Part shown: positions 1-41,724 of the stretch, one piece after another | Layout of the letters: each line of letters starts with the position of its first letter | Numbering within the stretch: position 1 is the stretch's first letter | Assembly (NCBI GenBank): GCA_031277475.1 | Contig: JAITMJ010000141.1 | Span: forward strand, 1-41,724 | Source of the DNA: Flavobacteriaceae bacterium | GTDB taxonomy: Bacteria; Bacteroidota; Bacteroidia; Flavobacteriales; Weeksellaceae | Length of the DNA stretch: 41,724 nucleotides | Reading direction: 5' to 3' | The notes under the pieces: model-generated | Database searches by the model: none | Told to the model about the DNA's origin: nothing | The model's input: only the letters and a program-made list of their open reading frames with translations | Translations under genes and position numbers: made by a program

Positions 1-141
1 ACCGAGGAAAACACAAAAATTATGAAACTACTTGGCAATTAATTACGGCAATCGTGAACATTAAGAAAGCAACCAAAAACCTCTGCTATAAAACATTTTA
101 ATTGGAAAGATGTCTATTAATTTAATGAAATAGTATCTGTT

Positions 142-732
142 TTAATTGACCTTTTCATATAACCTCTCTTTATCCGAAATCAAGATTCCGAAAAGGTGGT
201 CGGTTTCGTGCTGAAAAATTACGGCGGTAAATCCTTCCACGGTTTCGCTGTGTTTTTCGCCTGCCAAATCGAAATATTCTAATTCGATGGATTTGCTCCG
301 GTAAAAATATCCTCTGAAATCCGGAATTGACAAATCGCCTTCCGGTCCGAGATTCGTTTCTTCCGAATGCCACAAAATTACAGGATTGATGAAATATTCC
401 ACCGGTTCATCCGGTTTATCGAAACGCTGAACCAAAATAATATTCCTATTGATCCCGACTTGCGGCGCAGCAATCCCAACGCCGCCGTCCGTAGAAAGCA
501 GGGAGAGTTTCATTCGGTTGATTAAGATTTCTGTGTTTGGGTCGGTCGGGTTTGCATCTGCAGATTTCTCTAAAAGAATTTTGTGTTGTTCAGCATTTGT
601 AGTTTGCATTATCGGCAACGCCGTTTCAATATCGCCGCTATTGATGAGTTCGATTTCCGAAAGCGTATATTCCTGCCCGAAAATGGAGAAAAAAGCAAAA
701 GAAAATCCGATAAAAAGAATTTTTTTCGTCAT
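142..732 (-). CDS. Secreted peptide-deformylase-like protein, metal-ligand Cys replaced by Asp
   Basis: The 196-residue product has the three deformylase motifs: GVGIAAPQ (residues 84-91), EGDLS (131-135) and QHETDH (174-179). In peptide deformylases motif 2 is normally EGCLS and its Cys binds the catalytic metal; here residue 133 is Asp, while both His and the Glu of the HExxH motif remain. The reading frame stays open upstream, but the start at 732 is preferred because it yields a hydrophobic signal peptide ending near ...FSIFGQ; the longer frame would run into the neighbouring gene. The protein therefore probably works in the periplasm or at the surface, not on nascent chains in the cytosol. 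It lies one base after the upstream ABM-domain gene and is probably co-transcribed. Family membership is seen in the sequence; activity and substrate are unknown. Confidence 0.85.
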   Translation of the reverse strand: MTKKILFIGFSFAFFSIFGQEYTLSEIELINSGDIETALPIMQTTNAEQHKILLEKSADANPTDPNTEILINRMKLSLLSTDGGVGIAAPQVGINRNIILVQRFDKPDEPVEYFINPVILWHSEETNLGPEGDLSIPDFRGYFYRSKSIELEYFDLAGEKHSETVEGFTAVIFQHETDHLFGILISDKERLYEKVN

Positions 733-733
733 A

Positions 734-1024
734 TTAGAACATTTTAAATCCCTTGTAAACCAATGTTGTATCTTCGTGCATTCCGGCAGATTGGCTGCGA
801 AACTCCGCAAGATGTTCGGCGGAAGAATGTTTAAAAAGATGAGCCTCCGTTTCCCATAATTCCACAATAAACAGCACTCCTTTGTTATTTTTATCTTCAA
901 AAATATCATATTGCAGGCAGCCTTCTTCTTTTCGGGTGGTGTGTACGAGTTTTTTCAAAAGTTCAAGAGCGTCCGCTAAGTAATTTTCTTTGAACCGAAA
1001 AACAGCAACGACTTGTATGTTCAT
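734..1024 (-). CDS. Antibiotic biosynthesis monooxygenase (ABM) domain protein, putative quinol monooxygenase
   Basis: This 96-residue protein has the typical size and pattern of single-domain ABM proteins of the YgiN type: a VVAVFRFKENY-like first strand, a helix with ELLKKLVHTTRKEEGC, a central YDIFEDK strand, and a WETEAHLFKHSSAEHLAEF helix. Members are dimeric ferredoxin-like folds that act on quinols or other aromatic substrates, or that serve as haem-degrading enzymes; the sequence does not tell which applies here. It precedes the deformylase-like gene by one base on the same strand, so the two probably form an operon. It has no signal peptide, so it is cytoplasmic. Confidence 0.8.
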   Translation of the reverse strand: MNIQVVAVFRFKENYLADALELLKKLVHTTRKEEGCLQYDIFEDKNNKGVLFIVELWETEAHLFKHSSAEHLAEFRSQSAGMHEDTTLVYKGFKMF

Positions 1025-1061
1025 GTTTAAATAAAAATTTTTTACAAATTTAATTTTTTTT

Positions 1062-1108
1062 CGAGATACGAAATCCGCGTTACGAGATTCGAGGTTCGGG
1101 TTACGAGG
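1062..1108. repeat. Short-word degenerate repeat (TTACGAG/TTCGAG type)
   Basis: Units such as CGAGATACGAAAT, TTACGAGATTCGAGG and GGTTACGAGG follow one another. A rearranged version of the same words lies just after the next gene at 2312-2349, so the reductase gene is flanked by the two copies. The remaining sequence up to 1209 shows nothing recognisable. Confidence 0.6.
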
Positions 1109-1209
1109 AACAGAATTATCATTTTAGTTATTGAATCTCAAAGCCCTCGGTTATCGTCTATGCATAAAAGTATGGATTGTCTCATTTTCCAAAATTCCCC
1201 TATATTTCG

Positions 1210-1217
1210 TATCTTTG
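1210..1217 (+). promoter_or_regulatory. Bacteroidetes-type -7 element for the reductase gene
   Basis: TATCTTTG matches the Bacteroidetes -7 consensus TAnnTTTG and lies about 39 bases upstream of the ATG at 1256. No convincing -33 TTTG is seen at the usual distance, so this is a partial match. Confidence 0.5.
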
Positions 1218-1255
1218 CAACGGAAAAATTTATTCTAAAAGTCTAAATTAAAATA

Positions 1256-2308
1256 ATGATTACCACCGATTTACTGATTATCGGAGCCGGACCGACAGGA
1301 CTTTTCACCGTTTTTGAAGCCGGACTTCTGAAAATAAAATGCCACATCATTGACGCGCTTCATCAGCCGGGCGGACAACTCACCGAACTTTACCCCAAAA
1401 AACCAATTTTCGATATTCCGGGATATCCCAGAATCAACGCCGGAGAATTGGTGGACAATTTGATGGAACAAATCAAACAGTTTCAACCCGGATTTACACT
1501 CGGAGAAACTGCGGTTTCTTTAAATAAAATTGATGACGAATGGTTTGAAGTCATCACCAACAAAGGAACGGTTCATCGGGCAAAAGCCGTTGCAATCGCC
1601 AGCGGATTGGGGACTTTCGAGCCGAGAAAACCCGAACTGGAAAACCTCGCCGAATACGAAGACCGCGGCGTGGAATATTTTGTGAAAGAACCCGAACGTT
1701 TTCGCGGAAAAAAAATCGTGATTGCCGGCGGCGGAGATTCTGCTTTGGATTGGACGATTTTCCTTGCAGACATCGCCAAAGAAGTAACTTTGGTGCATCG
1801 CAGAAACGAATTTCGCGGTGCTTTGGATTCCGTAGAAAAAATTCAGGAATTGAAAAATCAAGGAAAAATAAAACTGATAACGCCGGCGGAAATCATCGCG
1901 CTGAAAGGCGAAGGAAAAATTGAAGCCCTGACCATTGACAAAAACGGGGAGATTTTCGACTTGGAAACCGATTATTTTATTCCGCTTTTCGGGCTCACGC
2001 CAAAACTCGGCGAAATTGCAAATTGGGGTTTGGAAATTGAAAAAAACGCCATCAAAGTGAACAATGCTTTGGACTATCAAACCAATATTGAAGGGGTTTA
2101 TGCCATTGGCGACATCAATATTTATCCCGGGAAATTGAAACTGATTTTGTGCGGCTTTCACGAGGCGACTTTAATGTGCCAAAGCGTTTATCAAAGATTG
2201 AATCCCGGGAAAAAATACGTTCTGAAATACACGACCGTGAGCGGTATTGACGGTTTTGACGGCAGCCGAAAAGAAGCCGAAAAAGCAGTGGTGAAAAAGA
2301 TAGAGTGA
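1256..2308 (+). CDS. fnr: Ferredoxin/flavodoxin--NADP+ reductase, TrxB-like type
   Basis: The 350-residue flavoprotein has an N-terminal FAD-binding GAGPTG (residues 10-15), a second dinucleotide site IAGGGDSALDW (about 157-167) for NADPH, and a C-terminal FAD segment GVYAIGDI. It resembles thioredoxin reductase but lacks the redox-active CxxC, which marks the thioredoxin-reductase-like ferredoxin-NADP+ reductases of Bacillus and Bacteroidetes. These are dimeric cytoplasmic enzymes exchanging electrons between NADPH and ferredoxin or flavodoxin. A [2Fe-2S] ferredoxin gene lies downstream on the same strand (4090-4422) and is a plausible partner, although a secreted LRR protein gene and repeats intervene. 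The ATG is preceded by a TATCTTTG promoter element. Confidence 0.9.
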   Translation: MITTDLLIIGAGPTGLFTVFEAGLLKIKCHIIDALHQPGGQLTELYPKKPIFDIPGYPRINAGELVDNLMEQIKQFQPGFTLGETAVSLNKIDDEWFEVITNKGTVHRAKAVAIASGLGTFEPRKPELENLAEYEDRGVEYFVKEPERFRGKKIVIAGGGDSALDWTIFLADIAKEVTLVHRRNEFRGALDSVEKIQELKNQGKIKLITPAEIIALKGEGKIEALTIDKNGEIFDLETDYFIPLFGLTPKLGEIANWGLEIEKNAIKVNNALDYQTNIEGVYAIGDINIYPGKLKLILCGFHEATLMCQSVYQRLNPGKKYVLKYTTVSGIDGFDGSRKEAEKAVVKKIE

Positions 2309-2400
2309 GTTTTACGAGTTGCGAGGTTCGAGATACGAAATGCGGGATATAAAACTAATTGATTTTGAATTAATTGACCTATCCCTTTTACAAATATTAT
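2309..2400. repeat. Second copy of the TTACGAG short-word repeat, then non-coding spacer
   Basis: From 2312 to 2349 the words TTACGAG, GCGAGGTTCGAG and ATACGAAAT from the region before the reductase gene recur in altered order. The rest of the spacer holds no gene that I can support. Confidence 0.55.
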
Positions 2401-2818
2401 AGTCGTTTTGTGTTTTTTGCAATTCATCAAAGATGAATCTTTGCGAAACTTAAGAATAATAAAAAATTAAAAAACCTTTTGTGTGCTTAGTGTAAAAAAA
2501 ATGTTTAGAACGCAACGAACACAATGATTTATAACAATGAAAAAGTTTTTTTTAGTTTCACAAAGGCAAATCAATGATTTTTCAATAAGGACGAAAAGAA
2601 AAAAGAAAATATTAATAGTCGCTTTGAGTTTTTTGCAATTCATCAAAGATGAATCTTTGCGAAACTTAAAAAGGATAAAAAATTAAAAAACCTTTTGCGT
2701 GCTTTGTATTAAAAAAATATTTAAAAACGCAACGAGCGCAAAGATTTATAACAATGAAAAAGTTTTTTTTAGTTTCACAAAGGCAAATCAATGATTTTTC
2801 AATAAGGACGAAAAGAAA
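2401..2818. repeat. Tandem direct repeat, two units of about 216 bp
   Basis: Unit 1 spans 2401-2616 and unit 2 2617-2818. Matching anchors include the segment around ATTCATCAAAGATGAAT (itself an inverted repeat, ATTCATC-AAA-GATGAAT), the AAAAAACCTTTTG block, ACAATGAAAAAG and TTCAATAAGGACG, all repeated with a period of 216-217 bases. The units differ by scattered substitutions and small indels. No open frame of interest lies in them. They include words such as GCAACGAGCGCAAAG and TTTCACAAAGGC that resemble dispersed flavobacterial repeats. Confidence 0.9.
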
Positions 2819-2876
2819 GTTGGGAGTAATATCTATCAATGAATTAATTAAAAATAAAAACATAAAAACATAAAAA

Positions 2877-3803
2877 ATGAAAAAAATAATATTGCTGGCA
2901 AGCATTCTACAAATTGCATCGGGATTTTACGCTCAAAACATAAAATTTAAAGATCCGAATTTTAAAAAAGCATTGATTTCCGCAGGTATTGACACGAATA
3001 ATGATAATAAAATTTCTCGAAAAGAAGCGGCGGCAGTTGCGGATTTGGACGTGTCCGGCAAAAATATTTCATCTTTGCAAGGCATTAAATATTTTACAAA
3101 TTTGAAAAACTTGGATTGCAGTTGCAACCCGCTTAAAACGCTGGATATTTCCGAAAATATTTATTTAAAAGAATTGAGATGCAGCCAAAATCAACTTGAA
3201 TCGTTAGACGTTTCCAAAAATATTTATTTGATGATTTTATTCTGTTGGGACAATCAACTTTCCGCGCTGGATGTTTCCAAAAACGTCAATTTGCAATTTC
3301 TGTATTGCGAGCGCAACAAACTTAAAACTTTGGATGTTTCCAACAATACGAATTTGACAAATTTGGATTGTGCTTTCAATCAACTTTCGACTTTGGACGT
3401 TTCCGACAACGAGAATTTAAGAGGTTTTAATTGCGATGCCAACAGACTTTCAACGCTGGATGTTTCCAATAATTTTCAATTGGAAAGTTTAAACTGCTCC
3501 TCCAATCAATTTTCAACTTTGAACGTTTCAAACAATGTCGGTTTAAAAAGTTTGAACGTTTGCGAGAATCAACTTTTCGCGTTGGATGTTTCTAAAAACA
3601 CCAAATTAGAATACTTGGAGTGTACTGATAATCAATTAATTTCATTAAATGTAAAAAACGGAATTAATGAAGCCTACGACTTCACGGGAAATCCCAACCT
3701 CACTTTTATTTGCTGCGATGAAACCGAATTGCAAGAATTAAAAAACGATGTAACCAAAAATTCCATCGGAAATAATCCCACAATTACCTCCGATTGTAAT
3801 TGA
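2877..3803 (+). CDS. Secreted leucine-rich repeat protein with an EF-hand-like loop
   Basis: The 308-residue product starts with a signal peptide (MKKIILLASILQ...GFYAQ). Residues about 35-55 carry an EF-hand-like calcium loop (DTNNDNKISRKE). From about residue 65 there are some ten repeats of 20-21 residues with the pattern LxxLxCxxNxLxxLDVSxN, the Cys-containing LRR type common in flavobacterial surface proteins. The protein ends soon after a final cap containing CC and C, with no visible C-terminal type IX secretion signal, so it may be periplasmic, anchored otherwise, or truncated relative to relatives that carry such a domain. It sits between the reductase and ferredoxin genes, after a tandem repeat. 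Its partner is unknown; LRRs usually bind proteins or glycans. Confidence 0.85.
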   Translation: MKKIILLASILQIASGFYAQNIKFKDPNFKKALISAGIDTNNDNKISRKEAAAVADLDVSGKNISSLQGIKYFTNLKNLDCSCNPLKTLDISENIYLKELRCSQNQLESLDVSKNIYLMILFCWDNQLSALDVSKNVNLQFLYCERNKLKTLDVSNNTNLTNLDCAFNQLSTLDVSDNENLRGFNCDANRLSTLDVSNNFQLESLNCSSNQFSTLNVSNNVGLKSLNVCENQLFALDVSKNTKLEYLECTDNQLISLNVKNGINEAYDFTGNPNLTFICCDETELQELKNDVTKNSIGNNPTITSDCN

Positions 3804-4089
3804 AAAAACTAAAATCTAAAAGTTTAAAAACTAAAAAAACCTTAAACCTTAAACAAATAAATCAAAAAGAGAAACCATTAAGACATTAAGAATATTAAGG
3901 AAAAAACTTAATGAAACTTCACTTCTTAATGGTAAAAAAGACAACCTTCAAAAATAAAAACTAAAATCTAAAAGTTTAAAAACTAAAAAAACCTTAAACT
4001 TTGAACTTTAAACTTTTGTCACACTGAGCACAAACGTAAGTTTGCGAACGCAGTTCATAGAAGTGTTAAGCCTTAAACAAAAAAAAACA
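3804..4089. repeat. Spacer built from short repeats, including a composite element
   Basis: A block reading AAACTAAAATCTAAAAG followed by TTTAAAAACTAAAAAAACC begins near 3807 and recurs near 3958. From 3996 to 4029 there is a composite element, AAACTTTGAACTTT followed by a TTTTGTCACACTGAGC end, continuing to GAAGTGTTAA near 4070. The same composite (with minor changes) occurs inside the glycosyltransferase gene at 8913-8947. A further variant insert here contains the small inverted repeat CAAACGTAAGTTTG. No gene is seen. Confidence 0.75.
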
Positions 4090-4422
4090 ATGACAGACAT
4101 TAATATAAAAATAATCGATCGAAAAGGAGTGCTTCACGAAATTGTGGCACCGACTGATATGTCTATGAATTTAATGGAAGTGATTCGCTCCTACGAATTG
4201 GCGGAGGAAGGAAGCATCGGCGTTTGCGGTGGAATGGCGATGTGCGCTTCTTGTCAGGTTTATATTTTGGAAGACACTAAAAATCTCTCCGAAATGCAAG
4301 ACGAAGAACGCGCAATGTTGGGCGAAGCCTTTCACGTCAAAGAAAATTCGCGGTTGGGTTGCCAGATTTTCATCACCGAAAAACTCGAAGGTTTGAAAGT
4401 GGAATTGGCACCGTATCCGTAA
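4090..4422 (+). CDS. [2Fe-2S] ferredoxin, adrenodoxin-like
   Basis: The 110-residue protein has the four cluster ligands C46, C52, C55 and C91 in the arrangement CX5CX2C...C, as in adrenodoxin/Isc-type and related bacterial ferredoxins. The frame is open further upstream to 4042, but that extension is encoded by repeat sequence; the ATG at 4090 gives the usual family length. It is a cytoplasmic electron carrier, and the ferredoxin-NADP+ reductase two genes upstream on the same strand is an obvious candidate donor (inference from proximity). A strong terminator follows immediately. Confidence 0.9.
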   Translation: MTDINIKIIDRKGVLHEIVAPTDMSMNLMEVIRSYELAEEGSIGVCGGMAMCASCQVYILEDTKNLSEMQDEERAMLGEAFHVKENSRLGCQIFITEKLEGLKVELAPYP

Positions 4423-4452
4423 CAAAAAAACTCCGAAATTTCGGAGTTTTTG
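4423..4452. terminator. Bidirectional intrinsic terminator
   Basis: The perfect inverted repeat ACTCCGAAATTTCGGAGT (4430-4447) is preceded by a run of A and followed by a run of T, so it can end the ferredoxin transcript on the plus strand and the 4461-4763 gene on the minus strand. Confidence 0.9.
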
Positions 4453-4460
4453 ATTGATTC

Positions 4461-4763
4461 TTATTGGTGAAATGTGGTTTGTGGTTTTTTGCGTCTTATA
4501 TTTTGTATATCATTGGTGTGCACTAACCGTTTTTTTTCTTTAAAATAATATTCTTCCATTCGCAAAATAAGCGCTTCAACTTCTTTTTTTGCTTCATCAT
4601 AATCTTTAAATTCTACTTCAATCGGCTCTAAATCATCGGTTAAAATCAGTTTCACAATATTGGTTGCACCACGTGAAGAATGGTTGCTGAGTTTAATCGC
4701 CACGATTTTGTCCAATCGAATATAGGTATCTCCTATCTTGTGAATCACAGAATATTCTTGCAT
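4461..4763 (-). CDS. Conserved-looking hypothetical protein, 100 residues
   Basis: I do not recognise this protein. It has an N-terminal part of alternating strands (VIHKIGDTYIRLDKIVAIKLSN), then an acidic strand (LTDDLEPIEVEFKDY) and a helix (EAKKEVEALILRMEEYYFKEKKR), ending in a basic tail. It has no signal peptide or membrane segment. Good codon structure, a start at 4763 and a terminator directly after the stop support it being a real, single-gene unit. The pattern would suit a small beta-rich cytoplasmic protein with a C-terminal helix, but no function can be assigned. Confidence 0.6.
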   Translation of the reverse strand: MQEYSVIHKIGDTYIRLDKIVAIKLSNHSSRGATNIVKLILTDDLEPIEVEFKDYDEAKKEVEALILRMEEYYFKEKKRLVHTNDIQNIRRKKPQTTFHQ

Positions 4764-5092
4764 CCTATTTAAACTAAAAATTATTTTGTAAATCTACAAA
4801 AAATACAATTATTACATATTAAATGTAATATATTATTAATATTGTATTTAATTTTATTGACATAGATTAATATTATAAATAAGTCTATAAAGTGTTTTTT
4901 AGAAAAAACAGGTGTTTTATTTTTATTTAAGAATCGTAATAATTCGTCATTGAAAATATTGTGATTAACCTCAAAATTCAAGCAACGTACTAAAATTTTA
5001 AAATCAAAATTTACTATATTTGAGGCTAATTGTTGTTTGAATAAAAGAAATTAGAAATCAGAAATCAGGAAAAATATTAAAATCGGATTGCC
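4764..5092. other. AT-rich intergenic region with a promoter-like element
   Basis: Over 320 bases with very high A+T. A minus-strand open frame at 4781-4981 looks like a by-product of base composition. TATATTTG at 5016-5023 matches the TAnnTTTG -7 element and lies about 70 bases before the glycosyltransferase start. From 5046 to 5069 the short words AGAAATTAGAAATCAGAAATCAGG form a micro-repeat. Confidence 0.5.
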
Positions 5093-5968
5093 GTGAAACC
5101 TGAAATTACCATTTTTACACCAACTTACAACCGAGCGTATCTTCTTCCGAATCTTTACAAAAGTTTGGTAAATCAAACCGATAAAAATTTTGAATGGATT
5201 GTGGTGGACGATGGATCCGAAGACGAAACGGAAAGTTTGATTTTAAAATTTCAATCGGAAAACAGGATTCCGATTAAATATTTTAAGCAAGAAAATAAAG
5301 GCAAACACAAAGCGCAGAATTTTGGGGTTCAATTTGCAGACTCCGATTATTTTCTGTGTATTGACAGCGATGACTTTCTTAGCGAAAATTGTGTTGAACA
5401 TTGCAAAAAAGTGATCTCCGAAATTAATGATCAAAAAGAATACGCAGGGTTCACATTCATTCATGCTACTATTCCGAAAGAAAAAAATACCAAAGATTTA
5501 AAAAAATCCGAAAGTTCGATACCTAAAAAATATTCATCAGATGCCACTTCTGAATTAATTTTTTGCTATAGAACAGAAATTGTTAAAAAATTTCCCTACC
5601 CCGAATTTGAAGGTGAAAAATTTATACAGGAATCTATTGTTTACAACAGAATTAGAAAACATCAATACAAAATTTTGTCCACAAATCTCGTTTTGGCTTT
5701 CGGAGACTATTGGGAAGACGGACTCTCCTTCCAACTTTACAATCTAATGTTGAAAAACCCGAGAGGCGCAATGCTAAGACTGAAAGAGAGAATGGAGGAA
5801 CCTCAACAATCGAGAGTGCAAAGAAAAAAATACGCAGAAATGTATTGGGACATTGCACTGAAATCCAAACACATTTCGTGGAAAGAAAAACTTTCCGGCT
5901 TATCGTTCTATTGGACGTTGAAAGTATTGACGAGAAAATTTTTCAAAAAAATATTTTCGAATTTTTAA
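5093..5968 (+). CDS. Family 2 glycosyltransferase (GT-A fold)
   Basis: This 291-residue cytoplasmic or membrane-associated transferase has the GT2 signature: an N-terminal TIFTPTYNRAYLLP segment, VVDDGS at about 37-42 and the metal/nucleotide-sugar DSDD motif at 91-94. The start appears to be GTG at 5093, giving MKPEITIFTP, which aligns with the usual beginning of the fold. The C-terminal part contains a YRTEIV...EGEKFIQESIVYNR segment typical of capsule or O-antigen glycosyltransferases and a basic end (LTRKFFKKIF) that may contact the membrane. It stands alone, without a sugar cluster around it, so donor and acceptor are unknown. Confidence 0.85.
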   Translation: MKPEITIFTPTYNRAYLLPNLYKSLVNQTDKNFEWIVVDDGSEDETESLILKFQSENRIPIKYFKQENKGKHKAQNFGVQFADSDYFLCIDSDDFLSENCVEHCKKVISEINDQKEYAGFTFIHATIPKEKNTKDLKKSESSIPKKYSSDATSELIFCYRTEIVKKFPYPEFEGEKFIQESIVYNRIRKHQYKILSTNLVLAFGDYWEDGLSFQLYNLMLKNPRGAMLRLKERMEEPQQSRVQRKKYAEMYWDIALKSKHISWKEKLSGLSFYWTLKVLTRKFFKKIFSNF

Positions 5969-6056
5969 AATTGAACGCATCGGCACCAATTAGAAAATTT
6001 TATTAAATTTGAATTCGTTTACGATGATAACAAAAAATCTATTAAATCAAAACGAT

Positions 6057-6527
6057 ATGAGAAAAAAGATTTCTATTTCCGCATTGGTTTTTACTTTATT
6101 TTTAGGAATGAATTCATGTGAGAAAAAACCGTCTGATACAGATGTGCAAACAAAAGCAACCACCGTGATTAAAAATTTTCCCGATGCTTCAGTTGAAGTA
6201 ATGGAAGGAACTGCACATCTCAGCGGAACTTTTTCGGATTCGGCTTCTAAAGATTCGGCGATTGCGGCTCTGAAAACCGTTGAAGGCGTAAAAGATGTGA
6301 TGGATATGACTGAAGTGGTTTCGGCAGAAACGGTTTCGGCGGTAAATCCTGAAATTCTTCAAAAAGCAACCGATGCGCTTAAAAATTTTCCATCCGTAAA
6401 AATTGAAGACATAAACGGTGAACTTACTTTAACCGGCGATGTTTCCCAAATTCAATCAAAAAAAATAAAAGAAATTCTCGATGCTTTGAAAATAGGGAAA
6501 TATAATAACAATTTGGTTGTGGAATAG
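6057..6527 (+). CDS. BON-domain lipoprotein
   Basis: The preferred start at 6057 gives a 156-residue protein with a lipoprotein signal peptide (MRKKISISALVFTLFLGMNSC, with the lipobox Cys followed by EKK). Two BON-like segments follow: one around TTVIKNFPDASVEVMEGTAHLSGTFSDSASKDSAIAAL-type spacing with 'VEGVKDV', and one around ATDALKNFPSVKIEDINGELTLTGDV. BON domains are small periplasmic or outer-membrane folds, as in OsmY, thought to bind phospholipid or stabilise the envelope under stress. The frame is open to 6009, but that start would spoil the signal peptide. It is a single gene on the plus strand. Confidence 0.8.
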   Translation: MRKKISISALVFTLFLGMNSCEKKPSDTDVQTKATTVIKNFPDASVEVMEGTAHLSGTFSDSASKDSAIAALKTVEGVKDVMDMTEVVSAETVSAVNPEILQKATDALKNFPSVKIEDINGELTLTGDVSQIQSKKIKEILDALKIGKYNNNLVVE

Positions 6528-6590
6528 AAGTTGGGTTTTTTCGGGAGGTATAAATTTAAAGTTTATCCAATGCGGGAAGTGAACTATATT

Positions 6591-8213
6591 TCAATACACT
6601 TTTTCGCCGTCAATCCACGTTTGTAAAACTTTGATTTCCAATATTTTATCTTCCGAAGTTTGCATTAAATCTTGATCGAGAACGATAAAATCCGCCGATT
6701 TTCCTTTTTCCAAACTGCCTTTTTCATTTTCGTCGAAACTCGCTTTTGCCGCCCAAATCGTCATTCCGCGAAGTGCTTGCTCGCGCGTCAAAGCATTTTC
6801 GGTTTGAAATCCGTGCTCGGGAAAATGCGCCGCATCTTTTCTAAAAACCGCCGCATAAAACGTTTTTATCGGATTGATTTCTTCCACCGGAAAATCCGTC
6901 CCGAGCGGAAACCAGCCGTTTTGTTTCAACAAATCTCGATAAGCGTAAGCATATTTCAAACGTTCTTTTCCGAGCCGAGATTCTGCCCAATACATATCGG
7001 AAGTAGCGTGTGTAGGCTGAACGGAAGGAATTATTGAAAATTTTCCGAACTTATCAAAATCATTTTTATTTAAAACTTGAGCGTGTTCTATGCGCCATCT
7101 TCTGTCGTTTTTTCCTTTTAAAACTTCGGCATACAAATCCAAAATTTTGCGGTTTGCAGAATCTCCAATCGCGTGCGTACACATTTGAAGATTGCTTTTA
7201 ATAAGGCGATTCGAGAGATTTTTCAAAAAATTTTCATCGCGCAAAAGAAAACCTTTCCAATCTTTTTTATCCGAATAATCCTGCAAAAGACAAGCACCGC
7301 GCGAACCCAAAGCACCGTCTGACAAAACTTTGTAACCTCCGAAAGTGATTTTTCCGTGGGTAAATCTGCCTTTAGAAATCCAACTTTCGTAAGATTCGGG
7401 TTCATCATTCAAAAGCGCAAAGATTTTGATTTTCAATAGGTTTCGGTTTTGAGAATCTTCCAAAATCGAAAACATTTCTTCAGAAATTCCACATTCGTGA
7501 AGCGATGTCAAACCATAAGACAAACATTCTTTTTGAGTTTCATTAATGAAATCTATCGCCTGATTTTCACTGATTTTCGGAAGAATTTTTTCCACCAAAT
7601 CCATCGCATTATCTAATAAAATTCCGGTAAGTTTTCCGTTTTTGATTTCAATTTCGCCGCCGGAAATTTTTGTGTTTTCTGAAATTCCCGCCAAATCCAA
7701 CGCTTTCTGATTGGCGATAGCCGCGTGTCCGTCAATTCTTTTTAAATAAACCGGACGATTCGGAAACCTGCGATCCAATTCCGTTTTGTTCGGAAATTCC
7801 TTGATTTCCCAATCGTTTTGATCCCAACTTCTTCCGTAGAGCCATTCAAAAGGTGCGGTTTTAGAATAGTTTTCGAGTTTTTCCAAAATTTCCGCCCACG
7901 ATTTTGTTCCCCACAATTCCAATTTCCATCGGTCTAATGCAAAACCCGTAAAATGGCAATGCGCATCAATGAAACCCGGGTAAACAAATTTTCCTTCCAG
8001 ATTTTGAATATTTTGCGAAGTATATTTTTTCAGGATTTTTTCATCGCTTCCGATTTCCACGATTTTTCCGCCGGAAATCGCCATCGCTTCGGCTGTGGAA
8101 AAACGTTTATCCACAGTATAAATTTTCGCATGGTGAAAAATAAAATCCACGTTTTGCTGAGCCGCAAAAAACACGAATTGTAAAAAAATAAAAGGGTAAA
8201 TCAGAATTTTCAT
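6591..8213 (-). CDS. Secreted amidohydrolase, YtcJ/metal-dependent hydrolase family
   Basis: The 540-residue protein begins with a signal peptide (MKILIYPFIFLQFVFFAAQQ) and then a complete amidohydrolase 3 domain: the metal-binding H85-C-H87 in GFIDAHCHF, further conserved His in RIDGHAAI, LHECG, CTHAIGD and RIEHAQ, and the late Asp in GTDFPVEEINP. This arrangement is that of YtcJ-like enzymes and N-substituted formamide deformylases, which hydrolyse amide bonds; the substrate cannot be read. The C-terminus returns to the small beta domain (EKGKSADFIVLDQDLM). Length is normal for the family. Probably periplasmic or lipid-associated. Confidence 0.88.
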   Translation of the reverse strand: MKILIYPFIFLQFVFFAAQQNVDFIFHHAKIYTVDKRFSTAEAMAISGGKIVEIGSDEKILKKYTSQNIQNLEGKFVYPGFIDAHCHFTGFALDRWKLELWGTKSWAEILEKLENYSKTAPFEWLYGRSWDQNDWEIKEFPNKTELDRRFPNRPVYLKRIDGHAAIANQKALDLAGISENTKISGGEIEIKNGKLTGILLDNAMDLVEKILPKISENQAIDFINETQKECLSYGLTSLHECGISEEMFSILEDSQNRNLLKIKIFALLNDEPESYESWISKGRFTHGKITFGGYKVLSDGALGSRGACLLQDYSDKKDWKGFLLRDENFLKNLSNRLIKSNLQMCTHAIGDSANRKILDLYAEVLKGKNDRRWRIEHAQVLNKNDFDKFGKFSIIPSVQPTHATSDMYWAESRLGKERLKYAYAYRDLLKQNGWFPLGTDFPVEEINPIKTFYAAVFRKDAAHFPEHGFQTENALTREQALRGMTIWAAKASFDENEKGSLEKGKSADFIVLDQDLMQTSEDKILEIKVLQTWIDGEKVY

Positions 8214-8260
8214 ACTGTAAATTCAAGGTTCAAAGTTCAAAGTTTAGGGTTTTCAAATTC

Positions 8261-9121
8261 TCACATTAATTTCTTCCACATATCTTTCCATCGCAATTTA
8301 CGGATAAATTTGATTTCATCGACGGTTAAAATTCGCGGGTGTTTTTGTTTTAAAAAAGATTTCATCGTGATGAAAAACTCCGAAACCGATTTATTTTTAA
8401 ATGCGGATTTTGCAGAAGAAATCAATGTTAATGGGAAATTCAGACCGATGTTGTAAAAATATTCTCCTAATTTTTCAGCTTTTTGATTTTTGTATTTGTA
8501 GGCGGTCGGGCGAAGATGTTTTACCCAAAGATTTTTCAAAGTGATGATTTCGTAGCCGTGCATTTTTGCGAGAAATTCATCAATATTGTCCCAACCGAGA
8601 ACCGCACGAAGTCCGTTCATGGCGAGAAAACATTCTTTTCTGTAAGATTTCACGGGACCCCGAACATGATTTTTTGAAGACAGATTTTCATAAATCCAAC
8701 CGCCGTTTTTTTCGATGTAAACCAATCCGGAAACCATTCCTGCTTTCGGGTTTTGCTGATAAATTTTATGGATTTCTTCCAAATAATTTTCCGGAAAAAT
8801 GATATCTGCATCGAATTTACAAATCACGTCAAACGTTTCCAAATTTTCAGATTCCAAACCTTTACCAAAAGTTCTCACCACTTTTGCACCCGGCTCGTGT
8901 TCGGATTTTTCCAAACTTTGAACTTTGAACCTTTTGTTACACTGAGCGAAGTCGAAGTGTTGAACATTGAATTGTTCCGCAATTTGCAGTGTTTTGTCGG
9001 TAGAGCCATCGTTCACGACTACGGTTTTAAAATCTTTAAACGTTTGATTTTCCAAAGATTGCAAACAGGACAAAATATTTTGTTCTTCGTTGTGAGCGGG
9101 AATGACGATGAGAAACTTCAT
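8261..9121 (-). CDS. Family 2 glycosyltransferase with an in-frame dispersed-repeat insertion
   Basis: This 286-residue GT2 has an N-terminal FLIVIPAHNEEQNI segment, VVVNDGS at 34-40 and the catalytic D104-A-D106 (KFDADIIFP). The C-terminal half carries the family's GWDNIDEFLAKMHGYE segment and a basic tail. Residues about 55-69, encoded by 8915-8959, do not look like GT2 sequence: the DNA reads as the composite repeat AAACTTTGAACTTT... followed by a ...ACACTGAGC end and continuing to GAAGTGTTG, also present non-coding at 3996-4070. The insertion keeps frame and lies in the loop after the first Rossmann helix, where relatives would run straight into the LEKSEH...PGAKVVRT segment. The enzyme may therefore remain functional. 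Donor and acceptor sugars are unknown. Confidence 0.85.
   Translation of the reverse strand: MKFLIVIPAHNEEQNILSCLQSLENQTFKDFKTVVVNDGSTDKTLQIAEQFNVQHFDFAQCNKRFKVQSLEKSEHEPGAKVVRTFGKGLESENLETFDVICKFDADIIFPENYLEEIHKIYQQNPKAGMVSGLVYIEKNGGWIYENLSSKNHVRGPVKSYRKECFLAMNGLRAVLGWDNIDEFLAKMHGYEIITLKNLWVKHLRPTAYKYKNQKAEKLGEYFYNIGLNFPLTLISSAKSAFKNKSVSEFFITMKSFLKQKHPRILTVDEIKFIRKLRWKDMWKKLM
8913..8961. repeat. Composite dispersed repeat inside the glycosyltransferase gene
   Basis: AAACTTTGAACTTTGAAC is followed by CTTTTGTTACACTGAGC and then GAAGTCGAAGTGTTG. The first 35 bases match the intergenic element at 3996-4029 with a few changes. The ACACTGAGC...GAAGTGTT part is a widespread Bacteroidetes intergenic repeat. 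Confidence 0.8.
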
Positions 9122-9444
9122 TGGATTTTTGCTGTTGGCTTTTTTGTAAAATTAAGAAATTCTGCATTTCCATATTTTCAAAACTCTTTTCTTTCCAAAA
9201 CGAAATTATCCGGTTCTTTTTAAAACTGTGGAGTCTAAAAAAAAGAGGCTATCTCAAAAGCACGCAGATCACACAGATTTTGCAGATTTACGCGAATAAA
9301 AGAAAATGCCATTTTTATAATATACTGATATTCATATATATAGAATCGGTTTTATCTGCGTGCCAAATTACTTTTAAGACAATCATCCACAAACCGGTTC
9401 ACATTTCTTGAGCGTTGTTTTTCACTCCTTTCAGAATTTTCAAA
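9122..9444. repeat. Intergenic region with inverted CACGCAGAT / ATCTGCGTG repeat
   Basis: GCACGCAGAT at 9259-9268 is mirrored by ATCTGCGTGC at 9353-9362, and the left half continues with further words (CACACAGATTTTGCAGATTTACGC). These words belong to a dispersed repeat type frequent in Bacteroidetes. Near 9388-9403 ACCGGTTCACA resembles one half of the palindromes near the Crp/Fnr gene, but its left arm is degenerate. Nothing else that is coding is seen. Confidence 0.6.
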
Positions 9445-10821
9445 TTATTTCAGCACATTTAAAACTTTAAAAAGTGCGTCACTAATATCGTTTCCTTGAT
9501 AATTATTAATGATAATGGAAAAGGCAAAACCTTTGTAATATCCGGCGAAAGATTTGGTGTTTTTCATGGTTCCGCTTTTCATTTTCATGCCGTTTTCGTG
9601 GGTGGGGAATCCTTCGTAAAATTCGGCGAACCACGTTTGTTTTTTGGCGTAAATCAATGCTTGAACTTCGGCTCGTGCGGAAACGTAGTTTTGTGGTGAA
9701 AGTCCGCTTCCGTCGGCAAAATTTATCATCGCCGACTGTATTCCTTTGGATTTCCAAAATTCTTTCAAATACGAAACTCCCGCATCGAAACTGCCCGTTT
9801 TTTTCTTTTCTTTTCCGATGGTTTTAATTAAAGTTTCGCCATAAAAATTCACGCTTTTTCGCATAAACCAATAAATTATTTTATCCAATGTCGGCGATTG
9901 ATATTCCAAAAAAACGTTTTCCTTAGGAAAAACCGAAATTTTTTCGCCGTTGATTTTTTGCTCGGAAACCGAAACTATTTTTCCGCTAAATTGAATATTA
10001 TTTTCTTTGAGCCAATTTTTAATTTCGTATCCGAAAGCGAGTGGCGGATTTGGCGTGGCTCCCGAAACGGTCGTGGTTTTTCCTGCCGGAAGCATTCCGT
10101 TGATGAAAGCCACGTTGGAAAACGGCGCGGTGAAAATCAAACTTTGGTCGGAATTTCCGCCTGCCGAAAGTTCCGAAACCCATTTTACATTGGGAAGTTC
10201 TATGTTGGAATTTTGAATTTTGCTGCCGTTTACATTCAAATCAAACTGATTTTCACGCCAATTAATTCCCCAAACTCCGGCACCGTAATAATTTCCCATA
10301 TCGTTCCAGGGCCAGCCTCCGGGCGTGGTTTGAAAATCGAAATAGGAATCGTCTAAAATCAAATCTCCGGAAATTTCCGAAATGCCTTTTTTTTGAAGGG
10401 CTTCCAAGAATTTTTGCTTAAAATTTTCGGGTTTAAAATTTTCGTAGCGCCAACTTCCCAAAGTGGGATCTCCGTTGGAAAAAATGTAGAGATTTCCGTC
10501 TAATTTTCCGCCGTTCAGATTTCCCGAAAAGGAAACCGAAGTAGAGTAGCGGTAGTTTTTTCCGAGCGTTTCCAAAGCGCAGGCAGCGGTAAAAATTTTT
10601 TGTGTGGAAGCGCTGGAAAGTCCTTTGTTTCCATTAAATTCATAAATAAATTTCCCTGTTTCATCCGAAACGTAAAACGACAAATTTGCGGAATATGCCG
10701 CTTGAGAATTCATCAAATTTTTAACGGCGGATTCTAATTTTTGAGGAATATTTCCTTGTCCCCAAAGTAGAAAAATCCGGAAAATGCTTGTGATTAATAT
10801 TGTTTTTTTTAGGTTGTTCAT
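9445..10821 (-). CDS. dacB: D-alanyl-D-alanine carboxypeptidase/endopeptidase, PBP4 family (S13)
   Basis: The 458-residue protein has an N-terminal signal sequence and the penicillin-binding motifs in order: S72-T-Q-K75 (SxxK, with the catalytic Ser), FADGSGLSPQN as the SxN-containing segment, and MKSGTM as the KTG-type motif with KSG. The order and the large inserted domain between motifs 1 and 2 are typical of class C PBP4 enzymes, which trim peptidoglycan cross-links in the periplasm. Length is normal. It is monocistronic as far as can be seen. The first ten codons closely resemble those of the GLPGLI gene at 23267, which may be chance in a signal peptide. Confidence 0.92.
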   Translation of the reverse strand: MNNLKKTILITSIFRIFLLWGQGNIPQKLESAVKNLMNSQAAYSANLSFYVSDETGKFIYEFNGNKGLSSASTQKIFTAACALETLGKNYRYSTSVSFSGNLNGGKLDGNLYIFSNGDPTLGSWRYENFKPENFKQKFLEALQKKGISEISGDLILDDSYFDFQTTPGGWPWNDMGNYYGAGVWGINWRENQFDLNVNGSKIQNSNIELPNVKWVSELSAGGNSDQSLIFTAPFSNVAFINGMLPAGKTTTVSGATPNPPLAFGYEIKNWLKENNIQFSGKIVSVSEQKINGEKISVFPKENVFLEYQSPTLDKIIYWFMRKSVNFYGETLIKTIGKEKKKTGSFDAGVSYLKEFWKSKGIQSAMINFADGSGLSPQNYVSARAEVQALIYAKKQTWFAEFYEGFPTHENGMKMKSGTMKNTKSFAGYYKGFAFSIIINNYQGNDISDALFKVLNVLK

Positions 10822-10905
10822 TATGATTATTAATGTTAAAATTTAAGTTCTGAATTGGTTAAAGGTTTAAAAATTTAATGTTCAAAGCCGACAAGCAAAA
10901 CACCA

Positions 10906-11871
10906 TCAGCCAATCGCAAGTTTCATCCGCAGATTTTTAATCATATCTTCCGTCATTTCGGAAATTCCGAAAGTGTAGTTCAGGTTCCAGTCTTTTTTCG
11001 CTACGGAATCGTCGATAGAGGCAGGCCACGAATCTGCAATCGCTTGCCGAAAATCGGGATTGTAGCGGATTTCAAAATCGGGAATGTGTTTTTTAATTTC
11101 ATCGGCGAGTTGTTTCGGCGTAAAACTCATTCCGCCCAAATTGTAGGAAGAATGTACGGAAAGATGGTTTTTCGGAGCGTTCATCAGTTGCAAAGTAGCA
11201 TCAATAGCGTCATCCATGTAAAGCATCGGCATTGCCGTATTTTCGGAAATGAAACTCGTGTATTTTTTTTCTTCGATGGCTTTGTAAAAAATTTCTACGG
11301 CATAATCCGTAGTTCCGCCGCCGGCAGGCGTTTTCCACGAAATCAGTCCCGGATAGCGAATGCTGCGAACATCTACACCGAATTTATGATGAAAATATTC
11401 GCACCATTTTTCGCCCGCCAATTTTGAAATTCCGTAAACGGTAGCGGGGTTCAGAATCACGTTTTGCCCCACATTTTCCTTTGGAATTCCCGTCCCGAAA
11501 ACCGCGATGGAACTTGGCCAAAATATTTTTTGAATCAAACCTTCTTTCGCCATTTCCAGAAAATTGATGAGCGGTTCTACGTTCAGTTTCCACGCGAAAA
11601 GCGGCTGTTGCTCGGAAGTTCCGGAAAGTAGCGAAGCCAAATGATAAACGGTGGAAATTTTGTATTCCTGAATAATTCGGCGCACCAATTCGGTGTTGGT
11701 AACGTCCATTCTTTCGTAGAAACCTGCGGAAGTTTGGGAATTATCGGCTTTGTCCAGACCGGAAACGATGATGTTTTCTTTGCCGTAAATGTTCACAAGT
11801 TTGTTGGTAAGTTCAGTCCCGATTTGCCCCAAAGCACCGGTAATCAGGATTTTTTCGGTGGAAGATTCCAT
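10906..11871 (-). CDS. L-threonine 3-dehydrogenase, SDR/epimerase type
   Basis: The 321-residue product is an extended short-chain dehydrogenase with the NAD-binding TGALGQIG (11-18), a Ser pair in WPSSIAVFG (120-121) and the catalytic Y146-GIS-K150. The sequence style (KILITGALGQIGTELT, then YHLASLLSGTSE and NPATVYGISKLAGEKW) matches the SDR-type threonine dehydrogenases described from Flavobacterium and mammals, which oxidise L-threonine to 2-amino-3-ketobutyrate with NAD+. These are unrelated to the zinc-dependent E. coli Tdh. The ketobutyrate would be cleaved to glycine and acetyl-CoA by a ligase not present in this window. Cytoplasmic, probably monocistronic. Confidence 0.88.
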   Translation of the reverse strand: MESSTEKILITGALGQIGTELTNKLVNIYGKENIIVSGLDKADNSQTSAGFYERMDVTNTELVRRIIQEYKISTVYHLASLLSGTSEQQPLFAWKLNVEPLINFLEMAKEGLIQKIFWPSSIAVFGTGIPKENVGQNVILNPATVYGISKLAGEKWCEYFHHKFGVDVRSIRYPGLISWKTPAGGGTTDYAVEIFYKAIEEKKYTSFISENTAMPMLYMDDAIDATLQLMNAPKNHLSVHSSYNLGGMSFTPKQLADEIKKHIPDFEIRYNPDFRQAIADSWPASIDDSVAKKDWNLNYTFGISEMTEDMIKNLRMKLAIG

Positions 11872-11913
11872 ATTTCTTACGTCGTATTTTGATGATTACA
11901 AATTTACTAAATA

Positions 11914-11978
11914 ATGTAAGAATGTAGCAATTTAACAATTTAACAATTTAACAATGTAATAATTTAACAATGTTAAAG
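11914..11978. repeat. Micro-repeat of AATTTAAC units
   Basis: AACAATTTAACAATTTAAC and close variants (AACAATGTAATAATTTAAC) recur between about 11925 and 11975. It directly abuts the larger hairpin element that follows. Confidence 0.7.
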
Positions 11979-12139
11979 GCATTAAAATTTTATGAAAATA
12001 ATACCTATTACAAATATTTTTAATGAAAAATAACCACATAGAAACATAGACACACATTTGTTTTTTCGCTTTGCGAAAATCTTTGTGTATAATATTTTAC
12101 AAAAACTATGTTTCTATGTGGTTGGACATAATAATAATG
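11979..12139. repeat. Long palindromic dispersed element, copy 1
   Basis: The element holds a perfect 16-bp inverted repeat, CCACATAGAAACATAG ... CTATGTTTCTATGTGG, around a core with a second small hairpin (TTTTCGCTTTGCGAAAA). A second copy with scattered changes is at 32758-32914. Both begin GCATTAAAATTTTATGAAAA and end near GACATAATAATG. The size, non-coding nature and internal symmetry resemble a MITE or REP-type element. Confidence 0.88.
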
Positions 12140-12378
12140 TTTTTCTATTATTTTTAAAGGAATCGGCGAAAATTTGTTTTGGCTTTCCGGTTTTGCCTCA
12201 TTGCTTTTTCTATTATTTTCAATGGAATCGGCGAATCCTTCGGATTTGCGTGAGGGATGGAAGTGGAAATCCTTTTTTTTGCGGTTGGGATTTTTGCGGG
12301 GGCGAAAAAAAGATTGCAACGGACAGCCCGACCCGAGCGGTTGCAATGCTTTGGCGAGGGACACGCCCAAAAAATAGA
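12140..12378. repeat. AATCGGCGAATC-type repeats followed by a GC-rich structured element
   Basis: Two units with TTTTTCTATTATTTT and AATCGGCGAA occur at about 12141-12177 and 12207-12246. They are followed by a GC-rich stretch in which ATTGCAAC (12313-12320) pairs with GTTGCAAT (12340-12347) around CAGCCCGACCCGAGC, and GGCG...CGCC pairs near 12353-12367. The first unit family recurs at 38871-39140 and, inverted, near 21280. A degenerate version of the GC-rich part may lie at 39350-39400. Open frames here look like translations of the repeat. Confidence 0.75.
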
Positions 12379-12473
12379 AATTAGCGACTAAATTAACCTG
12401 CCTTAACAAACTTTAACTTTCACAATTCAGTAATAATTAAGATATTTGCACATTGTTTTTTTAAAATTTCAGG

Positions 12474-13748
12474 ATGAAGAAAGTTTTTGTTTTGTCGTTC
12501 GCTTGTGCCGGATTCTTTTCTAATGCGCAATCTCTGGGAAATTCGCCTTACGCGGCATTCGGAATCGGCGATGTGAAATACGACAATACGGTGGACATCA
12601 CTTCGATGGGCGGCATTTCTACGGCATATATTTCGGATTTTAGCAATAGTTTTAATTTTAAAAATCCGGCGGCAAACACCAATTTGCAACTTTCTTCCTT
12701 GAAAATTGAAGCCACGAACGAAAATAATTATTACAAATCAAATTTCGGAAACGTCAATACTTCAAAACACGCCACTTATCTTTCCAATATCAGCATCGCT
12801 TTCCCGATTTCCAAAAATGTGAAATTCGGTTTGGGATATCAGCCTTACAGTTCGAAATTGTATTCCGTCATCGTAACCGACGACACCAATGGCGAAGACA
12901 CGAACTTCTACAGTTACATCGGCAAAGGAACTTTAAGTACGGTTCAAACGGCGGTTTCTTATCAAATTTCTTCCGATTTTGCTTTGGGTTTGCGAACCAA
13001 TTTTTATTTCGGAAATCTTTATGATATCAATGAAGTCATTACCACAAAATCCGAACTCATCAACGGCTACGAAACACGTTTCAGAATTAAAACGTTCAAT
13101 TTTACGCTCGGAACTACCTATCAGAAAAAACTTGAACGCGACAGAAAATTGACGCTCGGAGCCACTTACAGTTTCGGAAACACCGGTGAAATGAGGAATT
13201 TCTATACCAACAGCACTTATTTTTACACCGCAGAAGGCATAAAAGCCAACGTCAGCACCATTGATTATCAAGAATCCCGAGATAAACAACTGATTCCTAT
13301 GGAATTTTCTTTCGGAGCGGGCTATGGAAGCGATTTGAGATGGTTTGCCGGAGCGCAGATAGATTATAAAAAAGGTGAAAATATTCAAGTTTTGGGGCAA
13401 CCTTTTGAATATCAAAATTCTTATAAAATTTCGGGTGGCGGTTGGTTTATCCCGAACAGAAACAATTTCCGGAATTATTTTTCTCGCGTAACATACAGAT
13501 ACGGAGCCTATTACGAAAAAGGAAATTTGAATATTAATAATACCGATGTGAACAAATTTGCCGTAACCGCCGGAATGACGCTTCCTTTCTCCAACGTCGG
13601 TGCTTCCCGGTTGAGCAGTATGGACATTGGTTTGGAGTTCGGAAAACGCGGAACACTGAAAAACGACCTCGTCAATCAGACATTTTTTAACGTCCGAATC
13701 GGCATCAATTTCGCCGACCGATGGTTCCAAAAAGCACTTTATGATTAA
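12474..13748 (+). CDS. Outer-membrane beta-barrel protein, unnamed flavobacterial family
   Basis: The 424-residue protein has a signal peptide (MKKVFVLSFACAGFFSNAQ) and then alternating amphipathic strands typical of a beta-barrel, with the opening SPYAAFGIGDVKYDN...SMGGISTAY that recalls FadL/OMPP1-like transporters, and a final strand (NVRIGINFADRWFQ). The LptC gene follows on the same strand. Such a pairing with the LPS-export gene lptC is a familiar flavobacterial arrangement, but the barrel's own cargo is unknown. A partial -7 element (GATATTTG at 12441-12448) lies upstream of the ATG. Confidence 0.8.
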   Translation: MKKVFVLSFACAGFFSNAQSLGNSPYAAFGIGDVKYDNTVDITSMGGISTAYISDFSNSFNFKNPAANTNLQLSSLKIEATNENNYYKSNFGNVNTSKHATYLSNISIAFPISKNVKFGLGYQPYSSKLYSVIVTDDTNGEDTNFYSYIGKGTLSTVQTAVSYQISSDFALGLRTNFYFGNLYDINEVITTKSELINGYETRFRIKTFNFTLGTTYQKKLERDRKLTLGATYSFGNTGEMRNFYTNSTYFYTAEGIKANVSTIDYQESRDKQLIPMEFSFGAGYGSDLRWFAGAQIDYKKGENIQVLGQPFEYQNSYKISGGGWFIPNRNNFRNYFSRVTYRYGAYYEKGNLNINNTDVNKFAVTAGMTLPFSNVGASRLSSMDIGLEFGKRGTLKNDLVNQTFFNVRIGINFADRWFQKALYD

Positions 13749-13862
13749 AAGAAATATTTGTATTTCGTGAAAATCATTTAACTTTACCTCATGTTTTAAA
13801 ATTATCATTTAGAGGCATTATTTAGATTTTAAAAATCGAGTCTTTATTCTACAAGTCTAAAA

Positions 13863-14432
13863 ATGAAAAATCCAATCTTTTTTTTAGTATTCATCGTATT
13901 TTTTTCTTTGATTTCCTGCGAAGAAGATATTACTGAAATCAATAAAAAGAACAGCAACAAAAATTTTGCTTCGCAGATTATTCACAATGCGTACATCGTT
14001 CAGCGCGATTCGGGATTTGTAAAACTGCGTGCCACTGCTCCGTTGATAGAAAAATATGAATTAATAGACTCGCCTTACACCGTTGCCAAAAAAGGAATCG
14101 ACATCAAATTTTTCGATAAAAAAAAGCCGAAAACTCCCGGAACTCTCACCGCAAAATATGCTAAAATCAACGAAAAAAAGAAATTCTACGAAGCCAAAGG
14201 CAACGTGAGAATCGTAACCAACGAAGGACAAATGTTTGCGATGCAATCGGTTTTTTGGGATCAGCGAAAAAAAATCATCTACACGAAAGACACCGTTTTT
14301 GTAACCGATACAGACGGTTCCACGCTCGTCGGCACCAACGGAATGACCGCCAAAGACGATTTCTCGGAATACACTTTTTTCAACAATACCGGAAATATCA
14401 ACGCCAAAAGGATTCCGGAGAAAGACAAGTGA
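13863..14432 (+). CDS. lptC: LPS export protein LptC
   Basis: The 189-residue product starts with a lipoprotein-like signal (MKNPIFFLVFIVFFSLISC). It then has the LptC pattern: an ATAPLIEKYE...SPYTVAKKGIDIKFFD region, LTAKYAKINEKKKFYEAKGNVRI, and VFWDQRKKIIYTKDTVFV. LptC is the bitopic component that receives LPS from the LptBFG transporter and passes it to LptA in the periplasmic bridge; in Bacteroidetes it is often a lipoprotein, as here. Length is usual. It follows the outer-membrane barrel gene and precedes an HlyD-like lipoprotein gene, all on one strand. Confidence 0.85.
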   Translation: MKNPIFFLVFIVFFSLISCEEDITEINKKNSNKNFASQIIHNAYIVQRDSGFVKLRATAPLIEKYELIDSPYTVAKKGIDIKFFDKKKPKTPGTLTAKYAKINEKKKFYEAKGNVRIVTNEGQMFAMQSVFWDQRKKIIYTKDTVFVTDTDGSTLVGTNGMTAKDDFSEYTFFNNTGNINAKRIPEKDK

Positions 14433-14518
14433 ATTTGAAAAATTTACTAATTTTGAATTTCAATCTCGTCTTTATAAACAAGACCTCGAAAATCCGAACT
14501 TCGTAACGAAATAAAAAA

Positions 14519-15418
14519 ATGAAAAACACAAAAATTATCGCAATCTTCGCGCTTTTTGCAATCGTATTTTCTGCTTGCACCGGCGATAAAATTTCTTTCG
14601 ATGCATCGGGAAGTTTTGAGGCAGAAGAAACCATTATTTCTTCAGAATCGGCGGGCGTTATCAAAGAATTTAAAATCGAGGAAGGACAAACTTTGAAAGC
14701 CGGACAAAACATCGGCTATATTGACAGCGTTCAACTTTATTTAAGAAAACAGCAACTGCTCGCACAAATCAATGCAGTGGTGAGTAAAAAACCCGATGTT
14801 TCCGTGCAAATCGCCGCTTTGCAATCTGAATTGAAAACGGCGGAAAGAGAAAAAATCCGAATTTCAAATTTGGTAAAAACCAATTCCGTACCCACGAAAC
14901 AATTGGACGATGTGGAAGCACAAATCGAAGTTTTGAACAGACAAATTGCGGCACAAAAATCTGCGTTAAATATTTCTACGGAAGGCATCAGCAAAGACGC
15001 GATTTCTCTGCAAGTGCAAATCGAACAACTGAATGATCAACTCTCGAAATGCAAATTAATCAATCCGACTGCCGGAACCGTTTTAGCGAAGTATGCCGAA
15101 ACAAATGAAATGTCGACTGTCGGGAAACCGCTTTACAAAATCGCCGATTTGTCGAACATTATTTTGCGGGTTTACATCACCGGAGATCAACTGCCAAAAG
15201 TTAAATTAAATCAAAATGTAAAAGTGCTGACGGACGATGGAAACGGCGGTTTCAAAGAAACTTCCGGCACGATTTCGTGGATAAACGATAAAGCGGAATT
15301 TACGCCGAAAACCATTCAAACCAAAAATGAAAGAGCGAATATGGTTTATGCCATAAAAGTGAACGTGAAAAACGACGGCTCCTACAAAATCGGGATGTAC
15401 GGGGAAATCAGGTTTTGA
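14519..15418 (+). CDS. HlyD/membrane-fusion-type lipoprotein adaptor
   Basis: The 299-residue protein has a lipoprotein signal (MKNTKIIAIFALFAIVFSAC), a first half lipoyl segment (SSESAGVIKEFKIEEGQTLKAGQNIGYIDS), a long coiled-coil hairpin (about residues 65-165, from LRKQQLLAQINAV to QIEQLNDQLSKC) and the second half of the lipoyl and barrel domains (TAGTVLAKYAETNEMSTVGKPLYKIADL). This is the architecture of periplasmic adaptors of ABC exporters (YhiI/YbhG type), which link an inner-membrane pump to a TolC-like channel. The usual ATPase and permease genes do not follow: the next genes are convergent. It is therefore an orphan or partner to a pump elsewhere. Confidence 0.88.
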   Translation: MKNTKIIAIFALFAIVFSACTGDKISFDASGSFEAEETIISSESAGVIKEFKIEEGQTLKAGQNIGYIDSVQLYLRKQQLLAQINAVVSKKPDVSVQIAALQSELKTAEREKIRISNLVKTNSVPTKQLDDVEAQIEVLNRQIAAQKSALNISTEGISKDAISLQVQIEQLNDQLSKCKLINPTAGTVLAKYAETNEMSTVGKPLYKIADLSNIILRVYITGDQLPKVKLNQNVKVLTDDGNGGFKETSGTISWINDKAEFTPKTIQTKNERANMVYAIKVNVKNDGSYKIGMYGEIRF

Positions 15419-15427
15419 GGGAAAATT

Positions 15428-15670
15428 TTAATAATCTTCGTCTTCATCATCGTATTTTGCGAGTTCTTCATCGCACCAATTGAAGGCGGCTTCTATGATT
15501 TTTGTGGCTTCATCGGCGATGCTTTCTTCGTCGTCGCCTTCCAAATCGTCCATCCATTCCACTTCTTCCTCCTCAACATTTAAAATAAATCGCGGATATT
15601 CCGTATGAACCACAAACAAATCTTCAGGAAAATCCGAATTATCGGCTATTAAAAACTTTGGTAATTTCAT
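15428..15670 (-). CDS. Small highly acidic hypothetical protein
   Basis: I do not recognise this 80-residue protein. It begins with a hydrophobic-polar MKLPKFLIADNSDFPEDLFVVHTEYPRFILNV segment that looks like two beta strands, then becomes strongly acidic (EEEEVEWMDDLEGDDEES and a YDDEDEDY tail) around a helical EATKIIEAAFNWCDEELAKY. It has no signal peptide. Acidic small proteins can be protein-binding adaptors or inhibitors, but nothing here shows which. It ends 9 bases from the convergent HlyD-like gene and lies just after the GT39-like gene on its own strand, so it may share that transcript. Confidence 0.65.
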   Translation of the reverse strand: MKLPKFLIADNSDFPEDLFVVHTEYPRFILNVEEEEVEWMDDLEGDDEESIADEATKIIEAAFNWCDEELAKYDDEDEDY

Positions 15671-15707
15671 TTTTTTTGTATTTAAATCTTTCCCAAAGAT
15701 AGTGATT

Positions 15708-17048
15708 TTATTGGTATTTATTTTTGCTGATTTTTATTTTGCTCGAAACTTTATACTCCGTCAATGTCGTTTTTTGAAGCGTATCTTTCGGTTGAAACGT
15801 GATTTTAACTCTCGGATTTACAGTGCTTATCAGTTCGGCAACTTGAACTTTGTCTAAGTTTTGTTTGATTATTTCCTGATTTTTTTCTTCGTCGATATAA
15901 AATTTTAAAGACGCTTTTTCTAAATGTTCTGTTTTTAAAAATTGGGAAATCTGTTTCCTGTTTTCTAAATAATTTCCTTTGGAAAGCCAAGTGAAAGCGA
16001 AACCGACAGCCAAACTGAGCAGCGTAACGGCATAAGTGTATTTCCCAAAAATTTGCAACAATTTTTTAAAATAAACCATCCAAATCAAGAGAATAAACGG
16101 CGATAAAAGCCTGTAATCCATAGCATTAACGGAATAAACATATTGAATAAAATAAGAACACACTATTCCGAAAACTCCCATAAACACGAAAAATCTTTCT
16201 GTTTCCGAAAGTCCGTTTTTTGCGAAAATAAAAATCATCAGAATGATATTTAAAGCACCGATGCCGTAAATGGCATAATTGATGCTTCTTCCCGCCGGAT
16301 CTGCGATGTGTATGAACGGATTGAAACTCGTAGCCAAACCTTGGAAAAGTTCCACTAAAAGTTTAGGCGTGGAATGTAAACCGATTTCCAAAAATTGATT
16401 GACATAATTTTCATTAAAATAATCAATAAACAGAAATTTATACAAAACGATGAAACACAATCCGACCAAAGACGAAGCGATAAATATTTTCGAATATCTT
16501 TTTTTGAAACTTAAAACCCCGTAAACAAAGCATCCGCCAATGAAAAACAATGCGCTGTACCGGATGTTGAACAGCAGAATCAAAATTAAACTTAAATAAA
16601 AAACAGCTTTTGTTTTTTCTAAATTTCCAAGTATAATTTTGCGTGAAATATAAAGAAATAAAAACACGAAAGGCAATATCAGCGGCTCGCTCATCGTGTA
16701 TGAAAAAATGGAAACATAACTGAATAATCCGCAGATTAACAACGTTTCCTTGAAATAAAATTTCTTTTTTGCGGCAAACCAAATCATAAAAAAACAGGCA
16801 GCAATTCCCAGAATTTTGCTACCCCAAAATTCGCCTAAACCGAACATTGTAAAAAATTTCAAACTGAGCGGATAGCCGAGCGGCGTTGTGGTGTTGTCAA
16901 TCACCGGAAAAGCGTCTGCAGTTCGCATAAAACGTATAGAATCGGGATTTGTCCTTCCTTTTTCGTTTAGTAAAAACCGAAGGATAATCATCACGAAAGT
17001 GGCAACAATTAAAAAGATTTGGAGAAGTTTTTCTTGTGGTTTTTTCAT
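15708..17048 (-). CDS. Polytopic membrane protein, GT39/ArnT-like glycosyltransferase candidate
   Basis: The 446-residue protein has roughly ten hydrophobic segments and the N-terminal pattern of lipid-linked glycosyltransferases of the GT-C fold: after the first helix it reads NPDSIRFMRTADAFP...TTPLGYPLSLKFFT, placing an acidic residue (D in PDS) in the first external loop as in ArnT/PMT relatives. The C-terminal 90 residues after the last helix are soluble. A second protein of the same plan is at 30605-31687 (SPDSFDYFKIADHLP...PFFYPLLLKIV), so these are paralogues. The sugar donor would be a polyprenyl-phosphate sugar. Family assignment is by pattern only. Confidence 0.65.
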   Translation of the reverse strand: MKKPQEKLLQIFLIVATFVMIILRFLLNEKGRTNPDSIRFMRTADAFPVIDNTTTPLGYPLSLKFFTMFGLGEFWGSKILGIAACFFMIWFAAKKKFYFKETLLICGLFSYVSIFSYTMSEPLILPFVFLFLYISRKIILGNLEKTKAVFYLSLILILLFNIRYSALFFIGGCFVYGVLSFKKRYSKIFIASSLVGLCFIVLYKFLFIDYFNENYVNQFLEIGLHSTPKLLVELFQGLATSFNPFIHIADPAGRSINYAIYGIGALNIILMIFIFAKNGLSETERFFVFMGVFGIVCSYFIQYVYSVNAMDYRLLSPFILLIWMVYFKKLLQIFGKYTYAVTLLSLAVGFAFTWLSKGNYLENRKQISQFLKTEHLEKASLKFYIDEEKNQEIIKQNLDKVQVAELISTVNPRVKITFQPKDTLQKTTLTEYKVSSKIKISKNKYQ

Positions 17049-17148
17049 TTTGCTGTTTCTTTTAATTTACCAATAATAACCGAAAAATCAATCATCTTGA
17101 GTATGTTTTTAATCTGTGATACACATTAATTACAAATTTTTTTAATTT

Positions 17149-19209
17149 TCAATTCTTTAACTTTTTATAAAACTTCACGCCGCAATTTAAAAATTTCTTG
17201 AAATCTTCTTTGGACATATATCCGGAAACGGGATGGTTGATCACCTTTCCGTCCGGCGTTATCAGCGCGTAATGCGGCTGAGAATTGTTGTTGAAATTCA
17301 CTTCCTGAAACATACTCCAGCGGTCGCCGATGGTTTCTATTTTTTTCATTTGTCCGTTTCCTCTGTCTATTTTCGTTTGCATATTTTCCGGAAGTTCCTC
17401 ACGATCATCTACATACAAAGATGCAAGCACGACATCATTTTGCAAAATCGGCAAAATATCCGGTTCGCTCCAAACAAATTCCTCCATTTTTCGGCAGTTT
17501 TCGCAGCCGTAGCCGGTGAAATCTATCAGAATCGGTTTGCGTTCTTTTTGTGCTATTTCCACCGCTTTGAAATAATCGTGTTGAGGATTCAGCCCCAAAA
17601 TTCCGGCGTTTTCATCGTGAAAATAACTGACGTTCAGAGGTGGCAAAATTCCGCTCAAAAGTTGAAGTTTCGGCTTGTCCGAAGGAATTAAACCCGGAAT
17701 TAAATAAATTAAAAATCCGATTCCCAAAACGCCGAAAATTTTCCTCGCGGTTGAAATTTTTTCTTTCTTGTCGTCGTGCGGAAACCGGATGATTCCGAAT
17801 AAATATAGAATCAAACCGATGCTTATCAATATCCATAGTGCGATGAAAAGTTCGCGTTTCAGGTAAAAAGTTTTGGAAACCAAATCGGCTTTTGAGAGAA
17901 ATTTCAGCGCGAGTGCCAATTCTATAAAACCGAGCGTTACTTTCAGCGTGTTCATCCAGCCGCCGGATTTCGGCAAACTTTGCAACGCCTGCGGAAACAA
18001 TGCCAACAAACCGAAAACGATTGCCCAAGACAAACCAAAACCTGCCAATGCGAATGTGAGAACCATCGGAATATTTACGGAACTGTCGCTCAAAACATTT
18101 CCCAAAATGGTTCCCAAAATGGGACCCGTGCACGAAAACGAAACCAAAACCAAAGTGGTTGCCATAAAGAAAATTCCCAAAATTCCGCCGGCATCTTCGG
18201 CTTTTGACGATTTATTGGTGAGCCAACTCGGCAATGTGATGTCGAAATATCCGAAAAAACTGAAGGCAAAAAACAGGAAAATCGCAAAAAAGGAAAGGTT
18301 CAGCCAAATATTGGTGGAAATTTCATTAAAAACATTTCCGGCAATGCCGTCAACAATATGGAACGGCAAACTTAAAGCAGTGAAAATCAACAGAATAAAT
18401 AATCCGTAAATCCAAGCGTTTCTTTTGCCTTTTTTTCCGCTTCCTTTGGTGAAAAACGAAACTGTGAGCGGAATCATCGGGAAAACGCAAGGTGTGAGCA
18501 ACGCCAAAATTCCGCTCAGAAAACCGAGAAATAAAATTTTTAAATAGTTGGTTTCCAATTTGTTGCCTGTTCCGCAATCGGTTAAAGGATTTTCGGAATC
18601 CAAACTTTCTATTTTCAATTTTTGAGGATCGAGAGCGGGATTTTCAGTAATGTTGTTAATGTTTTCAATCGAAGTTTTTATCGGGGCGACGGTATCTTTC
18701 GCCGGATTTTCAGTCGGAATATTTTCTTCGATTTCAGTTTTTTGAGCCGAAATTTTTTGTGAAAATTCCAAAGTATTCGGGGCGAGGCAAGTTCTATCGT
18801 TGCACGTTTGATAGCGAATTTCCACAACCGCATTTCCGGGTTTTGAAACGTCTTTCAGTTTGAATTTTTGTTTAAAAAGAACACTGTTCGAATAATAAAC
18901 TATGACTACTCCAAAGGCTTCGGAAAATTCGGAATGTTTTTTCCCGACTTCCGTAAAACCACCGATTGGCACGATGTTTTCGCCGGAAATTTTCATTTCG
19001 GTCGGTATTCCGGAATCTTCGGGCAAATCTTTGGAATAAATGTGCCAACCTTCGTCAATAGTAGTATTTATAACGGCTTCGTACAAATTGTTTTCCAAAT
19101 TTTTCACCTCGAATTTCATTTTTACGGGGTCTTTAATTTGGGCGTTAAAGCCCTCTGTTCCGAAAAAGGGGAAAATTAGGAAAGTGATTATGGATATTAT
19201 TTTGTTCAT
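17149..19209 (-). CDS. dsbD: Thiol:disulfide interchange protein DsbD
   Basis: The 686-residue protein has all three DsbD parts. An N-terminal signal peptide and periplasmic alpha domain carry C136-NDRT-C141; a central polytopic domain carries the redox Cys pair C241 (TPCVFP) and C360 (SFSCTGP); a C-terminal thioredoxin-like domain carries C569-EN-C572. DsbD moves electrons from cytoplasmic thioredoxin across the inner membrane to periplasmic thiol proteins. Length exceeds the E. coli enzyme (about 565 residues), chiefly through a low-complexity PT-rich linker after the alpha domain. The signal-peptide region (FPFFGTEGFNAQ) is encoded by DNA resembling a dispersed hairpin found at 38789. A 16-bp unit lies twice in tandem just upstream of the ATG (19216-19247). 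Confidence 0.95.
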   Translation of the reverse strand: MNKIISIITFLIFPFFGTEGFNAQIKDPVKMKFEVKNLENNLYEAVINTTIDEGWHIYSKDLPEDSGIPTEMKISGENIVPIGGFTEVGKKHSEFSEAFGVVIVYYSNSVLFKQKFKLKDVSKPGNAVVEIRYQTCNDRTCLAPNTLEFSQKISAQKTEIEENIPTENPAKDTVAPIKTSIENINNITENPALDPQKLKIESLDSENPLTDCGTGNKLETNYLKILFLGFLSGILALLTPCVFPMIPLTVSFFTKGSGKKGKRNAWIYGLFILLIFTALSLPFHIVDGIAGNVFNEISTNIWLNLSFFAIFLFFAFSFFGYFDITLPSWLTNKSSKAEDAGGILGIFFMATTLVLVSFSCTGPILGTILGNVLSDSSVNIPMVLTFALAGFGLSWAIVFGLLALFPQALQSLPKSGGWMNTLKVTLGFIELALALKFLSKADLVSKTFYLKRELFIALWILISIGLILYLFGIIRFPHDDKKEKISTARKIFGVLGIGFLIYLIPGLIPSDKPKLQLLSGILPPLNVSYFHDENAGILGLNPQHDYFKAVEIAQKERKPILIDFTGYGCENCRKMEEFVWSEPDILPILQNDVVLASLYVDDREELPENMQTKIDRGNGQMKKIETIGDRWSMFQEVNFNNNSQPHYALITPDGKVINHPVSGYMSKEDFKKFLNCGVKFYKKLKN

Positions 19210-19215
19210 TTTTTT

Positions 19216-19247
19216 GAAGTTATGAGGTTATGAAGTTATGAGGTTAT
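19216..19247. repeat. Two tandem 16-bp units directly upstream of dsbD
   Basis: GAAGTTATGAGGTTAT occurs twice without spacing at 19216-19231 and 19232-19247. It is immediately 5' of the dsbD start (minus strand), so copy-number change could alter its leader. Confidence 0.8.
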
Positions 19248-19330
19248 GGTGCTCATTTTTTTTGTTTTATTAACGGGGCAAAAATGCTGATTTTTTTTAT
19301 TTATTCGTTTGTAGTTTTCCATTTTTTAGG

Positions 19331-20437
19331 TTATTTTTTTACTTTCCAATATCCGCCTTTGTCGCCACCGATGCGTTTTATGAAGCCATCTGTTTTTAAT
19401 TTTTGCATTCTTCGAATAATCGTTCTTCTGGACTTTCCTGTCTGAACAGCAATTTTATCAATGGTAATTTTGGGCATTTGTTGTATTAAATCAATTATTT
19501 TTTGATTTACAGTGTCATTTTCAGTGCCGTTTTCAGTGTCGATTTTCTCCGCAGTTTTCTGACCATTTTTCTGACCACTTTTTTCATTATCTTTTGCCTC
19601 AATAAACTCGGAGATTTCGCCTTTGGCAAGTTGAATAAGCACCGGAAGTTTATTTTCCAAAATTCCGGAAATGTAGTCTATTAGTGGTTTCGTCTGTTGT
19701 AAATCGGCATGCGCTCTGTCGTAAGGAATTTTTCCCGAAAGCAAATCGCATTGATGTAAAGTTTTTAAATAATTTTGGCGATCATCGCTGCGAATAACAA
19801 TCATCGGATAATTGTGCCTCAAAAGAATATAATTTACGAGAAGTCTGGCAATTCGTCCGTTGCCGTCTTCAAAAGGGTGAATACGAATATAGCGGTAATG
19901 AAACATCGCCGCAAGTTCTTCCGGTTTTAGTTTTCCACGCTGTTCTTCGTTGCAATACCATTTTGCCAAATCGCTTACAAGCGAAGGTGTTTCTTCGGGC
20001 GAAGCGTAATCAAAAATTTCACCCGTAGACGTAACCACAGAATTGGGACGTGTTTTGTAGACGCCGACATGGATTTTGTAGCGATAATTGCTGTCTCTGC
20101 TCATTTTGTAGAAATCGCGAACCAAAATAGTTTGATTTAATTCTCGAATAAAATGTTCGGATAACATTCTGTTTTTGTCCTTTGCCGCTGCTTTCATCAA
20201 CTCCAAACCGACATTATGCGCTTTCATTTCCTCATAATCCTGAATACTTGCATTGCCGATGGTATCGCCGAAAAGCAACAGCAATTTGGTTTGTTCGTAT
20301 GTGAGTGTATTGCCTTCCAGATGATTGGAATTGTAATTAAAATCAATCATAAATTGTTGATTTATATCCCGTTCCAATTTTTCATCGAGAGGTTGCAAGG
20401 CTCTCCATTCTTTTAATAATTTTGGAATATTTGCCAT
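19331..20437 (-). CDS. Fic-domain AMP-transferase, class II, with C-terminal winged helix
   Basis: The 368-residue protein has the Fic motif H187-PFEDGNGR195 and, near its N-terminus, the class II inhibitory motif S37-NHLEG42 ((S/T)xxxE(G/N)), whose Glu folds over the active site to restrain ATP binding. Fic enzymes usually transfer AMP to a hydroxyl side chain of target proteins. After a polar linker (residues about 283-310) comes a winged-helix segment ITIDKIAVQTGKSRRTIIRRMQKL, as in many Fic-HTH fusions that may autoregulate. It reads as intact. It is followed by DUF2867 upstream on the same strand, and a second Fic gene lies at 22465. Confidence 0.92.
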   Translation of the reverse strand: MANIPKLLKEWRALQPLDEKLERDINQQFMIDFNYNSNHLEGNTLTYEQTKLLLLFGDTIGNASIQDYEEMKAHNVGLELMKAAAKDKNRMLSEHFIRELNQTILVRDFYKMSRDSNYRYKIHVGVYKTRPNSVVTSTGEIFDYASPEETPSLVSDLAKWYCNEEQRGKLKPEELAAMFHYRYIRIHPFEDGNGRIARLLVNYILLRHNYPMIVIRSDDRQNYLKTLHQCDLLSGKIPYDRAHADLQQTKPLIDYISGILENKLPVLIQLAKGEISEFIEAKDNEKSGQKNGQKTAEKIDTENGTENDTVNQKIIDLIQQMPKITIDKIAVQTGKSRRTIIRRMQKLKTDGFIKRIGGDKGGYWKVKK

Positions 20438-20585
20438 TTTTTTGAATCTTAAATTTGATTATTAAAATTTAATAATTTTTTATTTCAAAAACAAAAATGA
20501 GGTTTCTAAATTAAATGTTTTTTTAGTTTATTCTTTTTGTGAAAGTTTTTACTCTGTGGAAAACTGATTGTCAGCAGGATTTTTT

Positions 20586-21131
20586 TTAATAATTCTGCTT
20601 TTCAATGTTTTTTATGATTCCTTTCAGTATTGTCGGAACTATTAATTTATGAAACGGTCTGACAGGAATAAAATAAAGTCGCCCGAACCGATTATTAAAA
20701 GTTACTGTGGTAGAAATTGTTAGTTTTTTGTGTGCGGAATCATCAGTTTGTCGGTCAATAAATAGTGAAACTCTGAAATTCAAATGCTTATCATCTTCCC
20801 CTAAAATCACTTCATCATTTGTTCTGTCAAACACCTTAAAAAGTCCGATTTGTTCTCCTTTTTCACATTTGAATTTGTTGAGAATCTGCGTTCTGTTTGT
20901 AATTTTTTCGGAAGTTTTCAGCCCGAATAAAGCGACCATTTTGTTTCTCAATGCGAATAGTTTTTCTATCCATTTTGGTCCGTTCATAAAAAACGATTTT
21001 CCAATTTCTGCCGAACTGATATTTCCACTTTTATCAATGAATTTTCCCTGAAAACTGTCGATATAATCAAAAGTTTTCTCATTCTTTTTTAAGATGGAAT
21101 GGTCCGGAAGTTTGGATTTGGTAATCATCAT
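20586..21131 (-). CDS. DUF2867 domain protein
   Basis: The 181-residue product resembles the DUF2867 family, a small START/SRPBCC-like fold found in many bacteria. It has the opening DYIDSFQGKF, an internal FFMNGPKWIEKLFALRNKMVALFGLKT helix pair, and the closing GRLYFIPVRPFHKLIVPTILKGI. No signal peptide or membrane helix is seen. Nearest neighbours do not suggest a pathway. Function of the family is not established. Confidence 0.75.
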   Translation of the reverse strand: MMITKSKLPDHSILKKNEKTFDYIDSFQGKFIDKSGNISSAEIGKSFFMNGPKWIEKLFALRNKMVALFGLKTSEKITNRTQILNKFKCEKGEQIGLFKVFDRTNDEVILGEDDKHLNFRVSLFIDRQTDDSAHKKLTISTTVTFNNRFGRLYFIPVRPFHKLIVPTILKGIIKNIEKQNY

Positions 21132-21434
21132 TTTTTTTCGTTTTGTATTCTTTTTACGGCGATTTTTTTTATGTTTCCCAATGCTTCAAATAGCAAATTT
21201 TTGCAAAACACCACAATAAATCGCATTTTTCTTCTTAACTTTACGGCGAATTTAAGCCCCCTGTCCCCCGAAGGGAGAGTTTTCGCCGATTCCAATAAAA
21301 GAAAAAAAGCAAAAGCGGGAAAAACTTAAAAACAAAAGTATAATTTAATAATTAAAAAAAACCAAAAATATCCAAACCAAATGGAGCGTGCGAAGTCTCT
21401 CTCCTTTGGAGAGGGATTTAGGGAGAGGAAAAAA
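21132..21434. repeat. Intergenic region with dispersed hairpins before etfB
   Basis: TTTAAGCCCCCTGTCCCCC followed by GAAGGG (21251-21275) matches a hairpin element at 38786-38812. It is followed by GTTTTCGCCGATTCC, the inverse of the AATCGGCGAA repeat family. Just before the etfB ATG, CTCTCC (21399-21404) pairs with GGAGAG (21408-21413) in a TTT-loop hairpin belonging to another common repeat. No gene is supported here. Confidence 0.7.
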
Positions 21435-22181
21435 ATGAAAATATTAGTTTGTATCAGCAGTGTTCCGGACACCACTTCGAAAATTAATTTTACGGCAGAC
21501 CATTCTGCGTTCGACAAAACCGGAATCCAATGGGTCATCAATCCTTTGGACGAATTCGCCTTGACAAAAGCCGTGAAACTTCAGGAATCTTTGGGCGCAA
21601 ATGTTACCGTAATCAACGTAGGAACTGCGGAAACGGAACCTGTGATTCGGAAATCTTTAGCCATCGGTGCCAATGATGCGATTAGAATCAATATGGAACC
21701 GAAAGACAGTTTTTCTACTGCAAAAGAAATTGCAAACGCCGTTCAAAACGGAGGTTTTGACGTGATTCTTTGCGGCAAAGAATCCATAGACTACAACGGA
21801 AGTTCCGTTCCCGGAATGCTCGCACAACTGCTGAATATTCCTTTTGTAAACGCGGCAGTCGGTTTGGAAATCAACGGAAATGAAGCCGTTGCCATTCGCG
21901 AAATCGAGGGCGGAAAAGAAAATATTTCCGTAAAACTTCCCGCTGTGGTTGCCGGACAAAAAGGTTTCGTGGAAGAAAAAGATTTGATTATTCCGAATAT
22001 GCGCGGAATTATGTCGGCGCGCACAAAACCGCTTCAAGTTTTGGAACCGACCGCCACAGACGTGAAAGTAGAAAGTGTTTCCTTTGAAAGCGTTCCGCCG
22101 AGATCTGCCGTAAAATTGGTTTCTCCCGACAATTTAGACGAACTCGTGCGATTGCTGCACGAAGAAGCGAAAGTGATTTAA
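21435..22181 (+). CDS. etfB: Electron transfer flavoprotein beta subunit
   Basis: The 248-residue protein begins MKILVCISSVPDTTSKINF, as typical of EtfB, and contains the AKELANAVQNGGFDVILCGKESIDYNG-type segment (here AKEIANAV...GKESIDYNGSSVPGMLAQLL) and VKLPAVVAGQKGFVEEKDL. EtfB with EtfA accepts electrons from acyl-CoA dehydrogenases and related flavoenzymes and passes them to the quinone pool through ETF-QO. The frame is open to 21381, but that extension translates a dispersed repeat; the ATG at 21435 fits the family. Unusually, etfA does not follow at once: a Fic gene and a GLPGLI gene lie between. Confidence 0.95.
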   Translation: MKILVCISSVPDTTSKINFTADHSAFDKTGIQWVINPLDEFALTKAVKLQESLGANVTVINVGTAETEPVIRKSLAIGANDAIRINMEPKDSFSTAKEIANAVQNGGFDVILCGKESIDYNGSSVPGMLAQLLNIPFVNAAVGLEINGNEAVAIREIEGGKENISVKLPAVVAGQKGFVEEKDLIIPNMRGIMSARTKPLQVLEPTATDVKVESVSFESVPPRSAVKLVSPDNLDELVRLLHEEAKVI

Positions 22182-22464
22182 AGCAGTAAGCAATAAGCAG
22201 TAGGCAAAAGGCTTATAATGTTAAATCTTTAAGTTTTTAAATCTTTAAATCAGAAACAATGTATATCCTTGAATTTTGAATAATTTAAAAGTCCGTAGGA
22301 CTTAATGTGAATAACCGCAGGCGTGAGCCTGCGGGAAAAATAAAAACCATGAAAGTCCGCTCATTTCTCCCCTCCTTCGGAGGGGTCGGGGGAGGAAGCG
22401 GCACAAAAACAAAAAACAAAAAATTAAACTTTGACAAAAAAGAAAACACACAAAACACAAAAAA
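22182..22464. repeat. Cluster of dispersed hairpins between etfB and the Fic gene
   Basis: Four repeat types are packed here: a micro-repeat AAGCAGTAAGCAATAAGCAG (22181-22200); AAGTCC-GTA-GGACTT (22289-22303); CCGCAGG-CGTGAG-CCTGCGG (22315-22334); and CCCCTCC-TTC-GGAGGGG (22369-22385). The last is followed by TCGGGGGAGG. No gene is seen. Confidence 0.8.
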
Positions 22465-23253
22465 TTGAATAACTTATCAACATATCTCAAAGAAGAAAAA
22501 GAAGCAAAACGGAAAGGCGGTTTGTATCATAAAACTCAGGTCAATTTGGCGTACAACTCAAACAAAATTGAGGGAAGCAAACTGACGGAGGAGCAAACTC
22601 GCTATATTTTTGAGACGCGAACAATTGGTTTTAAAGATCAAGAAGCCGTGCCTGTTGATGATATTATCGAAACTTCGAATCACTTTGTGGCTTTTGATTA
22701 TTTGCTTGATACGATTGACGAAGCGTTTTCAAATACCGTGATTAAAGAATTTCATCGTATTTTAAAAACAGGAACTTCCGATGCCGCAAAAAATTGGTTT
22801 AATGTCGGCGATTGGAAAAAACTGCCAAATGAAGTCGGAGGAACAGAAACCACTTTGCCGCAAAATGTAGAAAAAGAGATGAATAAACTGAACGATTGGT
22901 ACAATTCGGTAAACCGTCATTGCGGGCTTGACCCGCAATCTCCCGAATACTCAAAATTTCTATTGGAAAATATTGTGGAATATCATTATCGTTTCGAGAA
23001 AATTCATCCGTTTCAAGACGGTAACGGAAGAGTCGGGCGTTTAATCATATTTCGAGAATGTTTGAAAAACGGCATCGTTCCGTTTATTATAGACGATAAT
23101 CACAAACAATTTTATTATCGTGGTTTAAAAGAATTTGAAAATGCAAGAGGTTATTTGATGGACACCTGCCTGTCGGCACAAGATACTTATACAGAGTGGA
23201 TTAAGTATTTTTACGGTGGTTTGTCGGGTGAGAGAGAATATGAAAAACAATAA
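22465..23253 (+). CDS. Fic-domain AMP-transferase, class II, with a palindromic repeat in the coding region
   Basis: The 262-residue protein begins with an apparent TTG start and has the inhibitory motif S32-NKIEG37 and the Fic motif H181-PFQDGNGR189. No DNA-binding domain is seen. Residues about 151-161 read RHCGLDPQSPE; the DNA is TTGCGGG-CTTGA-CCCGCAA (22920-22938), a dispersed palindrome often translated as CGLDPQS in other genomes. It inserts in frame in the loop before the Fic core. The later YLMDTCLSAQDTYTEW region is ordinary Fic sequence. The gene lies between etfB and etfA, 14 bases before the GLPGLI gene. Confidence 0.88.
   Translation: MNNLSTYLKEEKEAKRKGGLYHKTQVNLAYNSNKIEGSKLTEEQTRYIFETRTIGFKDQEAVPVDDIIETSNHFVAFDYLLDTIDEAFSNTVIKEFHRILKTGTSDAAKNWFNVGDWKKLPNEVGGTETTLPQNVEKEMNKLNDWYNSVNRHCGLDPQSPEYSKFLLENIVEYHYRFEKIHPFQDGNGRVGRLIIFRECLKNGIVPFIIDDNHKQFYYRGLKEFENARGYLMDTCLSAQDTYTEWIKYFYGGLSGEREYEKQ
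22915..22947. repeat. Dispersed palindrome embedded in the Fic gene
   Basis: TTGCGGG (22920-22926) pairs with CCCGCAA (22932-22938) around a CTTGA loop. Translated in frame it gives CGLDPQS, a known signature of this palindrome family in bacterial proteins. Confidence 0.85.
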
Positions 23254-23266
23254 AAAATTATAAATA

Positions 23267-24106
23267 ATGAACAACCTCAAAAAAATAATATTAATCCTAA
23301 CCATTTTCCCTTTTTGTGGAGCAACAGGCTTTGCCCAAACCCACCGATTTATATATGAATTAAAATACAAAACAGATTCTACTTCCGAGCATTACGAAAA
23401 AGAAAATGCGGTTTTGGATATTACCGGAAACAATGTGCAATATTATGAATATCAAGCCATTGAATATGATTCTATCAATACGAATAGTCCTATCAATTCT
23501 TTTTCCTCCTATGATTTTTCGATTGCAAAATTGAAACGAGAATTGGCTTCGGAAACGAACAAAAATTATTATCTTTTAAACGATACTTATTGGGTTTTTG
23601 AATCCAATGATGCTATAGATTGGAAGTTGGAACCGGATATGAAACAAGTCGGCGAATGGAAAGTTCAAAGAGCGACCGCAAATTTCGGCGGGCGACATTG
23701 GACGGCTTGGTTTGCAAACGAAATTCCGTTTCCGGAAGGTCCGTATAAATTCAATCGGCTTCCCGGTTTGGTGGTAGAAGTTTCGGATTCTAAAAATAAT
23801 TATTTGTTTAATTTAGCCAAAATCGAACATCCAAAAAATCCGAATACCAATATTGTAGAAACGCTTTTCAAGAAAAAACCGATGCCGATTTCTTTTGAAA
23901 AATATCAAAAACTTTTGCTCGATTTTTACAGCGATCCATATCACAGATTTCGGAATATGGAAGAAGGAACTTGGTCTATCGGAATCACAGACGGAACTGA
24001 AGTGAAAACAAAAGAAGGCTTAAATAAAATTACAAAAGAAAAGCAGGAAAGAATAAGAAAAGAAAATAATCCCATAGAATTAGACAAAGCGATAAAATAT
24101 AATTAA
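23267..24106 (+). CDS. GLPGLI-family secreted protein
   Basis: The 279-residue protein has a signal peptide ending in ATGFAQ and the family signature FPEGPYKFNRLPGLVVEV at about residues 157-174 (the GLPGLI motif, here RLPGLV). The preceding W-T-A-W-F-A-N-E-I-P and the NYLFNLAKIEH following it also fit. GLPGLI proteins are Bacteroidetes-restricted, of unknown role, and sometimes lie near TonB-dependent transporters or peptidases; none is here. Its signal-peptide DNA resembles, in reverse, the dispersed hairpin seen near 38789. It follows the Fic gene by 14 bases. Confidence 0.85.
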   Translation: MNNLKKIILILTIFPFCGATGFAQTHRFIYELKYKTDSTSEHYEKENAVLDITGNNVQYYEYQAIEYDSINTNSPINSFSSYDFSIAKLKRELASETNKNYYLLNDTYWVFESNDAIDWKLEPDMKQVGEWKVQRATANFGGRHWTAWFANEIPFPEGPYKFNRLPGLVVEVSDSKNNYLFNLAKIEHPKNPNTNIVETLFKKKPMPISFEKYQKLLLDFYSDPYHRFRNMEEGTWSIGITDGTEVKTKEGLNKITKEKQERIRKENNPIELDKAIKYN

Positions 24107-24120
24107 TTTGAAAATGAGAC

Positions 24121-24212
24121 AATTAGATAATTTGGGAATTTGGGAATTTGAAAATTTTTAAATCTAAACCTTGAATTTTGAACCTTGAACCTTAAACTTT
24201 AAACTTTAAACA
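24121..24212. repeat. Short-word micro-repeats in front of etfA
   Basis: Words such as TTTGGGAAT (three times) and then CCTTGAA, CCTTAAACTTT, AAACTTT in succession fill this stretch, ending 12 bases before the etfA ATG. Confidence 0.7.
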
Positions 24213-24224
24213 AAAAAAATAGTT

Positions 24225-25172
24225 ATGATATTCGTTTACGCAGAAAACATCAACGGAATTTACAAAAAAGCGGCTTTCGAGGCTGTGGCTTACGCAAAAG
24301 CAATCGCAGATTTGCAAGCCGATTCCGTATCGGCAATCACCATTAATCCTACGGATTCTTCGGATTTACTTTACAAATATGGCGCATCGAAAGTGATTCA
24401 CATCAAAGACGACGGCTTAAAAAATTTCAGCGCAAAGGCTTTTGCTGCGGCAATCGCTGAAGTTGCAGACGGAAACATCATCGTTTTTCCGCAAACTACA
24501 GATGCCGCTTCCATCGCTCCGATGTTGGCAGTCGTGAAAAATTATGCGTTCATCAGCAATGTTTTGTCGGTTCCGGAAAACCTGTCGCCGTTTCGGGTGA
24601 AAAGAAAAGTTTTTTCCGGCAAAGGCTTTGAACACGCAAAAGCCGACGGAAACGGCGTAGTTGTTTCTGTTTCTCAAAACGCTTTTGGCGCAAAAGAATC
24701 TCCGGTTTCGGGAGCGGAAGAAATCAAAAATCTTTCCATCGCGAATGATGATACGAAAGTGATTTCCCACGAACAATCCTCGGGAAAATTGGATTTAAAA
24801 GAAGCCGACATCATCGTTTCCGGCGGTCGCGGAATGAAAGGTCCCGAAAATTGGGGAATGTTGGAAAATCTGGCAGACGTTCTGGGCGCGGCTTTGGCTT
24901 GTTCCAAACCGGTGGCGGACATCGGTTGGCGACCACATTCCGAACACGTCGGGCAAACCGGAAAAGCCATTGCTCCGAATCTTTATGTTGCAGTCGGGAT
25001 TTCGGGTGCCATTCAGCATTTGGCGGGCGTGAACAGTTCCAAAACAATCGTAGTGATCAACAACGATCCCGAAGCACCGTTCTTTAAAGCCGCAGATTAC
25101 GGCGTAGTCGGCGATGCACTGCAAATTGTTCCCGCACTCACCGAAAAAATAAAAGCGTTGAAACACGCATGA
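24225..25172 (+). CDS. etfA: Electron transfer flavoprotein alpha subunit
   Basis: The 315-residue protein has an N-terminal domain like EtfB and the C-terminal FAD domain with RPHSEHVGQTGKAIAPNLYVAVGISGAIQHLAG, the characteristic FAD-binding signature of EtfA, and IVSGGRGMKGPENW earlier. With EtfB it forms the soluble heterodimer that shuttles electrons from dehydrogenases. The pair is separated here by about 2 kb holding a Fic gene and a GLPGLI gene; in flavobacteria the two subunits are usually adjacent. Confidence 0.95.
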   Translation: MIFVYAENINGIYKKAAFEAVAYAKAIADLQADSVSAITINPTDSSDLLYKYGASKVIHIKDDGLKNFSAKAFAAAIAEVADGNIIVFPQTTDAASIAPMLAVVKNYAFISNVLSVPENLSPFRVKRKVFSGKGFEHAKADGNGVVVSVSQNAFGAKESPVSGAEEIKNLSIANDDTKVISHEQSSGKLDLKEADIIVSGGRGMKGPENWGMLENLADVLGAALACSKPVADIGWRPHSEHVGQTGKAIAPNLYVAVGISGAIQHLAGVNSSKTIVVINNDPEAPFFKAADYGVVGDALQIVPALTEKIKALKHA

Positions 25173-25360
25173 CAAAAATTTGACACACAAACGAATGATT
25201 GCACAAAGTGTTCCATCTGACCGCTGAAAAAAATAAAATATAAACAGATGAAATAATCGGTTTTTTGCCAATCGGTTTTTTGGAGATAATAATTTTAATT
25301 TTATATAGCGAATGTGTTGATAATTAATTATTTATCAATCCTATATTTATTTATTAATTT

Positions 25361-25891
25361 ATGCAAAAATTCTGTGCTTTTCTTCGCGGTGTAAACGTAA
25401 AAGGAACCAATATGAAAATGGCGGATGTTTGCGGCATTTTTGAAAAATCAGGAATGAAGGACGTTTCTTCGGTTTTGGCTTCGGGAAATATTTTGTTTTC
25501 GTCTGAAAAATCTGAGGTGGATTTAAAGAAAATTTTAGAGCAGTCTATGTCTGAATATTTTGATTATGAGGTGTTTATTTTCATTAAAGATAAAAATGAG
25601 ATTGAAAATTTATTTGGTGGAAATTCGTTTGAAAACCATCCCGAATTTCACATTTACGGTTTTGTGGGAATTGCCGGAATTGAAAAAATCTTGATGCAAG
25701 AATTTGAAAAATCCAAAAAATCCGAAGGAGAAGATGCCAAAATTATGAACGGTAATTTCTACTGGAAAATTTCAAAAGGCAACACTTTGGATTCCCAATT
25801 CGGGAAAATTCTCGGCAGAAAAGATTTGAAAAATGCTTTTACTTCTCGAAATTTGAATACATTTGAAAAGATTTTGAAAAGACTTGGATAA
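25361..25891 (+). CDS. DUF1697 domain protein
   Basis: The 176-residue protein starts with MQKFCAFLRGVNVKGTNMKMADV and continues with VSSVLASGNILFSSEK, the signature of DUF1697, a small alpha/beta family of unknown role. The C-terminal RNLNTFEKI is also typical (R-N-x-N-T). It is cytoplasmic, single, and lies between etfA and norD. No pathway is implied by its neighbours. Confidence 0.85.
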   Translation: MQKFCAFLRGVNVKGTNMKMADVCGIFEKSGMKDVSSVLASGNILFSSEKSEVDLKKILEQSMSEYFDYEVFIFIKDKNEIENLFGGNSFENHPEFHIYGFVGIAGIEKILMQEFEKSKKSEGEDAKIMNGNFYWKISKGNTLDSQFGKILGRKDLKNAFTSRNLNTFEKILKRLG

Positions 25892-26003
25892 AGACTTTAA
25901 AACCATGTAATATTTTTTTGACTTTTTTTAGAGATATTTGTTTCGAAAATTAAAATTATTGCTTATATCATAAAAATCTCTGAAAAATTAAGCACGATCA
26001 ACT

Positions 26004-27761
26004 ATGCCTTTAGACGAATTTCTCTTTCATAAATTTGTAAAATATTTCAGGAACAAGCCTGCGGATGCGGCTTTGCAGGAACGCAGCGTGAAGCTCGAAA
26101 AAATTCAGCCGCGTCTGACTGTTTTGGCAAGAGCCCTGACGGGAAATACCATTGATATTTTTCCGGCTATCAAAGAAGGTGGCTATAAGGGGAATAATTT
26201 TTTTCTGCCCGAAACTTTTTCGTTTTATAAAGATGCTTCGCTCAATCTTTCTTTTTATCTGTTTCGGATTTTGTATTTATCCGTTCAGCAAAAATTATCA
26301 TTGAACTGGTTTCAATCGGCTTCGTTGAGCGATGAAGATGCTCTGCTGTATGCACAGGAAAATTCATCTTTGGTTTTGGAACATCTTTTTACCGAATATC
26401 CTTCTGCAAAACATATCTACGAACAATTTCTTTCAACAGCCGAACCGGATAAAAATCAAATCATAGATTCGGCATGGCTTTACGGAAAATGGATGGCAGA
26501 CAGCAAGGAAGTTCAGACACAGGAAGAAATTAATTCAACTTTATCCAAAATAAAAACGGCAGAAGAAAATTCGCCGAAAACCATTATCAAATCGAAGCCG
26601 GTGGAGGAAATCGTGAATCTGATTATCGATACCAAACAGCAGGAAGATTATGTGCTCACACACAATTTTGAAAAGGTGGATACCGCCGATGAATTTAGTG
26701 GAACGTGGCGCGACTTTGACGGCGATGATGAACTGGAAAATCACAGCGATGCATTAGACGAACTGAATATGAAATATACCGTCCGTGTGGACGATGTGGC
26801 GCACAGTGTGTATGAAGCGAGTTTTACCGACAACGCAAAAATTGCCGAAAGCAAGGAATCGGAAAGCGAAGGTCGGTTTGTGTTGTACGACGAATGGGAT
26901 TGCTATAAAAAAACGTATCGAAAAAATTACAGCAAAATTTATCCTTCGCAATTTGCGGCAACGGATGCCGATTATTATCAAAATACGCTTTTGCAAAACA
27001 AATCCATATTAACGCAATTGCGCAAAATGCTGGCAAGCATCAACAACAAATGGCAACAGCAACGCCTGCAAACGCAGGGAAAAGAAATTGATATTGACAT
27101 GGCTGCCAATCGTTTTGCCGATTTGATTGCCGGCTGTACGCCGTCCGATAAAGTGTATCTTTCCGACAGAAAAAAAGAAAAAGATTTGTCTATTTTGTTG
27201 TTGTTGGACATCAGCCTTTCAAGCGATAGTTATGCGGCGGACAATCGTGTGATTGATGTGGCAAAGCAAACCGCTATTCTGTTCGGCGAAATTTTGAATG
27301 AATACCGGATTGATTTTTCCATTCACGGGTTTTATTCCAAAACAAGAAATTTTGCATCCTATATTACAGTGAAAAATTTTGAAGAAAAATGGGACAGCGC
27401 AAAATATGGTATCGGTACTTTGCAACCTGCGGGTTATACTCGAATCGGTCCGGCATTGCGACATTCGGGAGCGCTGCTGCAAAACCGCAACTCAAAAAAT
27501 AAATGGGTGATTTTGCTTTCGGACGGAAAACCCAACGACTACGACCGGTATGAAGGAAAATACGGCATCAACGATATTAAACAGGCATTGCGTGAATTGA
27601 GCGGTAACAATATCAACACGTATGCACTTGCCATTGAAGCCACTGCAAAATATTATCTGCCGCAAATGTTCGGACACGACCATTATCAAATCGTATCATC
27701 ACCGGTTGAATTATTAAAATCATTAGTGAAATTGTATGAAAGAATACGGTATGGAGGATGA
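26004..27761 (+). CDS. norD: NorD-like VWA protein, nitric oxide reductase activation
   Basis: The 585-residue protein has a C-terminal von Willebrand factor A domain with a full MIDAS site: D402-I-S404-L-S406, the Thr in GYTRIG and the Asp of LSDGKPND. The N-terminal 380 residues are the helical part found in NorD/CbbO-type proteins. NorD works with the MoxR-type ATPase NorQ in maturing nitric oxide reductase. Here no norQ or norB is in the window, though norE and a norF-like gene lie downstream. The last 98 bases, including the stop, are repeated at 29456-29553 after the inserted methyltransferase cassette. Confidence 0.88.
   Translation: MPLDEFLFHKFVKYFRNKPADAALQERSVKLEKIQPRLTVLARALTGNTIDIFPAIKEGGYKGNNFFLPETFSFYKDASLNLSFYLFRILYLSVQQKLSLNWFQSASLSDEDALLYAQENSSLVLEHLFTEYPSAKHIYEQFLSTAEPDKNQIIDSAWLYGKWMADSKEVQTQEEINSTLSKIKTAEENSPKTIIKSKPVEEIVNLIIDTKQQEDYVLTHNFEKVDTADEFSGTWRDFDGDDELENHSDALDELNMKYTVRVDDVAHSVYEASFTDNAKIAESKESESEGRFVLYDEWDCYKKTYRKNYSKIYPSQFAATDADYYQNTLLQNKSILTQLRKMLASINNKWQQQRLQTQGKEIDIDMAANRFADLIAGCTPSDKVYLSDRKKEKDLSILLLLDISLSSDSYAADNRVIDVAKQTAILFGEILNEYRIDFSIHGFYSKTRNFASYITVKNFEEKWDSAKYGIGTLQPAGYTRIGPALRHSGALLQNRNSKNKWVILLSDGKPNDYDRYEGKYGINDIKQALRELSGNNINTYALAIEATAKYYLPQMFGHDHYQIVSSPVELLKSLVKLYERIRYGG
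27664..27761. repeat. norD 3' end, copy A
   Basis: 98 bases including the TGA stop recur at 29456-29553 with four differences, all at synonymous third positions (CAC/CAT, TCA/TCG, GGA/GGC, GGA/GGG). Confidence 0.97.
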
Positions 27762-27868
27762 ATTATTTATGGAAAGAAGGATTTTTTGTAAATTGCAAAT
27801 GGATAGGAGTTCTATCCTGCTTTAAGGAGCGACGGTACTAAATGTTAACATCCATGGGAGTTTTATAC

Positions 27869-27876
27869 TAGCTTTG
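27869..27876 (+). promoter_or_regulatory. -7 element for the cassette genes
   Basis: TAGCTTTG matches TAnnTTTG and lies 12 bases before the methyltransferase ATG at 27888, suggesting the cassette brings its own promoter and a short leader. No clear -33 TTTG was identified. Confidence 0.45.
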
Positions 27877-27887
27877 ATATATATTAA

Positions 27888-28781
27888 ATGGAGACTCAAA
27901 TAGAAAAAGTGAAAACATTATTTAATGAAATGTCTGATGAATATGACAATCTAAATGATTTATGGTATAGATATTCATTTGACATAATAGACAATGTTCT
28001 TATAAAATATTTTAAACCTAAAACTACAAACGAAACAGCATTGGATATCGGTTGTGGAACAGGAATTCAATCACAAAGATTAGCGAAACTGGGATACAAT
28101 GTAACAGGAATTGATATTTCAGAAGGTCTGATTGAAAAAGTTAAACAAAAATTTGAAAAATTAAATCTGAGGGGACATAAGTTTTTACTTCATAATGCAG
28201 AAACTTTACCATTCCCAGAAAATAGTTTTGATGTAGTAAACTGTTGCGGACCAACTTTACCATTTATTGAAAACTGGGAAAGTACTTTGAAGGAAATTTC
28301 AAAATGCCTAAAACCAAATGGTTTATTCCTCTTAGAAATTGAAGGAAAGTGGAATTTTGATATTTTTTGGGAACTTTTAAGTTCGATTTTCTTTGATTGT
28401 TTGGACTATGACACTTCTATTAAAAAATCATTGAGCCATTTTAAAAATTTAAATAAAGGACATCACATAGATTATTCATTTAAAACAGAATCAGGTGCAA
28501 ATATTTCTATGCCTATCAAGTTATTTACCATAAGAGAGATTACCAAATCATTAGCTAAAGAAAATCTAACAATAACTAAAAGATGGGGTATTCATTCTTT
28601 AACAAATATTATTCCGAGTACAATATTGCACGAGGCAAATCCTAACGCTTTGACTAAACTCATATTTAGCATAACATCAAAAATTGAAAAAGGATTAAAT
28701 AATGTATTCCCAATCAATTCTTTTGCATGTAGTTTACTTCTCTTAATCAAAAATAATAAAAATGAAAATAGCAGAAATTGA
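27888..28781 (+). CDS. Class I SAM-dependent methyltransferase in the inserted cassette
   Basis: The 297-residue protein has a UbiE/COQ5-like methyltransferase core: DIGCGTG (53-59) for SAM binding, D76 in TGIDIS as the acidic residue of motif II, and the NAETLPFPENSFDVVNCC segment. The C-terminal 150 residues form a variable region that could bind the substrate, which cannot be predicted. Codon use is more AT-rich than in norD, with few of the GC-ending codons its neighbours use, suggesting transfer. Its last 20 bases overlap the next gene, so the two are probably translated together. Confidence 0.8.
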   Translation: METQIEKVKTLFNEMSDEYDNLNDLWYRYSFDIIDNVLIKYFKPKTTNETALDIGCGTGIQSQRLAKLGYNVTGIDISEGLIEKVKQKFEKLNLRGHKFLLHNAETLPFPENSFDVVNCCGPTLPFIENWESTLKEISKCLKPNGLFLLEIEGKWNFDIFWELLSSIFFDCLDYDTSIKKSLSHFKNLNKGHHIDYSFKTESGANISMPIKLFTIREITKSLAKENLTITKRWGIHSLTNIIPSTILHEANPNALTKLIFSITSKIEKGLNNVFPINSFACSLLLLIKNNKNENSRN

Positions 28782-29373
28782 TATTATAGTTAAAATTTTA
28801 GGATTTTTAGGTTCAATAGGAGTTATATTATTTGGGATTATTCAATACAAAAAGGGACAACGCTGGCAAAAAGCCAATATACTTCTGACCTTAATTGACC
28901 ACTTTGAAAATGATAAAAATATTCGTGTAGCAAGGGAAATGCTAGATTGGGATAAGCGTAGTATAATATTTGATGATACAAGAAAGATGATATTTGACAA
29001 TTCTATATTAATAAGAGCTTTAGCGGTTGTAGAGATGGATGATGATACTTTTACAGAGGAAGAAAGTTTTATTAGGGATGCCTTTGATTCTTTTTTTGAT
29101 TTTTTCCATAAGCTTTATTCTTTTCAAAAAAGCGAATTATTGAAATTCGAAGATTTCGCCTATTTTTTTTATTACTTTGAACTTATTCGCGATATTGAAC
29201 ACTATAAAAAAGGCAATGAAGGTTTAAAAGTAATTGTATCGAAATACATTGATAAATATCACTTTATTGGAATTAAGCATTTATTAAAACAGTATGAACG
29301 TCATCCTGAACCTTTAGATATAATGACAGAAGGCTCAAACAAACGGGCAAGACAATCTCGAAACAAAAAATAA
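28762..29373 (+). CDS. Single-pass membrane protein of unknown function in the inserted cassette
   Basis: The 203-residue protein has one N-terminal transmembrane helix (about residues 8-26: DIIVKILGFLGSIGVILFGII) followed by YKKGQRW and a helical, acidic cytoplasmic part (residues 35-180), with aromatic-rich patches (DSFFDFFHKLY and YFFYYFEL). A basic tail ends it. I do not recognise it; the layout of an N-terminal anchor followed by YKK.QRWxKA recalls small DUF4760-like proteins, but this is weak. It overlaps the methyltransferase gene by 20 bases and lies inside the norD tail duplication, so it belongs to the payload, not to the nor genes. Confidence 0.7.
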   Translation: MKIAEIDIIVKILGFLGSIGVILFGIIQYKKGQRWQKANILLTLIDHFENDKNIRVAREMLDWDKRSIIFDDTRKMIFDNSILIRALAVVEMDDDTFTEEESFIRDAFDSFFDFFHKLYSFQKSELLKFEDFAYFFYYFELIRDIEHYKKGNEGLKVIVSKYIDKYHFIGIKHLLKQYERHPEPLDIMTEGSNKRARQSRNKK

Positions 29374-29455
29374 GGAATTGACAAATTGATAGTTTAACTA
29401 TCTTGTTTCTCAATCCATTACAATGTTGGTTTCTACACGAAATTACCAATTCCAA
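29374..29455. other. Non-coding right end of the cassette
   Basis: It includes a small hairpin GATAG-TTTAA-CTATC (29388-29402) followed by TTGTTT, possibly a weak terminator for the two cassette genes. Just before copy B an in-frame TKLPIPKMF resembles the AKYYLPQMF of norD at protein level, so the homology may extend slightly further left than the DNA identity. Confidence 0.4.
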
Positions 29456-29553
29456 AAATGTTCGGACATGACCATTATCAAATCGTATCATCGCCGGTTG
29501 AATTATTAAAATCATTAGTGAAATTGTATGAAAGAATACGGTATGGCGGGTGA
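29456..29553. repeat. norD 3' end, copy B (detached tail)
   Basis: 94 of 98 positions match the norD 3' end at 27664-27761, and the encoded peptide up to the stop is identical. It lies directly before the leader of norE and is not attached to any larger open frame of norD. Confidence 0.97.
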
Positions 29554-29625
29554 GGTGATGATTACAAAAAAAATCTATAAATTTGAAAAAACACATAACA
29601 AAATGCTACACACAATAAAAATATT

Positions 29626-30228
29626 ATGAATCAATCTGTTACGGCAACCGAAACCCAAGCCATCGATCATAAAAATTTTTTCTATCCGCCGGGCGGAATT
29701 TTGTTGTGGATTATCATTTTGCTGGAACTGCTCACATTTGGAATTGCGTTGATTATTATGGCGTACACTTCGTTGTCCGAAAAAGAAATTTTTCATGAAA
29801 CCGCCGCAAAACTGAATGCCGTTTATGGAACCGTAAATACCATTGTTCTGCTTACGAGTGGTTATTTTATGGCGATTTGCGTCAAACAATTCAAACTAAA
29901 AAATTACGAAAAAAGCAAACGATTTTTATATTTCACGCAGGCAACAGGATTGCTTTTCATCATTGTAAAATCGGTAGAATATTACCATAAAATTGCGGAA
30001 GGATTGACGTTGGGTTACAATACTTTTATGGATTTTTATTGGTTGCTCACGGGATTTCATTTGGTTCATGTGATTGTCGGAATGGTGATATTAATTGGTA
30101 TTTATATTTCCGGAAAAAAGAAAAATCACGATGAAGCCGCATTAAATTTAGAATCCGGAGCAGCATTTTGGCACCTTTGCGATTTGATCTGGCTGATACT
30201 GTTTCCGGTTTTATATCTGATTTTTTAA
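29626..30228 (+). CDS. norE: NorE-like cytochrome c oxidase subunit III family protein
   Basis: The 200-residue protein has about five membrane helices and the cytochrome oxidase subunit III pattern: PPGGILLWIIILLELLTFG at the N-terminus, HLVHVIVGMVILIGIYI and GAAFWHLCDLIWLILFPVLYL at the C-terminus. Its short length (200 versus about 260 for true CoxC) and position after norD fit NorE, an accessory subunit of nitric oxide reductase loci. The norD tail copy B ends 72 bases upstream. It would be in the inner membrane. Confidence 0.85.
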   Translation: MNQSVTATETQAIDHKNFFYPPGGILLWIIILLELLTFGIALIIMAYTSLSEKEIFHETAAKLNAVYGTVNTIVLLTSGYFMAICVKQFKLKNYEKSKRFLYFTQATGLLFIIVKSVEYYHKIAEGLTLGYNTFMDFYWLLTGFHLVHVIVGMVILIGIYISGKKKNHDEAALNLESGAAFWHLCDLIWLILFPVLYLIF

Positions 30229-30288
30229 TGATATTGAACGTTGCAAATAATTAATAAACAATAAATTAAGTCTTTTTCAAATCTGATT

Positions 30289-30531
30289 ATGAAAATTTCT
30301 GTTCACACCGCTTGGATTTTATTAATGACGTCTGTAATTCTGATGTCTCTTTCCGTGATTTATCTTAAAAATACATCAGGCTTTGTTTTCATCATTTTGG
30401 GATTGTCTGCGGTAAAATTTTTATTGGTCGCTTTTCAATTTATGGAAATCAAAAAAGCCCATATTTTCTGGAAAATAATTTTAATGATTTTTATAACCGT
30501 TGTTTTTACGGCAATAGCAGGATTGGTGTAA
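30289..30531 (+). CDS. Cytochrome c oxidase subunit IV family protein, NorF-like
   Basis: This 80-residue protein has three hydrophobic segments and the pattern SAVKFLLVAFQFMEIKKAHIFWK, typical of small CtaF/NorF-like subunits (prokaryotic cytochrome c oxidase subunit IV family). It follows norE by 60 bases on the same strand, in the order norD-norE-norF seen in denitrification loci. It probably assists assembly of a nitric oxide reductase. Confidence 0.75.
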   Translation: MKISVHTAWILLMTSVILMSLSVIYLKNTSGFVFIILGLSAVKFLLVAFQFMEIKKAHIFWKIILMIFITVVFTAIAGLV

Positions 30532-30604
30532 AACTAAATTTAGAAAATTTTATGAACGATTTTTAATATTAATAAAGTATTTTTGAAAAATTTCAAATGT
30601 TAAA

Positions 30605-31687
30605 ATGAAAACGAAAATTGTTGATTCTCTATTTTGGTTAATACCTATTTCACTGATTATCAATCTGTTTTTGCGTTGGAATATCAATTCATATTTAAGC
30701 CCGGATTCTTTTGATTATTTTAAAATTGCTGATCATTTGCCGAGTATCACAACATCTGTCTGGCCATTCTTTTATCCTTTGCTGTTAAAAATTGTGAATT
30801 TTGTGGTGGATAATTATTTGGTTTCTTACAAAGTTTTATCCGTATCGTCCTTACTGTTTTCACTGCTTTTTGTGAGAATTAACCATTTTTATTGGAAAGA
30901 AATATGGACACTGCTGTCGTTTTTCTCTTTTCTCAGAATTTTTCCGTTCGGTTTATCCGAAGTGGTATTAATTCCTTTTCTAATCCTGATTTTTTATATC
31001 AATCACCATTTCCAAAATAATAAACAGAGTGAAAATAAATTTATTTTATTCAATAGTATTTTTCTATTTATCACAGTATCAATAAAATACAGTTCTATTT
31101 TCTTTTTAATTGCTTTTATTTTGTTCACTGTTCTTTTAAAGTTTCGGAAAAATATTTTATTCAAAGCATATTTAAAAAGTTCTTTACTTACACTGATTTT
31201 ATGCGGTCTGTATTTAACCGTTAATTATATTGAAACCGGTTTTTTAATCGGTGAGCGTCAACCTCCCGGAGGTTCATATCATAACATCAGACTTTCAATC
31301 TCTCAAATTGTTTTCACACTCAATCCATTTTTTCATACCAAAGTTTACAATTATTTGGGGCTTTTTTCCTTTGGCTGGTCAATAGCATATTTATTCGGAT
31401 TTATATTTTCATTAATATGGCTGTTTCTGATTACCGGAAAAGGAATTTCATTTATGAAAAACAATCTTATTATATTATTGTTAATCAATTCTTTATGCTT
31501 TTTAGCAGGAACCATTTATTCCTATTTTGTAATTAAAATTGATATTCTTGATTTCAGATTACTATTAGGATTTTACACATTTTTGTTTTTTGCAGTAATC
31601 ATTTCTCTGCCGCGTAAAATGGATGTAATATTGCTTTTGACAGCATTATTTTCCATTTCTACCAATATAATTCAACTATTTGTTTGA
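30605..31687 (+). CDS. Polytopic membrane protein, GT39/ArnT-like, paralogue of 15708-17048
   Basis: The 360-residue protein has the same opening as the protein at 15708-17048: a first helix, then SPDSFDYFKIADHLP, PFFYPLLLKIV, later FYWKEIWTLLSFFSFLRIF and SEVVLIPFLILIFYI. It has about ten hydrophobic segments but lacks the soluble C-terminal region of its paralogue. It is followed by the convergent polyprenyl synthase gene 20 bases away. A GT-C glycosyltransferase using a polyprenyl-phosphate sugar is the likeliest reading, from pattern only. Confidence 0.6.
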   Translation: MKTKIVDSLFWLIPISLIINLFLRWNINSYLSPDSFDYFKIADHLPSITTSVWPFFYPLLLKIVNFVVDNYLVSYKVLSVSSLLFSLLFVRINHFYWKEIWTLLSFFSFLRIFPFGLSEVVLIPFLILIFYINHHFQNNKQSENKFILFNSIFLFITVSIKYSSIFFLIAFILFTVLLKFRKNILFKAYLKSSLLTLILCGLYLTVNYIETGFLIGERQPPGGSYHNIRLSISQIVFTLNPFFHTKVYNYLGLFSFGWSIAYLFGFIFSLIWLFLITGKGISFMKNNLIILLLINSLCFLAGTIYSYFVIKIDILDFRLLLGFYTFLFFAVIISLPRKMDVILLLTALFSISTNIIQLFV

Positions 31688-31706
31688 TGCCTTGTCTTGC
31701 GTTTTT

Positions 31707-32678
31707 TCAATTTTCCCTTTTCAAAAGATAATCCGCAAGTTCGATAAAAGGTTTTTTCTTCTCGTCCGAAACATTGATTTTGTCAAGATAATTTCGTGCA
31801 ATTTCATTGTGTTTTTGAACCAATTGCAGCGTTTTTTCATCTGCTTTCCTTCTTCGGAAAAGTTCTTCTACTCTGTAAATTTTTTCCACATTATCCGTTT
31901 TTTGAGAATACAAATCATCCAATTCTTTCTGTTCATTTTCCGTTGCATTTTCCCACGCCAAAAGATAAAGTATGGTTTTTTTGTTCTCGAAAATATCGCC
32001 GGCGTGTTTTTTCCCGAATTGTTCCGCGTTTCCGAAAACATCCAAATAATCGTCCATAATCTGAAACGCAATCCCGAGATGTTTTCCAAAATTGGAAAGA
32101 TTTTCCGCATCTTGAAAAGCGGCATTGGCAATCGCCGCGCCGATTTCAAAAGCGGCAGCACTCAAAACGCCGGTTTTGTAGGTAATCATTTGGAGATAAT
32201 CTTCATAAGTTACGCGCCGTTGAGTTTCAAAATTGATGTCGTATTGCTGTCCTTCGCAGAGCCGCAAACCGGTGTTCGTGAAAATCCGAATACAAGTTTT
32301 GAACAGTTCCGGTTCCAAATCTTCAAAAAATTGGTAGGCTTTCAAAAGCAGTCCGTCTCCCGAAAGAATTCCCGCATTAATTCCGTGAAGCGTGTGAATG
32401 GTCGGTTTGTTTCGTCTCGTCGGCGCGTCGTCCATAATATCGTCGTGAATCAGCGTAAAATTATGGAAATATTCAATCGCAATTGCTGGTTTCATCGCTT
32501 TTGAAATATCTCCACCGAAGAGTTCGCAACCCATCAAAACCATAATCGGACGCAGGCGTTTTCCGCCGTTGGAAATGATGTAGTTCATCGGCTCGTATAA
32601 TTCTTCGGGCATGTCTTTGAACTTATATTTTTCGATGGTTTCGGCGATGATTTTTTGATATTTATCCAAAAATTCCAT
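31707..32678 (-). CDS. Polyprenyl (farnesyl/geranylgeranyl) diphosphate synthase
   Basis: The 323-residue protein is an all-helical isoprenyl synthase with the first Asp-rich motif DDIMDD (79-84), RR nearby, NGGKRLRP (37-44) for IPP binding and the second Asp-rich motif QIMDDYLD (206-213). It makes allylic diphosphates such as FPP or GGPP for quinones, carotenoids and undecaprenyl carriers. A Phe lies five residues before the first motif, which in such enzymes tends to shorten the product, so a C15-C20 product is a fair guess. Cytoplasmic, apparently monocistronic. Confidence 0.92.
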   Translation of the reverse strand: MEFLDKYQKIIAETIEKYKFKDMPEELYEPMNYIISNGGKRLRPIMVLMGCELFGGDISKAMKPAIAIEYFHNFTLIHDDIMDDAPTRRNKPTIHTLHGINAGILSGDGLLLKAYQFFEDLEPELFKTCIRIFTNTGLRLCEGQQYDINFETQRRVTYEDYLQMITYKTGVLSAAAFEIGAAIANAAFQDAENLSNFGKHLGIAFQIMDDYLDVFGNAEQFGKKHAGDIFENKKTILYLLAWENATENEQKELDDLYSQKTDNVEKIYRVEELFRRRKADEKTLQLVQKHNEIARNYLDKINVSDEKKKPFIELADYLLKREN

Positions 32679-32746
32679 AAAAACGGCTTTGTTACAAAGT
32701 TATGGATTTTTTAGCTTAAGGCTTACACTATTGAAAAACGTTTGTT

Positions 32747-32941
32747 CAGGTCAAACGCATTAAAATTTTATGAAAATAATACCATATTACAAATATTTTT
32801 AATGAAAAATAACTACATAGAAATATAGACACACATTTATTTTTTCGCTTTGTGAAAATCTATGTGTATAATATTTTGCAAAACTATGGTTCTATGTGGT
32901 TAGACATAATAATGTTCGAAGAATTTAATGCGTTTAGCCTG
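32747..32941. repeat. Long palindromic dispersed element, copy 2, with apparent terminal inverted repeats
   Basis: Positions 32758-32914 match the element at 11979-12139 (start GCATTAAAATTTTATGAAAA, internal TACATAGAAATATAG against CTATGGTTCTATGTGG, end GACATAATAATG). Here the element also has flanking inverted repeats: AAACGCATTAAA at 32753-32764 and TTTAATGCGTTT at 32924-32935, continuing outward as AGGT/CCTG-like matches. This suggests a complete MITE-like unit, of which copy 1 lacks the right end. The region otherwise holds no gene. Confidence 0.85.
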
Positions 32942-33011
32942 GCGTTTGTTTTGTGTCTCTGCCCATTCCGATATTAATTCATAACTTTGCCGAAATTTTT
33001 CTTAAAATATT

Positions 33012-34082
33012 ATGCCCAATACGATTATTATCGGTTCCGGATGCTATATTCCGCCAAGAATTATTGGCAGAGATTTTTTTATGGATTCGGAATTTTATGA
33101 CGAAAACGGCGAAAAATTCGATAAATCCAATGCGGAAATCATCCAAAAATTTGTAGAAATTACAGAAATCGAACATCGAAGATATATTGGCGAAAATCAA
33201 TCCAATTCGGAAATTGCGTATCAGGCTTCAAAAATTGCGATTGAAGATGCGAAAATCGACCAAGAAAATTTGGATTACATTATTTGTGCGAGCAATTTTG
33301 GCGAAGTCAATCTTAACGGAAATCAAAATTTTATGCCGAATATGGCAGCGCGAGTGAAAGCAAAACTCGGAATAAAAAACAGAAAATGCATCACTTACGA
33401 TATGATTTTCGGTTGCCCCGGCTGGGTGGAAGGCATGATTTTGGCGAATGTTTTAATAAAATCCAAGCAAGCAAAAAATATTTTGGTGGTCGGTTCCGAA
33501 ACTTTGAGCCGAGTAACCGATCCTTTCGACAGAAATAAAATGATTTTTGCTGACGGCGCCGGTGCTGTCATAGTAACGGCAACCGACGATGAAAACGCGG
33601 GAATTATCTCGCACAACAGTATTTGTGACAATGGTGCGGAACTCAATTATCTCGTCAATGCGCCGTCATTAAACGAAAATTCCAAAAATCCCGAAAAGTT
33701 GTACATCAGAATGCAAGGCAGAAAAATCTACGAATACGCGCTGAAAAATGTTCCTCCGGCAATAAAAGAAACCATCGAGCAAGCCGGACTTTCCATTGAA
33801 AATATTGACAAAATTTTGATTCATCAAGCCAATGCAAAAATGGATTACGCCATCATTTCAAATCTGTTCAAACTCTACGGAATCAAAGATTATGACCACA
33901 ATATTTCCCCGATGACGATTCAAGAATTTGGAAATTCTTCAGTAGCAACGATTCCAACGATGTACGATTTAATCATCAAAAATAAAATGGACAGACACCG
34001 ATTTCAAAAAGGCGACAACGTGATTTTCACGTCCGTAGGCGCCGGAATGAACATCAATGCGATTGTTTACAGGTTTCCATGA
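33012..34082 (+). CDS. Beta-ketoacyl-ACP synthase III family protein
   Basis: The 356-residue protein has the thiolase-fold KAS III triad: C135 in FGCPGWVEG, H271 in LIHQANAKMD and N308 in EFGNSSVATIP, plus the terminal SVGAGMNINAIVYRFP glycine motif. KAS III enzymes condense an acyl-CoA or acyl-ACP starter with malonyl-ACP. The length and the inserted N-terminal region fit flavobacterial FabH-like proteins; whether it starts ordinary fatty acids or a special product (as DarB does in dialkylresorcinol synthesis) cannot be read. A gene for an ACP fused to an LnmK-like domain follows on the same strand, suggesting a specialised acyl pathway. A TAACTTTG -7-like element lies at 32982-32989. Confidence 0.9.
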   Translation: MPNTIIIGSGCYIPPRIIGRDFFMDSEFYDENGEKFDKSNAEIIQKFVEITEIEHRRYIGENQSNSEIAYQASKIAIEDAKIDQENLDYIICASNFGEVNLNGNQNFMPNMAARVKAKLGIKNRKCITYDMIFGCPGWVEGMILANVLIKSKQAKNILVVGSETLSRVTDPFDRNKMIFADGAGAVIVTATDDENAGIISHNSICDNGAELNYLVNAPSLNENSKNPEKLYIRMQGRKIYEYALKNVPPAIKETIEQAGLSIENIDKILIHQANAKMDYAIISNLFKLYGIKDYDHNISPMTIQEFGNSSVATIPTMYDLIIKNKMDRHRFQKGDNVIFTSVGAGMNINAIVYRFP

Positions 34083-34186
34083 AAACATTCAAGAAAAAGA
34101 GTGAGATTTTTAAGTCCGTTTAAATCCGTCATTAACAAGAAAAGAAAATAAATCCAACAAAATAATCGGACAAATCTTTATTTAAT

Positions 34187-34194
34187 ATTTTTGT
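34187..34194 (+). promoter_or_regulatory. -7 element for the ACP-LnmK-like gene
   Basis: TATTTTTG matches TAnnTTTG and lies 15 bases before the ATG at 34210, indicating that this gene can be transcribed on its own from a very short leader. No clear -33 element. Confidence 0.45.
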
Positions 34195-34209
34195 AAAAAA
34201 TATCACAAA

Positions 34210-35304
34210 ATGAGGAATATTGTTCAGAGAATTTTGCCGGACATCAAAGAAGAACATTTCGACAGCGAATTTAAAAACCTTGCGATAGACAGCATTGATT
34301 TGGTTTCGCTTCGGGTGGAAATCGAAAACAGATTGGGCAAAATGATTCCGAATCGAGATTGGCTTTCGTTTAAAAATCTGAACGATATTTTTGCATTTTG
34401 CGAAAAAGAAAATTCCGAAAAAGAAATCAAATTTTCAGAAAAAACAACTGTAAAAACTGAGAAAAATCGGAATTATATCACAATGCCGCAAATGTGTTTG
34501 GAGGCACTTTCGGAAAATTGGCTTTTCAAAGAATCCGGAGATTTGCACTGGGATTTGCTTTGCAAAGGTCTCGAAACATCTTCTTCCGAACTGAAAGACG
34601 ATTTGGGAAACAGACTTTACGCCACTTTTGTGAGAATCCGAATTGACGGAAACCACAATTTAAGTGATTTCAAAGAAAACAATCCGTATGAATTTGATGC
34701 CGAACTTTCTCGCTTTGGTTTGGGAATGTTTTTCAGCAAAATCAATTTTAAATCTTTGGAAAAAAATATTAAGATGGATATGATGACGAGTTTTTCCATC
34801 AGAAAATCCACTACCAACAAGCATTTGACGAAAAGCCAACCCAATATTGAGAACTGTAAAATTCCTCAAAATCCGGAATTTCCCGATTTCGGAAATGAAT
34901 ACAGGCTCATTAAAAAAGAAGAACAAAAAACTTTAAATCATAGAGATTATATTTTCAATATTTCTGATAATCAAATGTTTACGCGAGAATATTCGTTGAA
35001 TCCTTACTACGATTTAAACGGAGTCGGATTGTTGTATTTTGCCGCATATCCCGTGATTAGCGATTTTTGTGAATTGCAATATTTTCACGGTTTGGGAAAA
35101 ACCGATTGGGCTGAAAATTACTTTACGATTTTTCGAGATGTGATGTATTATGCAAATTGCGATGCCAACGACAAAATCGTCTATGTTCTTAATTCTGTGG
35201 AAGATATTTCGGAAAACAGAGTGAAAATTCAAGCAATGCTTTACAGAAAATCCGACAACAAAATGATGGCAAGAATTTTTACCGTAAAACAAAAAAAGCA
35301 TTGA
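34210..35304 (+). CDS. Acyl carrier protein fused to an LnmK/Pnap_2097-like domain
   Basis: The 364-residue protein has two parts. Residues 1-66 form an acyl carrier domain with the phosphopantetheine Ser28 in AIDSIDLVSLR. Residues about 88-364 resemble LnmK/Pnap_2097-type double-hotdog proteins of polyketide clusters: MPQMCLEALSENWLFKESGDLHW, RLYATFVRIRIDG and ELSRFGLGMFFSK are family-like. LnmK is an acyltransferase/decarboxylase that loads propionyl units on an ACP; here carrier and enzyme are joined. It follows a KAS III gene, and a hexapeptide acyltransferase is convergent with it. Assignment of the second domain is from memory of the family pattern, without a search; ACP assignment is firm. 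Confidence 0.75.
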   Translation: MRNIVQRILPDIKEEHFDSEFKNLAIDSIDLVSLRVEIENRLGKMIPNRDWLSFKNLNDIFAFCEKENSEKEIKFSEKTTVKTEKNRNYITMPQMCLEALSENWLFKESGDLHWDLLCKGLETSSSELKDDLGNRLYATFVRIRIDGNHNLSDFKENNPYEFDAELSRFGLGMFFSKINFKSLEKNIKMDMMTSFSIRKSTTNKHLTKSQPNIENCKIPQNPEFPDFGNEYRLIKKEEQKTLNHRDYIFNISDNQMFTREYSLNPYYDLNGVGLLYFAAYPVISDFCELQYFHGLGKTDWAENYFTIFRDVMYYANCDANDKIVYVLNSVEDISENRVKIQAMLYRKSDNKMMARIFTVKQKKH

Positions 35305-35323
35305 CAAATTTTAAAAAATCAAG

Positions 35324-35881
35324 TCAGATTTTATGATTGATGTAGCCTTCCGTAGTATTCGGAATATTGAAAATTCTACACGGATTTCCCATCACCAAAG
35401 AATTGTCCGGAACATTTTCCGCAACGTAAGAATTCGGCGCAATCACAACATGGTTTCCAATCGTGATTTCACCTACGATTACCGCATTCGGACCAATCCA
35501 AACTTCATCTCCTATTTGCGGCGAACCTTTCAATTTTCCGCGATTGGATTGTGCAATGCTCACGCCCTGAGCAATATTGCAATTTTTCCCAATTTTCACT
35601 TTCGGATTGATGACCAAATTTCCCCAATGTCCCAAATACAAACCTTCCCCGATTTCTGTTTCAGGATAGATTTGAAAACCGTATTTTATTTGATAACGCC
35701 TCAAAACCAACCTCCAAAAAAATCCTAAAACAGGCGTTTTTCTATATTTTTGGGCTTTTCTGAAAACATAAATAAAATGAAGATTCGGATTGAAACATTT
35801 CGCCCAAATCCGAAATGTAGAAAGCCATTTTCCGCTTTCTCGGTAAAAATCTTTTTGGATGATGCTTTTTTTGTCGGACAT
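35324..35881 (-). CDS. Left-handed beta-helix acyltransferase, serine-acetyltransferase-like
   Basis: The 185-residue protein has a helical N-terminal part and then hexapeptide repeats forming a left-handed beta-helix: EIGEGLYLGHWGNLVINPKVKIGKN-type spacing, with IGDEVWIGPNAVIVGEITIGNHVVIAPNSYV, and the catalytic-type His in LGHWG. It ends with GNPCRIF, as in serine/sugar O-acetyltransferases of the CysE/WcaF group. It uses acetyl-CoA, or another acyl-CoA, on a hydroxyl acceptor. It is too short for CysE and has no serine-pathway neighbour, so a cell-surface sugar or lipid acceptor is possible. It converges with the ACP-LnmK-like gene, 19 bases apart. Confidence 0.82.
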   Translation of the reverse strand: MSDKKSIIQKDFYRESGKWLSTFRIWAKCFNPNLHFIYVFRKAQKYRKTPVLGFFWRLVLRRYQIKYGFQIYPETEIGEGLYLGHWGNLVINPKVKIGKNCNIAQGVSIAQSNRGKLKGSPQIGDEVWIGPNAVIVGEITIGNHVVIAPNSYVAENVPDNSLVMGNPCRIFNIPNTTEGYINHKI

Positions 35882-35931
35882 AAAAACAAAGATAGAATTT
35901 TAAATATTACCAACCATCAGCAAAAATAAGA

Positions 35932-35965
35932 AAAGCCTTCATTTTTGAGGGCTTGTTTTTTTTCT
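35932..35965. terminator. Terminator-like hairpin between divergent genes
   Basis: AAGCCTTC and GAGGGCTT pair around ATTTTT, followed by a T-rich run. It lies upstream of the promoter of the beta-lactamase-fold gene and upstream of the acyltransferase start on the other strand, so neither gene obviously needs it; it may end read-through, or be a relic. Confidence 0.55.
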
Positions 35966-35994
35966 ATATTTCTAAAATTAATCTGTGAATTTCT

Positions 35995-36002
35995 TATATT
36001 TG
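35995..36002 (+). promoter_or_regulatory. -7 element for the beta-lactamase-fold gene
   Basis: TATATTTG matches TAnnTTTG and lies 18 bases before the ATG at 36020. This also supports 36020 as the start over the longer frame from 35945. Confidence 0.5.
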
Positions 36003-36019
36003 GCGAAAATAAAATCATA

Positions 36020-37573
36020 ATGAAACGTACTTTGGCTTTTGGCTTTTGGCTCTTGACTTTTGGCTTTTTTAATGCTCAAATCGACGAAAAAAAATTAGAC
36101 GATTTAATTCAAAACACGCTGAAAACTTTTGATGTTCCGGGAATGTCCGTCGGGATTATTAAAGACGGAAAAATGGTTTATTCCAAAGGTTTTGGCGTTC
36201 GTTCGCTTAAAAATAATGAAAAAATGACCGACCAAACTTTGGTGGGAATCGCTTCCAATTCCAAAGGCTTCACCTGCACCGCTTTGGCGATTTTAGCCGA
36301 TGAAGGCAAACTGAATTTTGATGATAAAGTTTCCAAATTTATTCCCGAATTTCAAATGTATGATGCGGCGGTTTCGCAAGAAATCACGATTAAAGATTTG
36401 GTTACACACCGCGCCGGATTGGGGCTTGGGCAAGGCGATTTAATGTTTTTTCCCGAAGGCGGAACTTTGTCGGTGAACCAAATTATCCACAATGTTCGCT
36501 ACTTGAAACCCGAACATTCTTTCAGAAATTCGATGGATTATAATAATATTATGTTCATCGTTGCCGGCGAAATTATTCATCGTATTTCGGGGATGAGTTG
36601 GGCAGATTTCATCGAACAAAAAATTATGAAACCTGTCGGAATGATGTCGAGTTTCGGAAGTTACAACCGCGCAAAAGCCGCCGGAATCACGAACATTATT
36701 GATGCTCACGCTCCGGTGGACGGCAAAGCGATTCAAGTTCCGCACGATTGGAACGAAACCGCAAACGCCGCCGGCGGAATAGTTTCCAACATAAAAGATA
36801 TGAGCGTTTGGGCGGAATTTTTGATGAACGGATTCACCACAAAAGACGGGAAAAAATTGGTTTCGGATAAGCAAATTCAGCAACTTTGGCAAATTCAGCA
36901 ACCGATTTCCGTGGCGTTGAAAAATCCGTATGATACACATTTTTACGGCTACGGAATGGGCTGGTTTTTGAGCGATGTGAAAGGACATTTTCAGGTTCAG
37001 CACACAGGCGGTTTAATCGGAACCGTAACGCAATTTACCGTGATTCCGGATTTGAAACTCGGCATTGTGGTTTTGACGAATCAGCAAAGCGGAGCGGCTT
37101 TCAACACGATTACCAACACTGTGAAAGATTTATATTTTGGGATTGAAGATCGAGATTGGCTGAAAACTTACGGCGAAAGAATGTCGAATTATAACGCCGA
37201 AATTTTAATCGGTAAAAACGAAATTTTCGCGAAATCTCAAGACTTTGCAAAAAATAAAAACCTGCAGCCCAAACCCGAACAATTTCTCGGAACCTACACA
37301 GACAAATGGTTTGGCGATGTGGAAATTTCGCAATCGGGAAAAAGTTTTAGGATTTTCTGTAAAAATTCGCCGCGATTGAAAGGCGAATTATTGCCTTTTT
37401 CCAACAATACATTTATTGCAAAATGGGACGACAGAAGTTATGATGCCGATGCGTTCATTATTTTTAATTACGATGAAAACGGAAAAGCCCAATCTGCCGC
37501 AATAAAACCGATTTCGGACATCACCGATTTCAGTTTTGATTTTGAAGATTTGGAGTTGAGGAGAATTAAATAA
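36020..37573 (+). CDS. Secreted serine hydrolase of the beta-lactamase class C fold, with DUF3471
   Basis: The 517-residue protein has a signal peptide, then the class C/PBP motifs S79-N-S-K82 (catalytic Ser and Lys), Y174-N-N176 and H328-TG (KTG equivalent, here HTG). The C-terminal part from about residue 415 (LQPKPEQFLGTYTDKWFGDVEI) matches the DUF3471-like domain found in such serine hydrolases and peptidases. The start at 36020 gives a signal peptide, MKRTLAFGFWLLTFGFFNAQ, whose DNA is a tandem of TTTTGGC words. The HTG triad and the extra domain point to an esterase or D-aminopeptidase relative rather than an antibiotic-inactivating enzyme. Periplasmic or surface. Confidence 0.9.
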   Translation: MKRTLAFGFWLLTFGFFNAQIDEKKLDDLIQNTLKTFDVPGMSVGIIKDGKMVYSKGFGVRSLKNNEKMTDQTLVGIASNSKGFTCTALAILADEGKLNFDDKVSKFIPEFQMYDAAVSQEITIKDLVTHRAGLGLGQGDLMFFPEGGTLSVNQIIHNVRYLKPEHSFRNSMDYNNIMFIVAGEIIHRISGMSWADFIEQKIMKPVGMMSSFGSYNRAKAAGITNIIDAHAPVDGKAIQVPHDWNETANAAGGIVSNIKDMSVWAEFLMNGFTTKDGKKLVSDKQIQQLWQIQQPISVALKNPYDTHFYGYGMGWFLSDVKGHFQVQHTGGLIGTVTQFTVIPDLKLGIVVLTNQQSGAAFNTITNTVKDLYFGIEDRDWLKTYGERMSNYNAEILIGKNEIFAKSQDFAKNKNLQPKPEQFLGTYTDKWFGDVEISQSGKSFRIFCKNSPRLKGELLPFSNNTFIAKWDDRSYDADAFIIFNYDENGKAQSAAIKPISDITDFSFDFEDLELRRIK

Positions 37574-37646
37574 ATAGTTGAGTTTTGTAAAAAAAACAAA
37601 CGGAGACTTCCACCTCCGGTTATGTTACCAAACGAAAGTTTTCTTT

Positions 37647-37811
37647 ATGATAACTGTTAAAATTCAAATAGAAGAAGAAAAGAAAATTCTGAAATATCTT
37701 GAAAAAGTCTATGAAAAACTCACGGGGTTCAAAAAATCCAAAAATAGTGAATGTGTGGTGATGAAAAACAACAGAATTGTGAGGATAACTTCAACAGAAT
37801 TTTTCTGTTAA
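37647..37811 (+). CDS. Small helical protein, 54 residues, doubtful
   Basis: The frame is open from 37578, but the ATG at 37647 gives MITVKIQIEEEKKILKYLEKVYEKLTGFKKSK, which looks like a strand followed by an amphipathic helix, as in small Bacteroidetes proteins of unknown role. Its 3' end overlaps the convergent ribF gene by 21 bases. No ribosome-binding or promoter signal is clear, and it could be chance. Confidence 0.35.
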   Translation: MITVKIQIEEEKKILKYLEKVYEKLTGFKKSKNSECVVMKNNRIVRITSTEFFC

Positions 37812-38708
37812 AATTCTATCTTCTTCTAGCCTTTCAATCAGTTTTTCCGTAGTTTCAAATTTGATTTCATCATGAAGAAACCCCCGGAATTTTACCGTAA
37901 TTTTTTCGCTGTAAATATCTTCGTCAAAATCCAAAATATGAACTTCCACACTCATGTTTTTTCCATTAACCGTGGGGTTTGTGCCGATGCTCAACATACC
38001 TTTGTAAAAATTATTTTTCCTGAAAACATCCACAATATAAGCTCCTTTTTTCGGGAGCAATTTTATGGAATCAATCTCAAGATTTGCGGTTGGAAACCCC
38101 AAATTTTTCCCGATTTTTTTCCCGTGAATCACGGTTCCGGAAATCGGATAAAAATAACCCAACATTTCATTGGCTTTCGCGATGTTGCCTTCCAATAAAG
38201 CGTTTCGGATTTTCGTGGAAGAAATATTGTTTTCGTGAATATTTACCGCTTCCATTTGTTCGACTTCAAAATTGAGTTCGGACGAAAGTTTTTCAAGCAG
38301 TGCAAAATTTCCGCTTTTACTTTTTCCGAAAACGTGGTTGTAGCCTACTATCAAATGTTTTACATTCAGTTTTTCAATTAAAACTTGCCTCACGAATTCT
38401 TCGCCGGAAAGATTGCGAAAATCTGCATCAAACTCTTTTACAAAGACATTTTCGATACCGTATTTTTCAAAAAATTCAGTTTTTTCTTCAATGGTATTCA
38501 GCAGTTTCAGGTTTTCTTCAGGTTCAAAAATCAAACGCGGATGAGGCCAAAATGTAAGAACGGCAGTTTCTAAATTTTTTTCTTTGGCAACTATATTCAT
38601 TTTTTCGATAATGGAACGATGTCCGAGATGAACGCCGTCAAACATTCCGAGCGATAAAACCAAAGGTTTCTCGGAATTGTAAGAAGAAAAATTTCGGAAA
38701 ATTTTCAT
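37791..38708 (-). CDS. ribF: Bifunctional riboflavin kinase / FAD synthetase
   Basis: The 305-residue protein has the N-terminal FMN adenylyltransferase with LGMFDGVHLGH (20-30), the HxGH-type nucleotidyltransferase motif, and the C-terminal riboflavin kinase with GKKIGKNLGFPTANLE. RibF phosphorylates riboflavin to FMN and adenylates FMN to FAD in the cytoplasm. Length is normal for the family. Nothing odd is seen; the downstream small frame overlaps its 3' end. Confidence 0.95.
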   Translation of the reverse strand: MKIFRNFSSYNSEKPLVLSLGMFDGVHLGHRSIIEKMNIVAKEKNLETAVLTFWPHPRLIFEPEENLKLLNTIEEKTEFFEKYGIENVFVKEFDADFRNLSGEEFVRQVLIEKLNVKHLIVGYNHVFGKSKSGNFALLEKLSSELNFEVEQMEAVNIHENNISSTKIRNALLEGNIAKANEMLGYFYPISGTVIHGKKIGKNLGFPTANLEIDSIKLLPKKGAYIVDVFRKNNFYKGMLSIGTNPTVNGKNMSVEVHILDFDEDIYSEKITVKFRGFLHDEIKFETTEKLIERLEEDRILTEKFC

Positions 38709-39191
38709 AGGAATTGCAAAGATAAAATGTTTTTGGGAGATATTGCTATAAAGTTCCCGACATTAAATATCGGTTATTTCATCTGTTTAAGCCCCCTGTC
38801 CCCCGAAGGGGGCAAAAATGGCTATAGTTTTGTTTTTTTCTTTGAGTTCGTATTTATTTTTTTAGCGGGTTTGCCTCTGTCATTTTTATTATTTTTTAAT
38901 GGAATCGGCGAATCTTTCAGATTTGCCTCCTGCATTTTTATTTTTTTTTATGGTGTCGGCGAAACCTAACACAAATGAAAAAAAACAAAGTTTTTTTGAA
39001 ATTTGCCGGCGTAGCCGAGGTTCGGTGTAGCCAATCTTTCAGATTTGCCTCCTGCATTTTTATTTTTTTTAATGGTGTCGGCGAATCCTTCGGATTTGCC
39101 TCTGTCATTTTTATTATTTTTTAGGAATCGGCGAATCTCGTTCCTCGATTTGTTTGTGTGTCATTATTTTGTCATGGGTGTTTCATTTTTC
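38709..39191. repeat. Repeat-rich intergenic region before the Crp/Fnr gene
   Basis: At 38786-38813 the hairpin TTTAAGCCCCCTGTCCCCC-GAAGGGGGC occurs. From 38871 to 39140 four units of about 45-50 bases follow with TTTGCCTC, CATTTTTATTATTTTTTAATG and TCGGCGAATC in common, with partial copies of AATCTTTCAGA between. Related units are at 12141-12246 and, inverted, near 21280. Open frames here translate the repeat units and are not supported as genes. Confidence 0.8.
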
Positions 39192-39207
39192 TGTGAACCG
39201 GTTCACA
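39192..39207. promoter_or_regulatory. CRP-type palindrome upstream of the Crp/Fnr gene
   Basis: TGTGAACCGGTTCACA is a perfect 16-bp palindrome with the E. coli CRP geometry TGTGA-N6-TCACA. It lies 222 bases upstream of the Crp/Fnr start and 16 bases before TATATTAG (39224-39231), a near match to a -7 element. Two further copies are at 41378-41393 and 41415-41430. Confidence 0.7.
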
Positions 39208-39428
39208 ATTTTAAAAAAAATCTTATATTAGCCTTAATATTTTAACGGAAAAAGTATAAAGCATTCGCTTTTCTTGCAAAAGAAAACTGTCAATTTTCAA
39301 AGAGTCAAGGAAGCAATGTTCACGCTGGGCGTGAGCTTGTTTATTTGATTCTTGGGCGTGGCAGTGCCTCTTTTGCAATAAACGGGCTACACGCTTTTTC
39401 TATTGTCAAACTAAAAACTGCCAAAGAC
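39208..39428. other. Leader region of the Crp/Fnr gene
   Basis: It holds the near-match -7 TATATTAG, then about 200 bases without a supported gene. The stretch 39350-39400 (GGGCGTGGCAGTGCCTC...TTGCAATAAACGGGCT) looks like a degenerate, inverted relative of the GC-rich element at 12305-12370. The reading frame is open from 39345, but its extension translates this repeat. Confidence 0.45.
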
Positions 39429-40013
39429 ATGAAATGTGAAAAACTGATTAAATTTCTGGAAAAATATGGAAAAGTTTCGGAAGCGGAACAGGGAAACCTC
39501 AATAAATATTTTGAGTTTTCGAGTGTGAAAAAAAAGCAAATTATCGTGGAAAAGAATTTTCCGTGCAATAAGTTGTTTTTTGTAAACGACGGTATTTTAA
39601 GAACCTACTACATCAACGATGGCGGTAGGGAAATCACCCGAATGTTGGCTTGGGAAAACAGGTTCATCACGAATATCGAGAGTTTCAGATATGCCACAAA
39701 AAGCCACGAAATCATCGAATGTGTGGAAGATGCGGAAATTTTGTACATCAGCCGAGAGCATTTTAAAAAACTTGTGAAAGCATCTCCCGATTTGAAAAGC
39801 GTATATGCCGATATTTTGGAAGAATACACCGCTTTTTATGTGAAACGTTTCGAGGTACTGAACACTTTTGATTTGAACAAAAAAATTCAGCATTTGAAAG
39901 AAGATTTTCCACCAGAAATCATTAAAGATTTGAACGACACTGTGTTGTCCTCCCTCATCGGAATTTCAAGAGAATATTTTGTGAAGAATAAAAATCTGTT
40001 TTACGGGAAGTGA
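39429..40013 (+). CDS. Crp/Fnr-family transcriptional regulator
   Basis: The 194-residue protein has a cyclic-nucleotide-binding beta-barrel (residues about 25-115, with CNKLFFVNDGILRTYYINDGGREITR) typical of Bacteroidetes Crp/Fnr regulators, a long dimerisation helix (about 118-145) and a C-terminal DNA-binding segment (LNDTVLSSLIGISREYFVKNKNLFYGK) with a helix-turn-helix shape. No Fe-S Cys cluster is seen, so it is not an FNR oxygen sensor; its ligand is unknown. The last 38 bases, with the stop, recur at 41133-41170 behind the PIN toxin cassette. The palindrome upstream fits autoregulation. Confidence 0.88.
   Translation: MKCEKLIKFLEKYGKVSEAEQGNLNKYFEFSSVKKKQIIVEKNFPCNKLFFVNDGILRTYYINDGGREITRMLAWENRFITNIESFRYATKSHEIIECVEDAEILYISREHFKKLVKASPDLKSVYADILEEYTAFYVKRFEVLNTFDLNKKIQHLKEDFPPEIIKDLNDTVLSSLIGISREYFVKNKNLFYGK
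39976..40013. repeat. Crp/Fnr gene 3' end, copy A
   Basis: 38 bases including the TGA stop (encoding FVKNKNLFYGK) are identical to 41133-41170. Confidence 0.97.
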
Positions 40014-40032
40014 AAATATTGTTTTTATTTTT

Positions 40033-40063
40033 TTTGTTTCGTTTATTTCGTTTAGTATATTTG
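40033..40063 (+). promoter_or_regulatory. Promoter of the HTH/PIN cassette
   Basis: TTTG at 40033-40036 and TATATTTG at 40056-40063 are separated by 19 bases and match the Bacteroidetes consensus TTTG-N17-23-TAnnTTTG. It lies 18 bases upstream of the antitoxin GTG. It lies inside the cassette, so the payload brings its own promoter. Confidence 0.8.
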
Positions 40064-40081
40064 CACTAAAATTATTTTATC

Positions 40082-40513
40082 GTGGAAAAAATCATTAATA
40101 AACAAGACAGGCAAATGGCGCAAGCATCCATACACGCCATCAGATTGAATACGAGGAGGTTGGAAACTGAAAATATTACCATTCGTCTTGATGATACCAA
40201 TATTGCCATTCCTAAATCGGCGTTTTCGCTTTTATCTGATATTCTTTCCAATATGGCAGACGGCAAATCGGTTTCCGTGATTCCGGTTGAGCCGGAAATA
40301 ACTTCGCAACAAGCCGCCGATATGCTGCATATATCTCGTCCTTTTATGGTAAAACTTTTGGAAACAGGCGAAATTCCTTTTTTTAAAGTCGGAAGCCACA
40401 GGCGTATTTTGTTGAAAGATGTGCGGGCATACAAAGACAAACAGGAACAAATCAGAAAAAAACAGTTGGCTTTTCTTAGCAAACAGGCGCAAAAATTAAA
40501 CATGGGATATTAA
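40082..40513 (+). CDS. HTH (excisionase-type) antitoxin
   Basis: The 143-residue protein has an N-terminal region of unknown fold with IRLDDTNIAIPKSAFSLLSDIL and then a MerR/excisionase-type HTH (residues about 72-120: ITSQQAADMLHISRPFMVKLLETGEIPFFKVGSHRRILLKDVRAY). This is the usual partner of VapC-like PIN toxins of this type; it binds the toxin and the operon's promoter. The start is a GTG at 40082. Its TAA overlaps the toxin's ATG (TAATG), giving translational coupling. A C-terminal coiled region (DKQEQIRKKQLAFL) follows the HTH and may hold the toxin. Confidence 0.9.
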   Translation: MEKIINKQDRQMAQASIHAIRLNTRRLETENITIRLDDTNIAIPKSAFSLLSDILSNMADGKSVSVIPVEPEITSQQAADMLHISRPFMVKLLETGEIPFFKVGSHRRILLKDVRAYKDKQEQIRKKQLAFLSKQAQKLNMGY

Positions 40514-41082
40514 TGAAAAAAGAGCCAACCATCACGGCATTATTGGATGCCAATACGCTCTATCCGGCTCCTGTAAGAGATTTGCTGTTGCATTTGGCGG
40601 ATGTGGGATTGTTTTTCCCAAAATGGACGGAACAGATACACGATGAGTGGATGCGAAATCTCTTGCTCAATCGCCCCGAATTACAATTAAAAAATTTGAA
40701 CGCTGCCAAACGAGCAATGAATTCGGCTTTTCCCGATGCCGATGTTAAAAATTTTCATTCGCTCATAGAAAAAATACAATTACCGGATGCCGATGACAGA
40801 CATATTCTTGCTGCCGCTATTCATGCTAAAGCCGATTTTATTATTACCGCCAATTTAAAACATTTTCCCCAAAAATATATGGCAACTTTTTTTATACAAG
40901 CCTTTCATCCCGATAATTTTGTTGCCCAACTTTTTCATCAAAATAGTGACGTGGTTTTGCGGGCTTTCAACAAGCAAGTTGCCAATCTCAAACATCCGCC
41001 AATGACAAGGGAAGAAGTATTGCATGGTTTAGAAAAATGCGGATTAAAAAAAACGGTCGGTTTACTGCGTTCAGCCGGATAA
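40513..41082 (+). CDS. PIN-domain toxin
   Basis: The 189-residue protein has the PIN acidic pattern: D12 in LLDANTLYP, E45 in IHDEW, and the DADDRH cluster (D92, D94, D95) with NLKHF beyond (N114 where others have Asp). PIN toxins such as VapC are RNases that cut tRNA or rRNA. The C-terminal part (from about residue 125) is an accessory helical region. Gene order antitoxin then toxin, overlapping by one base, is as in these systems. Confidence 0.9.
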   Translation: MKKEPTITALLDANTLYPAPVRDLLLHLADVGLFFPKWTEQIHDEWMRNLLLNRPELQLKNLNAAKRAMNSAFPDADVKNFHSLIEKIQLPDADDRHILAAAIHAKADFIITANLKHFPQKYMATFFIQAFHPDNFVAQLFHQNSDVVLRAFNKQVANLKHPPMTREEVLHGLEKCGLKKTVGLLRSAG

Positions 41083-41132
41083 TCTTTTTTTGCAAAGTAA
41101 AGGTAAAAATCGTTGAAAAATATTTTAATCAG
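41083..41132. other. Non-coding right end of the toxin-antitoxin cassette
   Basis: Fifty bases between the toxin stop and tail copy B; no terminator or repeat is seen. Confidence 0.4.
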
Positions 41133-41170
41133 ATTTTGTGAAGAATAAAAATCTGTTTTACGGGAAGTGA
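41133..41170. repeat. Crp/Fnr gene 3' end, copy B (detached tail)
   Basis: Identical over 38 bases to the 3' end of the regulator gene, stop codon included, but unattached to the rest of that gene. Confidence 0.97.
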
Positions 41171-41179
41171 TTTTTTTTC

Positions 41180-41317
41180 TTATTCTAATTTTCGGTTATT
41201 TTTTAGAATAGCGAATTTCTTATTCTAATTTTTAGGTTGTTTTTTAGAATAACGGATTTTTTATTCTAATTTTGGGGCTTGTTTTTAGAATAAGCCTTGG
41301 GTTCTTTTTTATTCCAA
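41180..41317. repeat. Tandem array of TTATTCTAA / TTAGAATAA hairpins
   Basis: TTATTCTAA occurs at 41180, 41220 and 41261 and as TTATTCCAA at 41309; each of the first three is followed about 23-24 bases later by the inverse TTAGAATAA (the first unit ends in TTAGAATAG). The period is about 40 bases. It lies between tail copy B and the operator pair. Confidence 0.88.
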
Positions 41318-41377
41318 AACCATCATTTTCTCGCTATTTCCACCCATCAACACAAGAAAAATCTCTCGAAAACCAAC

Positions 41378-41393
41378 TGTGAACCAGTTCACA
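41378..41393. promoter_or_regulatory. CRP-type palindrome, distal site
   Basis: TGTGAACCAGTTCACA has perfect 7-bp arms around CA and fits TGTGA-N6-TCACA. Centre about 80 bases upstream of the predicted start of the transcript from the promoter at 41453. Confidence 0.7.
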
Positions 41394-41414
41394 ATTTGCA
41401 CTAAATCAAAAAGT

Positions 41415-41430
41415 TGTGAACCAGTTCACA
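41415..41430. promoter_or_regulatory. CRP-type palindrome, proximal site
   Basis: Identical to the distal palindrome, 37 bases downstream. Its centre is about 43 bases upstream of the predicted start from the promoter, near the class II activation position. Confidence 0.7.
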
Positions 41431-41452
41431 CTTTTTATGCTTTCCTTGCACA

Positions 41453-41460
41453 TATCTTTG
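41453..41460 (+). promoter_or_regulatory. -7 element at the right end of the window
   Basis: TATCTTTG matches TAnnTTTG and lies 22 bases after the proximal palindrome. No protein gene follows within the next 200 bases except very short frames (41514-41537 and 41554-41634), so it may drive a small RNA or leader, or a gene beyond the window. Confidence 0.65.
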
Positions 41461-41663
41461 CCCCATCAATTTTTAAACAACAACTTCACTATAAAAATTA
41501 AAAACAAAACGGATGAAGATTGGGTTTAAAAAATGAAATAAATATTCGAATATATGGTTTTGCCGATTTCCCAAAAAACGGATATGCCCGCCAAAGCAGA
41601 AACAGAATTGGCAGAAAAAGTATGCAACGCTTGAAGTGCGAATTAATTAAAATGTAATTTCAA

Positions 41664-41712
41664 AATACCCGGATTAAAAAAAACGAGCTTCTCAGATTCG
41701 GGTATTTTTTTA
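41664..41712. terminator. Terminator at the right end of the leader
   Basis: AATACCCGGATT and GATTCGGGTATT pair imperfectly around a purine-rich loop, followed by a T run. An ATG at 41722 lies right after it, so it could end a short transcript from 41453 or act as an attenuator for a gene starting there. The window ends before this can be decided. Confidence 0.7.
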
Positions 41713-41724
41713 ACAAAAACAATG

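Follow-up and report, generated by a model that had tools for sequence, protein, structure and literature searches.

The first gene of the 41,724-nt window (the whole stretch of DNA analysed here, contig JAITMJ010000141.1 of a Flavobacteriaceae bacterium from the Weeksellaceae) encodes an exported peptide deformylase (PDF) in which the cysteine that normally binds the catalytic metal is replaced by aspartate. This Asp-type PDF is a new variant within the known PDF family. From its conservation and predicted structure, we consider it probable that it is an active enzyme outside the cytoplasm, most likely in the periplasm, whose catalytic metal would be bound by His175, His179 and Asp133 instead of the usual His, His and Cys.

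An exported peptide deformylase with Asp in motif 2

The features of the gene and its upstream neighbour are listed in Table 1. The plus strand of positions 142 to 732 is full of stop codons. A longer open reading frame starting at 909 was rejected as the coding sequence, since it overlaps the upstream gene and relatives begin at the equivalent of 732. Motif 2 is encoded by GAA GGC GAT TTG TCA.

Table 1. Features of the Asp-type PDF gene and its upstream neighbour in the window
Feature	Position	Strand	Basis and remarks
Exported PDF coding sequence (Asp in motif 2; 196 aa)	145..732	-	ATG at 732, last codon at 145, stop codon 142-144; orthologues share the start ATG
Signal peptide, residues 1-19, MTKKILFIGFSFAFFSIFG	676..732	-	Hydrophobic core; conserved [AGS]-Gln junction; no lipobox; predicted cleavage before Gln20
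Motif 1, GVGIAAPQ, residues 84-91	460..483	-	Invariant within the Asp clade
Motif 2, EGDLS, residues 131-135	328..342	-	DNA pattern match 196-342 on the minus strand; alignment with E. coli Def
Asp133 codon GAT, in place of the metal-ligand Cys	334-336	-	Alignment with E. coli Def
Motif 3, HETDH, residues 175-179 (two His ligands, catalytic Glu176)	196..210	-	Alignment; conservation in the clade
ABM-domain monooxygenase gene, directly upstream of the PDF gene	734..1024	-	Pfam ABM, 59 bits; 1 base separates its end from the PDF ATG

The protein belongs to the PDF family, scoring 124.2 bits against the Pfam Pep_deformylase profile (PF01327; curated cut-off 22.8), and falls short of the NCBIfam equivalog for canonical PDFs (TIGR00079), with 99.0 bits against a cut-off of 103.95. 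It also departs from canonical PDFs by having no Cys ligand in motif 2 (EGCLS), as all 73 sequences of the Asp clade carry EGDLS. Motifs 1 (GxGxAAxQ) and 3 (HExxH) are present and, save for the first x of HExxH, invariant among relatives. In an alignment with E. coli Def, D133 falls on the metal-binding Cys (Cys90 in the usual numbering, codon 91 of the gene), H175 and H179 match the pair of His ligands, and Glu176 matches the catalytic Glu. The translation and this alignment bear out the GVGIAAPQ and HETDH motifs and the Asp at the Cys position that a first-pass annotation, made by a model from the DNA alone, had reported. An AlphaFold2 model built on a 67-row alignment (pLDDT 90.9) matched the type Ib PDF of Acinetobacter baumannii (6jf4_A) with a Z score of 23.3 and 1.3 Å over 145 residues, and the Fe-PDF of E. 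coli (1xen) with a Z score of 22.0. With Z scores of 21–23 to many solved PDFs, the protein is predicted to adopt the PDF fold.

The N-terminus, MTKKILFIGFSFAFFSIFG followed by QEY, has a Lys and then a 15-residue hydrophobic core with a mean hydropathy (KD) of 2.2, and the cleavage site of Ala, Gly or Ser followed by Gln is kept in nearly all 73 Asp-type sequences. Together, the core and the conserved site uphold the signal peptide of the original annotation. A segment of ~20 residues precedes the PDF domain.

The same genome encodes a separate canonical PDF with EGCLS, and a second PDF match was present in nearly all relatives in the 148 Weeksellaceae genomes examined. The Asp-type protein is without the C-terminal extension that E. 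coli Def and the canonical PDF of the same genome both have. Because of this missing extension and the separate canonical enzyme, the Asp-type PDF is unlikely to serve translation, which supports its earlier placement outside the usual role of PDFs. The signal peptide, the absence of a long C-terminal extension and the canonical copy elsewhere would all argue against a cytoplasmic, ribosome-linked action. A formyltransferase C-terminal domain was found in the same genome, and formylation is therefore probably in use.

Asp133 is fixed and the active site is under selection

To define the distribution of the substitution, motif 2 was read in every clear exported copy from 148 Weeksellaceae genomes, with genus names taken from named loci. 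EGDLS was found in 60/60 genomes of two lineages (73 distinct Asp-type sequences), with 55 copies from a group containing Chryseobacterium, Epilithonimonas, Elizabethkingia and the window, and 5 from one further genus. Exported copies of two other Weeksellaceae genera had EGCLS (17/17), and seven lipoprotein-like copies among the 148 genomes had DGCLS. A sequencing error or one-off mutation was rejected as the origin of the Asp, given its presence in all 60 genomes of two lineages. The first-pass annotation had named two observations that would count against it, namely Cys in related sequences with Asp as an error, and a signal peptide that is not used; close relatives carry both the Asp and the signal peptide.

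D133 was invariant in all 73 sequences, as were G84, G86, Q91, E131, G132, L134, S135, R145, H175, E176, D178 and H179. Also retained are the residues of a hydrophobic pocket (V85, F168, V171 and I172) that resembles the one in fMet PDFs. The median pairwise dN/dS was 0.064 across 135 non-saturated pairs of Asp-type sequences. The invariant catalytic residues and low dN/dS therefore indicate strong selection for an intact active site with Asp, and a pseudogene was rejected for the Asp clade on the same grounds. One Asp-type copy (L192, genome G133) is split in two by an in-frame TGA, which could reflect either gene decay or an error in the sequence. The gene is missing from some close relatives and is therefore dispensable.

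A scan of 395 Bacteroidota genomes with exact DNA patterns for EGD-L-S...HExDH matched the GAA form in eight genomes, all Weeksellaceae, and the GAG form in none. In viral contigs, the scan for the Asp-type pattern gave one chance frame match, which was not a PDF.

Exported relatives and the origin of the Asp

The original annotation had proposed comparing relatives to see whether the Asp and the signal peptide are conserved together. They are not, since Cys-type exported PDFs are widespread in Bacteroidota. Exported PDFs with a normal EGCLS or DGCLS motif occur across the phylum, for example in named loci of Flavivirga, Dysgonomonas and Sphingobacterium. Lipoprotein PDFs with a clear lipobox were found in Flavobacteriaceae, Saprospiraceae and Bacteroidales, and signal-peptidase-I type PDFs in Flavobacterium, Vaginella and Algoriella; both types keep the Cys. 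The exported PDF of a further locus (L147) has DGCLS. It follows from this wide spread of Cys-type exported PDFs that the export signal predates the Asp, which arose later in part of the family. A motif-2 pattern (EGC or DGC and LS, before HExxH) had no match in the PDFs of three loci from other Flavobacteriales (L213, L217 and L212), in which motif 2 may be unusual.

A careful tree, built with the Asp/Cys column masked, separated canonical PDFs from the exported ones with 100/100 support. Proteins with both an export signal and a PDF domain thus group apart from canonical PDFs, as an exported Bacteroidota family. The main Asp clade was recovered in the same tree (100/100), near the exported EGCLS forms, with the smaller Asp lineage outside it. 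A quick tree that kept the Asp column joined both Asp lineages, and an AU test did not reject a single Asp clade (p-AU 0.275). The Asp would accordingly have been gained either once or twice.

Among solved enzymes, class I type b PDFs (A. baumannii 6jf4 and Thermotoga maritima 1lme) share with the Asp-type protein the fold, motifs 1 and 3 and the EG-LS frame of motif 2. The Asp-type protein differs from them in the Asp for the metal Cys, the signal peptide, the extra N-terminal segment and a presumed extracytoplasmic location. E. coli Def (type Ia; 1xen) has equivalent His, His, Glu, Gln and Arg positions; compared with Def, the Asp-type protein shows 28% identity, has Asp for Cys90, is exported and has no long C-terminal extension, the part of E. 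coli Def that contacts the ribosome (PMC12690207). Its nearest relatives are the EGCLS/DGCLS exported and lipoprotein PDFs of Bacteroidota, which belong to the same exported family but keep the Cys ligand, many of them being lipoproteins with several cysteines. LpxC and the aspzincin peptidases are His-His-Asp zinc hydrolases; a metal site of two His and one Asp would be common to these enzymes and the Asp-type PDF, although the folds are unrelated.

No account of either exported PDFs or a PDF with an Asp ligand emerged from the open-access literature; subscription papers, including early E. coli Cys90 mutagenesis, were outside the scope of this search, and an engineered Cys90Asp PDF may already be described there. 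A 2025 survey of accessory PDFs refined motif II as EGCLS, and a text search of that survey found no 'Bacteroid-' and few secretion terms, none of them on exported PDFs.

The Asp-type PDF gene has no single neighbourhood

The ABM-domain gene and the PDF gene are also paired, with gaps of 1–4 bases, at 10 more loci from other genomes (L019, L020, L025–L028, L055, L057, L058 and L196). The two genes likely form an operon, the first encoding a cytoplasmic protein that resembles monooxygenases and the second an exported deformylase. Assignment of the ABM protein as a heme-degrading enzyme of the IsdG/MhuD kind was not supported, as its nearest solved structures are generic ABM proteins. In Chryseobacterium, a heme-uptake cluster with hmu-type genes, a periplasmic binding protein, an ABC ATPase, a methyltransferase, HemS and ChaN precedes the Asp-type PDF (L103–L115 and L117; PDF at about 6001 in each locus). 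A functional link to heme uptake was rejected and the arrangement taken as synteny, because the gaps are 125–550 bases and the cluster is there in Chryseobacterium only. In Epilithonimonas, the neighbour is an RND-like transporter.

Seven Flavobacteriaceae loci (L132, L136, L139, L148, L167, L171 and L174; PDF at about 6001 in each) have mreC-mreD-PBP2-RodA followed directly, on the same strand, by a lipoprotein PDF with EGCLS, such that an exported deformylase adjoins cell-elongation genes; MreC and MreD were named by eye from their sequences. Across the exported PDF family, the neighbours share no single context and do not indicate a single substrate.

The change to Asp removed the last thiol

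PDF is an essential and much-studied antibiotic target whose Cys-bound Fe2+ is known to be vulnerable to oxidation and nitric oxide. Cysteines were counted from 45 residues before motif 1 through to the protein end. Asp-type proteins had zero Cys in 71/73 cases, the nearest exported EGCLS forms had exactly one, the ligand itself (25/25), and other exported PDFs mostly had one to three. Thus, with the ligand as the sole Cys of the EGCLS sisters, the change to Asp took away the last thiol. Published work describes the sensitivity of this residue: H2O2 attack on the iron of E. coli PDF leads to oxidation of the Cys ligand (PMC10751367), and in Salmonella PDF, Cys90 is S-nitrosylated by NO and is needed for activity, with no rescue by C90S (PMC7683392). 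The loss of the last thiol agrees with these studies, an argument from fit. However, many exported lipoprotein PDFs keep the Cys, which therefore functions extracytoplasmically across most of the phylum. At most, oxidation explains why these Weeksellaceae lineages tolerate or favour the Asp.

Proposed function and alternatives

The first-pass annotation had offered three options for the protein, of which Asp as a metal ligand seems the best reading. Fixation of the Asp in all species examined suggests a thiol-free, working metal enzyme rebuilt for extracytoplasmic use. Glu176 would activate a metal-bound water, which would take the formyl group off N-formyl-Met peptides. Since exported and membrane proteins reportedly evade deformylation in the cytosol (PMC12690207), fMet is to be expected on cleaved signal peptides. 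The substrates would chiefly be the fMet ends of such peptides and of exported and membrane proteins, beyond the reach of the cytosolic PDF, and aminopeptidases would degrade the peptides after deformylation. The Cys-to-Asp change may have been kept because outside the reducing cytoplasm a thiolate would be oxidised along with its iron, whereas a carboxylate would not. Asp would probably also shift the metal preference to Zn2+ or a different redox-stable ion; zinc itself is a guess, by analogy, from the oxygen ligand and other His-His-Asp enzymes.

The same fold could serve a metal hydrolase that acts on something other than formyl-Met peptides, by hydrolysing another amide or formyl bond in the envelope, such as that of a small formylated molecule or of a peptide that carries no formyl group. 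The exported location, changed ligand and N-terminal segment would suit such an enzyme, as would the variable gene context and the lack of a known extracytoplasmic substrate. We consider it unlikely, as the three PDF motifs (ligand aside) and the hydrophobic pocket positions are kept and the Cys-type exported relatives resemble ordinary PDFs in sequence. Inactivity, another of the original options, is disfavoured by the invariant catalytic residues and the dN/dS of 0.06. A weak or inactive PDF-fold protein could still bind formylated peptides or metal, and loss of the canonical ligand is in line with this, since Salmonella PDF needs Cys90 and C90S fails (PMC7683392). We nevertheless find such a binder improbable: a dead enzyme is expected to lose some catalytic residues, but none of the 73 sequences, which are under strong purifying selection, departs from Glu176, Gln91 or the two His, and Asp often serves as a metal ligand whereas Ser does not.

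There is also a slim chance that the Asp is near-neutral, a chance substitution fixed where it works as well as Cys, with no role in oxidation or metal use. Its presence in only part of an exported family that mostly keeps the Cys would be explained in this way. The absence of reversion among 73 sequences in two lineages, the possibility of two separate gains and the coincidence with complete Cys loss all argue against such drift.

With an active exported deformylase as the preferred reading, a wider proposal can be made tentatively, as one possibility that we favour less than its enzymatic core. An undescribed system for envelope fMet deformylation may be widespread in Bacteroidota, with the Weeksellaceae enzyme rebuilt, possibly twice, as a thiol-free and oxidation-proof His-His-Asp form that uses another metal. 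A natural, fixed Cys-to-Asp swap would directly test why PDF as a rule relies on Cys and iron. With exported deformylases, removal of N-formyl-Met would also take place beyond the cytoplasm, a point of relevance to signal-peptide recycling and to the amounts of formyl peptides that bacteria release.

Follow-up and report, generated by a model that had tools for sequence, protein, structure and literature searches.

Insertion with long target duplication was put forward, without a proven mechanism, for restriction-modification genes of H. pylori (Nobusato et al. 2000, cited in PMC1643837, PMC4978471 and PMC3031569). As the citing papers describe it, a selfish or addictive cassette lies between long direct repeats of resident sequence, the repeats vary in length, no transposase is present and the insertion is polymorphic between lineages. 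All of this applies to the loci reported here, where the polymorphism takes the form of single gene tails in relatives of other species. In contrast to the pattern given in those papers, the repeat here is the 3' end of a gene bounded by its stop codon, the differences between the copies are mostly synonymous, and the tails are iterated into arrays with mainly toxin-antitoxin rather than restriction-modification cargo.

Three other systems share part of this anatomy. In the outline of minimal mobile elements that we draw on (Saunders and Snyder 2002; PMC3898611), homologous recombination alone likewise swaps whole-gene cassettes that lie between conserved genes, but the definition given there does not include a duplicated gene tail and the exchange needs homology on both sides. 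In the CIME accretion of ICE- and IME-derived elements, tandem elements similarly lie behind the 3' end of a gene, between att repeats that include the gene end (PMC5704250), whereas our loci have many unrelated target genes and variable left edges, and we found in them no integrase or remnant of one. Superintegrons resemble the arrays below as strings of toxin-antitoxin cassettes split by related repeats, for which addiction has been proposed as a stabiliser (PMC2654758); the repeats here are fragments of housekeeping coding sequences, not attC.

The locus lies in a stretch of 41,724 nt that was analysed as a whole (the window), in which a payload separates norD from norE. The features are as follows.

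26004..27761, + strand: norD, an intact VWA-domain nitric oxide reductase accessory gene that ends in tail copy 1 (domain match; homologues in 34 other genomes)
27664..27761, + strand: norD tail copy 1, in frame and with the stop codon included (repeat alignment, codon comparison)
27762..29455, no strand: inserted cassette between both tails, 1694 bp (repeat bounds; about 20 relatives with norD and then norE)
27888..28781, + strand: predicted class I SAM-dependent methyltransferase, UbiE/Methyltransf_11-like, 297 aa (domain match; 316 family genomes without a strong match)
28762..29373, + strand: 203-aa protein whose N-terminal part has a hydrophobic segment (no family match from Pfam, NCBIfam or PADLOC; homologues of about 31% identity occur here and there in Bacteroidota)
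29456..29553, + strand: norD tail remnant, copy 2, adjoining norE and so on the native downstream side (repeat, tblastn, codon comparison)
29626..30228, + strand: norE, COX3-like, directly 3' of norD in about 20 relatives (domain match)
30289..30531, strand not given: COX4_pro-like gene with a score below the Pfam cut-off (Pfam)

The two tails form a direct repeat of 98 nt (27664-27761 and 29456-29553, spacing 1792) with 94 of 98 positions identical (95.9%), the sole gene-tail repeat of such quality within the window. A tblastn search of the genome with its own norD as query recovered the second tail at E = 5e-15, so the repeat is not due to chance. The right end of copy 1 coincides exactly with the norD stop codon, and copy 2 runs to the matching stop codon, which leaves 72 nt to norE. 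A remnant reaching further upstream in the norD frame, from 29437 on, was considered and looks like chance. At the four mismatches copy 1 reads CAC, TCA, GGA and GGA where copy 2 reads CAT, TCG, GGC and GGG, and all four changes are synonymous. The earlier note, which was made from the sequence of the window, had described two 98-base norD 3' ends with exactly these properties, and the codon-by-codon comparison bears it out. The same is true of the methyltransferase gene that it saw overlapping a second gene between norD and norE (the overlap is 20 nt), and of the absence of an enzyme or terminal structure: scanning the payload returned no transposase or integrase family, the ends of the insert have no inverted repeat, and an Rfam scan across the insert gave no match. 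Its description of the payload as AT-rich is correct as far as the comparison with norD goes (about 28% against 40-42% G+C), but some stretches 3' of norE are equally low, so G+C content alone is weak evidence for a foreign payload.

Among the genomes of the family, order and class, 34 besides this one have a strong norD homologue, each of them with a single norD tail; two tails are found in this genome alone. Most often, at about 20 of these loci, only a short gap separates norD from the norE gene behind it. These relatives, all of other species, show the single-tail state that the earlier note had proposed to look for. A few relatives have a gene of 321-329 aa behind norD and no second tail. 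We found no donor in which this cassette follows a norD with the other type of tail; the genus of the source genome contains one species only.

The payload itself, for which other hosts had been envisaged, could be traced in part. The methyltransferase is UbiE-like with scores far below the NCBIfam curated cut-offs and belongs to no specific family; its PADLOC result is a generic methyltransferase-domain match to mad2, and the family scan places it outside the DNA methyltransferase families. It has no strong match among 316 other genomes of the family. The 203-aa partner, whose hydrophobic segment can be read as that of a single-pass membrane protein, does have homologues, scattered across Bacteroidota, and in the loci inspected none of them lies beside a methyltransferase, so the pair is probably not a fixed module. 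Searches of viral contigs with the payload proteins found nothing, and phage and plasmid records held no close relatives.

We searched 1.445 Mb, roughly half the genome, with its 897 ORFs of 150 aa or longer, for non-paralogous gene fragments within 15 kb and on the same strand. Tail fragments were found downstream of their gene in 21 cases vs 3 upstream; there were also 14 head fragments, mostly paralogues, promoter repeats or contig edges, and 6 matches to internal segments. After inspection, seven genes, named by family or homology, have the tail-cassette-tail anatomy. They are listed here with the cargo identified when the cassette proteins were scanned against Pfam and NCBIfam.

norD: window locus 26004..29553, + strand, tail repeat
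clpB: contig C93, L150, strand not given, seven tail remnants; cassettes with HEPN and nucleotidyltransferase, HI1420-type antidote, PIN, Fic with VbhA-like antitoxin, and RelB-like proteins
uvrD: contig C26, L083, strand not given, extra tails; cassettes with ParE and an Abi_2-like protein
metH: contig C42, L099, strand not given, extra tail; cassette with AbiEii and AbiEi
peptidase S46 gene: contig C40, L097, strand not given, extra tail; cassette with YafQ
acyl-CoA dehydrogenase gene: contig C30, L087, strand not given, extra tail; cassette with PIN
DUF1572 gene: contig C19, L076, strand not given, extra tail; cassette with an AAA_14 ATPase

The genome has at least seven such loci, norD among them, a pattern that lay beyond the view of the earlier note. 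Other candidates were rejected as tail duplications: L139 (C82) is an Rhs-like orphan toxin/immunity array of a known kind, L145 consists of prophage-like paralogues, L147 of short repeats by ddl and glmS, and L119 of intergenic repeats, while L069, L122, L085 and others are paralogous genes.

An independent tblastn scan used as a control detected downstream tail fragments for 10 genes vs 1 for mid-gene segments, and a 400-kb Bacteroidota replicon (Bernardetia) given the same treatment yielded one weak 53-nt match in 280 ORFs. The clpB array is the most extended case, with seven tail fragments of 41-105 nt across 8 kb of one contig and distinct cassettes in between. The clpB tail peptide has 7 matches here vs 1 in every other family genome that has a match (124 of 129); the uvrD tail has 4 vs 1 each elsewhere (67 family genomes with a match) and the metH tail 2 vs 1 each (48 family genomes with a match). 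At the loci other than norD the cargo is mostly toxin-antitoxin genes, and our impression, a strong one, is that such genes are enriched in the cassettes. No integrase or transposase family was present among the cassette proteins scanned.

The edges of the repeats differ in character. The repeats measure 98 nt at norD and about 41-216 nt at the six other genes. Most of their right edges lie at the stop codon or no more than about 15 nt from it, the others up to +51, as would be expected if the homology between donor and resident stops where the gene stops. The left edges range from -41 to -216 with no obvious common motif; those of uvrD vary inside one array (-216, -94, -44 and -44), and several of clpB cluster at -93 to -105. 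Within the clpB array a 179-nt repeat (4232-4410 and 8044-8222) spans the end of a cassette gene together with the clpB tail, and since it includes the cassette's own gene end, this joint appears to have been set by homology and not by a core site in clpB. The joint other than the right one is variable, with little or no microhomology. This anatomy, with one homologous and one non-homologous joint, fits the product of homology-facilitated illegitimate recombination, a process established in naturally competent bacteria (PMC3240628).

The origin of the second tail was addressed by codon comparison. Over all remnants, 42 of the codon differences from the intact tail are synonymous and 30 are not. 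Neutral decay would be expected to give about one quarter synonymous, and a local duplicate that decays without constraint beside an intact gene under selection 36-40%. A pooled test, which left out the second uvrD remnant and all those of clpB (these last do not count as independent), gave 25 of 39 synonymous differences against the expected 36-40% (P = 0.0003-0.002, about 1e-3). The tails of uvrD differ even in their stop codon, TAA vs TGA. The earlier note had concluded from the four synonymous changes that the norD tails came from separate lineages; norD alone (4/4, P about 0.02 against local duplication) is only suggestive on this point, but the pooled excess adds weight to it. The differences are overall too synonymous for local duplication, so another lineage is the probable source of one tail. 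In the metH remnant there are two stops, and like some of the clpB remnants it is rich in non-synonymous changes, which puts part of the divergence down to later decay. Taken at the codon level, the tails probably diverged mainly as the ends of working genes, which favours the import of one tail and then some decay.

We consider it about an even bet (probability roughly 0.5) that these loci arose by one-sided homologous recombination at the conserved 3' ends of genes, and that repeated rounds of it built arrays in which toxin-antitoxin genes resist loss. This is the simplest process by which the stop codon would bound the repeats on the right while their left edge varies, one tail is imported, no enzyme is needed and arrays are iterated. 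At norD, DNA from a related lineage, taken up perhaps by natural transformation, would have brought the cassette in behind a norD tail of its own. This incoming tail would have paired with the resident norD, so that the resident gene runs on into the imported tail and the cassette. Illegitimate recombination may then have attached the far end at a point upstream of the resident tail, or a circular donor may have recombined at the tail. Either way the old resident tail would survive as the remnant in front of norE. Other gene ends could have been hit in the same way, with each new tail a fresh landing site, and arrays such as that at clpB could so have been built. Flanking direct repeats would ease the loss of a cassette and toxin-antitoxin addiction would select against it, which is probably why toxin-antitoxin cassettes are frequent. 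The genome contains a comEC-family gene; the family is widespread, and ComEC alone is no proof of competence. Riemerella anatipestifer is presumably a member of the same broad group. It is naturally competent (PMC8383284). Besides the lack of a donor among the genomes searched and the non-synonymous changes of the metH and clpB remnants, two observations go against one-sided recombination: gene heads would be expected as targets too, yet there is one clean case only (L163), and the cluster of clpB left edges at -93 to -105 would also be expected from a site-specific core.

The same repeats could instead be the work of a process that copies about 50-200 bp of the resident target on insertion, as in long target duplication, both tails then being descendants of one resident norD tail that diverged after the event. 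The gross pattern is that published for the H. pylori restriction-modification genes, repeat lengths are variable here, and the clpB and metH remnants look partly decayed; the pooled synonymous excess and the position of the right edge nevertheless make us doubt this explanation, as a random duplication would end anywhere behind the gene and not mostly at its stop codon. Somewhat less likely still, the loci may be CIME-like remnants of integrase-borne elements that entered gene 3' ends with a replacement tail, accreted in tandem and lost their integrase. From such elements one would expect synonymous differences in a regenerated tail, repeats that end on the right with the stop codon, and the accretion in tandem known from CIMEs (PMC5704250), and the clustered clpB left edges would suit them, but different integrases would be required for at least seven unrelated target genes, the scanned cassette proteins include no integrase family, no shared core is visible and the uvrD left edges are scattered (-216 to -44).

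An assembly chimera would need no biological process, since two strains of a mixed sample might have been joined so that the norD tail and flank of one precede the tail and norE of the other. The draft consists of 156 contigs and the tails do differ as they would between strains. That seven loci are alike, and that a single contig carries the clpB array with its several different cassettes, makes this unlikely, the least likely of the explanations weighed here; moreover completeness is 98.3% and contamination 0.39%, and other many-contig drafts of the family are without extra clpB, uvrD or metH tails.

Beyond one-sided recombination itself, a broader picture may be drawn, although only tentatively: housekeeping gene 3' ends would act as repeated landing pads for cassettes that accrete without an integrase, each bringing a tail from its own functional lineage, with toxin-antitoxin cargo preventing the collapse of superintegron-like arrays of host gene tails. 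The earlier note had called the arrangement a possibly undescribed mode of insertion. Long target duplication, minimal mobile elements and CIME accretion all come close to it, but in the open-access literature on toxin-antitoxin cassettes we found no description of duplicated host gene ends or of arrays bounded by them. The arrangement resembles long target duplication, but is set apart from it by its tail-specific anatomy, its arrays and its toxin-antitoxin cargo.

It is not settled how toxin-antitoxin and similar cassettes pass from one chromosome to another when they have neither a transposase nor an integrase. With both tails readable at about 15 junctions across at least seven loci of one genome, the donor and resident sides can be separated and the mechanism becomes testable. 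Our findings suggest that conserved gene ends serve as landing pads for DNA that has no dedicated integration enzyme; if this is true, gene ends of this kind would be landing pads in general, and cassettes flanked by repeats would owe their persistence to addiction modules.

Repeated gene ends were located at several places in the source genome (G000), where one or more extra copies of the 3' end of a host gene lie downstream of the gene with cassettes in between; these are listed here with a duplicated gene head and an array that was set aside.

L150 (G000:C93), 1026-11580: clpB array, with seven fragments of the gene's terminal 41-105 nt behind clpB
L083 (G000:C26), 11542-20000: uvrD tail repeats, copies at 16569, 17083, 18553 and 19442, also C26:20373
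L099 (G000:C42), 1384-4041: metH tail remnants, separated by a cassette of 220 aa and the pair AbiEi/AbiEii
L163 (G000:C106), 4342-4589 and 10539-10786: head repeat of 248 nt, 94% identical
L139 (G000:C82), 399-10365: Rhs-core orphan toxin array, in which stretches of 55-84 nt from a small gene (175 aa) recur

The cassettes between the clpB fragments carry PIN-like, HEPN/nucleotidyltransferase, HI1420-type antidote, Fic/VbhA-like and RelB-like genes, and the final metH remnant is only 48 nt long. Immediately upstream of the first uvrD tail the body of the gene is in a different reading frame from that tail, beside a three-fold GCCAAAA repeat, and for this reason uvrD may be frameshifted or phase-variable. 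The L139 array is of a known kind and was excluded as a tail duplication.

L163 mirrors the tail cases: a gene of 801 aa has its initial 248 nt duplicated upstream; the gene reads like a peptidase/ABC transporter, and its head repeats enclose what looks like a peptide-maturation cluster.

At norD loci of other Flavobacteriales (L013, L015, L017 and L019-L022), norD is followed by a gene of 321-329 aa (starting region LPEGHP), with norE downstream of it in several, and no second norD tail is present. Within the window, at 21381-25172, etfB and etfA, which are usually neighbours, have two genes between them, one with a Fic domain and one of the GLPGLI type, and a search there for an etfB tail repeat found none. 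A 99-nt direct repeat (12006-12104 and 32785-32883; 94% identical) has a spacing of 20.8 kb, and an 84-nt repeat (39976-40059 and 41133-41210; 82% identical), located where a gene of 194 aa ends, is possibly an older tail duplication.

One protein family (≤168 aa), without a match in Pfam, occurs at three places, L150 8232-8923, L083 18697-19385 and L119 5151-5648, accompanied at two of them by a partner of ~60 aa. Two of the three places are gene-tail arrays, and this family is a cassette type common to different gene tails.
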